Origin: an uncultured Clostridia bacterium | GTDB taxonomy: Bacteria > Bacillota > Clostridia > Oscillospirales > Ruminococcaceae | Length of the DNA: 62,355 bases | Reading direction: 5' to 3' | Assembly (NCBI GenBank): GCA_947627455.1 | Contig: CANQWC010000012.1 | Span: 1 to 62,355 of the forward strand | Shown here: positions 1 through 62,355 of the stretch, piece after piece | How the letters are laid out: each line of letters starts with the position of its first letter | How positions within the stretch are numbered: position 1 is the stretch's first letter | Notes under the pieces: model-generated | Told to the model about the DNA's origin: nothing | The model's database searches: none | The model's input: the letters and a program-made list of their open reading frames with translations, nothing else | Made by a program: the position numbers and the translations under genes

Positions 1-330
1 TTTATTTTTATTCGCCCTTTTGCTCCCCGACTTCGTCGGGAACCGCAAAAGATGGCTAATTATAGCACAAAGCTTTCAGCTTTATGCTATAATAATCGCA
101 AGCGATTATTATAATTTATTTTTATTCGCCCTTTTGCTCCCCGACTTCGTCGGGAACCGCAAAAGATGGCTAATTATAGCACAAAGCTTTCAGCTTTATG
201 CTATAATAATCGCAAGCGATTATTATAATTTATTTTTATTCGCCCTTTTGCTCCCCGACTTCGTCGGGAACCGCAAAAGATGGCTAATTATAGCACAAAG
301 CCTTTGGCTTTATGCCATAATATATTCAGT
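1..330. repeat. 114-bp tandem repeat, three units
   Basis: Units begin at 1, 115 and 229, and the period is 114 bp. The first two are identical by eye; the third diverges after about 301. The left end may continue outside the window. Each unit holds small hairpins, for example CCCGAC-TTCG-TCGGGA and AATCGC-AA-GCGATT, and a GCTATAAT stretch that could act as a -10 box. Because 114 is divisible by 3, an open frame runs through the array, but it has no ribosome-binding site and is only the repeat read three times. The last unit leads straight into the ribosome-binding site of the first peptide gene. An inverted copy lies at 7192-7292, so the cassette between is bracketed by this element. Confidence 0.9.
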
Positions 331-348
331 CAAAAGGAGGGGCCGTAT

Positions 349-618
349 ATGAAAGAACTGAATGACAAGGAATCGGAAACGGCGGCGGGCGGAATCGCAT
401 ATGCAAAAAAGCGCCCCGATATTCGCTGCGAGCGCGGCTGCTTCGTTGACGGCGGCGCCGCAAAATCGTATTGGGCCTGCAAGGAATGCGGCACCCGCGT
501 TTCAATCTATAAGCTCGGAGCGATCGTCTGCTCTCATGTCGAGAATGAATACGACTATGCTCTCGACTGCTCAAACTGCAAGAATTACAGCGAAGAGCTC
601 GGCGCTTGCGGCTTATAA
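349..618 (+). CDS. Cys-rich RiPP precursor peptide 1 (short GG leader)
   Basis: The start is the ATG at 349, six to nine bases after AAGGAGG (334-340); it gives 89 residues. The first 15 residues form an acidic leader ending ETAAGG, which fits a double-glycine cleavage site for a C39 peptidase exporter. The remaining core has eight cysteines, including YWACKEC, CSH and the end motif CSNC-x9-C. The WxCKxC...CxH...LDCxNC...C pattern recurs in peptides 2 and 3, so the three are paralogs. It lies 17 bp before the radical SAM gene, which probably modifies it. The modification could be a thioether cross-link; the alternative is a metal-binding Cys knuckle. The class is inferred from leader, cysteines and neighbours; I do not recognise a named family. 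Confidence 0.75.
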   Translation: MKELNDKESETAAGGIAYAKKRPDIRCERGCFVDGGAAKSYWACKECGTRVSIYKLGAIVCSHVENEYDYALDCSNCKNYSEELGACGL

Positions 619-635
619 AACCTGCGGAGGAAAGT

Positions 636-2063
636 ATGAAATACATTCTTAATAAAGACATCGCGCTGAGAAGCTGGCAGCTTGTGCCGTTCGCATATTA
701 CAAATACGGGATAAGGCGCGCACAAAAGCTCTCATCTGATGATTTTCTTCTCCTGATAACCTGCGACGGCAAGAACGAGCAGGATCAGAATTCAGAGGCG
801 ATAAAGCACCTTTCGGCGCACGGGCTTATTCACCCCGCAAGCGAGGGCGAAGAGCTTGGCAGCTGGCAGAAAGTAAGGTTCTGCGACAACAGATATATGC
901 CCGGCGTGAACCGGTCGATAACGGGCAAGTGCAACTACAATTGCAAGCACTGCTTCATGGCGAAGGACAATGCCGCGCTGATGAGCGAATTCACTTGGGA
1001 AGAGATGCTCTCGGTGCTCGATGATTTTGATAAGTGCGGGATCCAGACCATCGAGCTTACGGGCGGCGAGCCTTTTCTTCCCCCGCATTTCATGGACCTT
1101 ATCAGGGAGATCGCCCGCCGAAGAATGGACATCGATGAGATTTTAACGAACGGCGCGTTCATCACCCGAGATATTCTTCGCGAGATAAAGTCGCTCGGCT
1201 TCAACCCCCTTGTCAAGATATCCTTTGACGGGCTTACGCATCACGACTGGATGAGGGGCGTTTCGGGGGCAGAGCAAAAGGCCCTTGACGCCATCGATAT
1301 GTGCACCTCGGAGGGTATCCGAACGGGCGTTCAGATTTGCATACATAAATATAATCTCGACACGCTGTTTGAGACCGTAAAGCTTATGGCTGAAAAGGGC
1401 GCGGAGTGGATACGGGTGATAAGAACCTCCGAATCTCCGCGATGGGAAGAAAACGCCCCCGATGCCTGCCTCAGCATTGAGGAATATTTCGACATCGCCG
1501 TCGACCTTCTCACAAAATACGCGAAGGCAGGGTTCAAAGCAACGCTTGTCCTATGGCAGGTCGCCGACTACTACCCTTATGCAAACGCTTACAGGCTTGT
1601 TCCCGTCGACTGGTCGGGAAATGAGGAAAAAGACCTCAGCAGGCCGACCTGCACGGGGGCAAGGGGCTCGATGGCGATAGCTTCGGACGGAAGCGTCGCG
1701 CCCTGCAACCAGATGTCGGGATTTTTCGCAAAGCACGGGTACGACCTCGGCAACGTCAAGAACGGCGTTCAGCCGCTTTTGCAGGAGGGCGACTATCTTA
1801 AGAGCATACTCCTGCCTGTATCAAAGGTCCTCGAAAACCCCGTCTGCTCGGCCTGCAAATATCGCAGATACTGCCTCGGCGGCTGCCGCGCCATCGCGGG
1901 AATGTTGGGCGAATATATGGGCCCCGACCTTTCAAAGTGCGAATTCTTCAACAAGGGCTACTATCAAAAGATTCGCCGAGCCTTTGATGAAGCGGGAAAA
2001 GAATGCGGAAGAGAATTTGTCTGCACGACGGTTGTCGATGCGCTTGAAGAAAAAATTGATTAA
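636..2063 (+). CDS. Radical SAM/SPASM peptide maturase
   Basis: A 475-residue enzyme. The ATG at 636 follows GGAGG at 626-630, which favours it over the TTG at 606. Cys99, Cys103 and Cys106 form the CxxxCxxC motif (CNYNCKHC) for the 4Fe-4S cluster that cleaves S-adenosylmethionine. TGGEP follows as expected. The last 130 residues hold a SPASM-type Cys set (PCNQ, CSACKYRRYC, GGCR, SKCEFF) that binds auxiliary clusters. Residues 1-85 are a separate domain that could be a leader-recognition (PqqD-like) fold; that is a guess from position. It sits among six Cys-rich double-glycine peptides, as radical SAM enzymes do in sactipeptide and ranthipeptide loci. The probable role is making peptide cross-links at Cys residues in the cytoplasm. 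The exact reaction cannot be read from sequence. Confidence 0.88.
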   Translation: MKYILNKDIALRSWQLVPFAYYKYGIRRAQKLSSDDFLLLITCDGKNEQDQNSEAIKHLSAHGLIHPASEGEELGSWQKVRFCDNRYMPGVNRSITGKCNYNCKHCFMAKDNAALMSEFTWEEMLSVLDDFDKCGIQTIELTGGEPFLPPHFMDLIREIARRRMDIDEILTNGAFITRDILREIKSLGFNPLVKISFDGLTHHDWMRGVSGAEQKALDAIDMCTSEGIRTGVQICIHKYNLDTLFETVKLMAEKGAEWIRVIRTSESPRWEENAPDACLSIEEYFDIAVDLLTKYAKAGFKATLVLWQVADYYPYANAYRLVPVDWSGNEEKDLSRPTCTGARGSMAIASDGSVAPCNQMSGFFAKHGYDLGNVKNGVQPLLQEGDYLKSILLPVSKVLENPVCSACKYRRYCLGGCRAIAGMLGEYMGPDLSKCEFFNKGYYQKIRRAFDEAGKECGREFVCTTVVDALEEKID

Positions 2064-2076
2064 AGGAGAGATCGCC

Positions 2077-2376
2077 ATGAGTGAACAGATCATCACAAAA
2101 AGAGAACTTACGGACGAGGAGCTCAGTAACGTGTTCGGCGGCGGCATCTGCGACATGAGCGAGCCGAACATAGTATGCAAGTGGGGAAAATTCAGGTTGC
2201 CGCCCTACTCGGATTGGCGGTGCAAGGAGTGCCTCAAGCCCATCAACAGGGTACTCTCGAATATGTATGCCGCCTGCTCTCATGCAGAGGAACATTGGGA
2301 TCTTCTTGACTGCACGAACTGCGCGGACTGGGACCCTGTCGCGAACGAATGCAACACTCATCACCGATATCTCTGA
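2077..2376 (+). CDS. Cys-rich RiPP precursor peptide 2 (short GG leader)
   Basis: 99 residues from the ATG at 2077, which has AAAGGAGAG just upstream; it begins 13 bp after the maturase stop. The 22-residue leader carries ELTDEELSNVFGG, the classic acidic double-glycine form. The core has eight cysteines with DWRCKEC, ACSH, LDCTNC and a last Cys ten residues later. Aligned with peptides 1 and 3, it keeps every Cys of the WxCKxC...CxH...LDCxNC-x9-C pattern. It is probably modified by the upstream radical SAM enzyme and exported by the C39 transporter further along. It lies in the same operon as the maturase. Confidence 0.75.
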   Translation: MSEQIITKRELTDEELSNVFGGGICDMSEPNIVCKWGKFRLPPYSDWRCKECLKPINRVLSNMYAACSHAEEHWDLLDCTNCADWDPVANECNTHHRYL

Positions 2377-2388
2377 GAGGTGAAAGCC

Positions 2389-2715
2389 ATGACAAAGGAA
2401 GAGTTTATCAGCAGCGCGAAAAAATCGCATGAGCTTTCAGAGGAAGAAATCAGCAGAATAAGCGGCGGCAGCACGGACTATATCCCGATTAAGCCGACGT
2501 TAAAGTGCCCTCTTGATGAGCTCATGCCGATTGAAGGCCTGACCTACTGGACCTGCAAGGTCTGCTACAATATAATCATCAGCGAGCCCGAATGGGAGGA
2601 CCTTTACGGCTGTATTCACGCAAAAAACTGGGGAGTCCTTGACTGCTCAAACTGCTATTATTGGGACGCGGCTAAGCAAGTCTGCTCGGGCGCACCTCAA
2701 AAAGTACACGGCTGA
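2389..2715 (+). CDS. Cys-rich RiPP precursor peptide 3 (short GG leader)
   Basis: 108 residues from the ATG at 2389, preceded by GAGAGGTG; a GTG three codons upstream is possible but poorly spaced. The leader of 27 residues ends ELSEEEISRISGG. The core has seven cysteines: one early, then YWTCKVC, CIH, LDCSNC and a terminal Cys. It is the third member of the peptide 1-2-3 set, with high divergence between the Cys positions. That pattern suggests selection on the Cys scaffold rather than on the loops. The C-terminal tail after the last Cys (SGAPQKVHG) is unique to this copy. Confidence 0.75.
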   Translation: MTKEEFISSAKKSHELSEEEISRISGGSTDYIPIKPTLKCPLDELMPIEGLTYWTCKVCYNIIISEPEWEDLYGCIHAKNWGVLDCSNCYYWDAAKQVCSGAPQKVHG

Positions 2716-2743
2716 CGTATAAAAACGAAAGGGGATTTTTGTT

Positions 2744-3079
2744 ATGACCAACGAAGAAATGATCGCAAAGGCAAAAGAAGCGGGCAGCGCCGATGAGCTT
2801 GTTGCCCTCGCGAAGAAAAACGGCAAAGAGCTTTCGGCTGAACAGGCCAACGTTCTCTTCGGGAAGCTTCACCAAAGCGGCGCGCTCTCGGACGACGAGC
2901 TTGATTCCGCAGTAGGCGGCTGCAATTATGTAAGCCCCTCAAGCGTCTGCTCGGTCTGCGGCGGAGATATGGAATGCATCGGCTTCCACCTCTATGACAG
3001 CAACCTTGACCAGCACTACTCGGAATATGAGTGCACCAAGTGCGGGCATATATACGACCTCTATGACTATGTAGGATAA
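2744..3079 (+). CDS. Cys-rich precursor peptide 4 with Nif11-like leader
   Basis: 111 residues. The first 59 form a long, helical, acidic leader of the Nif11/NHLP kind ending SDDELDSAVGG, unlike the short leaders of peptides 1-3. The 52-residue core has six cysteines in a CxxC...C...CTKC arrangement that looks like a small zinc ribbon (SVCSVCGG and YECTKCGH). It lacks the C-terminal CxxC-x8-11-C motif of the other peptides. Nif11-type leaders are the usual cargo of NHLM exporters, matching the export genes at 10.6-16.2 kb. Ribosome-binding site: AAAGGGG at 2728-2734. Confidence 0.75.
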   Translation: MTNEEMIAKAKEAGSADELVALAKKNGKELSAEQANVLFGKLHQSGALSDDELDSAVGGCNYVSPSSVCSVCGGDMECIGFHLYDSNLDQHYSEYECTKCGHIYDLYDYVG

Positions 3080-3090
3080 GGGGGAAAACC

Positions 3091-3522
3091 ATGAATCAGG
3101 AACTCATTAACAGGGCTAAAGCTGCGAAGTCGCCCGATGAGCTTTTAAAGATGGCTCATGAAAGCGGGATGGAAGATTTCACCGAGGAAAGCGCCAAAGC
3201 CTATTATGATTTGTTACATAAAAGCGGCGAGCTTTCCGATGACGAGCTTGATTCCGCTGCGGGCGGCTGCAAAAAGGGCGGAAGAAGAATCGTCACGGTA
3301 GGTCTTGACTGCCCGGGCTACTCAAAAGAAATGAACATGCATTTGTGGAAGTGCGACAAGTGCCAAAAAAACGATGAGGCCTGCAACTGCTACCCAAGCT
3401 ATAACCCCTATCAGTCCAATATTTTACAGCTGGGCATCAAGGACCAGTGCGGGACCTGCGGCTGGTGCACATATGAGCGCGGTATGTGGTACTGCAACAA
3501 CCCGACGGCAAATCAGCTTTGA
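3091..3522 (+). CDS. Cys-rich precursor peptide 5 with Nif11-like leader
   Basis: 143 residues, starting after AAGGGGGA, 11 bp behind peptide 4. The 59-residue leader aligns end to end with that of peptide 4 and closes with LSDDELDSAAGG. The core is the richest in the locus, with ten cysteines: LWKCDKC, CNC, and CGTCGWC followed after eight residues by a last Cys. LWKCDKC matches the WxCKxC of peptides 1-3, so the two leader classes carry related cores. This suggests leader swapping within the operon. It is probably a substrate of the same maturase and exporter. Confidence 0.75.
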   Translation: MNQELINRAKAAKSPDELLKMAHESGMEDFTEESAKAYYDLLHKSGELSDDELDSAAGGCKKGGRRIVTVGLDCPGYSKEMNMHLWKCDKCQKNDEACNCYPSYNPYQSNILQLGIKDQCGTCGWCTYERGMWYCNNPTANQL

Positions 3523-3548
3523 TCCGAAAGAGCATAAGGAGGAGCATT

Positions 3549-3824
3549 ATGAGTTCAGAAAAATTAAACAAGAATAACCCGCTCTCCGAGGAGGAGATCT
3601 CAGAGGTAGACGGCGGAGTGAGATTTGTTCCGCCCACCCCGCCCCCGCGTGACCCCGACGAGCTCTGCGGCACAAAAACGGGCCCGGGCAGAACGGTCAA
3701 ACCCTATGACTGCTGCGGAAAATATCACCCGAAGAACGGCAAGGAAAACGAAACGGCGCAGTGCGAATTCTGCGTTCATTCCTATCAGGTCAGGGGCGGC
3801 GACTACTGCTGCGACCTTGAATGA
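3549..3824 (+). CDS. Cys-rich precursor peptide 6 (short GG leader)
   Basis: 91 residues from the ATG at 3549; AAGGAGG lies just before it. The 23-residue leader ends PLSEEEISEVDGG. The core is proline-rich at its start (FVPPTPPP) and has seven cysteines, with YDCC, QCEFCVH and a final YCC. The end keeps the C-x2-C-x11-C pattern in relaxed form. It is the last gene of the peptide operon and is followed directly by a strong terminator at 3834. Confidence 0.72.
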   Translation: MSSEKLNKNNPLSEEEISEVDGGVRFVPPTPPPRDPDELCGTKTGPGRTVKPYDCCGKYHPKNGKENETAQCEFCVHSYQVRGGDYCCDLE

Positions 3825-3833
3825 GACTAAAAC

Positions 3834-3865
3834 AAAAAAAGCAGGTTTCTTAAAACCTGCTTTTT
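3834..3865. terminator. Bidirectional intrinsic terminator
   Basis: Stem GCAGGTTT/AAACCTGC (3841-3848 with 3853-3860) with a CTTA loop, an A-run before it and a T-run after it. It separates the peptide operon (+) from the phosphatase gene (-) and can serve both. Confidence 0.9.
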
Positions 3866-3882
3866 CATATCGGTTTAAAGTT

Positions 3883-5488
3883 TTATTTTTCCATTCTCCG
3901 ACGATATTTCGGCGCGAGCATCGTGATGTCGTCAAACTGCTCGGCCTCGCCGACAAAGCGGTCGACGTCGGTCTTTACCGCCTCAAGAATCTCCCTCGGC
4001 GAGCCCTTTGCGGCAGAGCTCAGGGCTTTCTGAAGCCTCTCCATTCCGTAGAGGTTGTTGTTGACGTCGGTCGCCTCGGTCACGCCGTCGGTATACCGGA
4101 ATATCTTGTCGCCGGGCTCAAGCATCACGCTGCCCGACTTATAGCGCATATCTTCCATTCCCGCGAGGACAAACCCCGGCTTGATCTTATAGGGTTCAAA
4201 CTCGCCGCCCGCTCGCGATATGAACGGCATTTCGTGCCCGCGTTGACATATCTGAATTCGCCGCTGACAAGGTCGAGAACGCCCTCAAACGCGGTGATGA
4301 ACAACCCCTCGGAGTTAGACGCGCAGAGCATGTTGTTGACCTCGCTGAACACCTCGCCGAGGTCTTCGTTCGGCTCGGTATGGTCTTTTATGAGGGTCTT
4401 GCCGATTACCATGAACAGCGCCGCAGGAACGCCCTTGCCCGAGACGTCGGCCATGACGATGGCAAGGTGAGTGTCATCGACCTGGAAGAAGTCGTAGAAG
4501 TCGCCGCCGACCTCCTTCGCGGGGTTCATGGTTGCATAGATATCGATTTCGGGCCTGCCCGGGAAGGCGGGGAAGATGCAGGGCAGCATCGAAGCCTGAA
4601 TATGCCTTGCGATGTCGAGCTCGGCGCCGATCCTCTCCTTTTCGGCAGTGACCTTGCTGAGGTTCTTGATGTATTCGTCGAGCTCCTTGGCCATGAACCC
4701 GAACGAATCCGAGAGGTCTTCAAGATCGTCGCCCGTGTGAACATCAAGCTTAAAGTTCGCAAGGTTCTCCATATTGTCGCTGACAAGCCCGACCGCAGCG
4801 CCGTGGAGGGTTTTTATCGGGCTGATGAGCGTCTTTCTCAGATAGAAGTAATATGCGCACACAAGCAGCACCAAAACGCCTATCGTGACAAAAACGGTGA
4901 GCCAGATCAGCTGGCGGATCTGCCCGTTTATCATATCCATCGAGATGTCAACGCTCGCGAGGGCGACGGGCTTACCGCTGCTGTCGGGAATGGCCACATA
5001 TGCCGAGGCGAGATAGCCGTACTCATCATTCTCGGTGACAAGAATGGTTCTCTCGGCGTTTACCGCGAACGCCTCATGCATGAGACGATTGCCGTCGCCG
5101 TAATAGGCATCGGCATCGCCAAGGTCGCAGACGCCCTCTTCATCGGGCGCGCCGACGTCCCAGATATAGACCATTGCTCCTCCTCGGGCACGACGACATA
5201 GAAATACTTGATCCCCATGTTCTGCTTGATGTTGAGAAGATAGCTTCCGATCTCGTTATAATATTCGTCCTTCTCGCCGCTGTTATAATATCTTTCGATG
5301 CTGTCGCCGTCGATGTGGTTTGCCGCCGTCGACGCAAGATTAAAGGCAAGGTTCCGATAATACTCCTCCATTCGGTGCCTGAACAGCCCCGAAACCGAGG
5401 GTATCAGCGCAACAATAAGCGCCGCGGCAAGTATCACATGCCCGATTATCAGCTTTTGCTGAAGACTGATTCTCCGTGTTTTTTTCAT
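3883..5488 (-). pseudogene. PP2C/RsbU-like phosphatase, two frameshifts
   Basis: A membrane-bound SpoIIE/RsbU-type serine phosphatase split over three frames. Part 1 (5488 to about 5170) has one membrane helix and the start of an extracellular sensor. Part 2 (about 5170 to 4240) has the rest of the sensor, a second helix, a HAMP-like linker, a coiled coil and the PP2C core (GGDFYDFF, MADVSGKG). Part 3 (about 4236 to 3883) ends the domain with YTDGVTEA and DDITML. Each break is repaired by one extra base: near 5171, and at 4236-4240, where a C restored in GGGC turns NAGTKC into NAGHEMP, the normal family sequence. Such enzymes dephosphorylate STAS antagonists, and a STAS protein lies at 14320. 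Either a recent pseudogene or assembly indels. Confidence 0.85.
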
Positions 5489-5871
5489 TCTGATACCTCC
5501 GTCGGAATAATATGAAGTCTCAAGTGACCGTCGGCCGCTCGGTAATAGCTCCTCCCTTGGGGCAAAAGCGAGCTATGAACATTCAGCCCCCTGAATTTTT
5601 TGCAGCCCTTCGGAATGGGAATTATCTGATTATACTCTGCGACGAAGAAGAGCCCGCAGCCCTCTTTGTCAAAATATTCCGATATCCTCTTCTCCGAGGG
5701 CAGGCCGTAATAAACGGGTATCCCGTTTTTCTCCGCCGATTTTTTTATCGCATACTCATTGAAATAGTCCTCGTTGTTGTGATATGTATACAGCGCGAGA
5801 ATTTCGTGATTTTCAAGAAAGAATTCAAAGCATGATAAAAACACATCGCTGCCGAAATAGACAATCTTCAT
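5485..5871 (-). pseudogene. Truncated formyltransferase-like gene
   Basis: 128 residues beginning MKIVYFGSDVFLSCFEFF, with GGAGG upstream. The fold matches the N-terminal domain of methionyl-tRNA/GART-type formyltransferases, with FVAEYNQIIP and the folate-loop signature NVHSSLLPQGRS. Family members continue for at least another 60-150 residues with a catalytic Asp and sugar/tRNA-binding parts. Here the sequence runs out after GRSYYRA into codons unlike the family and stops 4 bp inside the phosphatase start. It looks like a 3' deletion joined to the phosphatase leader. Substrate unknown; a formyl group added to an amino sugar or amine is possible for the family. Confidence 0.6.
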
Positions 5872-5902
5872 CTGCCGTTTTCCTCCGAAAGAGCCTTTGA
5901 CC

Positions 5903-7140
5903 TCAGATTTTGATTATAAGGGTGTTGAAGCCCTGATATCTGCGATAGAAGAATTCCTTTGCCCTCTCCTTGACGACAAGAACGCCCATGCTGTCCATGT
6001 CAAAGCTGCCGCCCGCGCTCGCCTTTTCGGTGTGCATTTCAAACGGGTTGAACGAAGTCGCGTCGTCGCGGATATGAAGCTCTAAAAGCCCGTCTTCATA
6101 GGCTATCGCGGTGATCTGGATATAGCCGTCGGTTCTTCCGCCGAAGCCGTGGTTTAAAATCGCCATGCCGATCTCCTCAAAGGTCATCGTGACGAACATG
6201 CTGCGCTTAATATCGACGTCCCACTTCTCGCAGAACTCTTCAAGCTCGCGGCTGACGTCGACAACATCGCCCGAGTTGCTTAAAAGCAGCTGAGGAGAAG
6301 ATAGGACGTGTTCTGAATGACGTCGAAAACGGCGACCGCTGTCTCCCCTCCGAGGCGGATCAGCATGTTGTTGCATATAAGAAGGAATATCATCTGATAG
6401 AGATACTGAACCGAAGTTGCAAGCCCCGAGCGCATCAGGCCGAAAGCCTCGGCGATACGCCCCGACTTTGTGAAGCGAAGCGCGTGATTCTTTTTGAAGA
6501 ACCCCGGGAGATATATCGCGATGGCGACGATTTGGCCGATCGCCGTTGAAAGCGCCGCGCCGCCAGTGCCGAAGCCGAGAAACAGCACGAAGACTATATT
6601 CATCGTGATGTCTACGATGTTGCCCGTCACCGAGCCGATGCCCGCAAGCTTCTGGCTCTCGTCGTTGCAGAGGTAGTAGTTGAAGATGTTCGACATGTAA
6701 AACAGCGGCGTTTCAGTGATGAGTATGCGAAGATACTGCTTTGTCGCGATGAAAAGCTCGCCGTCGACGGGCCTTGTGCCCAAAAGCGCCAACAGCCGAA
6801 CCATGAAGATGTTGCCCAAAACCGCCGTCGCGATGCTGAATATCGCAGCAAGCTTGAAGACGCCGTTAAAGCTTTCAACGGCCTCGTCACGCCTGCCCTC
6901 GCCCAAAAGGCGGGAATATTTAACCGAGCCGCCTATTCCGAGGGCGTGAGCTATGGTGCAGTTTATCATGTAAACGGGCAGGATAAGCCCTATCGCCGCA
7001 AGCCCGACGGTGCCGAGCCGTTGGCCGACAACGACAGCGTCGGCCATATCGCTCAGCGCCCGGCCGAACGACGACAAAAGCGCGGGCACCCAAAGGCGCT
7101 TAAACATTCTGCTTGTGAAACGCTCTTTAATTCCTTGCAT
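5903..7140 (-). pseudogene. MATE efflux transporter fused to RsbW-like ATPase, internally deleted
   Basis: The start at 7140 has GGAG nine bases upstream. The first 286 residues are the N-terminal part of a MATE Na+/H+-drug antiporter (SDMADAVVVGQRLG, about eight helices) and end abruptly near VIQNTSYLLLS at 6290. The - strand then continues in another frame, without a gap, into about 125 residues of a GHKL/RsbW-type ATPase (FEEIGMAILNHG, IRDDATSFNPF, MGVLVVKERAKEF). I recall MATE proteins with such C-terminal ATPase domains in Clostridia, so this is best read as one gene that lost the last transmembrane helices plus the frame. The ATPase could still be made from an internal start. Confidence 0.7.
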
Positions 7141-7191
7141 AAAATTAACTCCGTAATAAAAATAAAAAAATCTTCTTTTGTTATAGCATAA

Positions 7192-7292
7192 AGCCGAAAG
7201 CTTTGTGCTATAATTAGCCATCTTTTGCGGTTCCCGACGAAGTCGGGGAGCAAAAGGGCGAATAAAAATAAATTATAATAATCGCTTGCGAT
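7192..7292 (-). repeat. Inverted copy of the 114-bp repeat
   Basis: The reverse complement matches the left-edge unit almost base for base, including the TTCGTCGGGA hairpin and the AATCGCAAGCGATT hairpin. It covers about one unit. Its left end forms the upstream region of the MATE gene; its right end runs directly into recombinase codons at 7293. Confidence 0.9.
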
Positions 7293-7889
7293 TACAAAAG
7301 CAACACCGGGAGTTGTACCATTCACTTTATCCGTGCGGTCGTCCTTGAACAGCTTGTTCTGAATAATTTGCAGGTCGTGATTTCATATGTTACGGCTCAT
7401 GAAAATTATTTTCGGCAGGTTATGACTGAGAAAATGTCGCTTAAGAGTGCTGAAATAATCAAGTCGGCTAAGAGAAAACTCACTCAAAAAGAGAAACGGC
7501 TTGCAGAGCTTGACCGCCTATTCATCAAGATTTATGAGGACAACGTGGCGGCAAAACTCAGTGACGAACGGTTTGCGATGATGAGCGAGCAATATGAGGA
7601 CGAGCAGGCGCAACTTCGCAAGGATATTTCCGAGTTGCAAGCCGAAATTGCAGAACAGGAGCGGCAGAATGAAAATCTGGAGTTGTTCATTAAGAAAGCA
7701 AGAAAATACGAAGGATTAAAAGAACTGACACCTTATGCCCTGCGGGAACTTGTTAAGGCAATTTACGTTGAGAAACCCGATAAGTCAAGCGGCAAGAAGA
7801 AGCAGAAGATTAGGATTCAGTACGACCTCGTGGGCTTCATACCCATAAACGAGCTTTTGCAAGCGGAAAAGCAAAGAGAAACGGCATAA
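7293..7889 (+). pseudogene. 3' fragment of a large serine recombinase gene
   Basis: The reading frame opens at Tyr-Lys-Ser-Asn-Thr-Gly and continues to the stop as the last third of a serine recombinase. It corresponds to about residue 367 to the end of the intact protein at 31604-33301 and is near-identical by eye. Catalytic and DNA-binding domains are gone; only the end of the zinc-ribbon region and the coiled coil remain. Similarity continues about 45 bp past the stop into TTCCTTATGACGCCC, the same sequence as the right end of the intact element. This is the right-hand relic of a second mobile element, cut exactly at the repeat. Confidence 0.9.
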
Positions 7890-7929
7890 CCGAAATCACG
7901 CCGTTTCAGGAAAATTAGTTTTGACTTCC

Positions 7930-7965
7930 TTATGACGCCCTACGTTATTTCGGGGGCGGTTTTTT
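7930..7965 (+). terminator. Possible terminator after the recombinase relic
   Basis: CGCCC and GGGCG flank a 14-nt loop and are followed by GTTTTTT. A plausible but loose-looped + strand terminator; the regulator on the - strand ends just beyond it. Confidence 0.4.
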
Positions 7966-7971
7966 ATTGGG

Positions 7972-8688
7972 TCAATATGTATTCATGAACTCGATAAAGC
8001 TCTGGCGAAGGTTGTCAAAATATTTTCTTCCTATCGGCAGGGTGACTCGGCAGTCGAGCACTACCCCCTGAGCGCGCGAGAAGTGCGAGACCCTCGCGAG
8101 GTTCACCGCGAAAGAGTTGTGACACCTTGCAAAGCAGGGCCGGGGAAGCTCATCGACGAGCTCGGTGAAGGTCGTTCTCGAAACATAGTCGTTGGTTCTT
8201 GTGTGAACGGTCGTGAGGTGGTCGATGACCTCAATATAAAGTATGCTCTCGATCGACACGGGGATTTGTTTTCTGTCGCACTTGATGAAGATGTTCTTTG
8301 TCCAGATCCTGCGCTTGAGGTCGGTCTTGACGGCCTTTTCAAGCTCAGCCGCGTCGATCGGCTTCATCAGGAAGTATATCGGCTGAACCTAATACCCCGC
8401 AAGAAGAAAGCTGCTGTCAACCGTCATAAGAACAACCGAGGTCTGTTCACCGCGCTCGCAAAGCATTTTCGCGAGGTCGATGCCGTTCTTTCTTCCGAGA
8501 CGGATGTCCAAAAACAGCAGGTCTGTTTTTCCGCCTTGAGCGATGTACCTAAGCACCTCTTCCTCGCAGTTAAAGGTCTTAAGTACGAACTTCACCTTGA
8601 GCCTCTCAAGAGTTTCAGCGCAAAGCCGAGACATCGAGCGGACAAACTCCGCGTCGTCGTCGCAGACACCGACTATGTAATTCGACAT
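7972..8688 (-). pseudogene. LytTR-family response regulator with in-frame TAG
   Basis: A 239-codon frame holding a receiver domain (CDDD, phosphoacceptor Asp in LLFLDIRLG, VVLMTV) and a C-terminal LytTR DNA-binding domain (YIEVIDHLTTVHT, FARCHNSFAVN). The codon at 8391-8389 is TAG, after LLAGY. In relatives this spot reads GYEV.P..FL.KP, so GAG to TAG is the likely change. If TAG is read as stop, the product is a 99-residue receiver without DNA binding; the ATG at 8367 could start a separate LytTR fragment. It lies 14 bp from the histidine kinase gene and forms an agr-like pair next to the export operon. Confidence 0.85.
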
Positions 8689-8702
8689 AATCCTACCTCC
8701 TT

Positions 8703-10337
8703 TTATTTCCCGCTTTCGAGCCGAAGAGCGGTCATCGCGGTAAATTCGCCGTTCTCCCTCTTTATAACGATGTCCGAGTCATACCGCGAACAAATTTTCT
8801 TCATGGTTTTTATACCGAATCCGTGGGAAAGTATGTCTTTATCCCTTCCCGCCGACGGGTCAAAGCTGTTTGAGCAGCTTATTGAAAGATATCCGTTTTT
8901 AAGCTCTGCGCGGAAGTCGATATATCTCTTTCCCTCCCCGACAAGCGCGCAGGCGTTGAAGGCGTTGTCAAACATATTCATCACAAGCTGGCTGAGGTCC
9001 TCCTCGCGAACGCCGAGCTCTGCGGGCGCGTTGACCTGAACCCCGAGCTTGACCCCCTCGTCGGCGGCCCTCGCCGATGCCGCGCTGAGCATCGCGTCAA
9101 GAGCGGCGCTTTCGGCAAAATTCAGCCTCTCCGAGCTTCCGAGGAAACCGCTCTTCTGTTTAAGATATTCGCCGATCTCGTCAAACTTTCCCTGTTCGTA
9201 TAAAATCGAGAGGGTGAGTAGGTCATGCTTCCACTCGTGCCTGACTTCCGCCGTCTCCCTTACGCTGACGACGATGTTCTTATAGGCCGAAGTTATCGCC
9301 CTGTTTCGGCTTTCAAGGGCGCTGTTATCCGCCGCGACCTCAACGGTCGAGCGAACGTTATAAATCAGCACCGAGAGGGCGCATACAACAAGCAGCCAGT
9401 TCGACACCGCAGAGATCGTGCTGTAAAACGACCTGCTGTAAATAAGCTTTGCCACGGCCTGAAGCTTAACAACTATCGTCGGCACATTGTCGAAGACTAT
9501 CGTGATGATGTTCGCGATGACTATAAGCCCCGCGACGACAGCCGAGCACGCTAAAATATATCTCAGAATTTTCTTTTTGCGGTTGAGGAATATGAACAGC
9601 AGAATCTCGGGCGCAATAAGATAGCGGATAATATTCAGAAGGTTCGCGGCAAAAGCGCTCGTGAATTCGATGGTGCCCGTCTCGTTGAGGCGGCATATGC
9701 AATAGGAAATACTCGCAGCCGCAAGGAACAGAAGGCTCCAATCGGGCGAAGAAAAGTAAATGCTCATCAGCAAAAGCCCTATCGCGATGATAAAGCATAT
9801 TCCCGAGATACCCGCGAATATCGCCGAAGACGTTACTATCGCGGCGGTAGACTTCTCAAGCTCGTTGGAGGAGACCACCGAGACCGCTGCGGGGCACATC
9901 CGGTTAGTCGGGTCGGTGTATCTTGCTTTTATCACGATTTTTTTCGGCGAGCCGTCGGCAAGGACGGCGAATGATATTCCTCCCGCGCCGAGAATGTTCT
10001 CGCCCGCGGGGGTGCTGCCCGAATAGACCGTTTCGCCGTCGACTTCGATCTCGGCCTCTCCTGCACCCATATTCAGCACCAGCGAGTAATACCCGCCGTC
10101 GACCGTATATGTGGTGGTATAAACCCCGTCGAGCCTCAGTTCAAAATCAGCGGCGTAGTCCCCCGAAAACTCCTGATATTCACCGCCGTCGGGCGTAAAG
10201 CCGAAGCTTTCTTCATAGATAACCATGGAGGAAATGTCGGTCGTGTCGGAAAAAACCGAAAAAAGGCCGCAAACGATCCCGCAGACAGCAGCAAAAATTA
10301 TCACCAAGCAGATTGTTTTGACCTTTTTCATCGACAT
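8703..10337 (-). CDS. GHKL sensor histidine kinase (agr/7TM-like)
   Basis: About 544 residues from MSMKKVK; an in-frame ATG nine codons upstream is possible and neither has a strong ribosome-binding site. An N-terminal helix is followed by an extracellular beta-rich region of about 160 residues, then seven or so membrane helices (170-370), resembling the 7TMR-DISM layout. The cytoplasmic part has RHEWKHDLLTL, the His-box of quorum-sensing type kinases, and a GHKL ATPase with MNMFDNAFNAC (N box) and GFGIKTMKKI (G box). It probably senses an extracellular ligand, perhaps one of the exported peptides, and phosphorylates the neighbouring LytTR regulator. That link is inferred from adjacency. Confidence 0.85.
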   Translation of the reverse strand: MSMKKVKTICLVIIFAAVCGIVCGLFSVFSDTTDISSMVIYEESFGFTPDGGEYQEFSGDYAADFELRLDGVYTTTYTVDGGYYSLVLNMGAGEAEIEVDGETVYSGSTPAGENILGAGGISFAVLADGSPKKIVIKARYTDPTNRMCPAAVSVVSSNELEKSTAAIVTSSAIFAGISGICFIIAIGLLLMSIYFSSPDWSLLFLAAASISYCICRLNETGTIEFTSAFAANLLNIIRYLIAPEILLFIFLNRKKKILRYILACSAVVAGLIVIANIITIVFDNVPTIVVKLQAVAKLIYSRSFYSTISAVSNWLLVVCALSVLIYNVRSTVEVAADNSALESRNRAITSAYKNIVVSVRETAEVRHEWKHDLLTLSILYEQGKFDEIGEYLKQKSGFLGSSERLNFAESAALDAMLSAASARAADEGVKLGVQVNAPAELGVREEDLSQLVMNMFDNAFNACALVGEGKRYIDFRAELKNGYLSISCSNSFDPSAGRDKDILSHGFGIKTMKKICSRYDSDIVIKRENGEFTAMTALRLESGK

Positions 10338-10560
10338 CACCGTGTTAAGACTAAATGCGGGCATAAAACGAATTTCATGCGGCAGCTTATTGCCGCGCGA
10401 AAATCGCCAAAAATGAAAATATACAATTATTATATCACAATTTTCCGCCCGTGACGTGTAATCCGCGCCGATTTCTCAACGCAGATATCTTCCGCCGCCT
10501 TTGTGAATGTTGCGCCGCAAATACAGCGCAAACGACAAAGCATTTGCGTTATAAGTGTGG

Positions 10561-10566
10561 TATAAT
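10561..10566 (+). promoter_or_regulatory. -10 box upstream of the export operon
   Basis: TATAAT preceded by GTGTGG. No good -35 at 16-18 bp, so it may be an activator-dependent promoter; the LytTR regulator is a natural candidate. I could not find clear LytTR direct repeats. Confidence 0.5.
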
Positions 10567-10580
10567 TAGATGATACTAAA

Positions 10581-12791
10581 ATGTCAGGGGTGTGTATTGG
10601 CGCAGTGAAATCGAAGAAAGCAGCAGTTAAAAGCCCCGTCCGAAAGGGCGTGGCAAAGGTCCCTGTCGTAATGCAGCTTGAAGCGCTCGAATGCGGTGCG
10701 GCTTCGCTTACGATGATCTTGGCATACTTCGGCAAATGGATTCCTCTTGAACAGGTCAGGGCCGACTGCGGCGTCTCTCGCGACGGCTCAAACGCAAGAA
10801 ACATCCTCAAAGCCGCAAGAAGCTACGGCCTTATCGCGAAGGGCTATCGGTATGAACCCGAAGAGCTTCGCAATGAGGGCAAATTCCCCTGCATAATTCA
10901 CCGGGATTTCAACCACTTTGTCGTACTCAACGGTTTTCGCGGCAATAAGGCATATCTCAACGACCCCGCAAAGGGCAGCTATTCCGTCACGATGGAAAAG
11001 TTTGACAACTCGTTCACGGGCATCTGCATGATGTTCGAGCCGAGCGAGACCTTTGAACCCGGCGGAAAACAGAAGAGCGTCCTTGACTTTGCAAAGAGCA
11101 GGCTTAAAGGCGCGGGCGCGGCGATAGCTTTCACCGTGCTGACAACGCTTATCTCCTCGCTCATCGGAATAATCAACCCCGCGTTTTCAAGAATCTTCCT
11201 TGACCGCCTGCTGACTCACCGCAACCCCGAGTGGTTCGGGCCGTTCATTGTCGCCCTTTCGGTGATGACCGCGGCTCAGCTTCTTGTCCTGCTGATTCAG
11301 GCCTCGATGTCACTCAAAATCAACGGAAAGATGGAGGTCTACGGCTCGAGCACCTACATGTGGAAGGTGCTGAGAATGCCGATGGAGTTCTTCTCTCAGC
11401 GCATGGCGGGCGACATTCAGCAGCGCCAGTTCACCAACGCGAGCATCGCGAACACCCTCGTGAACACCTTTGCGCCGCTCGTTCTCCAGACGATAATGAT
11501 GATCTTCTATCTCGTCGTGATGATAAGATACAGTTGGATTTTAACCCTTGTCGGCATCGCCTCGATTTTCCTGAATCTTATGATGTCGAAGCTTATTTCA
11601 AAGAAGAGAATAAACCTCTCCCGCGTGCAGATGCGCGACTCGGGAATGCTCGCCGCCGCAACAGTCGCGGGAATCGAGATGATCGAGACGATAAAGGCCT
11701 CGGGCGCCGAAAACGGCTATTTTGAGCGCTGGGCTGGCTATCAGGCAAGCTCGAACGCCCGGTCGGTCAAGTTCACAAAGCTGAACCAGCTGCTCGGCAT
11801 GGTTCCCGCTCTCGTCTCTCAGGTCACAAGTATAACCGTCATGATCCTCGGCGTAAAGCTCACGATTGACGGAAGCTTCACCGTCGGTATGGTCATGGCT
11901 TTCCAAGGCTTTTTGGGCTCGTTCACAAGCCCTGCGATGACCCTTATCTCCGCAGGGCAGACGATTCAGGAGATGCGCACCCGGATGGAGCGCGTCGAAG
12001 ACGTCATGCAGTACCCGACCGACGTCAACTATGACAACGAGCCCGAGGACGACGCCAAGGAGTATGACAAGCTCTCGGGCGCGCTTGAAATGAAGCACGT
12101 CACCTTCGGCTATTCAAAGCTTTCAGACCCGCTTATCGAAGATTTCAACCTAAGCCTGAAGCCCGGCTCAAGGGTTGCGTTCGTCGGCTCGTCGGGCTGC
12201 GGAAAATCGACGCTTTCAAAGCTCATCTCGGGGCTCTATCACCCATGGAGCGGCGAAATTTTATTCGACGGCAAGCCGATGAGCGAAATAGACCGCTCGG
12301 TGTTCACGGGTTCTCTCGCCGTTGTCGATCAGGACATAATCCTCTTTGAGGACACCATCGCGAACAATATCCGCATGTGGGACAACTCGATCGAGGACTT
12401 CGAGATCATTCTTGCCGCGAAGGACGCCCAACTTCACGAAGACATAATGCTTCGCGACGGCGGCTATAACTACAAGCTCACCGAGGGAGGAAAGGACCTC
12501 TCGGGCGGGCAGAGGCAGAGAATGGAAATAGCCCGCGTTCTCGCTCAGGACCCGACAATAATCATTCTTGACGAGGCCACCTCCGCCCTCGACGCAAAGA
12601 CGGAATACGAAGTCGTCAAGTCGATCAAGGACAGGGGCATAACCTGCATAGTTGTCGCCCATAGGCTTTCGACCATTCGCGACTGCGACGAAATAATCGT
12701 TCTCGACAACGGAAAGGTCGTCGAGCGCGGCACTCACGACGAGCTCTACGCCAAGGGCGACTATTATACCGAGCTCGTATCGAACGAATAA
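10581..12791 (+). CDS. NHLM-type ABC exporter with C39 peptidase domain
   Basis: 736 residues from the ATG at 10581; a GTG at 10605 has the better ribosome-binding site (AGGGGTG) and may be the true start. Residues 30-150 are a C39 cysteine peptidase with Cys38 (ALECGAASL), His112 (FNHFVVL) and Asp128 (NDPAKG). A six-helix export domain follows (about 175-450). The ATPase has Walker A GSSGCGKST, LSGGQRQR and Walker B IIILDEATSALD. The family cuts leaders after Gly-Gly and exports the core. It is complete and is the most likely exporter for the six peptides at 349-3824. First gene of a six-gene operon. Confidence 0.93.
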   Translation: MSGVCIGAVKSKKAAVKSPVRKGVAKVPVVMQLEALECGAASLTMILAYFGKWIPLEQVRADCGVSRDGSNARNILKAARSYGLIAKGYRYEPEELRNEGKFPCIIHRDFNHFVVLNGFRGNKAYLNDPAKGSYSVTMEKFDNSFTGICMMFEPSETFEPGGKQKSVLDFAKSRLKGAGAAIAFTVLTTLISSLIGIINPAFSRIFLDRLLTHRNPEWFGPFIVALSVMTAAQLLVLLIQASMSLKINGKMEVYGSSTYMWKVLRMPMEFFSQRMAGDIQQRQFTNASIANTLVNTFAPLVLQTIMMIFYLVVMIRYSWILTLVGIASIFLNLMMSKLISKKRINLSRVQMRDSGMLAAATVAGIEMIETIKASGAENGYFERWAGYQASSNARSVKFTKLNQLLGMVPALVSQVTSITVMILGVKLTIDGSFTVGMVMAFQGFLGSFTSPAMTLISAGQTIQEMRTRMERVEDVMQYPTDVNYDNEPEDDAKEYDKLSGALEMKHVTFGYSKLSDPLIEDFNLSLKPGSRVAFVGSSGCGKSTLSKLISGLYHPWSGEILFDGKPMSEIDRSVFTGSLAVVDQDIILFEDTIANNIRMWDNSIEDFEIILAAKDAQLHEDIMLRDGGYNYKLTEGGKDLSGGQRQRMEIARVLAQDPTIIILDEATSALDAKTEYEVVKSIKDRGITCIVVAHRLSTIRDCDEIIVLDNGKVVERGTHDELYAKGDYYTELVSNE

Positions 12792-12803
12792 GGGGGTGAC
12801 AGA

Positions 12804-14279
12804 ATGGGCTGGTTCGACGAACAGATACGCGAGAGAAAGAAAAGCGATAAACAGGTCTTTGAGGAAGCGTTTTTGACCCTCTCCGATGCTGTCACGGACA
12901 AAAAGGAATCCCTTATATTCTCCGACGGCTCCGAGCGCTCGATGAACGCCGTCTCCGATGTTCTGAAATTCTATCACATAAAGCCGAGGGATGTCCCCGC
13001 GGGCATAAAGGATTTCAACGAGCAGCTTGAATATATTCTTCGGCCCCACGGAATAATGCACCGCACCGTCAGGCTTGAAAAGGGCTGGTACTCCGTGATT
13101 TCCTCTCTTGCTCAGATGAAGATATCGAAGCGCTCGATGGAAATCGGCGCAAAGGAAAGCGGCATGGGCTATTCGATAATCTCGGGTATCCAGAAGATAA
13201 AGCTTGCGGGCGCCGAAAAAAGGGTGTTCGCGAAGTGGGCAAAGTCCCATGCACACGAGGCGCAGATGAGATATAACCCGCCCGCATATATAAAATACAG
13301 CGGCGTCATCTCGTCGCTCATCTCCTCCGTCGGAATGATCGTGATGTACTACGCCGCCGTCGAGAGCGGCATCTCCGTCGCCGATTACTACTCGTTCAAC
13401 ACCGCCTACGGAATGGTTTCGGGCGCGTTCAGCTCGATAGCGGGCATCGCACTCACCGTCGCGAACATAAAGCCTGTTCTTGAAATGGCAAAGCCCATTC
13501 TCAACGCCGTTCCCGAGGTCTCGGAGGGCAAACAGGTCGTCACGAGGATTGCGGGAGGGATCGAGGTCAACAACGTATCCTTCCGCTATAACGACAACAT
13601 GCCCAATGTTCTTGACAACCTCTCGCTGAAGATAACCCCCGGCCAGTACGTCGCGATAGTCGGCACAACGGGCTGCGGAAAATCAACGCTTATGAGGCTT
13701 CTTTTGGGGTTTGAGACGCCTCAGCGCGGCGCGATTTATTACGACGGCCGCGACCTCTCCACCCTCGACCTCAAATCGCTGCGAAGAAAAATCGGCGTGG
13801 TGATGCAGAACGGTAAGCTCTTTACGGGCGATATCTACTCGAACATCATCATCTCCGCGCCTCAGCTCTCGCTTCAGGACGCGTGGGAAGCCGCCGAGCT
13901 TGCGGACATCGCAGACGATATCCGCGCCATGCCGATGGGAATGCACACCCTTATTTCCGAGGGTTCGGGCGGAATCTCGGGCGGGCAGAGGCAGAGGTTT
14001 ATGATCGCAAGGGCGATCGCCCCCAAGCCGAGAATACTCATGCTCGACGAGGCGACCTCGGCGCTTGACAACCTCACGCAAAAGAAGGTCTCTCAGTCGC
14101 TTGACAGCCTTAAATGCACAAGAATAGTCATCGCCCACCGCCTTTCAACGATAAAGCAGTGCGACCGCATAATCTATCTTGAAAAGGGCCATATCGTTGA
14201 AGACGGCACCTATGACGAGCTTATCGCCCTCGGCGGAAAGTTCGCCGAGCTGGTCGAACGCCAGCGCCTTGATACATAA
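12804..14279 (+). CDS. Second NHLM ABC transporter, internally deleted
   Basis: 491 residues with GGGGGTGA before the start. Residues 1-95 match the N-terminal accessory domain of the second NHLM exporter subunit. The sequence then jumps from LEKGWY to SSLAQMKISKR, deep in the membrane domain, leaving about two helices before a complete ATPase (GTTGCGKST, ISGGQRQR, LMLDEATSALD). Family members have about 230 more residues here, including the first four membrane helices. Reading frame is kept across the join. As it stands it cannot form a normal exporter half, so it is either non-functional or now works only as an ATPase. The C39 protein may act as a homodimer instead. Confidence 0.85.
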   Translation: MGWFDEQIRERKKSDKQVFEEAFLTLSDAVTDKKESLIFSDGSERSMNAVSDVLKFYHIKPRDVPAGIKDFNEQLEYILRPHGIMHRTVRLEKGWYSVISSLAQMKISKRSMEIGAKESGMGYSIISGIQKIKLAGAEKRVFAKWAKSHAHEAQMRYNPPAYIKYSGVISSLISSVGMIVMYYAAVESGISVADYYSFNTAYGMVSGAFSSIAGIALTVANIKPVLEMAKPILNAVPEVSEGKQVVTRIAGGIEVNNVSFRYNDNMPNVLDNLSLKITPGQYVAIVGTTGCGKSTLMRLLLGFETPQRGAIYYDGRDLSTLDLKSLRRKIGVVMQNGKLFTGDIYSNIIISAPQLSLQDAWEAAELADIADDIRAMPMGMHTLISEGSGGISGGQRQRFMIARAIAPKPRILMLDEATSALDNLTQKKVSQSLDSLKCTRIVIAHRLSTIKQCDRIIYLEKGHIVEDGTYDELIALGGKFAELVERQRLDT

Positions 14280-14319
14280 CGTTTCAAAAACCTTGAATAA
14301 TAAGAAAGGATATGATATT

Positions 14320-14616
14320 ATGGTAATCACAAAAAACGCAGAAGGCAAAAAGCTTACAGTCGCTCTTGAGGGAAGGCTTGACACGGGCACTTCTTCCCGG
14401 CTTGAGGCCGAGCTCAGGTCGTCCATCGACGGCGTTGAGGAGCTTGTTCTCGATCTTGAAAATCTTGCGTACATGTCTTCGGCGGGGCTCCGCGTTCTTC
14501 TTGCCGCCCGGAAGGTCATGAACCGTCAGGGCTCGATGAAGGTCATTCACGTCAACGAGACCATCGCCGAGATCTTCGAGATCACGGGCTTCAACGAGAT
14601 CCTCACCGTCGAATAA
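14320..14616 (+). CDS. STAS-domain anti-sigma factor antagonist (RsbV/SpoIIAA-like)
   Basis: 98 residues; ATG at 14320 with AAGAAAGGA upstream, 40 bp after the ABC gene. The single STAS domain shows EGRLDTGTS near the start and LAYMSSAGLRVLLAA, where the Ser of MSSAG is the usual phosphorylation site. In partner switches an RsbW kinase phosphorylates this Ser and a PP2C phosphatase removes it; free antagonist releases the sigma factor or other target. Kinase-like genes follow at 14627 and 15745, and a damaged PP2C lies at 3883-5488. Its location inside a peptide export operon suggests it controls expression or activity of that system. Confidence 0.9.
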   Translation: MVITKNAEGKKLTVALEGRLDTGTSSRLEAELRSSIDGVEELVLDLENLAYMSSAGLRVLLAARKVMNRQGSMKVIHVNETIAEIFEITGFNEILTVE

Positions 14617-14626
14617 CGGCGGGGTC

Positions 14627-15232
14627 ATGAAGACAAATGTTATCGCCGTCAAAAACGACGGAACAGGGATTCTTGAGGCTTTGAACGAGGCCGAGCGCTT
14701 TGCCGACTATCAGCATTTCAGCCACAAGGATTCCCTCAGACTGCGGCTTCTTGCCGAAGAGATGACAGGATTCATCAGAAGTCTTGTCGGCGATTTCTAC
14801 GGCCTTTTCTGGGTCGAGGGCGAGTGGAAGGACGCTATGCTCTGCCTTGAGGCCGACTGCAAGGTCGACTATGACCAACGCGAGGAGCTTTTAAAGATCT
14901 CCTCAAGCGGAAAGAACGAGGCCCACCGCAGCTTCATGGGCAAGCTCGCGGGAATATTTGAATACTGCCTGATGTCCTACGACACCTCGGTGAAGTATAA
15001 CGGCTGCTACGCCGATTATATGTACGACGATGTGCCGAATTACGGCTATGAGCGAATGTGGTCATTGGCCGCGATGAAAAACAGCGTCGGAATTTCAGAA
15101 GAAACAGCCCCCGCCTCGGCCGAGCGCGACGATCTTGAAAAATCCATCGTGGCTTCTCTTGCCGATGAGGTTCTCGTCGGCGTGAAGTCGCACAAGGTCA
15201 GGCTCGTGATCAAGAAAACTTTTGAAGGGTGA
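14627..15232 (+). CDS. ATPase-like regulatory protein of the NHLM locus
   Basis: 201 residues, ten bases after the STAS gene, with CGGCGGGG as ribosome-binding site. The first half (SLRLRLLAEEMTGFIRSLVG) resembles the helix carrying the N box of GHKL ATPases, but the usual Asn and glycine-rich loops are not obvious. Therefore ATP binding is doubtful. The C-terminal end (LVGVKSHKVRLVIKKTF) matches the last strand of RsbW-like folds. Position between STAS and kinase genes supports a role in the partner switch. Function beyond that is not clear. Confidence 0.6.
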   Translation: MKTNVIAVKNDGTGILEALNEAERFADYQHFSHKDSLRLRLLAEEMTGFIRSLVGDFYGLFWVEGEWKDAMLCLEADCKVDYDQREELLKISSSGKNEAHRSFMGKLAGIFEYCLMSYDTSVKYNGCYADYMYDDVPNYGYERMWSLAAMKNSVGISEETAPASAERDDLEKSIVASLADEVLVGVKSHKVRLVIKKTFEG

Positions 15233-15237
15233 AAGCT

Positions 15238-15720
15238 ATGCCTGAAAACAATTCCATTTTCAGAAAAAAGAGCCTTGAACGGGTCACATCGCCCGAACAG
15301 CTCAACGACTACATCAGGGTCGCGACGCCCGGGGCGTGGATGATCCTTCTTGCCATCGTGATCTTCCTCGTCGGAATGATCATCTGGGGCGCGGTCGGAA
15401 GGCTTGAAACAAAGGTCAGGGGCGCCGCCGTGATAAGCGACGGAAGCGCGCTGATCTATGTTTCGGAGCATAGCGCCGCTAACGTCAAAGAGGGGCAGAC
15501 GGTTCGGGCCAACGGTGCCGAATTCACCGTCAGGAGCATTTCACAAAAGCCTGTCTAGCTTGATTCAAGCGCCGACAGCTACCTTGTTCACGCGGGCGGC
15601 TTTGAAGAGGGCGAGTGGGTATATACCCTCACCGCCGACGCACCCGCCGCCGAGGGCGGAACCTATCAGTGCGAAGTCGTCACCGACAGCGTTTCGCCGC
15701 TCAGCTTTATAATGAATTAA
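15238..15720 (+). pseudogene. Short HlyD-like NHLM secretion protein with in-frame TAG
   Basis: A 160-residue frame from the ATG at 15238. The N-terminal part, VTSPEQLNDYIRV, is followed by one membrane helix (about 36-57) and a small extracytoplasmic beta domain, as in short HlyD/adaptor proteins of NHLM clusters. Codon 107 (15556-15558) is TAG, after SISQKPV, and the same frame then continues for 53 family-like codons (HAGGFEEGEWVYTLT, SVSPLSFIMN) to TAA at 15718. It is probably a CAG or GAG to TAG mutation. If TAG stops translation, the domain is cut in half. This is the second in-frame TAG in the locus. Confidence 0.8.
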
Positions 15721-15744
15721 CCCGAAGAACAGAGAGAGTTCACC

Positions 15745-16152
15745 ATGAAGGAGCTAACGATTGCCGCCACGGAAGAAAATATCTCCCTTGTCACCGATTT
15801 CGTCGATGCCGAGCTTGAAGATCACGGCTGCGGAATTAAAGCCCGCACCCAAATCGACATCGCCATCGACGAGCTCTTCGGAAACATCGCGAAATATGCC
15901 TACGCCCCGAATGTCGGTTCTGCAACGGTCAGGGTCAATGTAACCGACAGCCCCCTGACAGCCGAGATAACTTTTATCGACTGCGGAACCCCCTATAACC
16001 CGCTTGAAAGCAAAGACCCCGATATAACTCTTTCTGCCGATGAGCGGAAGATCGGCGGCCTCGGAATCTTCATGGTCAAAAAATCGATGGACAACATGTC
16101 CTATGAATTCAAGGACGGACAGAACGTCCTTGTAATAAAGAAGCAATTTTGA
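15745..16152 (+). CDS. RsbW-like anti-sigma/serine kinase ATPase
   Basis: 135 residues forming a compact HATPase_c fold. The N box is AIDELFGNIAKYAY, the G1 region is DCGTPYNPL and the G2 loop is GGLGIFMVKKSMD. These kinases bind a sigma factor or target and phosphorylate STAS antagonists. The partner is most likely the STAS protein 1.1 kb upstream. All motifs are intact, unlike the phosphatase of the same system. It closes the export operon. Confidence 0.88.
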   Translation: MKELTIAATEENISLVTDFVDAELEDHGCGIKARTQIDIAIDELFGNIAKYAYAPNVGSATVRVNVTDSPLTAEITFIDCGTPYNPLESKDPDITLSADERKIGGLGIFMVKKSMDNMSYEFKDGQNVLVIKKQF

Positions 16153-16168
16153 AAAGAGGAGAGTAATT

Positions 16169-18202
16169 GTGAGAAAAACATTTTCAAGGCTTTTGGCGGT
16201 GATTCTCTGTTTTTCCCTTGCGCTGAGTCTTATCGGCTGCGGCGCTGAAAAAGAGCAGAACCCCGAAACACCTACCGAAGCGGAAAACACCGAACAGGCC
16301 GATTTGCCTGAGCAGCCCGACGAGACCGCGGCATCGGAAGCTGAGCCCGAGCCCCGCGAGCCCGCAACGGTAACAATCTATACAACCAACGATATCCACG
16401 GCGTTGTCGCCGAGATACCCGACAACGGTGTGATCGGCCTCCCGATAATCGCGGGAATCGCCGCATCGACCGAAAATTCAATACTTATCGACGCGGGCGA
16501 CGCCACCCAAGGGCAGAGCTTTGCAACCGTCGACACTGGTAAACACGTCATCGAAGTGATGAACGCCGCGGGCTATGACGCAATGGCCGCGGGCAACCAC
16601 GAGTTTGACTACGGTGCCGATGCCCTTCTTGCCAACGCCGCTTCCGCCGAGTTCCCGATCCTTTCCGCCAACACCCTCAAAGACGGCGAGCCGCTTCTTG
16701 ACTGCCACACCGTCATCGAGGCAGGCGGTTTTAAAATCGGCGTAATAGGCGTCACGACCTCATCTACCGCGACCTCGACCAACCCCGCAAAGCTTGAAGG
16801 CATAACCTTTGAAAACGAGATAGACGCCGTTAAGGCCGAAATGGCCGAGCTTGACGGTCAGGTCGACGCGTTCATTCTTGTCACCCACCTCGGCGATAAC
16901 CCCGCCGCCGCTTCGATAACCTCAGAACAGCTTCTTGAGGGTCTCACCCCAAGCGAGCTTCGGAGCATCGCAGCGGTCATCGACGGCCATAGCCACACCA
17001 TCGAAGATATCGACTACGGCACCGTGCCGATAGTTCAGACGGGCACTCAGAACACCTCTTTAGGCGTTGTGACGATTTCATTCGGCGAGACTGGCGATTT
17101 TGAGTCCTCCGCCGAGGTCCGGGACTATGAAAAAGCCTCGACCTTCGCCCTCAACGCCGACGGCGAGGCTGCAAAGGCCGCTACTCAGGCCGCCTATGAC
17201 AACTGCATTTTGGAGATCGACCCGATTCTTGCCGAGGAAGTCGCGCTCACGGGTGCGCCTATCTGGGGCGGCTATATCTACTATGACTACGCCGAGCCGA
17301 GAATCGTTGAAACGACTATGGGCGACCTTGTCACCGACGCTTTCAAGCATTTCGGCGAGATTTTTGCCGAGAACAACTCGATTTCGGCGCCTGTCATCGG
17401 CGTTGAAAACGGCGGCGGCATCAGCGCCACGTTCCCCTACGGAATAGTCACCCGCGGCGATATCCTCAACGCGTTCAACCACGGCAACACCGTCGATGTT
17501 TTAAAAGCCACCCCTGCCGAGCTCTTCACTGCGCTTGAAATCGGCCTCACGATGAGCGGTCAGGACGAAACGGGCCGTCTCATCACCGAAAAGGCGTCGG
17601 GCAGCTTCCTTCAAGTCTCGGGCATCACCTACACATATGACCCCGCGGCCGAGGCGGGCAGCAAGGTCGTTTCGGCGGTTCTTGACGACGGCACCGAGCT
17701 TTCCCGTGAGGATACCTCGACCGAGATTTTAGTGATCACCAACAACTACGTCACGACTTTCGAGGGCTTCAACGCGGCTTCTAAGCTTGGCGAGCTCGGC
17801 GGCGAGGACCAAATCGTCATGGACTATGTTCTTGAGCTCACGAATTACGGCGAGGGCACTCTCACGGTCGACAACATCGCCCAAAGAATTCTCATCGCCA
17901 ACGACAAGTCGCCCGAAACCTACGACGTCGTCATTCCGATTAAATCCTCGAGCGGCGACGACTATGATTTCAGCGGCACCGAGTTTGAGATCTCTGTCGA
18001 CAACGCCGCCCCCGAAAAGGTCACCTGCGAGGCCGACGGAATCCACATGACCGTCCCGAAGGGCACCCACACGTTCTATCTCACCGAATCGTCCGACTCG
18101 ATCCCCGTCTACACCAACAACTACTCGGGCTCGGGCACCGTCACCACCGCCGACGGCTATTACCACCTCTACTTCACCGTCGACCCGAGCACACTCGGGT
18201 GA
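16169..18202 (+). CDS. 5'-nucleotidase/2',3'-cyclic phosphodiesterase lipoprotein
   Basis: 677 residues with a GTG start at 16169 and GAGGAGAG upstream. A lipoprotein signal ends SLIGC, with Cys25 as the lipid site. The metallophosphatase domain has YTTNDIHG, DAGD, AGNHEFDYG and DGHSH motifs for a two-metal centre. The C-terminal 5'-nucleotidase domain has ENGGGI and NNYVTTF. It acts outside the membrane, releasing nucleosides and phosphate from nucleotides. The last 90 residues add a small beta domain. It lies 16 bp after the kinase gene and may be co-transcribed, though its job looks unrelated to peptide export. Confidence 0.9.
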   Translation: MRKTFSRLLAVILCFSLALSLIGCGAEKEQNPETPTEAENTEQADLPEQPDETAASEAEPEPREPATVTIYTTNDIHGVVAEIPDNGVIGLPIIAGIAASTENSILIDAGDATQGQSFATVDTGKHVIEVMNAAGYDAMAAGNHEFDYGADALLANAASAEFPILSANTLKDGEPLLDCHTVIEAGGFKIGVIGVTTSSTATSTNPAKLEGITFENEIDAVKAEMAELDGQVDAFILVTHLGDNPAAASITSEQLLEGLTPSELRSIAAVIDGHSHTIEDIDYGTVPIVQTGTQNTSLGVVTISFGETGDFESSAEVRDYEKASTFALNADGEAAKAATQAAYDNCILEIDPILAEEVALTGAPIWGGYIYYDYAEPRIVETTMGDLVTDAFKHFGEIFAENNSISAPVIGVENGGGISATFPYGIVTRGDILNAFNHGNTVDVLKATPAELFTALEIGLTMSGQDETGRLITEKASGSFLQVSGITYTYDPAAEAGSKVVSAVLDDGTELSREDTSTEILVITNNYVTTFEGFNAASKLGELGGEDQIVMDYVLELTNYGEGTLTVDNIAQRILIANDKSPETYDVVIPIKSSSGDDYDFSGTEFEISVDNAAPEKVTCEADGIHMTVPKGTHTFYLTESSDSIPVYTNNYSGSGTVTTADGYYHLYFTVDPSTLG

Positions 18203-18234
18203 GAGGCCGCAAGGCGAATGATATAAACAAGAAA

Positions 18235-18260
18235 GCAGGCGGGAACGCCTGCTTTTGTTT
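18235..18260 (+). terminator. Intrinsic terminator
   Basis: GCAGGCG-GGAA-CGCCTGC followed by TTTTGTTT, 33 bp after the nucleotidase gene. Confidence 0.88.
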
Positions 18261-18332
18261 GAATAAAGAGCATTGTATTCACAATGCTTGCGGAGGGGGT
18301 TCGTTGAAACAACCAACGCCTCCCGAGTTAAA

Positions 18333-19211
18333 TCAATGCAACCCCTCCAGCGTTATAACCCTCGGGTCGTCATAAATCATCTTCATGACCTCGGCGCCGT
18401 TGTCCTCGATGAGATACTTCGTGTGCCAGTTCATGAACCAGCTCCAGAGGCAGCCGTCCGAGACAAAGTCGTCGATCGGCCTCAGCGGCCCGACCTCGTG
18501 AAAAGCGAGCGGCTTTTTGGTGATCTCTTTGAGCTTTTTCCAAGCCGCCGAATTGGTCGTGCCGTCATAGTTGTCCGAGCCCACAACGTCGCAGTATTCA
18601 TCGCCGGGGTACCAATCCTTCTTGACCTCGCCCGAGTAGCCGAGCACCCAGATCAGGTTGTCGAGCTTATACTCAAAGGTGAAGGTCTCATACATTTTTC
18701 TCCAGAGTTTTTTAAAGACCTCGCCGCCGCCCTTTCCCCACCAGAACCATTGGCCGTCAAACTCGTGAAAAGGCCGCCACAAAACGGGTATCCCCGCGTC
18801 TTTAAGCTCGCCGATGGCATCTCTCGCCCTCTCCCATCGCGACATAAGAAGCCTATTCTCCTCTGTCCCGCTCTCGAAAAGCCTGTCGAAGTCGGGCAGC
18901 TCCTCTTTTGAATCGGGATAGGTATTACCCACGACCCCAGTGTGCCAGCAGATGGTGACTATTCCGCCTCGGGCATTCCACTCTCTTGCGCGGCGAACCA
19001 CCCCGAAGTAGTCATCGTGAATGAAATCAAGCCCGCGCATCGCAGGAAGCTTGCCGACGTTTTCATAAAGCCAGTTCATCTCAAGGTCGTGATGGCGGTG
19101 CCCGGGGCATTCCTGCGCCGCCGAAATTATTCTACTGCCGAAGTTCTCGCAGATAAAATCATAGAGCGCCCGCGCCTCTTTTGTCGCGTTTTTGTTCACA
19201 AGCTCCGCCAT
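18333..19211 (-). CDS. GH26-family glycoside hydrolase (beta-mannanase-like)
   Basis: 292 residues without a signal peptide, so probably cytoplasmic. The GH26 pattern is clear: WRPFHEFDGQWFWWG carries the acid/base Glu, and LAFHEVG carries the nucleophile Glu. CWHTG and VGSDNYDG also fit the barrel. GH26 enzymes cleave beta-1,4-mannan or related glycans. A cytoplasmic form would act on imported manno-oligosaccharides. No transporter or other sugar genes are next to it. It lies 22 bp upstream of the PepSY lipoprotein end on the same strand, so co-transcription is possible. Confidence 0.88.
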   Translation of the reverse strand: MAELVNKNATKEARALYDFICENFGSRIISAAQECPGHRHHDLEMNWLYENVGKLPAMRGLDFIHDDYFGVVRRAREWNARGGIVTICWHTGVVGNTYPDSKEELPDFDRLFESGTEENRLLMSRWERARDAIGELKDAGIPVLWRPFHEFDGQWFWWGKGGGEVFKKLWRKMYETFTFEYKLDNLIWVLGYSGEVKKDWYPGDEYCDVVGSDNYDGTTNSAAWKKLKEITKKPLAFHEVGPLRPIDDFVSDGCLWSWFMNWHTKYLIEDNGAEVMKMIYDDPRVITLEGLH

Positions 19212-19232
19212 ACCGCACCTCCGCCGAAGGGC

Positions 19233-20483
19233 TCAGTCTCTCTCCTTCTCCGAGTGAAGAATCTCGCCCGAGACCGCGTCGATCTCGTAGTCATACTCAT
19301 ATCCGCCGTTTTTAAAGCTTACGTCATATCTTGCGCTGCCGTGATCGAAGTCAAGCTCAGCCTCAAGCCTCGTGACGCCCGCCGCCTTTAATCCCGCGTG
19401 ATTAAGCGCCGTCTCCTTGGCCTTGTCGGCGGTTATATAGTCGGTCGAATCATCGGTGCGCTTGCCCTTGGGGGCGTCGTTATCGGGTTCTTTCTTGCTC
19501 TTGATGATATCTCCCGTCGCGCGGTCGATGTCATAGTCAAAGTCATACCCCTCGACCTCAAAGCTGACGTCATAGATATCCTTGCCGTTCTCATAGTCTC
19601 TCTCGCTCTTGAGGGCATAGACCTCATCGGCGGTATACCCCGCGTGGTCGAGCGCTATCTTTTGGGCCTTGTCGCTTCCGATGTCTCCGCTGCTCTGCTG
19701 AGTATTATCCTGAGCCGCGGGCTGCTGAACCGCAGTCGCGCGATAATCGCTGTCTCTCTCCTTGTCCGAGCGCAGGATCTCGCCGCTCGCCGCGTCTATC
19801 TCATAGTCATAATCATATCCGCCGACGTCAAAGCTCACGTCATAGACGACCACGCCGCGCTCCCTGTCGAGCTCATACTCAAGGTCATATACCTCGCTCT
19901 GACTTACGCCCGCGTGCGCAAGCGCGATATCCCTTGCCGCCTCGCGGCCGATATATCCGTCCGAAGCGGGCGCTGCGGGCTCTGCGACGGGCGCCGCGGT
20001 AGTGACCGCCTCGTGGTGCTCATCTTCGTGATGTTCTTCCTCGTGATGCTCAGTCACCGCCTCTTCGTGATGCTCGGTGACAGCCTCGTCATGGTGTTCT
20101 TCCTCTTCTTCGTGATGAGAAGACGGCGTCTGGTCCGAAAGCGTCGGCGTCGGAAGCTTTTCGGGGTCGTCGGCCTCGCGGAAAACGCGTACTATCTCGC
20201 CCGTCTCGGCGTCGACGTCATACTCATACTCATACCCGTCGGTGTCAAAACAGACCTCATAAACGGGGTATTGCCCCTCCCTGTCAAGCTCGACCGCAAG
20301 GCCCTTGGTCTCGGCCTCGCTGACCGCCGCGTTCTCAAGCGCAATCTTCTTCGCCTCATCGGTGCCGATGAGATTGACCTCGCCGTTTTCAACTATCGGC
20401 GTATCGCCGTTATTCTTCACCGCGCAGCCGCAAAGCGTCGCAAAAACAAGCACAATTGCCGTTAAAACTGTCATAAATCTCAT
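19233..20483 (-). CDS. Lipoprotein with four PepSY domains and His/Glu-rich linker
   Basis: 416 residues from the ATG at 20483, chosen for GGAGGT seven bases upstream. The signal ends ATLCGC (lipid Cys). Four PepSY repeats follow, each with the G-x-A/K-...-A-x-A/N pattern and an end like YEYDYDVDAETGEI. Between the first and second is a 45-residue stretch of His and Glu (HHEEEEEHHDEA and similar blocks) that could bind Zn or Ni. PepSY domains are known as protease inhibitors and surface sensing modules. In the absence of the mobile element at 20702-33372 it would sit next to the ECF sigma and PepSY anti-sigma-like genes on the same strand, so the three may form one response system. Confidence 0.85.
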   Translation of the reverse strand: MRFMTVLTAIVLVFATLCGCAVKNNGDTPIVENGEVNLIGTDEAKKIALENAAVSEAETKGLAVELDREGQYPVYEVCFDTDGYEYEYDVDAETGEIVRVFREADDPEKLPTPTLSDQTPSSHHEEEEEHHDEAVTEHHEEAVTEHHEEEHHEDEHHEAVTTAAPVAEPAAPASDGYIGREAARDIALAHAGVSQSEVYDLEYELDRERGVVVYDVSFDVGGYDYDYEIDAASGEILRSDKERDSDYRATAVQQPAAQDNTQQSSGDIGSDKAQKIALDHAGYTADEVYALKSERDYENGKDIYDVSFEVEGYDFDYDIDRATGDIIKSKKEPDNDAPKGKRTDDSTDYITADKAKETALNHAGLKAAGVTRLEAELDFDHGSARYDVSFKNGGYEYDYEIDAVSGEILHSEKERD

Positions 20484-20602
20484 AATACCAACCTCCGTTT
20501 GAAATTTGCGAAAAATTCTCATTGGCGGGCGGTCTCTCCTGCCGCGATTTCCGAATTTTTCCAATTTCATCGGTTGCGGCTTCCTCGCCCTGCCGTAATT
20601 TT

Positions 20603-20630
20603 ATTATAGCCGATTCTCACAAAAAGTCAA
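20603..20630 (-). promoter_or_regulatory. Promoter of the PepSY lipoprotein gene
   Basis: On the - strand: TTGACT (20630-20625), 16-bp spacer, TATAAT (20608-20603). It is about 70 bp from the left end of the mobile element, so insertion left the promoter whole. Confidence 0.75.
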
Positions 20631-20701
20631 CATGGAAATCCGAATTTTTATGCACTTATCACATATGCAACACAATTTTCTGCAAATTTTCGGTCAAAAA
20701 A

Positions 20702-20755
20702 TTATTCCCCACGCCTAATGATGGGTGTCCATAAAGAAGTTTTCAATCAAAAATT
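20702..20755 (+). repeat. Left inverted end of the mobile element
   Basis: Starts TTATTCCCC, then a CCCA...TGGG hairpin, GTC-ATAA and GAAGTT. It aligns with the reverse complement of 33318-33372 over about 40 bp with several mismatches. Confidence 0.7.
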
Positions 20756-21012
20756 CGATTTACGGCATCCGTCAAGTGGAATTTGGCAAGTAAAAGGCAC
20801 GGAGTATCAGATTATCTGGTACTACGTGCTTTATTTTGCAATGGATGCTTTTATAATGCAATCGCTTGGGCGAATGCCTAACCTGCAGTATCTTTGCTTA
20901 CTCGAATAACTTTTTATCAGTCATTAACAATATAAAAATCTTCAATCAGTTGAACATTCATTTCAGAACCGCAAAAAGGACATTTCAAGTATAACGTCTG
21001 CCTTTCCTTCCG

Positions 21013-23979
21013 CTATGCATTCCTCAGGCTCTTATAAATCTCTTCAGTAAATATTCCCAATACCTGCTTCTTTACGTTGTCATCGCTTAGCAGCAGCGAG
21101 AAGAAGTCCTGATTCTGCGAAAGCCCCTCGATCAGTGCGTCGTCGATGTCGTCAAAATATGAAAACTCAAAGTCTTTGACCGTGTTGTTTTTGGCACTGG
21201 TTTTCAGCTTTTCCGACTTCAGAAGAATATCCCGAATCTGAAGCATCGCCTTTACCGCCACGTCGTTGTCATAATTCTTTCCCATTCGGCTGTTGATTTC
21301 GGCGATGATCTCAGACAGCCGTTCTTCTTTGGCGGGAGTAAGACCGAAACTTTCCGCGGTCGGGAGCTTTACAGCAGGCTTGGCAACAAGATCGGATTCA
21401 ATATGCTCTTCTGCTTTTTTCTGCACGAAATTGGTCGCCCTGATTTTTCCGTCAAGGTTATATCCGCCGCCGGGGTGCTTGATGTCGATATATCCCATAA
21501 GGCAGTTGATGAAGTTGTATTTCTTGTGAAGCTCGATGTCTTCAAAGCAGGAGACTTGAAGCAAAAATTCGTAGAACCTTATGAAGTGCCGCATCATCAA
21601 AACGATCTCGTTTTGTTTGATAAGATCATATTTTTCAATCCAGTTTTTCGAGCGCTCAAAGTAGACTTTAAGCCGTTTCTTATCGTCAGATGTTATTTTA
21701 TCTTTATACAAAATTTGGTTTGCTCTTTCTATGTCGTCTGGATCAAGAACCGCGTAAGCGTCTATATTCGCTTCAAGGTCGTAAATTGCCGTAGGCGTTA
21801 CCGAATTTGAGAGCAGCGTGGTGGTGTAATAAGGAGCAAAGGCGCTTGTGATGTCCTCATAGCTGTTTACAAAGTCGAGTATGAATGTCTTCTTATCATA
21901 CGGCGGGCAGACCCTGTTTAATCGCGAAAGCGTCTGCACCGCAGATACGCCTTTCAGCTTTTTCAGCACATACATAGCGCAGAGTTTCGGTTGGTCGAAT
22001 CCGGTCTGGTATTTATTTGCAACAAGCAGGACCTGATAATCGTTTTTGTCAAATTCTTTCGGCAGTTTATCCTCCGAGAAACCGTTCATAGACGCTTCGG
22101 TGTATTCCGTATCGTCGCCGGGCAGCGTTACTTTTCCCGAAAATGCTACAAGGGCTTTGATGTCGTTGTAGCCTTTTTTCTTGGTGTATTCTTCAAAAGC
22201 CTGACGGTATTTTACCGCGCCTTGCCTTGATGCGGTAATCACCATAGCTTTTGCCATGCCGCCGAGTTCGTTCATGACCGACGTGCGGAAATGCTCGACT
22301 ATTACCTCTACGCGCTGGGCGATGTTTGTTTCGTGCAGCTCCACAAATCTGGCAATCTGACGCTTTGCGTCGGAGGTTTTGCAGCGCGGGTCCTCTTCGA
22401 TTTCCTTGTTGATCTGATAGAATGTCTGGTATGTGGTGTAGTTTTGCAGCACGTCGAGGATAAATCCCTCCTCGATTGCCTGCTTCATAGAATAAATGTG
22501 GAACGCCTCTCGCTGACCCTTTGTGTTAAGGCGGCCGAAAAGCTGTATCGTCGTGGGTTTGGGAGTGGCTGTAAAGGCAAAAATAGACACGTTTGCCTGC
22601 TTGCCGTTTTTGCGGATCTCATCGGTAATCATATCCTCTACGTCGTCATATTCCTGCTCGCCAGCACCGAGAGATTGCGTTACAGCCGCCATATCCTTGC
22701 CTGCGGTGGAGGAATGTGCTTCGTCAATGATAACGGCAAAGTGCTTGTTTTTAAGGCCCTTTACATTGTCAACAATAAACGGGAATTTCTGTATCGTCGT
22801 TGCGATGATTTTTGTGTTGCCGTTGAGGGCGGCAGCAAGGTCGGCGGAGTTGCACTTGTCGTCCATGACGCGGATAAGCCCCGCTTTATGCTCAAGACCC
22901 AAAATCGCGCTTTGAAGCTGCCTGTCAACTACAACTCGGTCGGTCACAACTACTATATTGTCAAAAATAATCTTGTCGTTCGCATCGTGGAGCGATGTCA
23001 GGCGGTGAGCGAGCCAAGCAATAGAGTTGGTCTTTCCAGAGCCTGCGCTGTGTTGAATGAGATAATTCTGCGAGGTGCCATTCTCGCGAACATCGGCAAG
23101 GAGCTTTCGGATAACGTCTAACTGATGATAGCGCGGGAAGATTATATTTTCAGAACGCTTGATTTTGCCGGTTTTGTCGTCTGTGGATTCTTTTGTCTGG
23201 ATAAATACAAACTTGCCGAGAAGGTCGAGGACGGTGTCCTTTTTCAGAATATCCTTCCACATATACGAAACGCTGTAATCATCTTTGCAGACAGGGTTTC
23301 CCGCGCCTGCGTCAACGCCTTCGCCCTTGCCCATATTGAATGGCAGGAAATAAGTGTCTTTGCCGTTGAGCCTTGCGGTCATATAGACCTGCTCCAAATC
23401 CATCGCGAAATTGACAAGGCAGCCCGCCTTGAACAGAAACAGCCTCGACTTCGGGTCGCGTTCCATGCGGTACTGATACATCGCGTCCTGATATGACTGC
23501 CCCGCGAAGTTGCACTTAAGCTCGAACGACATAATCGCAAGACCGTTTAAGAATATAACAAGGTCGATGCGCTCGTTGTCGTTTGCCCGGACCTCCTCCA
23601 TAACCGAGAAAATGTTCTTTTCATACTTTTCGGTGAGCGACGGATTAAAAGCGGTCGCGGGCTTTGTATACATCAGCGTGAGGGTTATATTTGAGATCTC
23701 AACGCCGTGGCGCAGAACATTCAGAAGACTGCCGCGTTCCTTTACCGCTTCGGAGTTGATAAAGCCGACGAGCGTTTCCTCAAGTCTGTTGGTGTAGATT
23801 TTTTGCAGAGCCGACATCTCATCGGGCTGGGTATCCCGGAGGAATTTAAATAGCAGCTCGCGATCCATAGCAAAGCGGCTGTCGAAGTTTGCGGCCTTGC
23901 GGACTATATAGCCGTCGTCCGTAACAAGGCGTTCCATTATGTAGTGCTGGTATTCCTTTTCGGTCATTATGTTATTCAT
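21013..23979 (-). CDS. hsdR: Type I restriction enzyme R subunit
   Basis: 988 residues from the ATG at 23979, which follows AGAGGTG and overlaps the end of hsdS by 8 bp. The N-terminal nuclease has DLVIFLNGLAIMSFELKC, a PD-ExK-type site. The helicase has Walker A HSAGSGKTNS, DEAH box IIDEAHSS and FTATP, with motif VI GVSAVQTLSRLNR. It moves DNA and cuts it when HsdS detects unmethylated sites. The stop is TAG at 21015-21013; the same frame continues for 31 sense codons, including KCPFCGSEM, before TGA at 20919. Complete otherwise. Confidence 0.95.
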   Translation of the reverse strand: MNNIMTEKEYQHYIMERLVTDDGYIVRKAANFDSRFAMDRELLFKFLRDTQPDEMSALQKIYTNRLEETLVGFINSEAVKERGSLLNVLRHGVEISNITLTLMYTKPATAFNPSLTEKYEKNIFSVMEEVRANDNERIDLVIFLNGLAIMSFELKCNFAGQSYQDAMYQYRMERDPKSRLFLFKAGCLVNFAMDLEQVYMTARLNGKDTYFLPFNMGKGEGVDAGAGNPVCKDDYSVSYMWKDILKKDTVLDLLGKFVFIQTKESTDDKTGKIKRSENIIFPRYHQLDVIRKLLADVRENGTSQNYLIQHSAGSGKTNSIAWLAHRLTSLHDANDKIIFDNIVVVTDRVVVDRQLQSAILGLEHKAGLIRVMDDKCNSADLAAALNGNTKIIATTIQKFPFIVDNVKGLKNKHFAVIIDEAHSSTAGKDMAAVTQSLGAGEQEYDDVEDMITDEIRKNGKQANVSIFAFTATPKPTTIQLFGRLNTKGQREAFHIYSMKQAIEEGFILDVLQNYTTYQTFYQINKEIEEDPRCKTSDAKRQIARFVELHETNIAQRVEVIVEHFRTSVMNELGGMAKAMVITASRQGAVKYRQAFEEYTKKKGYNDIKALVAFSGKVTLPGDDTEYTEASMNGFSEDKLPKEFDKNDYQVLLVANKYQTGFDQPKLCAMYVLKKLKGVSAVQTLSRLNRVCPPYDKKTFILDFVNSYEDITSAFAPYYTTTLLSNSVTPTAIYDLEANIDAYAVLDPDDIERANQILYKDKITSDDKKRLKVYFERSKNWIEKYDLIKQNEIVLMMRHFIRFYEFLLQVSCFEDIELHKKYNFINCLMGYIDIKHPGGGYNLDGKIRATNFVQKKAEEHIESDLVAKPAVKLPTAESFGLTPAKEERLSEIIAEINSRMGKNYDNDVAVKAMLQIRDILLKSEKLKTSAKNNTVKDFEFSYFDDIDDALIEGLSQNQDFFSLLLSDDNVKKQVLGIFTEEIYKSLRNA

Positions 23980-25243
23980 TATTCGGCACCTCTTTCTTTC
24001 CCGTTACATACTCAAAAATGAGCGATTTTTTGTATTCTTCGATTGTGCTGATCTGCTCGCGCTTTTGGCTGATTATTCCGTCTATCTCGGCGCATTTGGC
24101 GTCGAGGTAGTCGGCGATGGCTTTTTGCTCACCGACCGGCGGAACGGGAACTTGTATTGCCCCAAGCTGTTCTTCCGTGAGGGAGTGCCTTAAATTCTTC
24201 GCCATATGCAAAAGCTCTTTGGTGAAATCTAACATCAAATAATAGTAGTAATAATAATTTGCGGTAGCGTTATTATGTAATATAAACTGGCTATATGCCG
24301 GACTTGTCAAACCATTGCTATTGATAATTCCTATACAACGTGGGGTAACGTCAATATCGAATAAGCACATGAGCAGATTTCCCTTGCGAATTTTCTGATA
24401 CCCGTCAAAGGTTTTCGGCATTTTTCCTCCGGCATCTAAATCCCTTACGATAACACCGTTCATTGTCAAGGAAAGTATATCCTCATTTTGATATATCGGG
24501 CAAATAATTTTTTCCTTGTGCATTATGTACTTATTGGGCATGATTTCCCAATTCTCAGGTATCTCTCCGACCCACTCTATCCCGCTGTCCTTCATCTTCG
24601 CGTCGGGGTTCAGACCCTTTGTGACCGTCTCGGTGATGACCGAGCGCTTATACTGTTCAAGCGTGTCTATCTGCTGCTGAATGTCGGAGGTCAGCGCGTC
24701 GATTTCCGCGCACTTGACGTCGAGGAAAGAGGCTATAAGGCGCTGCTCGGGGAGAGGGGGAAGTGGGACTGGCATTTCACATAGCAGGTCACGTTGGAGT
24801 TCAGTCTGATTAGTAGAGCCTTCAGCCATTTGTGAATTGAAAGTTTCAAAATTGATATAAAAATAATAATATAGAAACTTTGAAATCAAAGATGAATTAG
24901 TTCTTATAATCGTAACATGACCATCAGCAACATATGTTTCATCTTCATTAAAATAAAAAGTTTTTCCCAATACGCCGCCACCGGTGGAAGCTAACAATAT
25001 GTCTTGCTTTTTCAATAATCCTCTGCTTGTTTCAGCAGGCTTAGATGAAAACCGAATATTTGAAGTATCAAAATATCCTTTGCTGAATGTGGCTTGATTC
25101 ACAACTGCCGTAATATTATCATCTATATAATCAGGTGCTGTTCCTCGCTCGCATTTTGTTGTAAGGTATTTTAGTTTTTTCAAGTCCCAATTAGTGGGCA
25201 TTTCTTTTATCCACTCAACCCGGCTGTCTTTCATTATCCTCAT
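23972..25243 (-). CDS. hsdS: Type I restriction-modification specificity subunit
   Basis: 423 residues with the usual two target-recognition domains, each preceded by a WxxxxPxxW-type start (VEWIKEMPTNW and IEWVGEIPENW). Each ends with a conserved helix starting PLPPLPEQRLIASFLD or PVPPVGEQKAIADYLD. The two halves set the two parts of a split DNA target. The first domain is strongly AT-rich, typical of exchanged recognition domains. Its start overlaps the upstream gene by ATGA and its end overlaps hsdR, so translation is coupled. Confidence 0.95.
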   Translation of the reverse strand: MRIMKDSRVEWIKEMPTNWDLKKLKYLTTKCERGTAPDYIDDNITAVVNQATFSKGYFDTSNIRFSSKPAETSRGLLKKQDILLASTGGGVLGKTFYFNEDETYVADGHVTIIRTNSSLISKFLYYYFYINFETFNSQMAEGSTNQTELQRDLLCEMPVPLPPLPEQRLIASFLDVKCAEIDALTSDIQQQIDTLEQYKRSVITETVTKGLNPDAKMKDSGIEWVGEIPENWEIMPNKYIMHKEKIICPIYQNEDILSLTMNGVIVRDLDAGGKMPKTFDGYQKIRKGNLLMCLFDIDVTPRCIGIINSNGLTSPAYSQFILHNNATANYYYYYYLMLDFTKELLHMAKNLRHSLTEEQLGAIQVPVPPVGEQKAIADYLDAKCAEIDGIISQKREQISTIEEYKKSLIFEYVTGKKEVPNNE

Positions 25244-26052
25244 TTCATCTCGCCTTTTCTTTTTGAATATAAATCCTTTATATTTGCTCTCTTTGCTTCC
25301 TTTTCTTTTTTGGCTTTTTGTTCTGCCAAAATGTCTATCAATATCGGCTTTAGAACTTCATAATCTTCACAACACTGTTCTTCCGACATAGTATGTATTC
25401 CGGCACTTAATAGTTTATACAAAGGCAAATATATTTCATCATCTATCGCTAAATAGTCTTTAATTTTATTTAGCTTTTCATCCGAACGCAATTTTTTAAA
25501 GTCTGCCTCTGAAATACCTATTTTGTCTATATTTTGACTAAATATTGATGATAATAAAGCTTCGTACACTCGTCGCATATATGTATACGCAGCGATATAA
25601 TAACCAATACTCGCACATTCTTCGGCTTTATAGAGTTGAGAAAAACTCTCTTTATCAATCAAATCGTTTTTTTGATATTTTTTAAGATTGTCTCTGCTAA
25701 CATCATAAAGTGATGGATATTGTGCCAACTTAATTATTTCATTTTTGATGTAATTATAATAAAACAAATAAAACAGATACTTTTTACAAGTAGGACACCG
25801 ATACACTAAAATTCTTGCTTTTGAATAATTAATACTGTTACTTCTGAATATACCTAACTCATTAATATCTTTCACGGTATCATAAACAAAAGTTTTATTA
25901 TCTTTGCATGTGGGGCAAAACAAGTCCAAAGTATTAGAATAGCCAAAACTTGTAAATTCTACAAAATCATCGTCCGTAACATTGACTACTTTACTGTATA
26001 CACCTTGATTTATCAAAAGATTTCCCAGCGCATTTTTTATTTCTTCTGTCAT
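25240..26052 (-). CDS. HEPN/DUF4145-like zinc-ribbon protein in the hsd operon
   Basis: 270 residues with no name I can give. The first half has two Cys pairs, FCPTCKDN and YRCPTCKKY, that could hold one zinc. The second half is helical and resembles the DUF4145/HEPN group: EECASIGYYIAAYTYMRR followed by a long helix and a late acidic stretch. HEPN domains are often RNases in defence systems, though the R-x4-6-H signature is not clear here. It lies between hsdM (11 bp) and hsdS (4-bp overlap), so it is made with the R-M complex. It is one of the most AT-rich genes in the window. Confidence 0.6.
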   Translation of the reverse strand: MTEEIKNALGNLLINQGVYSKVVNVTDDDFVEFTSFGYSNTLDLFCPTCKDNKTFVYDTVKDINELGIFRSNSINYSKARILVYRCPTCKKYLFYLFYYNYIKNEIIKLAQYPSLYDVSRDNLKKYQKNDLIDKESFSQLYKAEECASIGYYIAAYTYMRRVYEALLSSIFSQNIDKIGISEADFKKLRSDEKLNKIKDYLAIDDEIYLPLYKLLSAGIHTMSEEQCCEDYEVLKPILIDILAEQKAKKEKEAKRANIKDLYSKRKGEMK

Positions 26053-26063
26053 ATTATATCCCC

Positions 26064-28166
26064 CTAATCGAATAATTTTGAAATTCTATACTGTACGTTT
26101 TCTTCAATGCTTAGGAACTTCTTTTCAAGCTCCTCGCTCGGCGTGGGCTGCTGATATTTATAGAAATAGCGTGTAAACGGTATTTCCGCGCCCGTCTTGA
26201 CGACCGGCTTTTTCGCACCTAAGTCCTCTTCAAAGAACGCCTTCGCGTCGGGTATGTGCGGCAAAACCTCCCGCGCCATGTAGTCGCCGATGTCCTCCTC
26301 AAACTTGACTATCTCGGTGTCCTTTGTCTCCCTATCGTAGATGATATCGCCCTTGCGGTCGCGCCGGATTTCCGCCTGCTTGTCCATCGCCGAGAGACCA
26401 TCCGCGATCTTTTCGAGCAGCTTTTTGTCGGCAGTTGCCTGCGCCAGAACATGCGTCAGAACGGGCATAAATTCGGTAGGGCTGTAATAAATTTTCTCCG
26501 ATACAGATTTTTCAAGAGCTTCAACTATGGCGTCGTAAACCGGCTTGTTGTTTATGTAGCTTTCAAGCTTTTTCTGATCCTTGCCCGAAAGCTCCTCGGC
26601 GTTTTCAAGCTCCGAAACCTTTGCCTCGTCGTAAAGCGACGACAGCGAGCCCTTTGAAAGCATCGCGGCGACGCGCTCTTCGGTTATTGCATAGCTGCGC
26701 TGCATAGGCTGCATGACCGTGTATTCGCGGTAGATGAATTCCTCGTTTTTGTATATCTTCGAGAACTCGTTTTCTTCAAAATTCGCGTAGAGCTTTGTGA
26801 TGACCGAGCGGTCCTCGGGGGTGATTTCGTTTTTCTTGTCGCCCAAAGCCTTGCGAAGCTTGTGGTAGATGTGGCTCGCGTCGATAAGCTGAATTTTGCC
26901 CTTGCGCTCGCGCCGCTTGTTCTTTGACAGCACCCAGATGTATGTGGCTATGCCGGTGTTGTAGAATAAATCCGTCGGCAGAGCGATGATGGCTTCGATC
27001 AGATCCTTTTCCAGCAGCCAGCGGCGTATCTGACTTTCGCCCGAAGATGTTCCGCCGGTAAACAGCGGGCTGCCGTTTTCGATAATAGCGCATCTGCCGA
27101 GATCGTCGTCCATTTTATCTACGGCAGACTGCAAGAACAGCATCTGCATATCTCCCGAGCTTGGAAGACCAGCTCCCCAGCGCCCGTCAAAGCCTTTTTG
27201 ATATTCTTCGTTGACTGCCTCCTCAACGCCCTCGGCTGCATCTTTGCCTCCCCACGGCTGACCGAACGGAGGATTTTCCAGAACGAACCGCATCTTTATA
27301 TTTTCAAATCGGTCGGCTTTCATCGTGTCCTGATAGCAGATGTTCTCAGCGTTCTGCCCTTTGATGAGCATTTCTGCAAGGCACATAGCGTATGATTCGG
27401 GGTTGATCTCCTGTCCGAACAAGCGCACGTCGGCGGTGGGGTTATATCTTTTGACAAAGTTATATCCCGTCGAGAGCATACCGCCGGTGCCGCAGGCTTG
27501 GTCTAAAATGGTGATGACCTTTCCGTCGTCAAAGATGTCATCGCACCCCTCAGCAAGCAGAATGTTTACCATAGTTTTGATTATATCGCGCCCCGTGTAG
27601 TGGTCGCCTGCCTCGGCATTTTCAGAAAATTTACGGATCAGCTCCTCGAAAATATATCCCATCTTTACATTGTCGATGGTGCGGGGGTCGAGGTCAAGCT
27701 CCGAGAATGCCTTGACAACGGAAAGCAGGCGGTTGTTTTTGTCCATTTTGTCGATCTGCTTGTAAAAATCAAGTCCGCGCTCGTTGGAAGAAATGATCTC
27801 CTGCACGTTTGGCGAGAAGCCTTCGATGTAACTCTTGAAGTTTGCAGCGAGATTGTCCGAGTCGTTCACAAGCTCCGCCAGATCATAGCGGCTGGTGTTA
27901 TAAAACTGAAAGCCGGAAATGCGATACATCGCCTTGGCAGGGAATGTACGGTCCTTTTCGTACTGCTCGACAACTGCCTTTTTCGTTGGAGCAAGGGCGC
28001 ACTCAAAGCGCCTGATGATCGTCATCGGAATGATAACGTCCTTGTATTTATCGCTCTGATAAGGGCCGCGCAGTTTGTTTGCGATAGACCAGATAAAGTT
28101 TACCTCTGCCGTAACATCGACCGGGGAATCGTCCCACATTGCGTCAATAGTTTTCCTCTCTGCCAT
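26064..28166 (-). CDS. hsdM: Type I restriction-modification DNA methyltransferase
   Basis: 700 residues from the ATG at 28166, which has GAGGT eight bases upstream. The N-terminal helical domain is followed by the N6-adenine methyltransferase core: ILDQACGTGGM for SAM binding and NPPFGQPWGG as catalytic loop. The C-terminal 200 residues include a long helical part (KLESYINNKPVYDAIVEAL) that contacts HsdS. It methylates adenine in host sites so that HsdR does not cut. First gene of the operon; stop is TAG, 11 bp before the HEPN-like gene. Confidence 0.95.
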   Translation of the reverse strand: MAERKTIDAMWDDSPVDVTAEVNFIWSIANKLRGPYQSDKYKDVIIPMTIIRRFECALAPTKKAVVEQYEKDRTFPAKAMYRISGFQFYNTSRYDLAELVNDSDNLAANFKSYIEGFSPNVQEIISSNERGLDFYKQIDKMDKNNRLLSVVKAFSELDLDPRTIDNVKMGYIFEELIRKFSENAEAGDHYTGRDIIKTMVNILLAEGCDDIFDDGKVITILDQACGTGGMLSTGYNFVKRYNPTADVRLFGQEINPESYAMCLAEMLIKGQNAENICYQDTMKADRFENIKMRFVLENPPFGQPWGGKDAAEGVEEAVNEEYQKGFDGRWGAGLPSSGDMQMLFLQSAVDKMDDDLGRCAIIENGSPLFTGGTSSGESQIRRWLLEKDLIEAIIALPTDLFYNTGIATYIWVLSKNKRRERKGKIQLIDASHIYHKLRKALGDKKNEITPEDRSVITKLYANFEENEFSKIYKNEEFIYREYTVMQPMQRSYAITEERVAAMLSKGSLSSLYDEAKVSELENAEELSGKDQKKLESYINNKPVYDAIVEALEKSVSEKIYYSPTEFMPVLTHVLAQATADKKLLEKIADGLSAMDKQAEIRRDRKGDIIYDRETKDTEIVKFEEDIGDYMAREVLPHIPDAKAFFEEDLGAKKPVVKTGAEIPFTRYFYKYQQPTPSEELEKKFLSIEENVQYRISKLFD

Positions 28167-28339
28167 TTGAATTACCTCGCTTTTATCTGTATTAATAGTA
28201 TTATACATCATCAACTGTCCAAAAGTACGGACTTCTACAAAATAAGATATATATTTTTATTATATCACATATTTGGCAGGTTGGCAATATCCAAAGACAC
28301 AATTAAATGATATTATAAAAGGAAGCGAATTTTTCAAAA

Positions 28340-28613
28340 TGCAGAGTTTAGCTACATGAAGATTTCTCAGAGCAAGATTCTACCGCGGGACCAAATTTGG
28401 CTTGAAGCTCAAATTTGTCTGCGCGGAATCTTGTTGGGGAGTAGCCTTCCCCAAACCCTGCGCGTCGTCGCAAGCTCCGTATCGTTCGTTTCCACCTAAC
28501 GGTGAAAACTCGCTCGCTCCGCTGCTCCTCCTTTTCCCCACAAAGTCTTGCGACTTTGTGGGGACCCCTTATTAAAAATGCCAATGTATCTAAACTGGTA
28601 CATTGGCATTTTT
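28340..28613. other. Hairpin-rich non-coding segment and bidirectional terminator
   Basis: A long-range pair (CAAGATTC...CGCG with CGCG..GAATCTTG) encloses 28368-28436. A perfect 12-bp stem CCCCACAAAGTC/GACTTTGTGGGG lies at 28536-28563. A perfect 15-bp stem at 28574-28588 and 28599-28613 starts with A5 and ends with T5, as a two-way terminator does. No coding frame is credible here. Confidence 0.7.
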
Positions 28614-28785
28614 ATGCTCAGATTCCATCTGCACTGGTTGCTTTTTCTCAAATTCAAGTGTTATAGAGGCGAAAGCAGATACTAAAAGATGCACAACAAA
28701 GTTGTCATAAATTCCTTGCGATTTGTGCCAAACGGAGAAATTTTGAATTTTAGGCAAACTTTTTTAGAAATTACCCAGAAATTTG

Positions 28786-29390
28786 CTTAAAAAATGTCCG
28801 TTGTATCGGGGAAGAGGGTGTAACCGTTTGGCAAGATTGAATTTTTCGGTGTGGACGATATTGAAAAGTTGGCAAAATCGAAAAAATTGCGTTGAGGGTA
28901 ATGCAGAAGAAATGCAGTTCACAAAAAATTTACAATCGGATACCTGCTTTTCGTTTGAAAAATGTACGTTATAATATGAGAGGGGAAAATTTGTCCGTTA
29001 TAAGGTGGGAGGAAGAAATAATTTTGCTGCATTAGTGGACAAACCTGCGCCGAGATGTCCGTTATAAAGTAGAAAGATTTTTTGATGAGATTGGCAAAAA
29101 ATTATTTTTCGGTGTGTAAGAGATGTGAAAGAGATTGAGGAGTTGGCATAATCGAAAAATTTGCGCTGAGGGTTATAAGAAAAAATTGTGTTCACGAAAA
29201 TTTTACAATTCTTATACCGATCATCTGCCGAGAAATTGTCCGTTGTAATATGAAAGAGAAAAATATTTGGCGAGGGTTAATATTTGCCGAAAAAATGTAC
29301 GTTATAAGATGGGGGGGATAAATCATGTTCATATAAAATTCACATTTCAAGTGTCACCATTCGCGTGAAAAATGTCCGTTAAAGATGAAA
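28786..29390 (+). repeat. Iteron-like repeat array before the mobilization genes
   Basis: Seven spaced copies of a core close to AAAAATGTCCGTTATAA, with cores starting near 28795, 28963, 28992, 29056, 29237, 29296 and 29373; some have TGTACG. Most are followed by a purine-rich stretch ending GAGAGGGG or GGGAGG. Larger blocks also repeat: GGCAAAATCGAAAAA-TTGCG-TGAGGGT and GTTCAC-AAAATTTACAAT occur around 28875-28935 and 29145-29205. The last core is 20 bp from the mobC start. The array may be oriT, a replication origin, or an operator bank; sequence alone does not decide. Confidence 0.8.
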
Positions 29391-29765
29391 GGAGGCTATA
29401 TATGCCAAAGAAATACAGCACACCCAAGCGCGACATTGTAGTCAAGACCCGAATGACTACAGAAGAATACGCCGATTTCACCGAGCGAGCTAAATTTTGC
29501 GGGATAAGCCAGTCGGAGTTCATACGTCAAGCAATCGAGAATTCAGTTATCAAGCCGATTATCACCGTCTCGCCCGTCAACGAAAAGCTACTGTCAGATG
29601 TCGGTTCTCTAACTGCCCAACTCGGCAGAATCGGCGGCAATCTAAACCAGATAGCTCGGTATCTCAACGAACGCGGGGTACCATATTACACACTTTATGG
29701 TGATGTGCAATCTGCGATTTCCGACCTCTCCGACCTGAAATTTGAAATCTTGCGAAAGGTAGGTG

Positions 29766-33301
<3,536 letters not shown>

Positions 33302-33317
33302 CCGAAATTATGCCGTT

Positions 33318-33372
33318 TCACGAAAAATAGTTTTAACTTCCTTATGACGCCCCATCTAAGCATGGGGAATAA
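33318..33372 (-). repeat. Right inverted end of the mobile element
   Basis: Contains TTCCTTATGACGCCCC and a CCCCAT...ATGGGG hairpin, ending GGGGAATAA. The part up to TTATGACGCCC is also found at 7905-7934 behind the recombinase relic. Confidence 0.72.
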
Positions 33373-33386
33373 CCGCATTTCAGATA

Positions 33387-34724
33387 TCAGACAGGGTCTT
33401 TTTCCGCATCAAGAATTTCGCCGCTCGCCGCGTCGATGACGTATCGGCACTTATAGAGCCCCGTCTCGTTCGCGCCCTCAAAGCTCATTCTGTACTCCTC
33501 GCCTGAAAGGGCTATGCTGAACCCGTTGACGTGCATCTCGTCGAAAGGCCCGTCAGCGATGGCGATCGCCTTTGCCTCGGCCTCGCTGATCATTCCCTCG
33601 GGCGCTTCGGTCGAGGGCTCCTGATTCGGCAGGGTCGTCGGGTCGTCGGTCTGAACGTTTCTGCCGAGGATCTCTCCCGTCTTGGCGTCAACGACTACCT
33701 CGCTCCTGACCGCCTGGTTCGGTATCTGCGCATAGACATAGTACACATCGGTGCCGTAGGGGTTCTTCACGACGATCTCCTCGCCGTCGCCGCCAGTGAC
33801 CGTCCTGCTGTACTCGTCATAGGTGAGGTAGACCGAATACCCGTCGGCGCTTGTGATTCCGAGGTCGTTCATCGCGATGACCTTCGCCTCAAACATTCCG
33901 ATATACGGGTCGTTCGGGTCGTGCTCGTGCTTGTGAGCCGTCGCGGGGTCAAAGTCGGTGTCCTCCTCGGCCAAAATCGCGTTGACTTCACCGCTCTCGC
34001 CGTCGACATTGACGGTGTATTTATACCCGCCGTGCAGAATCCTAATGTCGCAGCTGTAAGGAACGGTGTCGAAATTCGGCTCGCTCACGGCGTTGAGCGA
34101 TTTATCCTCGCAGCGCCCCAGCCCGAGGTAGTCCTGAGCTATCATAAGGCAGTCAAGCCCGTCTTTCGGTTCCCACTTGCCGTCGGCAGGGCCGTTGAAG
34201 GCGACCTCGTCAAGGTGCTTCTGCCAGTTCGTATCGGTCGAGGCTTCGGCATTTATAACCACGCCGCTCTTTGCGTCGACGGTGATTTTATATGAGTACC
34301 CGCCGATCTTGAAGTAAACGTCATAAACCGCCTTGAGGCCCGACAGCGAAAGCTCTACCCCGCTGTTCTCGGCGTATTCAACGCCGGTGTCATATTCAAG
34401 TTGCTTATCGAACAGCGTAAACGCGTCGATATCGTCGCTCTTCTGCGCCTCTCTGATTGCGTATGCCTTCGCCGCGTTATAGGCTTCCTCCTCGCCGATA
34501 AGCCCCGAGAACGCCGCTGCTGCGACTGTTCCGAGTGCAATGATGACTGCGGCCGCCGCCGCGATCGCAACTGTTCTGAATAAAGGTCTGCGTTTTGTAT
34601 TTTCGGTCATTCTAACCGCCCGTCCTTTCTGTTCGGAACACTGAGCCGAAATCAAGCTGAAATCATCGGGAACGGTTTTGGAAAATGCGTTGTATATTCT
34701 CTTCTCAATATCACTTCTTGACAT
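33387..34724 (-). CDS. Membrane anti-sigma-like protein with PepSY domains
   Basis: 445 residues from MSRSDIEK (34724); a start six codons upstream is possible. Residues 1-65 are cytoplasmic and could bind the sigma factor encoded just upstream. One membrane helix follows (about 60-82, VAIAAAAAVIIALGTVAAAA). The rest is extracytoplasmic, with PepSY-type repeats ending YKITVDAKSGVV, YTVNVDGESGEV, SEVVVDAKTGEI and YVIDAASGEI. The arrangement is that of a transmembrane anti-sigma factor with a sensing outer domain. It is translationally close to the sigma gene (start within 5 bp of its stop). Confidence 0.8.
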   Translation of the reverse strand: MSRSDIEKRIYNAFSKTVPDDFSLISAQCSEQKGRAVRMTENTKRRPLFRTVAIAAAAAVIIALGTVAAAAFSGLIGEEEAYNAAKAYAIREAQKSDDIDAFTLFDKQLEYDTGVEYAENSGVELSLSGLKAVYDVYFKIGGYSYKITVDAKSGVVINAEASTDTNWQKHLDEVAFNGPADGKWEPKDGLDCLMIAQDYLGLGRCEDKSLNAVSEPNFDTVPYSCDIRILHGGYKYTVNVDGESGEVNAILAEEDTDFDPATAHKHEHDPNDPYIGMFEAKVIAMNDLGITSADGYSVYLTYDEYSRTVTGGDGEEIVVKNPYGTDVYYVYAQIPNQAVRSEVVVDAKTGEILGRNVQTDDPTTLPNQEPSTEAPEGMISEAEAKAIAIADGPFDEMHVNGFSIALSGEEYRMSFEGANETGLYKCRYVIDAASGEILDAEKDPV

Positions 34725-34728
34725 AATA

Positions 34729-35256
34729 TCACCGCTTTTCATCGTTCAGTGTTTTCCTGAGTTTTCCGATTGCTCTTTGATATCTTGAAAGAACCGTCGA
34801 CAGCGGGGCGTTCAAAAGCTTTGCTATCTCGCGATGCTTAAGCCCGACCGCCGCGTGAAGAATAACCACCTCGCGCTCGTTTTCGTCAAGGCTTTCGATT
34901 ACCGCTCTGATAACCGCCCTGTCCTCGGGGCTAAGTGCGCTCGGGTCGAAAATGCTGTCATAATCCGTCGGTTCGTCCGATGCCCTGCCCCTCTCCCGAA
35001 GCTTCATATAGCAAAGATTTTTCGCGATTGTGATTATCCATGCCGTCGGCTTTCCCTGCGGCCGATATGCGGGCGCGCTCCGCCATATCTCCATAACCGT
35101 CTCGGAAAGCACGTCTTCAGCGTCGGCGCGATTCTTCAAGACCGAAAGTGCATAGGAATATACCTGAGTTCTCACCTGCTGATACAGGTCGGCGAGGGCG
35201 TCCCTGTCGCCGCCTGCGATGAGCTCTATCGTTTTATCAACAGAATTTTTCGGCAT
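34729..35256 (-). CDS. ECF-type RNA polymerase sigma factor
   Basis: 175 residues. Region 2 (YSYALSVLKNRADAEDVLSETVMEIWRSA) and region 4 (LDENEREVVILHAAVGLKHREIAKLLNAPLSTVLSRYQRA) are both present, and nothing lies between but the usual linker. It directs transcription in response to an envelope signal, presumably one held by the downstream PepSY membrane protein. Likely targets include its own operon and perhaps the PepSY lipoprotein on the far side of the mobile element. Confidence 0.92.
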   Translation of the reverse strand: MPKNSVDKTIELIAGGDRDALADLYQQVRTQVYSYALSVLKNRADAEDVLSETVMEIWRSAPAYRPQGKPTAWIITIAKNLCYMKLRERGRASDEPTDYDSIFDPSALSPEDRAVIRAVIESLDENEREVVILHAAVGLKHREIAKLLNAPLSTVLSRYQRAIGKLRKTLNDEKR

Positions 35257-35335
35257 ATCCTTTTCGCCCCTTTCGATATGTTATTGCAGAACTCGGCCGT
35301 TTTATCGCATGAACAGAAAAAATTTTTCTCGGGCA

Positions 35336-35370
35336 AAAAACCGCCCCGCTCCGATTGGGGAACGGGGCAA
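35336..35370 (-). terminator. Intrinsic terminator of the M28 peptidase gene
   Basis: On the - strand: GCCCCG...CGGGGC with an internal pair, followed by GGTTTTTT. It starts about 12 bp after the peptidase stop. Confidence 0.85.
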
Positions 35371-35381
35371 AAAACGCGGTA

Positions 35382-36611
35382 TTATTTTTTCTCGCGCTCG
35401 CGGAAGAGATAGTAGTCGAGCTTTTTCCTGACGTTCTCGGGAATCTCCCTCCCGACGGGGCAGCGCTTTGAATTCGCCATTCTCTCGGCGAAGAAGTTTA
35501 TAAACGCGATGTCCCTCTGCATCTGCTCGGCGCTCATCACCTTTGCGGTGTCGTAAGAATTGTGAATCGTCGCGGTGTTGTGCGGCGCAAGCCTTGCAAA
35601 GCTGAGGCTCGGCACGCCCTTGTCGGCGAAAGGCGTCGAATCTGAGGAATACACCCCCTGCTCAACCGCTATACCGAAGCCGAACTCCTTCGCGGCATAG
35701 TCGATATAGTGCACCATCTTGTCCTCACACGAGCAACAGGCGATGAATTTACCCATGATGCAGCCGATCATGTCAAGGTTGATGTTCAGAACAATTTTCT
35801 TGAGCTCCTCATCGGAAAGCGAGGCGGTATAAGCCTTCGAGCCCAAAAGCCCCCTCTCCTCCGAGCCGCACCAGATAAACCTCAGAGTATAGCGGTGCGG
35901 GTTCTTGACAAAATATTCCAGCGCCGCAAGAATCCCGATGCTCCCCGACATGTTGTCATAAGCCCCCTGCGAGAGGAACGTCGAGTCATAGTGCGCGGTG
36001 AACGCGATGACCTCGTCGGTCTCGCCCTTAAGCTCGGCGACAACGTTTCTCGACTCGCCCTCGAACTCGTCCTGCTCGATGACTATTTTCGCGGTTTTGG
36101 CCCGAGAATTTATTATCTTGATGGCGCTCTTAGCGTTGATGTTCACGCCGAGAATTTTGTTTCCCTGCGAAACATAGCTTCTGAGCTCTCTTCTGTCGAT
36201 GTCATAGTCCGAATAATTCGCGTCGCCGTCATAGGTGATGAACCCGACCGCACCGTTGTCAAGAATGTCGTGATAAACCCAATAGCCGAGATAGCCGTCG
36301 ATCATGACGATCTTGCCCCTGCACTCCGCAAGAGAATAGCCGTCGGTGTTTCTGAGGTAATAAAGCTCCGCCTCGACCTCTCCCGAGCCGCAGCAAAGAT
36401 AGCCCCTGCATGCGACCTTTTCGCCGTCGATGTAAAGCTCGGCTTTCTTAACTTCCGCCATATCGACCTTAAAAGGTACGATTTCGGCCTCAGCGCCCAA
36501 TTCGCGGCACTGCTCCTTGATGTATTCCGCGCACTTAAGCTCCTCGGCGCTGCCGCCCGTGCGCGAATACGCCGTATCTCTGAGCAGCTGCCTGATCTTT
36601 TTTCCTGTCAT
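35382..36611 (-). CDS. M28-family metallopeptidase (aminopeptidase-like)
   Basis: 409 residues without signal peptide. A PA-type insert covers about residues 60-180. The M28 zinc sites are visible: AHYDST, GAYDNMSGS, CGSEERGLLGSKAY with the general-base Glu pair, LDMIG and a late His (HNSYDT). It removes N-terminal residues from peptides, likely in the cytoplasm for nutrient use. Preceded by its own ribosome-binding site GGAGAG; the ComM gene ends 18 bp upstream on the same strand, so the two probably share a transcript. Confidence 0.88.
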   Translation of the reverse strand: MTGKKIRQLLRDTAYSRTGGSAEELKCAEYIKEQCRELGAEAEIVPFKVDMAEVKKAELYIDGEKVACRGYLCCGSGEVEAELYYLRNTDGYSLAECRGKIVMIDGYLGYWVYHDILDNGAVGFITYDGDANYSDYDIDRRELRSYVSQGNKILGVNINAKSAIKIINSRAKTAKIVIEQDEFEGESRNVVAELKGETDEVIAFTAHYDSTFLSQGAYDNMSGSIGILAALEYFVKNPHRYTLRFIWCGSEERGLLGSKAYTASLSDEELKKIVLNINLDMIGCIMGKFIACCSCEDKMVHYIDYAAKEFGFGIAVEQGVYSSDSTPFADKGVPSLSFARLAPHNTATIHNSYDTAKVMSAEQMQRDIAFINFFAERMANSKRCPVGREIPENVRKKLDYYLFREREKK

Positions 36612-36629
36612 AAAAATCTCTCCTCCGTA

Positions 36630-38159
36630 TTATTCATTCTGCCAGAATTTTCTGTCGAGCGTGCGATATCTCACCGCCTGAGAAATATGCTGCTTGTCGA
36701 TAAGCTCGCTGCCGTCCATGTCCGCGATGGTCCGCGAGACCTTAAGAATCTTGTCATAAGCCCTCGCCGAAAGCCCGAGGCGCTCAAAAACGCCCTTCAG
36801 CAAATCGTTTGCGCCGTCGGTGAGAACGCATACCTCGTGAAGAATATCCGAGGTTATCTTCGCGTTGCAGGTTATACCCGTGCCCCGAAATCTTCGGTTC
36901 TGAATCTCCCTCGCCCGCTGAACCCTTTCGCGAATCGCCGAGCTCGGCTCTTCCTTTGCCCGCGACGACAGGCTCTCATACTCAACGGGCGCGACCTCGA
37001 TGTGAATGTCGAACCTGTCAAGAAGCGGGCCCGATATTCTTGAAAGATACTGCGAGACCTGCTTTTTTGTGCAGATGCACTTTTTGGTCGGGTGCCCGTA
37101 ATAACCGCATGGGCAGGGGTTCATCGCCGCCACGAGCATGAAATTGCAGGGGTATGTAACCGTCCCCGAGGCGCGGCTTATCGAGACCTTCTGGTCCTCT
37201 ATCGGCTGGCGAAGAATTTCAAGCGTCGGCTTCTGAAACTCCGCAAGCTCATCTAAAAACAAAAGCCCGTTGTGAGCAAGCGAAATTTCCCCGGGTCGGG
37301 GGATTCCCCCGCCGCCCGTAAGCCCCGCCGCCGAAACGGTGTGGTGTGGCGAGCGAAACGGCCTGACCGTCACAAGCGGCGAATCCCTGTCGACAAGCCC
37401 CGCTATTGAATAGACGTTTGTCGTCTCGATCGACTCCTCAAAGGTCATCGCGGGAAGAATCGAGGGTATTCTCTTTGCGAGCATGCTCTTTCCCGAGCCC
37501 GGGGCGCCTATCATGATGACGTTGTGCCCGCCGCAGGCCGCGACCTCAAGCGCGCGCTTGGCAAAGCCCTGCCCCTTAACGTCGCAGAAGTCGAGGCCGT
37601 CATAGAACGCGCCATCCTTCGACACATAGGGCGGCATTTTCCTGATTGGCGCCGAGCCGTCAAGGTGAGCGCAAAGCTCTTTCAGGGCCGACACCCCGTA
37701 AACCTCTATCCCCTCGACGACCGAGGCTTCATAGGCGTTGTCGCGGGGCACAAACACCTTTTTTATGCCGTTGTTTCTGAGCATTATCGTCATCGGAAGA
37801 ACCCCGTTCACCGCCCTGACCTCGCCGCCGAGCGAAAGCTCGCCGATAAAGGCCGCGTCCGAGATATCCGCCATAACTCCGCCGACAGCGTCCAAAACCG
37901 CCGCCGCGATGGGAAGGTCGTGTGACGACCCGCTCTTTTTGACGTCGGCAGGCGCAAGGTTTATCACCGTCGAGGCGCTCGGAAATTTTATCCCCGAGCT
38001 GCGAAACGCCGATTTTATTCTCTCCCGCGATTCTTTCACGGCGGCGTCGGCAAGCCCGACAATGTCAAACCTCTCGATTCCCCTGCTGAGCTCAATCTCG
38101 ACGTCGACGGGGTAAGCGTTCATTCCGTAAAGCCCCGCGCCGTTGACCCTGCAAAACAT
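36630..38159 (-). CDS. comM: ComM/YifB-type AAA+ ATPase (Mg chelatase-like)
   Basis: 509 residues from the ATG at 38159, chosen because GGGAGGTG precedes it and because the family begins with a short M-x-C-R/K-x-x-x-AGLYG stretch (MFCRVNGAGLYG). An N-terminal Lon-like domain (VDVEIELSRGIERFDIVGLAD) precedes the AAA+ core with GAPGSGKSML, GELSLGG, LLFLDELAEF and AAMNPCPCGYYG. A zinc-binding Cys set sits in that last motif. ComM helicases help branch migration of incoming DNA in natural transformation. Full length. Confidence 0.93.
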   Translation of the reverse strand: MFCRVNGAGLYGMNAYPVDVEIELSRGIERFDIVGLADAAVKESRERIKSAFRSSGIKFPSASTVINLAPADVKKSGSSHDLPIAAAVLDAVGGVMADISDAAFIGELSLGGEVRAVNGVLPMTIMLRNNGIKKVFVPRDNAYEASVVEGIEVYGVSALKELCAHLDGSAPIRKMPPYVSKDGAFYDGLDFCDVKGQGFAKRALEVAACGGHNVIMIGAPGSGKSMLAKRIPSILPAMTFEESIETTNVYSIAGLVDRDSPLVTVRPFRSPHHTVSAAGLTGGGGIPRPGEISLAHNGLLFLDELAEFQKPTLEILRQPIEDQKVSISRASGTVTYPCNFMLVAAMNPCPCGYYGHPTKKCICTKKQVSQYLSRISGPLLDRFDIHIEVAPVEYESLSSRAKEEPSSAIRERVQRAREIQNRRFRGTGITCNAKITSDILHEVCVLTDGANDLLKGVFERLGLSARAYDKILKVSRTIADMDGSELIDKQHISQAVRYRTLDRKFWQNE

Positions 38160-38178
38160 TCCGACACCTCCCGAAAAA

Positions 38179-38508
38179 TCAGTCAAGCTTTCTTCCGCAG
38201 CGCCGACAGAAAGCATAGTCGTCCTCTGCCTTTGCGCCGCAATAAGGGCAGAAGCCGTTGCCCTTGTCTTCAATTTCTTCGCCGCGATCCTCATTGAACC
38301 ATATACTCAGGCTGTTTTTTCCCGAGCGGCTCTTAAAATCCTTTATTCCCCGAGCGATTGCCAAAAAGACAATTATCAGCCCGATCAGCGAGAAAAGCTT
38401 CGCGCCGATGCTCACCGAAAAAATTATCCAGATGATTCCGAACCCGAGCATTCCGACGGCCGAAAACTTATTGAACCGAGCGGCAAGCCTTTTCAGTATT
38501 TCCTTCAT
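38179..38508 (-). CDS. Small membrane protein with C-terminal zinc ribbon
   Basis: 109 residues from ATG 38508 (GGAGGA upstream). Two membrane helices cover about 18-50. The tail has a double-CxxC zinc ribbon, FCPYCGAKA and FCRRCGRKLD. Proteins of this form are common in Firmicutes and have no assigned role. It precedes comM by 19 bp on the same strand. Confidence 0.75.
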   Translation of the reverse strand: MKEILKRLAARFNKFSAVGMLGFGIIWIIFSVSIGAKLFSLIGLIIVFLAIARGIKDFKSRSGKNSLSIWFNEDRGEEIEDKGNGFCPYCGAKAEDDYAFCRRCGRKLD

Positions 38509-38600
38509 ATTCTTCCTCCGAAATATATTCGGATATATTCTACCACATTTCGACCCCGCGGTCAAGAAGCGAATTACCTCAAAAAATCGGCGTCAACCTA

Positions 38601-38629
38601 TTGAATTTCGGAGAAAAATGTTGTATACT
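38601..38629 (+). promoter_or_regulatory. Sigma-A-type promoter of the phosphohexomutase gene
   Basis: TTGAAT (38601-38606), 17-bp spacer, TATACT (38624-38629). Confidence 0.85.
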
Positions 38630-38670
38630 TAATTTTGGCATAATATGATCAACCGAAAGGAGCAATAATC

Positions 38671-40395
38671 ATGAGAGAACTTGAACTTTACAAACTCTGG
38701 CTTGAAAACGCAACTGAGGACCCCGACCTTCAGACCGAGCTCAAATCCATCGAGGGCGATGAAGAGGCCATCAAGGACCGCTTTTACCGCGACCTTGAAT
38801 TCGGAACGGGCGGTCTCCGCGGGGTAATCGGCGCGGGTTCATACCGCCTAAATATCTACACGATCCGCAGGGCGACCCAAGGACTTGCCGACTATGTAAA
38901 CGGCGCATTCAAGGGCGAGGATAAGGCTGTCGCCATCGCCTACGATTCAAGAATCAAATCCGACGTCTTCGCGAGGGAAGCCGCGAGGGTTCTTGCGGGC
39001 AACGGCATCAAGGCATATATCTATCCCGAGCTCATGCCCACCCCGATGCTCTCATGGGCGGTAAGGCATCTTCACTGCAAGGCGGGCATCGTCTGCACCG
39101 CTTCGCACAACCCCTCTAAATACAACGGCTATAAGGCCTACGGCGCCGACGGCTGCCAGATGACCATTGAAGCCGCCGATATCGTTTTAGCGGCGATTGA
39201 GAAAGTGCCGATGTTCGGCGGCGCAAAGCTTGTCGGCTTCGATGAGGGCCTCAAGAGCGGCATGATCGAATTCATCGGGCAGGAGACAATCGACAGCTAC
39301 CTCGACGAAGTCGCAAAACAGCAGGTCCACCCCGAGCTCACCCCGAAGAGCGGCCTCAAGGTCGTATACACCCCCCTCAACGGCACGGGCAACAAGCCTG
39401 TCCGCGCGATTTTAAAGCGCGTCGGCATCACCGATGTCACCGTCGTTCCCGAGCAGGAAATGCCCGACGGCAACTTCCCGACCTGCCCGTTCCCGAACCC
39501 AGAGATAAAAGAGGCGCTTCAAAAGGGCCTCGAGCTCTGTAAGACCGTTCAGCCCGATCTTCTTTTGGCGACCGACCCCGACTGCGACCGCGTCGGAATT
39601 GCGGTGCCCGACGGCAAGGGCGATTTCGTCCTCTTCAGCGGCAACGAAGTCGGCGCGCTCCTTCTCGAATACATCTGCAAAGAGCGCATCGCCCTCGGCA
39701 CAATGCCGAAGAACCCCGTCGCCGTCAAGTCGATAGTCTCGACCGACATCGCCTCGGCCATCGCCAAGGAATACGGCGTCGAGCTCAGAAACGTTCTCAC
39801 GGGCTTCAAATTCATCGGCGAGCAGATAGGTTATCTTGAAGCCGCGGGCGAGGCAGACCGCTACATCTTCGGCTTTGAAGAGAGCTACGGCTATTTGGCG
39901 GGCTCTTATGTCCGCGATAAAGACGCCGTCGTCGGCTCGATGATGATCTGCGAGATGGCCGCGTTCTACCGTTCAAAGGGCATTTCACTTCTTGAAGCGA
40001 GAGAGGCGATGTATAAGAAATACGGCAACTACTGCCACGGCATCGGCAACTTTGTATGCGAGGGCGCGGCGGGCATGGCCGAAATGGCCAAGCTCATGGG
40101 AAGCCTTCACGCCGACCCGTATAAAGAGATCGCGGGCTATAAGGTCGTCGGCCTCGCCGATTATCAGAAGAAGGTCGACAAAGACCTCATCAGCGGCAAG
40201 GAGACACCGATCGACCTTCCCAAGTCCGACGTCATTCAGTTCAGGCTTGAAAACGGCGCCTCGGTGATAATCCGCCCCTCGGGCACCGAGCCGAAGATCA
40301 AAGCCTACTACACCACCATCGGCAAGACCCACGAAGAGGCCAAGGCGCTCAGCGATAAAATCGCGGCCGACTTCAAGGCCAAGCTGGGCTTCTGA
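38671..40395 (+). CDS. Phosphoglucomutase/phosphomannomutase (alpha-D-phosphohexomutase)
   Basis: 574 residues, ribosome-binding site GAAAGGAG. The phosphoserine loop is TASHNPSKYNGYK with Ser near 143, the metal loop is DPDCDRVG, the sugar loop is FEESYGYL, and the phosphate site is RPSGTEPK. It interconverts glucose-1-P and glucose-6-P (or mannose forms), feeding glycogen and cell-wall precursor synthesis. Length and the N-terminal YKLWLENA match the Firmicutes PgcA group. Monocistronic by layout. Confidence 0.93.
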   Translation: MRELELYKLWLENATEDPDLQTELKSIEGDEEAIKDRFYRDLEFGTGGLRGVIGAGSYRLNIYTIRRATQGLADYVNGAFKGEDKAVAIAYDSRIKSDVFAREAARVLAGNGIKAYIYPELMPTPMLSWAVRHLHCKAGIVCTASHNPSKYNGYKAYGADGCQMTIEAADIVLAAIEKVPMFGGAKLVGFDEGLKSGMIEFIGQETIDSYLDEVAKQQVHPELTPKSGLKVVYTPLNGTGNKPVRAILKRVGITDVTVVPEQEMPDGNFPTCPFPNPEIKEALQKGLELCKTVQPDLLLATDPDCDRVGIAVPDGKGDFVLFSGNEVGALLLEYICKERIALGTMPKNPVAVKSIVSTDIASAIAKEYGVELRNVLTGFKFIGEQIGYLEAAGEADRYIFGFEESYGYLAGSYVRDKDAVVGSMMICEMAAFYRSKGISLLEAREAMYKKYGNYCHGIGNFVCEGAAGMAEMAKLMGSLHADPYKEIAGYKVVGLADYQKKVDKDLISGKETPIDLPKSDVIQFRLENGASVIIRPSGTEPKIKAYYTTIGKTHEEAKALSDKIAADFKAKLGF

Positions 40396-40452
40396 TACAT
40401 AATTTTCAAAGCGGCATGTGAAAGCGTGCCGCTTATTTTTATTAAGAGCAAA

Positions 40453-40734
40453 AGTGCCCAAATCGCCACATTAAAATAAAAGTTTTCGGTCAAGCCTTTT
40501 ACAAAAGGCTTGCGGGGGTCGAGGGCGAGAAGCCCTCGTCGCAGCCCGCAGGCTGCGAAATCCCTTACGAAGTGCGCTCCGCAAGGGGTGAATTGAAAAA
40601 CAATTCAGCGAATTGTTTTGAAAGAGGGGACGACCTGCAAGAGAGGGCGTCCCCTTGTGATACGCAGCGCCGACAGGAGCTGCGCACCTTAAATCGCCAA
40701 GCCGAGATTTTTTATAATGTGCGTTTTGGGCACT
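40453..40734 (+). repeat. Multi-hairpin repeat, copy A (TIR-bounded)
   Basis: Ends are inverted: AGTGCCCAAATCGCCACATT on the left and the reverse complement of AGTGCCCAAAACGCACATTA on the right. Inside is a string of hairpins: AGCCTTTT/AAAAGGCT, CGAGGGC/GCCCTCG, GCAGCC/GGCTGC, ACAATTC/GAATTGT, GGGGACG/CGTCCCC and GCAGC/GCTGC. It has no coding frame and resembles a MITE or a structured RNA. Further copies are at 55738 and 61568. It fills most of the 450-bp gap after the mutase gene. Confidence 0.85.
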
Positions 40735-40752
40735 CGCTTAAGAACATAACTC

Positions 40753-40781
40753 TTGCAAAAATAAATCCGTTATGCTATAAT
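40753..40781 (+). promoter_or_regulatory. Promoter of the CPBP protease gene
   Basis: TTGCAA (40753-40758), 17-bp spacer, TATAAT (40776-40781), just outside repeat copy A. Confidence 0.8.
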
Positions 40782-40846
40782 GATGGGTACGCCGCAACAA
40801 ACGGCGGCATTTTACTGAAAATATTGTCAGGATTCGGGAGACATAT

Positions 40847-41644
40847 ATGTTGAAAAAATCAGCAATTACCGTTATAAAATGTTTGGTATTCTTCTTGGGC
40901 TGGGCAATATTAAGCTCGATATTGCCGATGCCGTCGCCTGAAAACCCCGCCATATGGAGATTATGGGCCGAAATTATACCTCTGTTGTCGATTATCGCTT
41001 TTACTCTCATATTTTGGCTGATAGAAAAACGAGAGGTAAAGCTGCATTTATTTGACAGCCCCGCAAAAGGAGCAATATTGGGAATAATTACAGGGCTTGT
41101 ATGGTTGGCGATTCCCACCCTGGCGATGTATATTGCAAAGCTGATTCATTTTGACGGAATCAACTCGGTCGATTTATTCCCCGTTTGGGTAATATCGGCG
41201 TTTCTGAATGTAATCATGCAAGAGCTTCTTGTGCGCGGTTATCTCTACCAGATGCTAAAGCAAAAATACAACATAATTGCGGCCGCGATTGTCACGACAG
41301 CGCTCTTCACTGCGTGTCACGGCGGGGCATTTGAAGCAGGCGCTGTTCCCGTGCTGAATATTCTTACCATGAGCCTGCTCATGACGGTGATTCTTGAATA
41401 CAGCGGCTCGCTGATCGCGCCGATTATCATGCACTTTATATGGAACGGAATAGGAGCGCTGATTTTGGGCGGCGTGTCACTTGCCGATGACTACCCGCAT
41501 TTATTGAACCTGACTTTCAGCGGAAGTGATATTTTATCGGGCGGCGATTGCAAAATCGAGGGCAGCATTATTGTGCTGTTCGTCAATGTGCTTCTGATCG
41601 CTCTGTTTATCCTCTTAAAAGCCAAGCAAAAGTCAAAACAGTAA
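40847..41644 (+). CDS. CPBP-family intramembrane metalloprotease
   Basis: 265 residues with about seven or eight membrane helices. The CPBP (Abi/CAAX) motifs are QELLVRGYLY, FTACHGG and IMHFIWNG. The first motif normally has Glu-Glu; here the first Glu is Gln, and the catalytic second Glu and Arg remain. Members cleave substrates inside the membrane and some give bacteriocin self-immunity. With a Cys-rich peptide locus in the same genome, an immunity role is possible but not shown. CGGGAG precedes the start. Confidence 0.85.
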   Translation: MLKKSAITVIKCLVFFLGWAILSSILPMPSPENPAIWRLWAEIIPLLSIIAFTLIFWLIEKREVKLHLFDSPAKGAILGIITGLVWLAIPTLAMYIAKLIHFDGINSVDLFPVWVISAFLNVIMQELLVRGYLYQMLKQKYNIIAAAIVTTALFTACHGGAFEAGAVPVLNILTMSLLMTVILEYSGSLIAPIIMHFIWNGIGALILGGVSLADDYPHLLNLTFSGSDILSGGDCKIEGSIIVLFVNVLLIALFILLKAKQKSKQ

Positions 41645-41701
41645 TCTCCCGCTTAAATCCCGCCGATTCGCGAATAATAAACCCGAAAGGAGCGCGATAT
41701 C

Positions 41702-42757
41702 ATGGAAAGTCTCATCAAAAAAATATTCTCTCTGCTGATAGCTGCCGCGCTTTGCCTCGGGCTATGCTCCTGCCGCGGCGAAATCGAGCCTAACCCTCCC
41801 GTCTCCGAGGACGTCACCCTGCCGACCGAAATCACCGCCGACGCTGCCACTGCCCCCGATACCCCGAGCGAAACCAAGTTTGTCGGCGAGCTTTACGGAA
41901 GCTATTTAACGATGTACTTCGGCAGAACGCCGATCGAGCACCTCAACTACCCGAAAATGGAGGTCTTTGAGACCTATGCCGAGCTCGACAGCTACTACAT
42001 GACCACCCTGCCGAATTATTTTTACGGAAAACTCTTCACCCTTGCCCTCGCGAATTTTACCGATGATTTTCTCGCCGAGAACGACCTGATGCTTCTTTTG
42101 ATAAACGAGCCGAGCTCCTACGTCAACCATACCGCCGAGCCCATCGAGATCACCGACGACGAGGTAAAAATAAAGATCACCCGCCATATTTCCGAGGGGG
42201 CTCCCCGTGCCGATACCCAATACCACCTGATTTTCACCGCACCGAAGGGCGCCTTTGTCGGCATCGAGCAAAAAAAGCTCAGCGTCGAGGTCAACGAGGT
42301 CGTCGACCCCGAGAACAACTCGGCATTCGACGCCGAGAGCTTCAGAATGTACCGACCCGAGTTCTGGAATTTCTGCTACCGCGCCGACCCGATAACCGAC
42401 TCTCCGAAGGTCGAAGTCGACGCCATCGACGGCTACTCCGAGCTGATTTACTTCTTCGATAAATACCGCAGCGAATACGACCTCGACTCAGAGTTCGCAA
42501 AATACGTCGGCACGCTTTACAGCTTGGATATCTGCGAGCGATATATAATTCTTGCGACGATAATTCCCACTTCGGGCGAGCGCGAACCCGCCACCGAAGA
42601 GGTCTTTGTCAACAATCTTGAGATCTTCCTGACCGTCGACGCCGACACCCCCGACGAGGGCCAAAAGCCCGATTCCTGCTATCTTCTTCTGACCGCCGTC
42701 GAGCGCAGCGACCTCACGGGCGTAAATCTTGATTGGATAAACCTTTCGTTTGAATAA
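41702..42757 (+). CDS. Lipoprotein of unknown function
   Basis: 351 residues; signal ends GLCSC with Cys22 as lipid site, followed by an acidic, Thr/Pro-rich linker to about residue 60. The rest is a folded domain I do not recognise, containing paired DLDSEFAKY and FVNNLEIFLTVDAD segments and few Cys. It is on the same strand as, and 57 bp after, the CPBP gene, so the two may be one transcript. Ribosome-binding site GAAAGGAG. Confidence 0.75.
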   Translation: MESLIKKIFSLLIAAALCLGLCSCRGEIEPNPPVSEDVTLPTEITADAATAPDTPSETKFVGELYGSYLTMYFGRTPIEHLNYPKMEVFETYAELDSYYMTTLPNYFYGKLFTLALANFTDDFLAENDLMLLLINEPSSYVNHTAEPIEITDDEVKIKITRHISEGAPRADTQYHLIFTAPKGAFVGIEQKKLSVEVNEVVDPENNSAFDAESFRMYRPEFWNFCYRADPITDSPKVEVDAIDGYSELIYFFDKYRSEYDLDSEFAKYVGTLYSLDICERYIILATIIPTSGEREPATEEVFVNNLEIFLTVDADTPDEGQKPDSCYLLLTAVERSDLTGVNLDWINLSFE

Positions 42758-42773
42758 AAATCTCAAAAACCCC

Positions 42774-42802
42774 TTGCATTTTTAATGCGGATATGTTATA
42801 AT
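42774..42802 (+). promoter_or_regulatory. Promoter of rpmE
   Basis: TTGCAT (42774-42779), 17-bp spacer, TATAAT (42797-42802). The roughly 95-nt leader that follows has two imperfect copies of TGAATCGG/CCGATTCAG, a small hairpin that might allow control of L31. Confidence 0.88.
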
Positions 42803-42906
42803 AGCTTTCGCTGAATTTTCGGCGCTGATTTTGAATAAATAGCACTACTGTCTGAATCGGATGATGGGCTGCTATTTGAATAACCGATTCAGAAAGGAGA
42901 TTTGTC

Positions 42907-43122
42907 ATGGCTAAAGAAGGTATTCACCCCAAGTATGAGGCTACAACCATCACCTGCGCATGCGGCAACGTGATCGAGACCCGCTCGACCAAGAAGGACA
43001 TCAAGGTTGAAATCTGCTCGAAGTGCCACCCGTTCTTCACCGGCAAACAGAAGCTTGTCGACACGGGCGGACGCGTCGATCGCTTCAACAAGCGCTACGG
43101 CCTCGGAAACGAGAAGAAGTAA
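42907..43122 (+). CDS. rpmE: 50S ribosomal protein L31 (zinc-binding form)
   Basis: 71 residues beginning [20 protein letters not shown]. Cys residues at CAC and CSKC form the zinc site of the C+ type. [17 protein letters not shown] is the family end. AAAGGAGA precedes the start. Confidence 0.97.
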
Positions 43123-43126
43123 TGTC

Positions 43127-43152
43127 AAAAGAGGGGTTCTCCCCTCTTTTTG
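43127..43152 (+). terminator. Intrinsic terminator of rpmE
   Basis: GAGGGG-TTCT-CCCCTC (43131-43146) with A-run before and TTTTT after. Confidence 0.9.
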
Positions 43153-43169
43153 CTTAGGAGGGCTTTGAC

Positions 43170-43790
43170 TTGGCTTATAAAACCGTCCGCGGGCAGTCGT
43201 CCGCAAGCATAACCGTCGAAAAGTCTGAATTCATCGCGAAGATCGCCCCCGCCGCGACCCCCGAGGCCGCCGCCGATTTCATCGAATCGGTCAGGGCCGA
43301 GCACCGCCGCGCAAGGCACAACTGCTATGCCTATTCTCTCCGCGAGGGCTTCGAGACCCGCTTTTCCGACGACGGCGAGCCGCAAGGCACCGCAGGCCCG
43401 CCTATCCTTGACGTCATCAAAAAAAGCGGCCTCTGCGATGTCTGCATCGTCGTGACCCGCTATTTCGGCGGAATTCTGCTCGGCAAGGGCGGCCTGACTC
43501 GCGCATATTCCTCCGCCGCCTCTAAAGCTGTCGCCGAGGCTCAAATCATGCTCATGCATGAGGCCCGAACCCTCACCCTTTCGCTCGACTACACCTTTTA
43601 CGACCGCGTGCTGAGGCTTCTTCCCGAGTATGAGATCAAAACCGCCGATCAGGATTTTTCCGACGTGATAACCCTGAAGCTTCTCTGCAAGGCCGAGCTC
43701 TGCGAAGACTTCAAGAAAAAAATCGCCGACCTCTCTAACGCTCAGGTGAAGATTTCGGAGTCGGAAATTTACTTTGCCGATTTCTCTTGA
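43170..43790 (+). CDS. yigZ: YigZ/IMPACT-family protein
   Basis: 206 residues from a TTG start at 43170 with AGGAGGG eight bases upstream. The first domain has KSEFIAKIAP, RRARHNCYAY, SDDGEPQGTAGPP and VTRYFGGILLGKGGL, the UPF0029 signature. A smaller C-terminal domain follows (LDYTFYDRV). Bacterial members have no settled role; links to ribosome recycling or proline peptidases have been suggested for the family. Confidence 0.92.
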   Translation: MAYKTVRGQSSASITVEKSEFIAKIAPAATPEAAADFIESVRAEHRRARHNCYAYSLREGFETRFSDDGEPQGTAGPPILDVIKKSGLCDVCIVVTRYFGGILLGKGGLTRAYSSAASKAVAEAQIMLMHEARTLTLSLDYTFYDRVLRLLPEYEIKTADQDFSDVITLKLLCKAELCEDFKKKIADLSNAQVKISESEIYFADFS

Positions 43791-43931
43791 AAAATCTGCG
43801 TTTTGCATAAATTGGGCATGATTTTTTGTGCATGTATACAAAAAGCTTCTCTTGTCAACAATAAATAAGAGGAGTTTTTTTGTTTTTATCGTATAAAAGA
43901 GTGAATATATAAAAAGCAAGGGAGTGACGGC

Positions 43932-44942
43932 ATGAACCCGAGAGAATATACCGAGCAGGCTGAAAAGCAGATTTTATGCAAATATGCCTGCCTCAGCGTT
44001 GACACAAAGGGCCGCCTTCGCGATGAGGAAAAGTGCGGCCTTCGCACCGATTTTCAGCGCGACCGCGACAGAATCATTCACTGCAACGCCTTTTCGCGGC
44101 TGAAGCGTAAGACTCAGGTATTTTTAAACCCCTCGGGCGACCACTACCGCACCCGCCTGACCCATACTCTTGAGGTCAGTCAGATCGCGAGAACGATATC
44201 CCGTGCGCTCAGGCTCAACGAAGACCTCACCGAGGCGATTGCGCTCGGCCACGACCTTGGGCACACCCCTTTCGGCCACGCGGGCGAGAAGATACTCAAC
44301 GAAATATCTCCGAACGGCTTTCGCCACTATGAGCAGAGCATTCGCGTCGTCGACTTCATCGAAAAGGACGGCCGAGGTCTCAACCTCACCCACGAGGTCA
44401 GGGACGGAATTTTAAAGCACACCGATCAGATCGCCGAGACAAAAGAGGGCTATGTCGTCCGCTTTGCCGACGTCATCGCCTACATCAACCACGACATCGA
44501 GGACGCGATCCGCGCAGACGTCATCTCCCGCGATGACCTCCCGAAGAGCGCGACCGATATCCTCGGGATTACAAAGTCCGAGAGGATAACCTCGCTTGTC
44601 AACTCGCTGATTGACAGCGGCGCCGAAAACCTCGGCTACTCGCCCGAGATCGAGAATGCGAAAAACGAGCTCTCGGCATTCATGTTTCAAAACGTCTACT
44701 ACAACCCCGTCTGCAAGTCTGAGGAATCGAAGGCCAAAACGATGATCGAGATGCTCTATCGCCACTTCATCGCCGAGCCGAAGAAGCTTCCCGCCGACTA
44801 TCTCGCCCTTGCCGAAAGGTTCGGGACCGAGACTGCCGTCTGCGACTACATCGCGGGAATGACCGACGGCTACTGCACAAATCTTTTCATAAACATCTTT
44901 GTTCCGAAGGGCTGGGGCACCTATCCCGCGGAACGTACATAG
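43932..44942 (+). CDS. dgt: Deoxyguanosinetriphosphate triphosphohydrolase-like HD protein
   Basis: 336 residues. HD metal motifs are visible: HCNAFSRLKRKTQVF, RLTHTLEVSQIAR, LGHDLGHTPFGHAGE and YINHDIEDAI. It splits dNTPs to nucleoside and triphosphate, controlling dNTP pools. In many Clostridia it stands upstream of dnaG and rpoD, as here. The stop is TAG and the frame beyond it is not protein-like, so TAG works as a normal stop in this genome. Confidence 0.93.
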   Translation: MNPREYTEQAEKQILCKYACLSVDTKGRLRDEEKCGLRTDFQRDRDRIIHCNAFSRLKRKTQVFLNPSGDHYRTRLTHTLEVSQIARTISRALRLNEDLTEAIALGHDLGHTPFGHAGEKILNEISPNGFRHYEQSIRVVDFIEKDGRGLNLTHEVRDGILKHTDQIAETKEGYVVRFADVIAYINHDIEDAIRADVISRDDLPKSATDILGITKSERITSLVNSLIDSGAENLGYSPEIENAKNELSAFMFQNVYYNPVCKSEESKAKTMIEMLYRHFIAEPKKLPADYLALAERFGTETAVCDYIAGMTDGYCTNLFINIFVPKGWGTYPAERT

Positions 44943-44964
44943 CTTTTTTGCGAGGTGACACCCG

Positions 44965-46728
44965 ATGCCGCTGCCGACCGAATTTATCGAACAGATCAAA
45001 GACCGCAACCGAATTGAGGACGTCATGCGCTCATACGTCACCCTCAAGCGCGCGGGCCGCCGCCTTGTATGCCTCTGCCCGTTCCACTCCGAAAAGACCC
45101 CATCCTGCACCGTTTATACCGATGACGGAACTTTTCACTGTTTCGGCTGCGGAACAGGCGGCGACGTCATCAACTTCATAAGAAAGATCGAAAATCTTGA
45201 ATATATCGAGGCCGTGAGGTTTTTGGCCCAGCGTGCCGGCCTGCCGATGCCCGAGGACGGCTATGACGACCGCGCAGCCCGCGACAGGGCCCGCCTTCTT
45301 GAAATCAACAAGGCCGCCGCAAGGTTTTTCTATTCAAACCTCACCACCCCCGACGGCAGCGAGGGGCTAAGATATCTTGTCGAGAAGCGCCGCCTCACGC
45401 CGAAAACGATAAAAAGCTTCGGGCTCGGGGTCGCGCCGAACCGCTGGACAAGCCTCAAAAACCACATGCTCGCAAACGGCTTCACCGAGCGCGAGCTCGT
45501 CTCGGCGAGCCTTTTGGGCGAGAAAAACGGCCGCACCTACGACTTTTTCGTCAATCGGGTCATCTTCCCGATATTCGACCTGCGGGGCAACGTGATAGCG
45601 TTTTCGGGCCGAATCCTCGACCCCGACCCCAAGGGCGGAAAATACCTCAACTCCCGCGAGACGATGCTCTATCGCAAGAGCCGCACGCTTTTTGCGCTGA
45701 ACTTCGCGAAAAATGTTTCGGTGAAGTCAAAGCGGCTCATTCTCTGCGAGGGCAACGTCGACGTCATCACGCTCCATCAGGCGGGCTTCACCGAGGCAGT
45801 CGCGACCTGCGGCACCGCGATAACCGCCGAGCACGCGCGGCTCATGTCGCAATACTGCGATGAAGTTTACATATGCTACGACGCCGACGAGGCGGGCCAA
45901 AAGGCTACAAAGTCCGCGATTCAGATACTTTCGGCGGCGGGCCTCAGCGCAAAGGTCGTGAGGGTATCGGGCGACGGAGTCAAGGACGTCGACGACTATA
46001 TCAGAAAATTCGGGCCAGAGCACTTCAAGGTCCTACTGAGCGGCTCGGTCGGCTCTACCGACTATGAGCTCGCGAACGCAAAATCGGGGCTCGACACTTC
46101 GAGCGACGTCGGGCGGGTCGAGTATTTAAAACGTGCGATAGGGGTTCTCGCCTCGGTAGAAAACCGAATCGAGCGCGAGGTCTATATAAGCCGCGTGGCC
46201 TCAGAGCAGGGTGTCTCGAAGGAAACCGTCTCGGCCGAGGTCAACGCGATCATCAGAAAGAGGCATTCGCAGGAGAGCAAAAAGGAATGGAACCGAATCG
46301 CCTCGGGGGCTGTTCGCGACGACATCAACCCCGAAGCGAAAAAATACCCGAAGCAGGCGAGGGCCGAAGAGGGCGTAATCGCGTTTTTATTCACCCATCC
46401 CGACGGCGCCGACGAGGTGTTCAAGGCTCTTCATCCCGACGAATTTGTGACATCTTTCAACAAAAAGGTCTATCAGACGATAATCGACCTCAAAAAAGCG
46501 GGGTCTGAAATCGGTCTTGGCGAGCTCGGCAGCGAATTTTCCGCCGATGAGGTGGGAAGAATATCAACTATTCTTGTCCGCGCAAAAGAGATCGCCATCG
46601 ACCGCGACGCGCTTGCGGATTATATCAGGGTCATCAAAAAAGGCGTCATTGACACCGACAACGAGGACATGTCTAACGACGACTTTTTGAAATATTATCA
46701 GGAGCTCAGCAAAACAAAAAAGGAATGA
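44965..46728 (+). CDS. dnaG: DNA primase
   Basis: 587 residues; start 22 bp after dgt with GCGAGGTGAC upstream. The zinc finger is CPFHSEKTPSCTVYTDDGTFHCFGCGTGGD. The TOPRIM core has LILCEGNVDV and CYDADEAGQKA. The C-terminal 150 residues form the helicase-binding domain. It lays RNA primers at the replication fork. Confidence 0.96.
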   Translation: MPLPTEFIEQIKDRNRIEDVMRSYVTLKRAGRRLVCLCPFHSEKTPSCTVYTDDGTFHCFGCGTGGDVINFIRKIENLEYIEAVRFLAQRAGLPMPEDGYDDRAARDRARLLEINKAAARFFYSNLTTPDGSEGLRYLVEKRRLTPKTIKSFGLGVAPNRWTSLKNHMLANGFTERELVSASLLGEKNGRTYDFFVNRVIFPIFDLRGNVIAFSGRILDPDPKGGKYLNSRETMLYRKSRTLFALNFAKNVSVKSKRLILCEGNVDVITLHQAGFTEAVATCGTAITAEHARLMSQYCDEVYICYDADEAGQKATKSAIQILSAAGLSAKVVRVSGDGVKDVDDYIRKFGPEHFKVLLSGSVGSTDYELANAKSGLDTSSDVGRVEYLKRAIGVLASVENRIEREVYISRVASEQGVSKETVSAEVNAIIRKRHSQESKKEWNRIASGAVRDDINPEAKKYPKQARAEEGVIAFLFTHPDGADEVFKALHPDEFVTSFNKKVYQTIIDLKKAGSEIGLGELGSEFSADEVGRISTILVRAKEIAIDRDALADYIRVIKKGVIDTDNEDMSNDDFLKYYQELSKTKKE

Positions 46729-46751
46729 CATAAAATTAACGGAGGCAATTT

Positions 46752-47861
46752 ATGAGCGAAAAGAAAAACAATATTGACAGTCTGCTTGAACACGGCAAGG
46801 CGGTCGGAAAGCTTACCACAAAGGAGATAACCGATGCCCTTGAAGAGTCGGACTATGACGTTGAACAGCTTGACAGCTTTTACGACGCGTGTTCGGCGAA
46901 CGGCATCGAGATCATCGACGACATCGTCATGGAAGCCGAAAACCTTGACGAGCTGATGGATCTTGACGAGCCTCTTCTTGACAGCGAACACGATCTTGAT
47001 GATGATCTTGATTCGGCGATGTCCGACTCTATCGCGATCGACGACCCCGTCAAAATCTATCTCAAAGAGATAGGGCGGGTGCCGCTCCTCACCCCCGAGG
47101 AGGAGATCGAGCTTGCGCAGAAGATGAAAGACGGCGACAAAGAGGCGAAAAAACGCCTTGCCGAGGCCAATCTCAGGCTCGTTGTCTCAATCGCAAAGCG
47201 CTACGGCGGCCGCGGCATGAGCTTTTTGGACCTCATTCAGGAGGGCAACCTCGGGCTCATCAAGGCTGTTGAAAAGTTTGACTACACAAAGGGCTTCAAG
47301 TTTTCTACCTACGCCACATGGTGGATACGCCAGTCGATAACCCGCGCGATTGCCGATCAGGCCCGCACGATACGCATACCCGTTCACATGGTCGAGACCA
47401 TCACAAAGGTCAAAAAGACCTCGAGTCAGCTTCTTCACCAGAACGGCCGCGACCCGACGGCTGATGAGATTGCCCAGTCGCTCGATATGCCTGTCGAGCG
47501 CGTTCGCGAGATCCTGAGAATCGCTCAGGACCCCGTTTCCCTCGAAACGCCGATCGGCGAAGAGGAAGACAGCCACCTCGGCGACTTTATCCCCGACGAA
47601 AACGCCCCCGAGCCGACCGAGGCCGCCTCGCTGGTGCTCCTCAAAGAGCAGATAAATCAGGTGCTCTCGACCCTCACCGACCGCGAAGAAAAGGTTCTGA
47701 GGCTTCGCTTCGGCCTTGAAGACGGCAGAAGCCGCACCCTCGAAGAGGTCGGCCAGATGTTCAACGTCACCCGTGAGCGCATCAGGCAGATCGAGGCGAA
47801 AGCGCTAAGAAAGCTCCGCCACCCGAACCGCTCGAACAAAGTCAAGGACTTTATAGATTGA
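46752..47861 (+). CDS. rpoD: Primary sigma factor RpoD (sigma A)
   Basis: 369 residues with ACGGAGG before the start. Region 1.2 is [17 protein letters not shown], region 2.4 is [20 protein letters not shown], and region 4.2 is [20 protein letters not shown]. Nothing is missing. It is the last gene of the dgt-dnaG-rpoD block and is followed by a strong terminator. Confidence 0.97.
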
Positions 47862-47867
47862 ATTTAT

Positions 47868-47892
47868 CCCCCTGAAAAGGGGGATTTTTTTG
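47868..47892 (+). terminator. Intrinsic terminator of rpoD
   Basis: CCCCCT-GAAA-AGGGGG followed by ATTTTTTTG, starting within 10 bp of the rpoD stop. Confidence 0.92.
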
Positions 47893-47894
47893 TG

Positions 47895-48240
47895 AGCCGC
47901 CAAATGCGCCCTGAAAATTCGCCGCTTTTAAGGTATACCCGCGACCTCGCCTCCGCTCGCTCGGGGTATGCTGTCTTTACCGCTCCGCACATGCAGGATA
48001 GCAGGTGAACAGCGCTCATAAAAGCGCTTGACATAGCAAATATCTCATATAATCGCATGTGCGTCGCTATCACCCCACCCCCACCAAACCTTTGCTAAGA
48101 ATTAAATCTTCTCTCTGCCCCCGCCCCTCAAGGGGCGGGGGCATGAACGCGGTTTTTGCCCAAGAGGACGAGCCGCCAAGCCGAAACGGCGGCGAAGTTC
48201 GATTGGCTGCAAAAACCGTCTTTCATTCCTTACAAAACAA
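47895..48240. other. Gene-free stretch with strong hairpins
   Basis: No gene found. It has a perfect 12-bp stem GCCCCCGCCCCT/AGGGGCGGGGGC at 48117-48142 without a T-run. It also has an inverted pair CGGTTTTTGC and GCAAAAACCG about 50 bp apart (near 48150 and 48210). TTGACA at 48028 and TATAAT at 48048 are only 14 bp apart, too close for a normal promoter. Possibly a small structured RNA or decayed repeat. Confidence 0.5.
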
Positions 48241-48261
48241 AACCCGCCCTTACGGGCGGGT
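48230..48261 (-). terminator. Intrinsic terminator of the CBM9 wall protein gene
   Basis: ACCCGCCC-GTAA-GGGCGGGT on the - strand followed by TTTGTTTTG. Confidence 0.85.
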
Positions 48262-48298
48262 CTTGTTCTGAAGAGAGTATTGGTATGTAACGTGAATA

Positions 48299-50047
48299 TC
48301 AATTTTTCTTCTTCTTGCCGAGGACGATGCCGACAACGGCAGCGATAACAACGACAACAGCAACTACGATACCGACGATGAGACCGGTGTTGCCGCCCTC
48401 AGAAGAGGTGGAAGCGGTATCCTCAGCAGGAGTATCGGTAGTGGGCTCTTCTGTCTCGGGCTCTTCCTCGGGAACAGCGGCAGCGGCAGCAGCGTCAACA
48501 GCGGCCTGGATTTCGGCAACAGAGGCCTGGAGCGAAGCAACATGCTCAACAGCAGCGCCCGTGTAGCCCGAACCTTCGACTTCCTTGCTGCAGCGGTTAG
48601 CAGCCTTGGTAGCGTCGTCAAGAGCAGCCTGGAGCTCTTCAAGGGTTGCGCCTTCCTTGTGGGCAACTTCGAGAGCAGCGTTTACTCTGTCGGTGTATTC
48701 AGCGAGGGTCTCGGTGATGTAGGTCTGCTCGAGCTCAGCAAGGCTGTCGCCGAAAGCCTGAACGGCAGCGAGGTCGTTGAGGTTATAGGTGTCGAACGAG
48801 CAGGTGAAGTTGATGTCGGTAAGAGCAGGGAGATATTCCTTGCAGAACTGCTCAACAGTAAGGCCGAGAGTCGAGATGATCGGAGTACCGAGGTCGATTT
48901 CCCAGCTGTTGCCGCTCATGCCCCAATCGGCAGCGGCAGCCTTGAGCTTCTTGGAAACAGACTCACCGGGGATGACAACATCGGTATAGCCTGTTGCCTT
49001 GATGGTGATGTCGGAATAAGTAGCGGTGAACTCTTCGGAGTCGCCGTCAGCCATAGCGTTATCTGAGAGCTGAACAGCAAGCTTCGGAGCAGTGCCGTAG
49101 TCCTTGGTGAGCTCAGGGGTCAAAGCATCAGCAGGAACGGGCTGATAAAGGCCCGCAGCCTCGAATGTACCTGTTTCGCCGAGCTTGATGGAAGGACCGC
49201 CGTAAACGGTGTTCCAGTAAGACCAAGTGGCCTGATCCTGTACGAAGATCTGGGTGTCGAACTGACGGTTGAGGATAGACTCATAGTTCTTAGCGGTGAT
49301 TTCCTGAGCAACGGGGATAGGATCCTTACGGGTGTCGGGGTGATCGCCTGCAAGAGCAAGGGTCATCCAGCAGTCGTAGTCAGACTGACGGTCGTTTCTC
49401 TGATAACCGTTGTCGCCCTCGGGGTGGCCCGAAGCATAAACGGTAGCGCTTCTTGCGCCGCCCGAAGCAGAGTTGATCTGAAGGAGCATCTCGATGGAGT
49501 TGTTGAGAACTTCTTCGATCGGGAATTTACCTTCAACAACATAGCCCGAGCCGTCGTCATTAACCTTGACAACGCAGGTCTCGCCCGCAACGGGAGCAAC
49601 ACCCGTGTCAGCGCCCATGTCACCGTCGTAGCAGGTTCTCCACTGAACCTTGGTGCCCGCGGTGAGGGGGTTGCCGTTCTCGTCGAGGTCGGAAGCGACC
49701 ATGAAGAAGGTCTCGACCGAGTCGCGCTCATAGTTGTTGGTAGAGGTGTTGTCGAGGTCGGTATCGTGAACGTCCATGAAGAAGTAAACGAATTCGGCAT
49801 CGTTCATGATGTAGCCGTGGCCGAGAGGAGTATCAAGAGTAGCTCCGCCGCCGTTGCCCGAGCCTTCGCCGCAGGTCTCGAATACGAGGGGCTCAAAGGC
49901 GTCGTAGGCTTCGTCCTTAACGCCGTCGATGACGGCAGTGCCTTCAACCGAATTGACTACCCAGTCAGCGGTTGCGGCGCTCATAGTCATAGGCATCATG
50001 GAGACTACCATGACCGCTACGACTAAAATTGCTAAAAGTTTTTTCAT
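48299..50047 (-). CDS. Secreted, membrane-anchored protein with CBM9-like domain
   Basis: 582 residues from the ATG at 50047, set by an almost perfect anti-rRNA match GGAGGTAATCACC. A Sec signal (MKKLLAILVVAVMVVSMMP) ends at AAT-A. Residues about 30-220 look like a family 9 carbohydrate-binding or DOMON-type domain (GTAVIDGVKDEAYDAF, YVVEGKFPIEEVL). The middle has no clear family. Near the end is a coiled coil of Ala and Glu, an acidic Thr/Pro linker, one membrane helix and KKKKN. It is probably displayed at the cell surface and may bind glycans. The strong ribosome-binding site suggests high output. Confidence 0.82.
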   Translation of the reverse strand: MKKLLAILVVAVMVVSMMPMTMSAATADWVVNSVEGTAVIDGVKDEAYDAFEPLVFETCGEGSGNGGGATLDTPLGHGYIMNDAEFVYFFMDVHDTDLDNTSTNNYERDSVETFFMVASDLDENGNPLTAGTKVQWRTCYDGDMGADTGVAPVAGETCVVKVNDDGSGYVVEGKFPIEEVLNNSIEMLLQINSASGGARSATVYASGHPEGDNGYQRNDRQSDYDCWMTLALAGDHPDTRKDPIPVAQEITAKNYESILNRQFDTQIFVQDQATWSYWNTVYGGPSIKLGETGTFEAAGLYQPVPADALTPELTKDYGTAPKLAVQLSDNAMADGDSEEFTATYSDITIKATGYTDVVIPGESVSKKLKAAAADWGMSGNSWEIDLGTPIISTLGLTVEQFCKEYLPALTDINFTCSFDTYNLNDLAAVQAFGDSLAELEQTYITETLAEYTDRVNAALEVAHKEGATLEELQAALDDATKAANRCSKEVEGSGYTGAAVEHVASLQASVAEIQAAVDAAAAAAVPEEEPETEEPTTDTPAEDTASTSSEGGNTGLIVGIVVAVVVVIAAVVGIVLGKKKKN

Positions 50048-50303
50048 AGGGTGATTACCTCCAATAAAATTTGGTACTAACATTATAACATCTTTGAACG
50101 TGACTTTCAATCAGCACAATAAACAAAAGTTAAGCGGGTTTTTATACATTTTGACAGACAAGCAGCTTTTCAAGCCTTGGCGAATAGTGCGGAATGTACA
50201 GAAAATCGCAAAGTTTATGACAGATTTTACCTGAGTTTATGCAAGAATTCCTGCAAATCTATGCCGACTGAGATGATTTTCCGTCAGTCTTGATTAACCA
50301 TTA

Positions 50304-50340
50304 AAAAGAAAACCGCCGCCCCGAACTCAGGGCAGCGGCC
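50304..50340 (-). terminator. Intrinsic terminator of groESL
   Basis: On the - strand CCGCTGCCC...GGGCGGCGG followed by TTTTCTTTTT, about 25 bp after groEL. The rest of the 50048-50361 gap shows nothing else I can name. Confidence 0.88.
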
Positions 50341-50361
50341 GTTATTATAATGTATGCGATA

Positions 50362-52008
<1,647 letters not shown>

Positions 52009-52015
52009 TCAGTAA

Positions 52016-52339
<324 letters not shown>

Positions 52340-52349
52340 TTAACTGTTT

Positions 52350-52408
52350 TTAGCAATCCCTTACCGAGAGTGCTAAATATATTGTACCATCAATTTCAAA
52401 AAAATCAA
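52350..52408 (-). promoter_or_regulatory. CIRCE operator and promoter of groESL
   Basis: CIRCE: TTAGCAATC (52350-52358), nine bases, GAGTGCTAA (52368-52376); one mismatch in one arm (A for C). On the - strand TTGATT (52408-52403), 16-bp spacer and TACAAT (52386-52381) lie just upstream. HrcA is expected to bind here and repress at normal temperature. Confidence 0.93.
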
Positions 52409-52581
52409 GCGGTTAGTGTCGATGAAATGAATTTTTTGAACTTTTTGTTGAATCATACCAACTTGTCGAAAAAAGCCGTATATCTTTTGTTGATTAAGAC
52501 TAAAAATGTTTCAGCTTCGTAAATTGCGGAGCTCATTTTAACAATTTCTTAATCTTTTTGCAACAATTTTTTGAAAAATGC

Positions 52582-52610
52582 TTGCATTATCACTCCGCAT
52601 GAATTATAAT
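52582..52610 (+). promoter_or_regulatory. Promoter of the OmpR-type regulator operon
   Basis: TTGCAT (52582-52587), 17-bp spacer, TATAAT (52605-52610). Confidence 0.85.
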
Positions 52611-52644
52611 ATAGGTATGACGCAAAGAAAGGCGGGTGTTATTC

Positions 52645-53364
52645 ATGCAGTCACTGAAGGTTCTGGTCATCGACGCTGACGCCGCATCGGCAGAGCTTTT
52701 GAGGGCATGTCTTGAAAAAGAGGGGTACAGCGTTGTGATTTCCGACGACGGGCTCGACGGCATCGAGAAGGTGTGGTCGATAAAGCCCGATATCGTCCTT
52801 CTTGATGCTGTTCTTCCCCGCGCCGACGGCTGGCAGGTCTGCCGCGAGATAAGAAAGAAATCCACCGTGCCGATAATCTTCGTGACCTCAAAGACCGAAG
52901 TGTTCGACCGTGTTCTCGGGCTCGAGCTCGGCGCCGACGACTATGTGATAAAGCCTTTCGACGGAAAAGAGATAGTCGCGAGGGTCAAGGCGGTCTGCCG
53001 AAGAACAGGCCCGAAGAAAGCCGACGACAGCGTCAAAGAGGTTCACTACGACGGCCTCGACATCGACATGTCAAAGTATGAATTAAAGGTCAGGGGCAAG
53101 ACCCTCTACACCCCGCCGAAGGAGCTTGAGCTCTTATACCACCTTGCAAGCCACCCGAACACCGTTTTCAACCGCGACCAGCTTCTTGACGACGTCTGGG
53201 GCTTTGAATATTACGGCGGCTCGCGCACCATCGACGTCCACATAAAGAGGCTGAGAGATAAGCTTGACGGCGTTTCAAAGGAATGGTCGCTTGAGACCGT
53301 CTGGAGCGTCGGCTATAAATTCTCGCTCGCTGAGGGCGCGGCGCCTCAGAACAAGGAGGAATAA
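52645..53364 (+). CDS. OmpR/PhoB-family response regulator
   Basis: 239 residues from ATG 52645, the fourth Met-side option chosen for AAAGGCGGG spacing. The receiver has VIDAD, phospho-Asp in IVLLDAVLPRADG and FVTSK. The winged-helix domain has PPKELELLYHLASHPNTVF, WGFEYYGGSRTIDVHIKRLR and VGYKF. No histidine kinase lies beside it. It shares a transcript with an acidic tail-anchored protein and HtrA, so envelope stress is a likely signal. Confidence 0.93.
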   Translation: MQSLKVLVIDADAASAELLRACLEKEGYSVVISDDGLDGIEKVWSIKPDIVLLDAVLPRADGWQVCREIRKKSTVPIIFVTSKTEVFDRVLGLELGADDYVIKPFDGKEIVARVKAVCRRTGPKKADDSVKEVHYDGLDIDMSKYELKVRGKTLYTPPKELELLYHLASHPNTVFNRDQLLDDVWGFEYYGGSRTIDVHIKRLRDKLDGVSKEWSLETVWSVGYKFSLAEGAAPQNKEE

Positions 53365-53366
53365 AA

Positions 53367-54389
53367 ATGTTTGATTTCTTTGATGAAGATTTCCCGCTGA
53401 CAAAAAAGCAGGAGGAAGAATACAGAAAGAAGCTTGAGGCCGAAAATTCCGAGCCTCAGTCCCCCGCTCCCGATGAGCCCGAGCCCGCCTCCGAGGACAT
53501 CGCGCTCGACACCATCAAGGTCGAAGAACCCGATTATGACGATTATGACGATGAGCCCGACGACGGCTATGACGAGCCCGAAGACGACACCCCCGCCGAA
53601 AGCTATGCCCGCGAGGTCGAGAAGATTATGAGCGGCTCGGAAGAAGCGGCCGAAGATGCCGCCGAAGAGATCGCCGACGAACCCGAGCAGCCCTCGGAAG
53701 AGCCCGAAGCCGTTTCGGCAGAGGAAGCCCCCGAGGAGCTCCCCGAAGAAGCTCCTGAGTATTATGCCGAACCCGCCGAGCAGCCTAAGCCTGAGCAGTC
53801 CGAGCCCGAGCAGCCCGCCGAGGAAACCCATGACGATGACGACGCGCCTGTTCTTGAAAAGCTTGACGAATCCGAGCTCTACGGCGGCGAGAGGCCGACC
53901 GAGCCCGATGAAACCGACGCGGTCGAGCACGAAATGCCCCCGACCGAGCCCGCGCCCGAAGTCCCCGACATCAGCGAAAAAATGGCGTCTATCGACGAGA
54001 TAGAGGCTCACCTTCACGAGGAGCTCAAAACCCTCGGCGAGAAGCTTGACACGATGGAAAGGGCTGTCGACGGAATGGAAGACGGCGAAATCAGCGAGGG
54101 CTTTGACTACGAATACGACGAGAGATATTACGCCGAGGAGGAGACGCCCGCATATCTTCACCCCGAGCTTTACGGCCGAAGCGATGACGACAGCGCAAGC
54201 GAAAACCGCGCCGCGAATATCGAGATGAGCTCATGGAAAGAGGAAAAAAAGCCCGCCAAAAAGCTCATGCTTCCGCAGGTCTCAAAAAAGAAAAGCGCCT
54301 CTTCGCCGAACATCGGAACCGTCGCGGCTGCGGCTGCGGCGGCGGTAGCGCTCATCGCGCTTTTAGGGAGCAGGAAAAAGAAGAAGTAA
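53367..54389 (+). CDS. Acidic low-complexity tail-anchored protein
   Basis: 340 residues starting 2 bp after the regulator. Residues 20-230 are mostly Glu, Asp, Pro and Ala with little predicted fold. A short coiled coil follows (EEIEAHLHEELKTLGEKL-like region near 215-240). The end is one Ala-rich membrane helix and RKKKK, so the chain is likely held on the inner face with the acidic part in the cytoplasm. No family recognised. Its place between a response regulator and HtrA suggests an envelope quality-control role. Confidence 0.7.
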   Translation: MFDFFDEDFPLTKKQEEEYRKKLEAENSEPQSPAPDEPEPASEDIALDTIKVEEPDYDDYDDEPDDGYDEPEDDTPAESYAREVEKIMSGSEEAAEDAAEEIADEPEQPSEEPEAVSAEEAPEELPEEAPEYYAEPAEQPKPEQSEPEQPAEETHDDDDAPVLEKLDESELYGGERPTEPDETDAVEHEMPPTEPAPEVPDISEKMASIDEIEAHLHEELKTLGEKLDTMERAVDGMEDGEISEGFDYEYDERYYAEEETPAYLHPELYGRSDDDSASENRAANIEMSSWKEEKKPAKKLMLPQVSKKKSASSPNIGTVAAAAAAAVALIALLGSRKKKK

Positions 54390-54417
54390 CTCCCCGATTT
54401 AAGAAAGGTTTGATACA

Positions 54418-55737
54418 ATGGATTTTGAAAAGGAAACCCCGACGGCAGAGGAAGAAAGCGCTCCTCTCTCCCCCGATTCGTCCGAGGCCATCGATGAGCT
54501 TCGCGAGCTTGCGGGGCTCGAGGCCGAGCAGCTTGACTATCTTCCGAAGCCGCCGAGAAGGCTGCGCCGTTCAAATGACCATCTTTTTCTGAAGGCGTTT
54601 TTGCTCACGGCGACGATGTTCTGCGTGATATTCGGCTTCACCGCACGGGCGGTATTCGGCAAGGGCTGGCTTAAAAACCTCATCAGCGGCGAGGAAAGCG
54701 GCCCGAAATTCACCCTGCCGATTGCCGACACCCCCGAGCTCGAAGAAAGATTTTATCAGCCCGACGGAAGATACACCGTCGAGGGTGTTGCCGAGGCGGT
54801 ATCCCCGTCCATCGTGACGATTGAGGCTTTTGACGACAGCTCTGCGTTCGCGGCATACGGCCAAGGCAGCGGAATAATCATGTCCGCCGACGGCTATATC
54901 ATCACCAATGCCCACGTCATCGAACAGGGCAGCCTTTCGCTTAAGGTCAGGCTAAAAAACGGCGACGAATACAGCGCAAAGGTCATCGGCAGCGACGTCA
55001 AGAGCGACATCGCGGTCATCAAGATCGACGGCGAAAAGCTTCCTGCGGTTCAATTCGGCGATTCCGACAAAATCAGCGTCGGCGAACAGGTCGTCGCGAT
55101 AGGCTCGCCCGCGGGCCTTGAGGGAAGCGTCACAACGGGCATCGTCTCGGGCACTGACAGAATGATCCGCGTCGAGACCCAGAACATAAGCATGTCCTGC
55201 ATACAGATCGACGCCGCGATAAACCCGGGGAATTCGGGCGGCGCGCTCCTGAACCTTTGGGGTCAGGTGATCGGAATCACGTCGTCCAAGCTCGACGCGC
55301 TCGAGTATGACAACATAGGCTTCGCGATAGAAATGTCGGCCGCAAAGCCGATAATCGAGCAGCTCATCGAGCAGGGAAAGGTCATCGGCAGGCCGCGCGT
55401 GGGCATATCTTTCCGCGAGGTCTCTGACGCGATGGCAGAGATCTACGGCACCCCTGCGGGCCTTGAAATCGCCGAAATCTCGCAGGATTGCGACATCGCG
55501 AACACCGAGCTTGCCGTCGGCGATTACATCACCGAGATGGAGGGCAAGCCCGTCAGGTCGGCCGAAGATGTCTACGAAATAATCCTCGAGATGTCGCCGG
55601 GCGACGAAGTCACCGCGAAGGTCGTCAGGGTCATCGCCGAGAACTTTTTCGGCGGCGAGAGCGAGCTCGAGACCGAAGAATTTGAAATCAAATTCAAGCT
55701 CATGGAAGACAACAGCGAGTTTGTGGAGGAGAATTAA
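54418..55737 (+). CDS. HtrA/DegP-type membrane serine protease
   Basis: 439 residues. A cytoplasmic acidic head of about 60 residues precedes one membrane helix (FLLTATMFCVIFGFTARA). The protease has GSGIIMSADGYIITNAHV (catalytic His), SDIAVIKI (Asp) and NPGNSGGAL (Ser). One PDZ domain follows (TPAGLEIAEISQDCDIA). It degrades misfolded proteins outside the membrane. Same strand as, and 28 bp after, the acidic protein. Confidence 0.93.
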   Translation: MDFEKETPTAEEESAPLSPDSSEAIDELRELAGLEAEQLDYLPKPPRRLRRSNDHLFLKAFLLTATMFCVIFGFTARAVFGKGWLKNLISGEESGPKFTLPIADTPELEERFYQPDGRYTVEGVAEAVSPSIVTIEAFDDSSAFAAYGQGSGIIMSADGYIITNAHVIEQGSLSLKVRLKNGDEYSAKVIGSDVKSDIAVIKIDGEKLPAVQFGDSDKISVGEQVVAIGSPAGLEGSVTTGIVSGTDRMIRVETQNISMSCIQIDAAINPGNSGGALLNLWGQVIGITSSKLDALEYDNIGFAIEMSAAKPIIEQLIEQGKVIGRPRVGISFREVSDAMAEIYGTPAGLEIAEISQDCDIANTELAVGDYITEMEGKPVRSAEDVYEIILEMSPGDEVTAKVVRVIAENFFGGESELETEEFEIKFKLMEDNSEFVEEN

Positions 55738-56010
55738 AAGTTTTCGATCCAACCTTTCTCAAAGGGTTCATGAGAGTAACGAAAGCTGGTTTAGAAGTTT
55801 TCGCTTGAGCCTTTTACTAAAAGGCTCACGGGGGTCGAGGGGGCAGAGCCCCTCGTCGCGCTCCGCAGAGCGCGAAAACCCATACGGAGTGCGCCCCGCA
55901 AGGGGTGAATTGAAAAACAGCTCGGTGAGCTGTTTTGAAAGAGGGGACGCCCTGTAAGAGGGGGCGTCCCCTTATGATTCGCAGCTCTGACAAGAGCTGC
56001 GCACCTTAAC
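55738..56010 (+). repeat. Multi-hairpin repeat, copy B (no TIRs)
   Basis: It starts right at the htrA stop. It keeps the hairpin order of copies A and C but with different bases in the stems: CGAGGGG/CCCCTCG, GCGCTC/GAGCGC, ACAGCTC/GAGCTGT, GGGGACGCCC and GCAGCTCT/AGAGCTGC. Paired positions change together while loops (CGCA, GACA) stay. The AGTGCCC ends are not present. Confidence 0.85.
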
Positions 56011-56440
56011 GCAGAAGCCCAAACCAAGCGCGCTTGAGCGTGCTCTTTTTAAAAGCGTAAGCGAAACGCAGGAAGGGGAGCGAAAATCTGTCCTGTGGAC
56101 AGTTTTCGCGTGGGGAGACCCTCGTCGGGGGTCTCCCCACGCCGCCGAGCTTGCGAGGCGGCCAGCGCGGAAAGGGTGCGGGGAAACCCTGCAAGGGTGT
56201 CCCCGCCGATTTTAATTAAGTCAGTTTAGGGAAACTATCTAAAGTGCAAAAGGTCGCATTCGTCAGCGTCGTTCTGCAAAGGCTTGCGCCTTTGCCCGAC
56301 AATCTTCCTGAAACAACAAGGGTGCCCCCGATTTACTTTAATGGGGCTACAATTTATTTCTGTGCCCGCAGGCCGCCCCCCGATTTAAACAAAACTGATG
56401 GCGCCGTTTTTCCCGCTTGCATAATCCTGCAGTGACACCC
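56011..56440. other. Gene-free stretch with further hairpins
   Basis: No gene. Strong stems at about 56112-56142 (GTGGGGAGACC/GGTCTCCCCAC) and 56141-56162 (GCCGCCGAGC/GAGGCGGC). A 40-bp piece near 56262-56302 (GTCAGCGTCGTTCTGCAAAGG...CCTTTGCCCGAC) has a reverse-complement relative at 61752-61792 inside repeat copy C. Confidence 0.6.
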
Positions 56441-56441
56441 C

Positions 56442-56482
56442 AAAAAATCTCCCCTCCCCCGCAACCGCGGGAGAGGGGCATT
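56442..56482 (-). terminator. Intrinsic terminator of the PrsA-like gene
   Basis: On the - strand CCCCTCTCCCGC-GGTT-GCGGGGGAGGGG then AGATTTTTT. Confidence 0.9.
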
Positions 56483-56500
56483 TTTCAATCTTCAATCATC

Positions 56501-57676
56501 TCAGTCTTCAAACACGTCGGCATACGCCTTTTCGACCTTATAGCGCTTAACGGCGTTGTTGTTGACGGTGATGTCATAGCCGTTGATGCGGTCGTTGATC
56601 AGCGCGGTATAGTCGCTGTCAAAGAGCTCATAGAGAATGCTGTCGCGATAGTCTTCATAAAGCCCCTCGCGCTCGAGAATGTCCAGCCTCTGAACGAGAT
56701 AGAAGCAGGTGTCGTCCTGAATGACGGTAAACTCGCCGACAGGGCAGTCGTTGAAGACGTAGCTGACAAACTTCTCGGTCGGAAGCTTTGTATCCTTGCT
56801 GATGATGACCTCGTTTGCGAATTCATCGGGCTCGGTTTCTTCGGTCGATTCGGTCTCTTCGGTTTCTGCGGATTCCTCATCGGCGGTGTCTTCGCCGTCG
56901 GTCTCGGCGTCCGATTCGGCCTTTGCGATGCTCTCCAGATAGCTGTTATACTGATCGATGAGCTCATCGAAGTCGCTTCCGCCGTTTGCGAGGTCGAGAT
57001 AAGAGTTCGCGAGTTCAAGCTGTTCGTCCTTTCTTGCCGAGTCGACAGCGTCGTCCATGTTCTCGGCAAAGGTGAAGGTCATATACTTGATTCTTGCGTA
57101 GTTATCGGCGAAGTATGTTTCAATCTCCTCCTCGGTAGTCCCGTTGAGGCCGCCGATCTCATAGTAAGCGTCAAAAACTGCCTGTTCTTTATAGCTCGAG
57201 TATGCCGCCTCTTTGAACGATTCCTCGCTGACGCCTATTTTCTCCCAGTTCGAGCCCGCGTTCGACCACGCGTTGCGGACTTGGTTGTCAAGAAGCGCCT
57301 TTTCGTCCTCGCTGAGTTCAAGGCCGAGCTCGTCATAAAGCTTGTTGACCGCGACGTTTTGCTTGCACATGTCGAGGGCATAGTCGTTGATATATTCCTT
57401 GACTGTCATGTCGTTGATGGTGAGGTCAAAGATATCGCGCTGAATATAGCCGTAGTTCATGTAATAGAGGTATGACATCATATAAGTGTCATTGTCCTGC
57501 TGATAGAGCTGATAAAGCGCGTCGCCGTAGCCTTGGGCCTGATAGTAGATATAAAGCCCGCTCGGCACCGTTTCTCCGTCGATATCGGCGATCCAAGCGG
57601 TATCTCCGCATCCGACAAGCGACAGCGCCATCACGGCGACAAGAACAACTGCCGCAAATCTTTTCAGTAAATTCAT
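56501..57676 (-). CDS. PrsA/SurA-like foldase lipoprotein
   Basis: 391 residues. Lipoprotein signal ends SLVGC (Cys23). The N-terminal helical region with a VNKLYDELGLELSEDEKALLD stretch and the C-terminal helices resemble the chaperone part of PrsA/SurA proteins. A parvulin domain is only partly recognisable (EEIETYFADNYARIKYM, VGEFTVIQDDTCFYLVQRLD), and a 45-residue Glu/Thr/Ser-rich insert splits it at about 245-290. It likely helps fold exported proteins at the outer face. PPIase activity is doubtful. Confidence 0.78.
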   Translation of the reverse strand: MNLLKRFAAVVLVAVMALSLVGCGDTAWIADIDGETVPSGLYIYYQAQGYGDALYQLYQQDNDTYMMSYLYYMNYGYIQRDIFDLTINDMTVKEYINDYALDMCKQNVAVNKLYDELGLELSEDEKALLDNQVRNAWSNAGSNWEKIGVSEESFKEAAYSSYKEQAVFDAYYEIGGLNGTTEEEIETYFADNYARIKYMTFTFAENMDDAVDSARKDEQLELANSYLDLANGGSDFDELIDQYNSYLESIAKAESDAETDGEDTADEESAETEETESTEETEPDEFANEVIISKDTKLPTEKFVSYVFNDCPVGEFTVIQDDTCFYLVQRLDILEREGLYEDYRDSILYELFDSDYTALINDRINGYDITVNNNAVKRYKVEKAYADVFED

Positions 57677-57738
57677 CTTTAAAATTCCTCTTTTCAGAAA
57701 TTGAGATTATTTCGCCGATGTTCTCGGCATACCCACTC

Positions 57739-57767
57739 AGTATAACATAAACTTCCGAAGATGTCCA
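57739..57767 (-). promoter_or_regulatory. Promoter of the PrsA-like gene
   Basis: On the - strand TGGACA (57767-57762), 17-bp spacer, TATACT (57744-57739). Confidence 0.8.
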
Positions 57768-57785
57768 TACCTTTTTAAAAGTTTT

Positions 57786-58568
57786 TTAGCCCTCATAGCT
57801 TGAAATGTATACTTTTTCAAGAATTATATCGCTCGCGGGCTGAGAAGTTTCAAGGGTTTCCGCCCCGCAGATCGCCTCCATGACGTCCAAACCCTCATAA
57901 ATCTGCGCGAAGATTGTATACTTCCCCGAGAAGTTGGGAATCCCGCCCTTTTCGGCGAACACCCCGCCGAGCTCCTCGCCGTATGCCCGTTTAAGCGCCT
58001 CCTCGTCCATATATGCCTCGTTGACTGCTGTCAGGTCGTTTATGAATATCATGCTCGAGCCCGCATAGGTCTTCCCCCAACTCTCGCCGATAAACGAGCA
58101 TATCGAGCCTTTCAGCGGCCAGATGTTGTCCGAGACCTCGGCTTTTATCTGCGTCGTGTCCGACTCCTCGCCGTATTCCCTGTTCGGGTCCGAGAATTTG
58201 GTCCCGCCGAGGGCATAGGCGTCCTCCACCACCGCGCAGACATAAGTCCCGTCATAGTACCCCGAGTCGACGAGGTTTTTGAAATAGTGATAGTATTCGG
58301 GCGTCTCGTTCGGGAAGAGCATCGCTTTCATCGTGCCCAAGTTTGTCTCGAACACAACGATGGGGTCTCCCGCCTTCGGCTCTTCAAGCTGAATAAAGTC
58401 GATCTCGTCGGGTATACCCCGCTGTCTTCCCCCCGCAAGCCAGATAAACAGGAAGAATATCAGCACTACGAACACCGCGACCATCGATATTCCGAAATAT
58501 TTTTTGAACGCCCTGTTCTTGAACGGGTCAACCGACCTCATGTTCGGGTTTCTGTATTCATCAGCCAT
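57786..58568 (-). CDS. Membrane-anchored cyclophilin-type peptidyl-prolyl isomerase
   Basis: 260 residues. A short cytoplasmic start, one membrane helix (about 29-47), then a cyclophilin fold: VFETNLGTMKAMLFPNETP, FKNLVDSGYYDGT, KGSICSF and a late GGIPNFSGKYTIFAQIYEG. The usual catalytic Arg in F.R.I is replaced (YVCAVVEDA), so isomerase activity may be weak. Last gene of the cysE-cysS operon; its start overlaps the DUF3267 gene by 8 bp. Confidence 0.85.
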   Translation of the reverse strand: MADEYRNPNMRSVDPFKNRAFKKYFGISMVAVFVVLIFFLFIWLAGGRQRGIPDEIDFIQLEEPKAGDPIVVFETNLGTMKAMLFPNETPEYYHYFKNLVDSGYYDGTYVCAVVEDAYALGGTKFSDPNREYGEESDTTQIKAEVSDNIWPLKGSICSFIGESWGKTYAGSSMIFINDLTAVNEAYMDEEALKRAYGEELGGVFAEKGGIPNFSGKYTIFAQIYEGLDVMEAICGAETLETSQPASDIILEKVYISSYEG

Positions 58569-59187
58569 TTTCGATCTCCTTATCAGTCTTAATCCAGAAG
58601 CTGTTCATTCCGTGAAGATATGTCTTTGCGCCTTTCGGCATCTGCACAAGTGCGTGGAACGCGTTCATATAGTCTCCGCCGCCCATTCCGACGGCCATCG
58701 CGCCCCAAAGCCCGACATACCAAAGGTTCGGAAAGATCAGCCATATTATATAAGGTATTATCCCGAAAACAATGTTCGGGAGCATACACATGACCACGAA
58801 TCCTGCCTTTGAAAAAAGCTCTGGCCCGACCACAAAGCAGAGCCCCTGCTTCAGGTTGGTGTACATATACACGTCGCCTTTGAAGCATGTCGCGTGTAAA
58901 AACTCGTGAGGCAGAACGACGACAGACGGGCCGACAAGGCATATCCCGACGAAAATCAGCATAAACGGGATTATCCCGTATTTATCCAAAAACGCGGCCC
59001 TTCCGCCCTTGCCGAGTATCACAACGGGTATCATCAGAATAACGGTTATCGCGAGCGCCAACACGTTCATCACTATCGGCAGTTTTTCCGCCGACGGCTC
59101 TTTAAAGGGCACATATCCCTCCTCGTGCTCGCGTGTCGGGAGGTTGTCGGGGTTGCCGTCGTATTTGCCCATATAGTGAAATTTCAT
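58561..59187 (-). CDS. DUF3267-type membrane zincin-like protein
   Basis: 208 residues with four or five membrane helices. HEFLHATCF carries an HExxH zinc motif at about residue 115, and a helix with GGGDYMN could supply the third ligand. This is the layout of DUF3267 putative peptidases. The substrate is unknown. Its start overlaps the cysS stop (ATGA), so it is translated with cysteine genes. Confidence 0.82.
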   Translation of the reverse strand: MKFHYMGKYDGNPDNLPTREHEEGYVPFKEPSAEKLPIVMNVLALAITVILMIPVVILGKGGRAAFLDKYGIIPFMLIFVGICLVGPSVVVLPHEFLHATCFKGDVYMYTNLKQGLCFVVGPELFSKAGFVVMCMLPNIVFGIIPYIIWLIFPNLWYVGLWGAMAVGMGGGDYMNAFHALVQMPKGAKTYLHGMNSFWIKTDKEIENG

Positions 59188-60593
59188 GACTGCCTCCTTT
59201 TTACGACCGTGCCCTGCCTCGTCTCCTCGACTGTATAGCCGAGCGTCGAGATTTTGTCTCTTATTTCGTCGGCGAGCGCGAAATTCTTTTCCTTTCTTGC
59301 GGCCCTGCGCTGCTCAAGAAGAGCGGTTATCTCCTCGGGCAGTTCCTCGGGCTTGTTTTCAGGCTTCGGGGCGCGGTTCAAAAGCCCGAGCGAGAGCACG
59401 CTGTCAAAGTCCTTTATAAGCTCAAGCTTCGAGGCGTCGGAAATATCGGCTTTTAAAACGTCATAAACCGCCGTCACCGCAAGCGATGTGTTGAGGTCGT
59501 TGTCCATCGCGGCCTTAAAGCTCTCCCTTAGAGCGAGATATTTTTCATCTCGAACAGCCTCGCCGTCGGGGCTAAGCCTCGCCACCCTCGCGATAAGCTT
59601 TTCAAAAGCCTGCGCCGAGTTGTCAAGGTTCTCCCAGCTGAACATCAGCCCCTTGCGGTAGTGGCTCTGAAGGCAGAAGAATCGGTATGCGAGCGGGTCA
59701 TAGCCCTTTTGCTCCAAAAGCGAAACGGTGAGGAATTCGCCCTTTGACTTTGACATCTTTCCGCCCTCGGTGTTGAGGTGGTGCACATGGAACCACTGGC
59801 GGCACCACTCATGCCCGAGATAAGCCTCCGACTGCGCGATCTCGTTTGTGTGATGCGGAAAAGCGTTGTCTATTCCTCCGCAGTGCAAATCGAGATATTC
59901 GCCGTTGTTTTTCATCGAAATGCATGAGCATTCGATGTGCCACCCGGGGTATCCTATCCCCCAAGGCGACTCCCACTTAAGCTCCTGATCCTCGAACTTC
60001 GACTTTGTGAACCAAAGCACGAAATCGGTTTTATTGCGCTTGTTGCCGTCGGCCTCGACCCCTTCGCGAACGCCCACCGCAAGGTCTTCCTCCGAAAAAT
60101 CATTAAACACATAATATTTTTCAAGCTTAGACGTGTCGAAATATATATTCCCGCCCGCCTCATAAGCATAGCCCTTTTCGATCAGCGCCGATATCACCCT
60201 GATGAATTCGTCTATACAGCTCGTCGCGGGAACGATTGTATCGGGCTTGCGGATATTAAGCTTTTGGCAGTCCGCGAAGAAAGCGTCGGTATAAAACTTC
60301 GCGATCTCCATGACCGTCTTATGCTCTCTCTTTGCGCCCTTGAGCATTTTGTCGTCGCCCGTGTCTCCGTCTGAGGTCAGGTGCCCGACGTCGGTTATAT
60401 TCATAACCCTGTTGACGTCATACCCCGCCCAGCGAAGATATTTTTCAAGCACGTCCTCCATTATATACGACCTCAGGTTTCCTATGTGCGCATAGTGATA
60501 AACCGTCGGCCCGCAGGTATACATCTCGACGCGTTTCGGCGCATGTGTCACAAATTCGTCCTTGGTTCTTGTGAGGCTGTTGTAAAGTTTCAT
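59184..60593 (-). CDS. cysS: Cysteinyl-tRNA synthetase
   Basis: 469 residues. The zinc and HIGH regions are YTCGPTVYHYAHIGNLR, the later zinc residues are in WHIECSCIS and HHTNEIAQSEA, and the KMSKS loop is GGKMSKSKG. It loads Cys onto tRNA-Cys. It is 5 bp after cysE and presumably controlled by the T-box upstream of that gene. Confidence 0.97.
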   Translation of the reverse strand: MKLYNSLTRTKDEFVTHAPKRVEMYTCGPTVYHYAHIGNLRSYIMEDVLEKYLRWAGYDVNRVMNITDVGHLTSDGDTGDDKMLKGAKREHKTVMEIAKFYTDAFFADCQKLNIRKPDTIVPATSCIDEFIRVISALIEKGYAYEAGGNIYFDTSKLEKYYVFNDFSEEDLAVGVREGVEADGNKRNKTDFVLWFTKSKFEDQELKWESPWGIGYPGWHIECSCISMKNNGEYLDLHCGGIDNAFPHHTNEIAQSEAYLGHEWCRQWFHVHHLNTEGGKMSKSKGEFLTVSLLEQKGYDPLAYRFFCLQSHYRKGLMFSWENLDNSAQAFEKLIARVARLSPDGEAVRDEKYLALRESFKAAMDNDLNTSLAVTAVYDVLKADISDASKLELIKDFDSVLSLGLLNRAPKPENKPEELPEEITALLEQRRAARKEKNFALADEIRDKISTLGYTVEETRQGTVVKRRQS

Positions 60594-60598
60594 TTGTA

Positions 60599-61252
60599 TC
60601 AGTCCTTTTTATGATTCTTAAGATCTTCAATTTCGCGCTCAAGCTCTTCTATCTTTGCGCGCTGGCGGCAGAGCTCCTGCGATACGGGGTCGGGTATATG
60701 CACCTGATCGAGGTCGTTGACCCTGACGCCGTTCCGTCTTACTATTCTTGCGGGAACGCCCACTGCGGTGGCGTTCGGCGGCACTGCGTCCAAAACGACC
60801 GCGTTCGCGGCGATCTTTGCGTTGTCGCCGACCTTGAACGGCCCGAGAACCTTTGCCCCGCAGCCGACCATCACATTGTTGCCGAGGGTCGGGTGGCGCT
60901 TGCCCTTTCCCTTGCCCGTTCCGCCGAGGGTCGCGCCCTGATATAAAAGACAGTTGTCGCCGATCTCGGCGGTTTCGCCGATGACCACCCCTGCGCCGTG
61001 GTCGATGAACAACCCCCTGCCGATCTTCGCGGCGGGGTGAATTTCAATGCCCGTCAAAAGCCTGCCGAGCTGAGACAGAGCCCTCGCGGTGAGTTTAAAC
61101 TGATTTATATAAAGCCTATGGGCGATTCGGTATATTATCACCGCGTGAACGCCCGAATAGGTGAGCAAAACTTCGAGCCTCGACCTTGCGGCGGGGTCGC
61201 GCTCGCGGACTGAATCAATATCTTCAATAACCCTGTTTAAAAATGATGACAT
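60599..61252 (-). CDS. cysE: Serine O-acetyltransferase
   Basis: 217 residues from MSSFLNRVIEDID; an upstream ATG seven codons earlier is less likely. The N-terminal helical domain precedes a left-handed beta helix of hexapeptides (IEIHPAAKIGRGLFIDHG, GVVIGETAEIGDN). It makes O-acetylserine for cysteine synthesis. A coiled-coil end (RQRAKIEELEREIEDLKN) is typical of the Firmicutes form. First gene of a four-gene operon with cysS, the DUF3267 gene and a cyclophilin. Confidence 0.95.
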   Translation of the reverse strand: MSSFLNRVIEDIDSVRERDPAARSRLEVLLTYSGVHAVIIYRIAHRLYINQFKLTARALSQLGRLLTGIEIHPAAKIGRGLFIDHGAGVVIGETAEIGDNCLLYQGATLGGTGKGKGKRHPTLGNNVMVGCGAKVLGPFKVGDNAKIAANAVVLDAVPPNATAVGVPARIVRRNGVRVNDLDQVHIPDPVSQELCRQRAKIEELEREIEDLKNHKKD

Positions 61253-61289
61253 TTTCAGGACTTTTCCTTTCATAAATGTTTCGGAATGT

Positions 61290-61512
61290 AAAAAATCCCC
61301 CTCGCCAAAAGGCGAAAGGGAGGCGCACAAGGCGCGGTTCCACTCCGATTTTCACTCAAAGCCTTAACGCGGCAGACGCGGCGGGATACTTGTGATTCCC
61401 CCGTCGGGCTCGCGGACGCACTTCACCGCTCAGGATACGCGGGGATTCCACCGCCCCCCGCTCTCTCGGCTATCCGAAGAGGGCTACTCTTTCCGTTCAA
61501 AGCCTTTGGATA
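61290..61512 (-). ncRNA. T-box leader (probably cysteine-specific)
   Basis: On the - strand the T-box sequence GGAGTGGAACCGCG lies at 61346-61333. It is followed by a terminator CCCTTTCGCC-TTTT-GGCGAGGGGG and TTTTTT (61323-61291). Stem I begins near GAAAGAGTAGCCC at about 61498. A TGC codon at 61420-61418 is a plausible specifier for tRNA-Cys. Uncharged tRNA would favour the antiterminator and switch on cysE-cysS. Confidence 0.9.
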
Positions 61513-61520
61513 TTATATGC

Positions 61521-61549
61521 AGTATAGCATATATGCGTGAAAAAATCAA
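61521..61549 (-). promoter_or_regulatory. Promoter of the T-box/cysE operon
   Basis: On the - strand TTGATT (61549-61544), 17-bp spacer, TATACT (61526-61521). Confidence 0.85.
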
Positions 61550-61567
61550 GTGTTTGCTGTCGCTAAA

Positions 61568-61928
61568 AGTGCCCAAAACGCGCACATAAAAATAAAAGTT
61601 TTCGGTCAAGCCTTTCTCAAAAGGCTTGCGGGGGTCGAGGGCGAGAAGCCCTCGTCGCAGCCCGCAGGCTGCGAAATCCTTACGAAGGCGCTCCGCAAGG
61701 GGTGAATTGAAAAACAATTCAGTGAATGGTCAGTTATCACAAAGTCGGGCAAAGGCGTAAGCCTTTGCAAAACGATGCTGACAAAAGTGTCCTATTCGTA
61801 GATGGAAAGGGCATCGTTTGACGCCACTGCAAGAGAGGGCGTCCCCTTGTGATACGCAGCGCCGACAGGAGCTGCGAACCTTAAATCATCAAGCCGAGAT
61901 TTTTTATAATGTGGCCGTTTTGGGCACT
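61568..61928 (+). repeat. Multi-hairpin repeat, copy C (TIR-bounded, with an insertion)
   Basis: Ends AGTGCCCAAAACGCGCACAT and the reverse complement of AGTGCCCAAAACGGCCACATT. The body equals copy A up to about 61725 and again from about 61830. Between lies about 105 bp of foreign sequence (GTCAGTTATCACAAAGTCGGG...CGTTTGACGCCAC), part of which matches 56262-56302 in reverse. 61929-62180 has no gene or strong signal apart from a GGCCGC-TTC-GGCC hairpin. Confidence 0.85.
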
Positions 61929-62181
61929 CCCATGTCGCAAAATCCTTTTCCCTCTCCCCTGCCGAAAATTTTTCCGCCCCATGCAATATTTCGCCCGTTT
62001 AAAACGTATTACAAGTGAGGGCACATTTCGGCGGCCGCCGCGTGTTCTCGGTTCACCCTCTCTCAACAATAAGCGTTATACTCAAAATTTGAAACCGTCG
62101 CCACAGGCGACACCTTGAAATTCTGACCTCTGACTTCTGACTTCTGTCCTCTTGATGCGGCCGCTTCGGCCACATCTCCAC

Positions 62182-62209
62182 TTGACAATTCTCAAAATCG
62201 GAGTATAAT
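62182..62209 (+). promoter_or_regulatory. Promoter near the right edge
   Basis: TTGACA (62182-62187), 16-bp spacer, TATAAT (62204-62209). A short frame from ATG 62271 (20 codons) follows and may be the start of a gene broken by the sequence at 62280. Confidence 0.7.
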
Positions 62210-62279
62210 TATTATTAGGGAGAGTTTATACATTCGTGCGCGACGTCAGCACGAAACAGTGGAGATGCACATGAAAAAA

Positions 62280-62355
62280 TTAAGGCAACACCGCACAAAA
62301 AAGTATTCCAAAATGAGTATAAATGTGCTATAATATGTGTATGAACAAACAAATA
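62280..62355 (+). mobile_element. Possible left end of an insertion sequence (cut by window)
   Basis: TAAGGCAACACCGCAC looks like an IS terminal inverted repeat of the IS5/IS1182 kind, from memory of the family. A TATAAT at about 62331 and an ATG at 62341 (MNKQI) would be its promoter and transposase start. The window ends after five codons, so the call is tentative. Confidence 0.4.

Follow-up and report, generated by a model that had tools for sequence, protein, structure and literature searches.

Organization of the precursor operon and its surroundings

The window, by which we mean the whole 62,355-nucleotide stretch of DNA that was analysed, contains at positions 349-3824 six genes for precursor peptides with double-glycine (GG) leaders and 6-10 Cys residues together with a single gene for a radical SAM/SPASM maturase, the coordinates and translations agreeing with those of an earlier note on this DNA. 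The features of this operon and of the genes beyond it are as follows.

349..618, + strand: P1 precursor, 89 aa, 8 Cys, short GG leader
636..2063, + strand: radical SAM/SPASM maturase, 475 aa
2077..2376, + strand: P2 precursor, 99 aa, 8 Cys, short GG leader, P1 core frame
2389..2715, + strand: P3 precursor, 108 aa, 7 Cys, short GG leader, P1 core frame
2744..3079, + strand: P4 precursor, 111 aa, 6 Cys, long Nif11-type leader
2921-3076, + strand: P4 core, zinc-ribbon-like (profile A3, P4 plus 19 relatives, against solved zinc ribbons)
3091..3522, + strand: P5 precursor, 143 aa, 10 Cys, long Nif11-type leader
3268-3519, + strand: P5 core, 10 Cys, C-terminal C-x2-C-T-Y-E-R-G-M-W-Y-C-N-N (alignment A7)
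3549..3824, + strand: P6 precursor, 91 aa, 7 Cys, short GG leader, aligning with four-Cys-frame cores
3835..3866, reported on the - strand: terminator-like hairpin, 3' of the precursor operon
3886..5488, - strand: SpoIIE-type phosphatase, broken into three frames relative to the intact L017 ortholog (PF07228)
5542..5871, - strand: formyltransferase-like gene, broken, the first 110 of 275 residues aligned (L017 ortholog PF00551)
5906..7131, - strand: MATE transporter-HATPase fusion, broken, middle lost and frame changed (L017 ortholog PF01554 and PF13581)
7975..8679, - strand: LytTR response regulator gene, interrupted by an internal stop (L017 ortholog PF04397 and PF00072)
8703..10364, - strand: GHKL-type histidine kinase, 58% identity to the L017 kinase (PF14501)
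10581..12791, + strand: NHLP exporter subunit 1, C39 peptidase-ABC transporter (TIGR03796, 919.7 bits, cut-off 853.3)
12804..14279, + strand: NHLP exporter subunit 2 (TIGR03797, 536.7 bits, under the cut-off of 709.4)
15238..15558, + strand: putative HlyD-like secretion partner

The P1 core presents a frame of W-x-C-K-x-C, C-x-H and DC-x-N-C. Inspection of the translations by eye bore out the scaffold that the earlier note had described as common to P1-P3 (W-x-C-K-x-C ... C-x-H ... L-D-C-x-N-C-x9-C), as well as the C-x2-C-x(8-11)-C terminus in five of the six peptides, P4 being the exception. A script-based scan placed ribosome-site-like sequence ahead of all seven operon genes. Terminator-like sites were not in excess in the window (three found, against a shuffle mean of 5.3), and Rfam and tRNA scans of the whole window gave no matches.

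Four neighbouring genes are broken relative to their intact L017 orthologs, and exporter subunit 2 lacks 246 residues in comparison with its L021 homolog, which passes TIGR03797 with 718.2 bits. The contig end at which the cluster is located has a tandem repeat. These observations would fit a remnant cluster, in which peptides and maturase are still open in this genome but export has been lost, a reading that is compatible with any of the others considered below. We regard it as unlikely, because all six precursors and the maturase are open and preceded by ribosome-site-like sequences, and because dN is lower than dS for P4, P5 and the maturase when compared with relatives (P5 against L020, 71% identity, dN 0.23, dS 1.47; P4 against L013, 49% identity, dN 0.50, dS 2.03; both dS values near saturation). 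Moreover, the broken genes may reflect assembly error, and the remnant reading bears on the strain and not on the family.

Maturase, leaders and exporter

The maturase carries Radical_SAM (PF04055, E 9.4e-20) and SPASM (PF13186, E 2.2e-5) domains, both above cut-off, and its CxxxCxxC motif and seven SPASM-type Cys residues are invariant across 13 relatives; there is no second copy in its own genome. No NCBIfam model listed reached its cut-off for any of the seven operon proteins (25 of the 75 models that match the maturase being listed), and close relatives of the maturase do have such peptides beside them, so neither of the findings that the earlier note named as counting against its proposal was made. 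TIGR04103, the nif11-class radical SAM maturase model, scored 71.1 bits against a cut-off of 725, and TIGR04064 was absent from the 25 of 75 models listed. The N-terminal domain of the maturase (about 85 aa) is possibly a leader-binding domain: residues 2-67 are predicted to form three strands followed by helix-strand-helix-strand, with pLDDT blocks of 87-94 in the N-terminal part except for 75-77 at residues 11-30, and whole-model alignments with SuiB span 459-480 columns, gaps included. The profile match of this domain to PqqD is weak (2.6%, against 0.06-1.6% in 20 column shuffles), Pfam and PDB sequence searches gave no notable match, and an RRE (for RRE-Finder see PMC7470986) was thus unconfirmed by sequence.

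The leaders of P5 (E 7.1e-6, 26.2 bits, or 27.7 in a second search) and P4 (E 1.3e-3, 19.0 bits, or 20.6) match the Nif11-type leader model TIGR03798 below its cut-off of 32.3. None of P1-P3 and P6 had a listed match, and their leaders appear to consist of just a segment resembling the end of a Nif11 leader, E-L-S-D-E-E-L-x4-G-G. A loose pattern for this segment fits 94 of the 112 precursors collected here and from relatives, a count that is partly circular because precursors were chosen by a GG-leader pattern. The TIGR03798 cut-off itself was passed in 6 of 21 genomes searched, those with passing leaders at maturase loci with knuckle cores being G428, G044 and G020.

Exporter subunit 1 includes a PF03412 peptidase domain (E 1.5e-32). 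Within the family, an NHLP exporter was found in six of seven maturase genomes (E up to 1e-150) as against 14 of 187 others (Fisher p 3.7e-6); a C39 exporter lies in 9 of 20 loci listed, and TIGR03796 had no match in 8 of 18 maturase genomes, at most 32 candidates having been scored per genome. Genes like that at 15238..15558, which from its N-terminal sequence we take to be HlyD-like, adjoin NHLP exporters at L021, L040, L048, L049 and L050. The Nif11-type leaders of P4 and P5, with a C39 exporter on the same contig, place the chassis among known Nif11/NHLP systems, and the earlier suggestion of an undescribed system was therefore too strong. The earlier note had missed these leaders, the exporter and the multi-precursor relatives of the maturase.

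The N11P/NHLP systems, defined by TIGR03798 with TIGR03796/03797 (Haft, Basu & Mitchell, 2010; PMC2887384), share with the present one, as far as the available text describes them, an ELSDEEL..GG long leader, a variable core, large paralogous sets and the C39 NHLP exporter. They differ in that the operon enzyme there is a LanM or a cyclodehydratase and here a radical SAM/SPASM enzyme. Furthermore, the cores here are about 32-108 aa, mostly with paired CxxC and some zinc-ribbon-like, the window leaders fall under the TIGR03798 cut-off, and many precursors have no more of the leader than the end-like segment. A Nif11/NHLP leader type with a SPASM-type enzyme as sole maturase had been predicted earlier (Haft, 2011, PMC3023750; Letzel, 2014, PMC4289311), TIGR04064 and TIGR04103 being the families concerned and Eggerthella lenta being listed with cores of 50-59 aa (Letzel, 2014); in the portions available, neither report mentions zinc-ribbon cores.

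Precursor libraries beside related maturases

In Clostridia, loci of related maturases contain as many as 20 Cys-rich precursors each, with conserved leaders and variable cores; the arrangement of one maturase with many such precursors is thus conserved among relatives. Of the 18 loci in the main clade of maturases (support 88/95), 17 have Cys-knuckle precursors; 15 of these have at least two CxxC in one core and the other two, L041 and L022, one CxxC. At L010 the maturase ORF continues in frame into a short-leader precursor. Knuckle cores are also present at L050, outside the main clade, so the knuckle label needs three changes on the maturase tree, a number as low in 3 of 500 shuffles on a tree rooted at midpoint only. 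Cores other than the knuckle type occur at L042, L046 and L049, and the precursor scan found none at L043-L045. Many of the relatives come from MAGs titled 'Lapin'.

The set of 112 precursors was obtained by scanning 23 loci for peptides that fit a GG-leader pattern and have three or more Cys in the core, criteria that make counts from it partly circular; duplicates and L043-L045 were excluded, and 18 loci were retained after removal of near-copies. L014, L022, L046, L048 and L049 contributed no precursor, those of L022 and L048 being obtained by separate scans, and one member (L039:8788-9060) was split at the wrong GG. Among the long-leader cores drawn from this set, 70 of 79 have at least two CxxC, as against a mean of 13.7 and a maximum of 22 of 79 in 300 shuffles. 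Leaders were more alike than cores in all six loci tested (medians 45-72% against 20-31%). The prochlorosins likewise combine one enzyme, many Nif11-leader precursors and a variable core. They are, however, lanthipeptides made by a ProcM-group enzyme (ProcA/ProcM; PMC10783134, the part available), of which there is none among the genes examined here; indeed, there is no LanM-type lanthionine synthetase in the precursor operon, whose sole enzyme is the radical SAM/SPASM maturase.

Core types and the nature of the modification

When the profile of 20 P4-type cores was compared with solved structures, the best match was the RPA12 zinc ribbon (E 1.4e-7), followed by other zinc-binding chains, whereas a control in which Cys was kept and the rest shuffled reached a best E of 2.3e-3. 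Zn_ribbon_8 matches 9 of the 20 real cores at E up to 0.1, and every family named zinc ribbon matches at most one of 20 shuffled cores. Two CxxC column pairs are common to all 20 and exactly four Cys besides the first are found in 15, counts that are partly circular because the cores were chosen for two CxxC. The P4 core by itself reached no Pfam cut-off; as a profile, P4-type cores share with zinc ribbons (RPA12, RPB9, TFIIB, eL43) both knuckle spacing and surrounding residues, but differ from these domains in being GG-leader export cores adjoining a radical SAM enzyme. These comparisons support the assignment of P4 as a probable zinc-ribbon-like core with four ligands.

P1 approaches PF07191 Zn_ribbon_6 (E 1.2e-4, 22.4 bits; cut-off 25). 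The five sequences that carry the P1-P3 frame all keep seven Cys, with His at the eighth position in four of them and Cys in one, an exchange that would be expected of a metal ligand. The P1-P3 profile had a weak best match in the PDB (0.09), and a fold search with the P1 model (pLDDT 71.9, pTM 0.63, five sequences) gave no match (best E 6.7). The view of this scaffold as isolated had to be given up, because L011 and L013 have it too, there following Nif11-type leaders, and because it matches the profile of P5-type cores (hhalign 93.7%, E 1.9e-7). It is nevertheless rare, since among 395 family genomes a clear match was found in its own genome alone; two weak matches resemble rubrerythrins by eye. 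P1-P3 have an eight-position Cys/His frame that P5-type cores share less completely (eighth position, n=27: Cys 15, His 1, other 11), and P6-type cores have a four-Cys frame. The best matches of the P6-type (0.0011, eL42) and P5-type (0.053, bL36) profiles are weak. The comparisons of P4-type with P1-P3-type (28.6%) and of P5-type with P6-type (5.5%) gave weak matches as well and do not support a single ancestor of all cores. Taken as sequences, the cores are best supported as small metal-binding knuckle peptides, the metal most likely being zinc.

The residues kept in all aligned core types are Cys alone, which also favours the main rival reading, a thioether RiPP of sactipeptide or ranthipeptide kind in which frame Cys are joined to nearby carbons and no metal is bound. 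CxxC pairs are found in some sactipeptides as well. The maturase is SPASM-type, and among solved structures the thioether enzyme SkfB (6efn) is closest to it both in profile and in fold comparisons; furthermore, thioether acceptors differ among known peptides (PMC8326336, the portion available). On the other hand, this reading does not predict the zinc-ribbon-like non-Cys residues, the His/Cys exchange or the four-ligand counts, and models of thioether maturases score far under cut-off for the maturase (PapB 58.1 bits against 340, SkfB 65.6 against 300, StsB 64.9 against 625); we consider it rather unlikely. Cys-rich precursors with a leader, a radical SAM enzyme and auxiliary clusters are shared with ranthipeptides (SCIFF, freyrasin) and sactipeptides (SkfA), according to the same portion of PMC8326336, but here no model reaches cut-off, and paired knuckles, zinc-ribbon-like residues, a Nif11-type leader and an NHLP exporter are present. 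Of the two options left by the earlier note, thioether cross-links or a metal-binding exported peptide, the latter has more support in the sequences.

EpeE, an epimerase, and SuiB, which forms a carbon-carbon bond, are also among the fold matches of the maturase model. In the long-leader cores, Trp is enriched 8.8-fold two residues before CxxC, and for 63 of 177 CxxC the residue at that position is aromatic. The maturase might accordingly act on a non-Cys residue, for instance this aromatic or the backbone, with the cores disulfide-bonded or reduced. Such a target is improbable, as no such residue is conserved throughout the aligned core types and zinc ribbons, too, usually have an aromatic residue ahead of their second knuckle.

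Our current working hypothesis, to which we give a probability of about one half, is that the operon encodes, on a Nif11/NHLP chassis, a library of metal-binding knuckle peptides that are tailored by one radical SAM enzyme and exported. The leader, either full Nif11-type (P4, P5) or an end-like segment (P1-P3, P6), would be recognized and the precursor would dock on the single maturase, which would then tailor the core, probably at or beside Cys because Cys pairs are the sole feature common to the core types. The NHLP C39 ABC exporter, one subunit of which scores above cut-off, would cleave after GG and export the core; cores would diversify while leaders stay conserved, much as in prochlorosins. 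More tentatively, these peptides could constitute a distinct RiPP class with a folded metal-binding mini-protein as product, represented in Clostridia as well as in at least one coriobacterium, in which one radical SAM/SPASM enzyme would tailor fast-changing zinc-ribbon-like and double-site knuckle cores exported by the Nif11/NHLP route. RiPP cores are usually regarded as short unfolded chains; if the hypothesis is correct, radical chemistry would take place on, or beside, metal-binding mini-proteins, and these Clostridia would have a combinatorial repertoire of metal-binding peptides to secrete. The metal-site and thioether readings predict unlike masses and metal content. Searches of the open-access literature found no paper combining Nif11, zinc ribbon and radical SAM, none combining RiPP precursor peptide, radical SAM and zinc ribbon or zinc finger, and, judged by title, nothing on such peptides under zinc ribbon and bacteriocin.

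Nif11-type leaders are also found with Cys-poor cores. Such peptides occur in two NHLP genomes that have no maturase (G094 and G144), which favours a specific tie between maturase and knuckle cores; as these were the only two of eight such genomes with Nif11-leader matches, the specificity control consists of three peptides. Against such a tie, they occur too in G003, G200 and contig C20 of the genome studied here, the C20 ORF (the third with a Nif11 leader in that genome) being Cys-poor in its core and left uncounted. Cys-poor GG precursors are also found at or near maturases (several at L018, one or two at L039 and at L047); with fewer than three core Cys, these were excluded from the set of 112 by design. 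L018 carries two further radical SAM genes.

Precursor peptides and their core types

Translation of the window, which spans a complete contig, bore out the layout proposed in the earlier note, six Cys-rich precursors with GG leaders and one maturase:

349-618, + strand: precursor P1
636-2063, + strand: radical SAM/SPASM maturase, 475 aa
2077-2376, + strand: precursor P2
2389-2715, + strand: precursor P3
2744-3079, + strand: precursor P4
3091-3522, + strand: precursor P5
3549-3824, + strand: precursor P6

Short GG leaders of 15-27 residues are found on P1, P2, P3 and P6. The leaders of P4 and P5 are 59 residues long and gave matches to TIGR03798, the model for Nif11 leaders, that fell short of its cut-off. 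The start of the contig (window 1-322) is a tandem repeat of 2.8 copies of a 114-bp unit (98% matches), a core piece of which recurs once, inverted, at 7201.

Precursors in relatives were selected by a GG-leader pattern and at least three core Cys residues, so that Cys-poor GG precursors were filtered out. This gave 112 precursors (111 non-redundant plus P6) from 18 of the 23 loci scanned; 79 have a long leader and 33 a short one, and the largest sets are those of relatives' loci L019 (20), L011 (17) and L017 (13). Long leaders were more similar than cores in all six loci tested (medians of 45-72% versus 20-31%), and a Cys immediately follows the GG in 65 of the 79 long-leader precursors. Locus L018 also has Cys-poor GG precursors that were dropped by the three-Cys filter; between its exporter and its maturase (L018:5506-9827) are two additional radical SAM genes and Nif11-leader-like peptides that have no Cys.

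Several core types were recognized. P1-P3-type cores (n=5) have the frame C, W-x-C-x2-C, C-x-[HC], C-x-N-C and a final C, and the invariant Cys residues of P5-type cores (n=27), many of which terminate in C-x2-C-S-Y-E-x-G-x-W-x-C-N-N, occur in the same order. Comparison of the P1-P3-type profile with that of the P5-type cores gave a match of 93.7%; the P1-P3 scaffold, which the earlier note had set apart, therefore belongs to a more widespread core frame, of which it is the version with a short leader. P6-type cores (n=21) follow C ... C-x2-C ... C, and in the P4-type set, 20 sequences from several loci picked by hand for two CxxC pairs, the only invariant columns are Cys.

The maturase and its association with Cys-knuckle cores

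The radical SAM and SPASM domains of the maturase both scored over cut-off, and the CxxxCxxC motif and seven SPASM-type Cys residues (C339, C357, C404, C407, C413, C417 and C435) are invariant across 13 maturase sequences. The closest solved relatives by profile were SkfB (5.6e-22), PqqE and SuiB, and the folds closest to the AlphaFold model (pLDDT 75.5, pTM 0.77) were SkfB, the anaerobic sulfatase-maturating enzyme, SuiB and TigE; among the 25 NCBIfam models listed of 75 that matched, none did so at cut-off. The strand and helix order of residues 1-85 in the model would fit a leader-binding domain, of which sequence tests of this N-terminal region gave no confirmation. At L010:10001-11617 enzyme and peptide are directly linked genetically: the maturase ORF reads through, without a change of frame, into a precursor with a short leader and so encodes a fusion of 539 aa.

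In a midpoint-rooted maturase tree of 25 rows, the main clade comprised 18 rows (support 88/95), 17 of which have precursors with a Cys knuckle, i.e. a paired-Cys (CxxC) core motif (16 bear that label in the tree, and L022 makes the 17th). The precursors of L041 and L022 have a single CxxC each; that of L022, on a Coriobacteriaceae contig, is a GG peptide (L022:4494-4868) with a W-W-H-C-H-C-N-H-C-G knuckle that follows a 32% identical maturase. The one row without such a precursor, L014, comes from a contig of 3.5 kb in which the enzyme is preceded by about 300 bases. Outside the main clade, related enzymes accompany other cores at L042, L046 and L049 and knuckle cores at L050, and the locus scan found no precursor at L043-L045. 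The L042 enzyme (L042:3426-4733, 32% identity) lies next to Nif11-leader-like peptides of a differing type, with C-x-C and GGGG-rich cores.

Eight genomes with NHLP but no maturase served for comparison; two of them gave Nif11-leader matches, and the three peptides concerned have Cys-poor cores. Since Cys-poor Nif11-leader peptides are also present in genomes G003 and G200 and, outside the locus, in the window's own genome, the knuckle cores are tied to the locus and not to the leader. The Nif11-leader peptide of the own genome, on another contig (L058:1339-1677), has a single Cys directly after the GG.

The precursor/maturase system is real, conserved and coherent, a Nif11/NHLP-type RiPP variant whose core type is unusual. 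The earlier note had named it the best candidate for an undescribed system, which is too strong. The chassis and the pairing of leader with radical SAM enzyme are already known, because the reports by Haft and others (PMC2887384, PMC3023750) describe Nif11/NHLP leaders and exporter and note a radical SAM enzyme as sole maturase for some of these peptides, and that by Letzel and others (PMC4289311) lists anaerobe Nif11/NHLP clusters with radical SAM genes, Eggerthella lenta among them. However, no published description of the zinc-ribbon-like cores, the short-leader forms or the unnamed maturase clade was found in the open-access literature searched.

Metal sites or cross-links

RPA12 (1.4e-7) was the top match of the P4-type core profile, which retrieved zinc ribbons of known structure; 211 chains had an E of up to 1, and the 60 top-ranked ones were listed. 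With all non-Cys residues of these cores shuffled, the best value was 2.3e-3 and the number of chains 22. With E limited to 0.1, real P4-type cores were matched in 9 of 20 cases both by Zn_ribbon_8 and by a transposase zinc ribbon, against at most 1 of the 20 shuffled cores for any zinc-ribbon family; the window's P4 core alone matched no Pfam family at cut-off. Four Cys residues besides the first are present in 15 of 20 P4-type cores, and the frame columns of P6-type cores are Cys in 19, 21, 21 and 18 of 21. The P1-P3 frame (n=5) has seven invariant Cys residues, and at its eighth position four sequences carry His and one carries Cys; exchange of His and Cys is usual between metal ligands. 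Together, the zinc-ribbon matches, the His/Cys exchange and the four-Cys counts point to putative metal sites in P4-, P1-P3- and P6-type cores. Counted against such sites are the P1 model, of middling quality, for which a fold search gave no match, and the eighth position of P5-type cores, which is Cys or His in just 16 of 27. On these comparisons we favour putative metal-binding cores over thioether peptides; that the maturase forms thioether bonds in the cores is the less likely, though plausible, reading.

The exporter, neighbouring genes and distribution

Downstream of the precursors are genes for a SpoIIE-type phosphatase, a formyltransferase-like protein, a MATE-HATPase, a LytTR regulator and a GHKL kinase, followed by the NHLP exporter:

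10581-12791: NHLP exporter C39 peptidase-ABC subunit, 919.7 bits versus a cut-off of 853.3
12804-14279: NHLP exporter second ABC subunit, with 246 residues fewer than the homolog at L021

L017, from a MAG titled 'Lapin' (presumably rabbit gut), keeps this gene order, with extra genes interspersed, up to exporter subunit 1, where the locus ends. Compared with their intact L017 homologs, four genes in the precursors-to-exporter interval (3886-8679) are broken, namely the SpoIIE-type, formyltransferase-like, MATE-HATPase and LytTR genes.

The maturase was present in 7 of 197 family genomes (E 1e-30 or better), 14 of 394 order genomes (1e-50, matches including L043-L045 from outside the main clade) and 5 of 392 class genomes (1e-100), in overlapping draws that each include the own genome; a species-collection scan gave 13 loci, 12 from Clostridia and 1 from Coriobacteriaceae, as assigned by record title. 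Among 194 family genomes, 20 encode the NHLP exporter (E up to 1e-150), with 13 scoring above cut-off; it occurs in six of the seven family genomes with the maturase (all except G044) versus 14 of 187 others (Fisher p 3.7e-6, with the draws of 197 and 194 genomes merged into one set). When 18 maturase genomes were checked directly, 10 of them encoded the exporter, and a C39 exporter adjoins the maturase in 9 of the 20 loci listed.

A small gene, sigma-factor-like by eye, lies close to the precursors at L016:7034-7408, L018:4700-5065 and L021:9106-9474. Judged likewise from translations, window 21013-28214 has genes resembling a type I restriction system, and 29402-33301 has relaxase-like and serine-recombinase-like genes.
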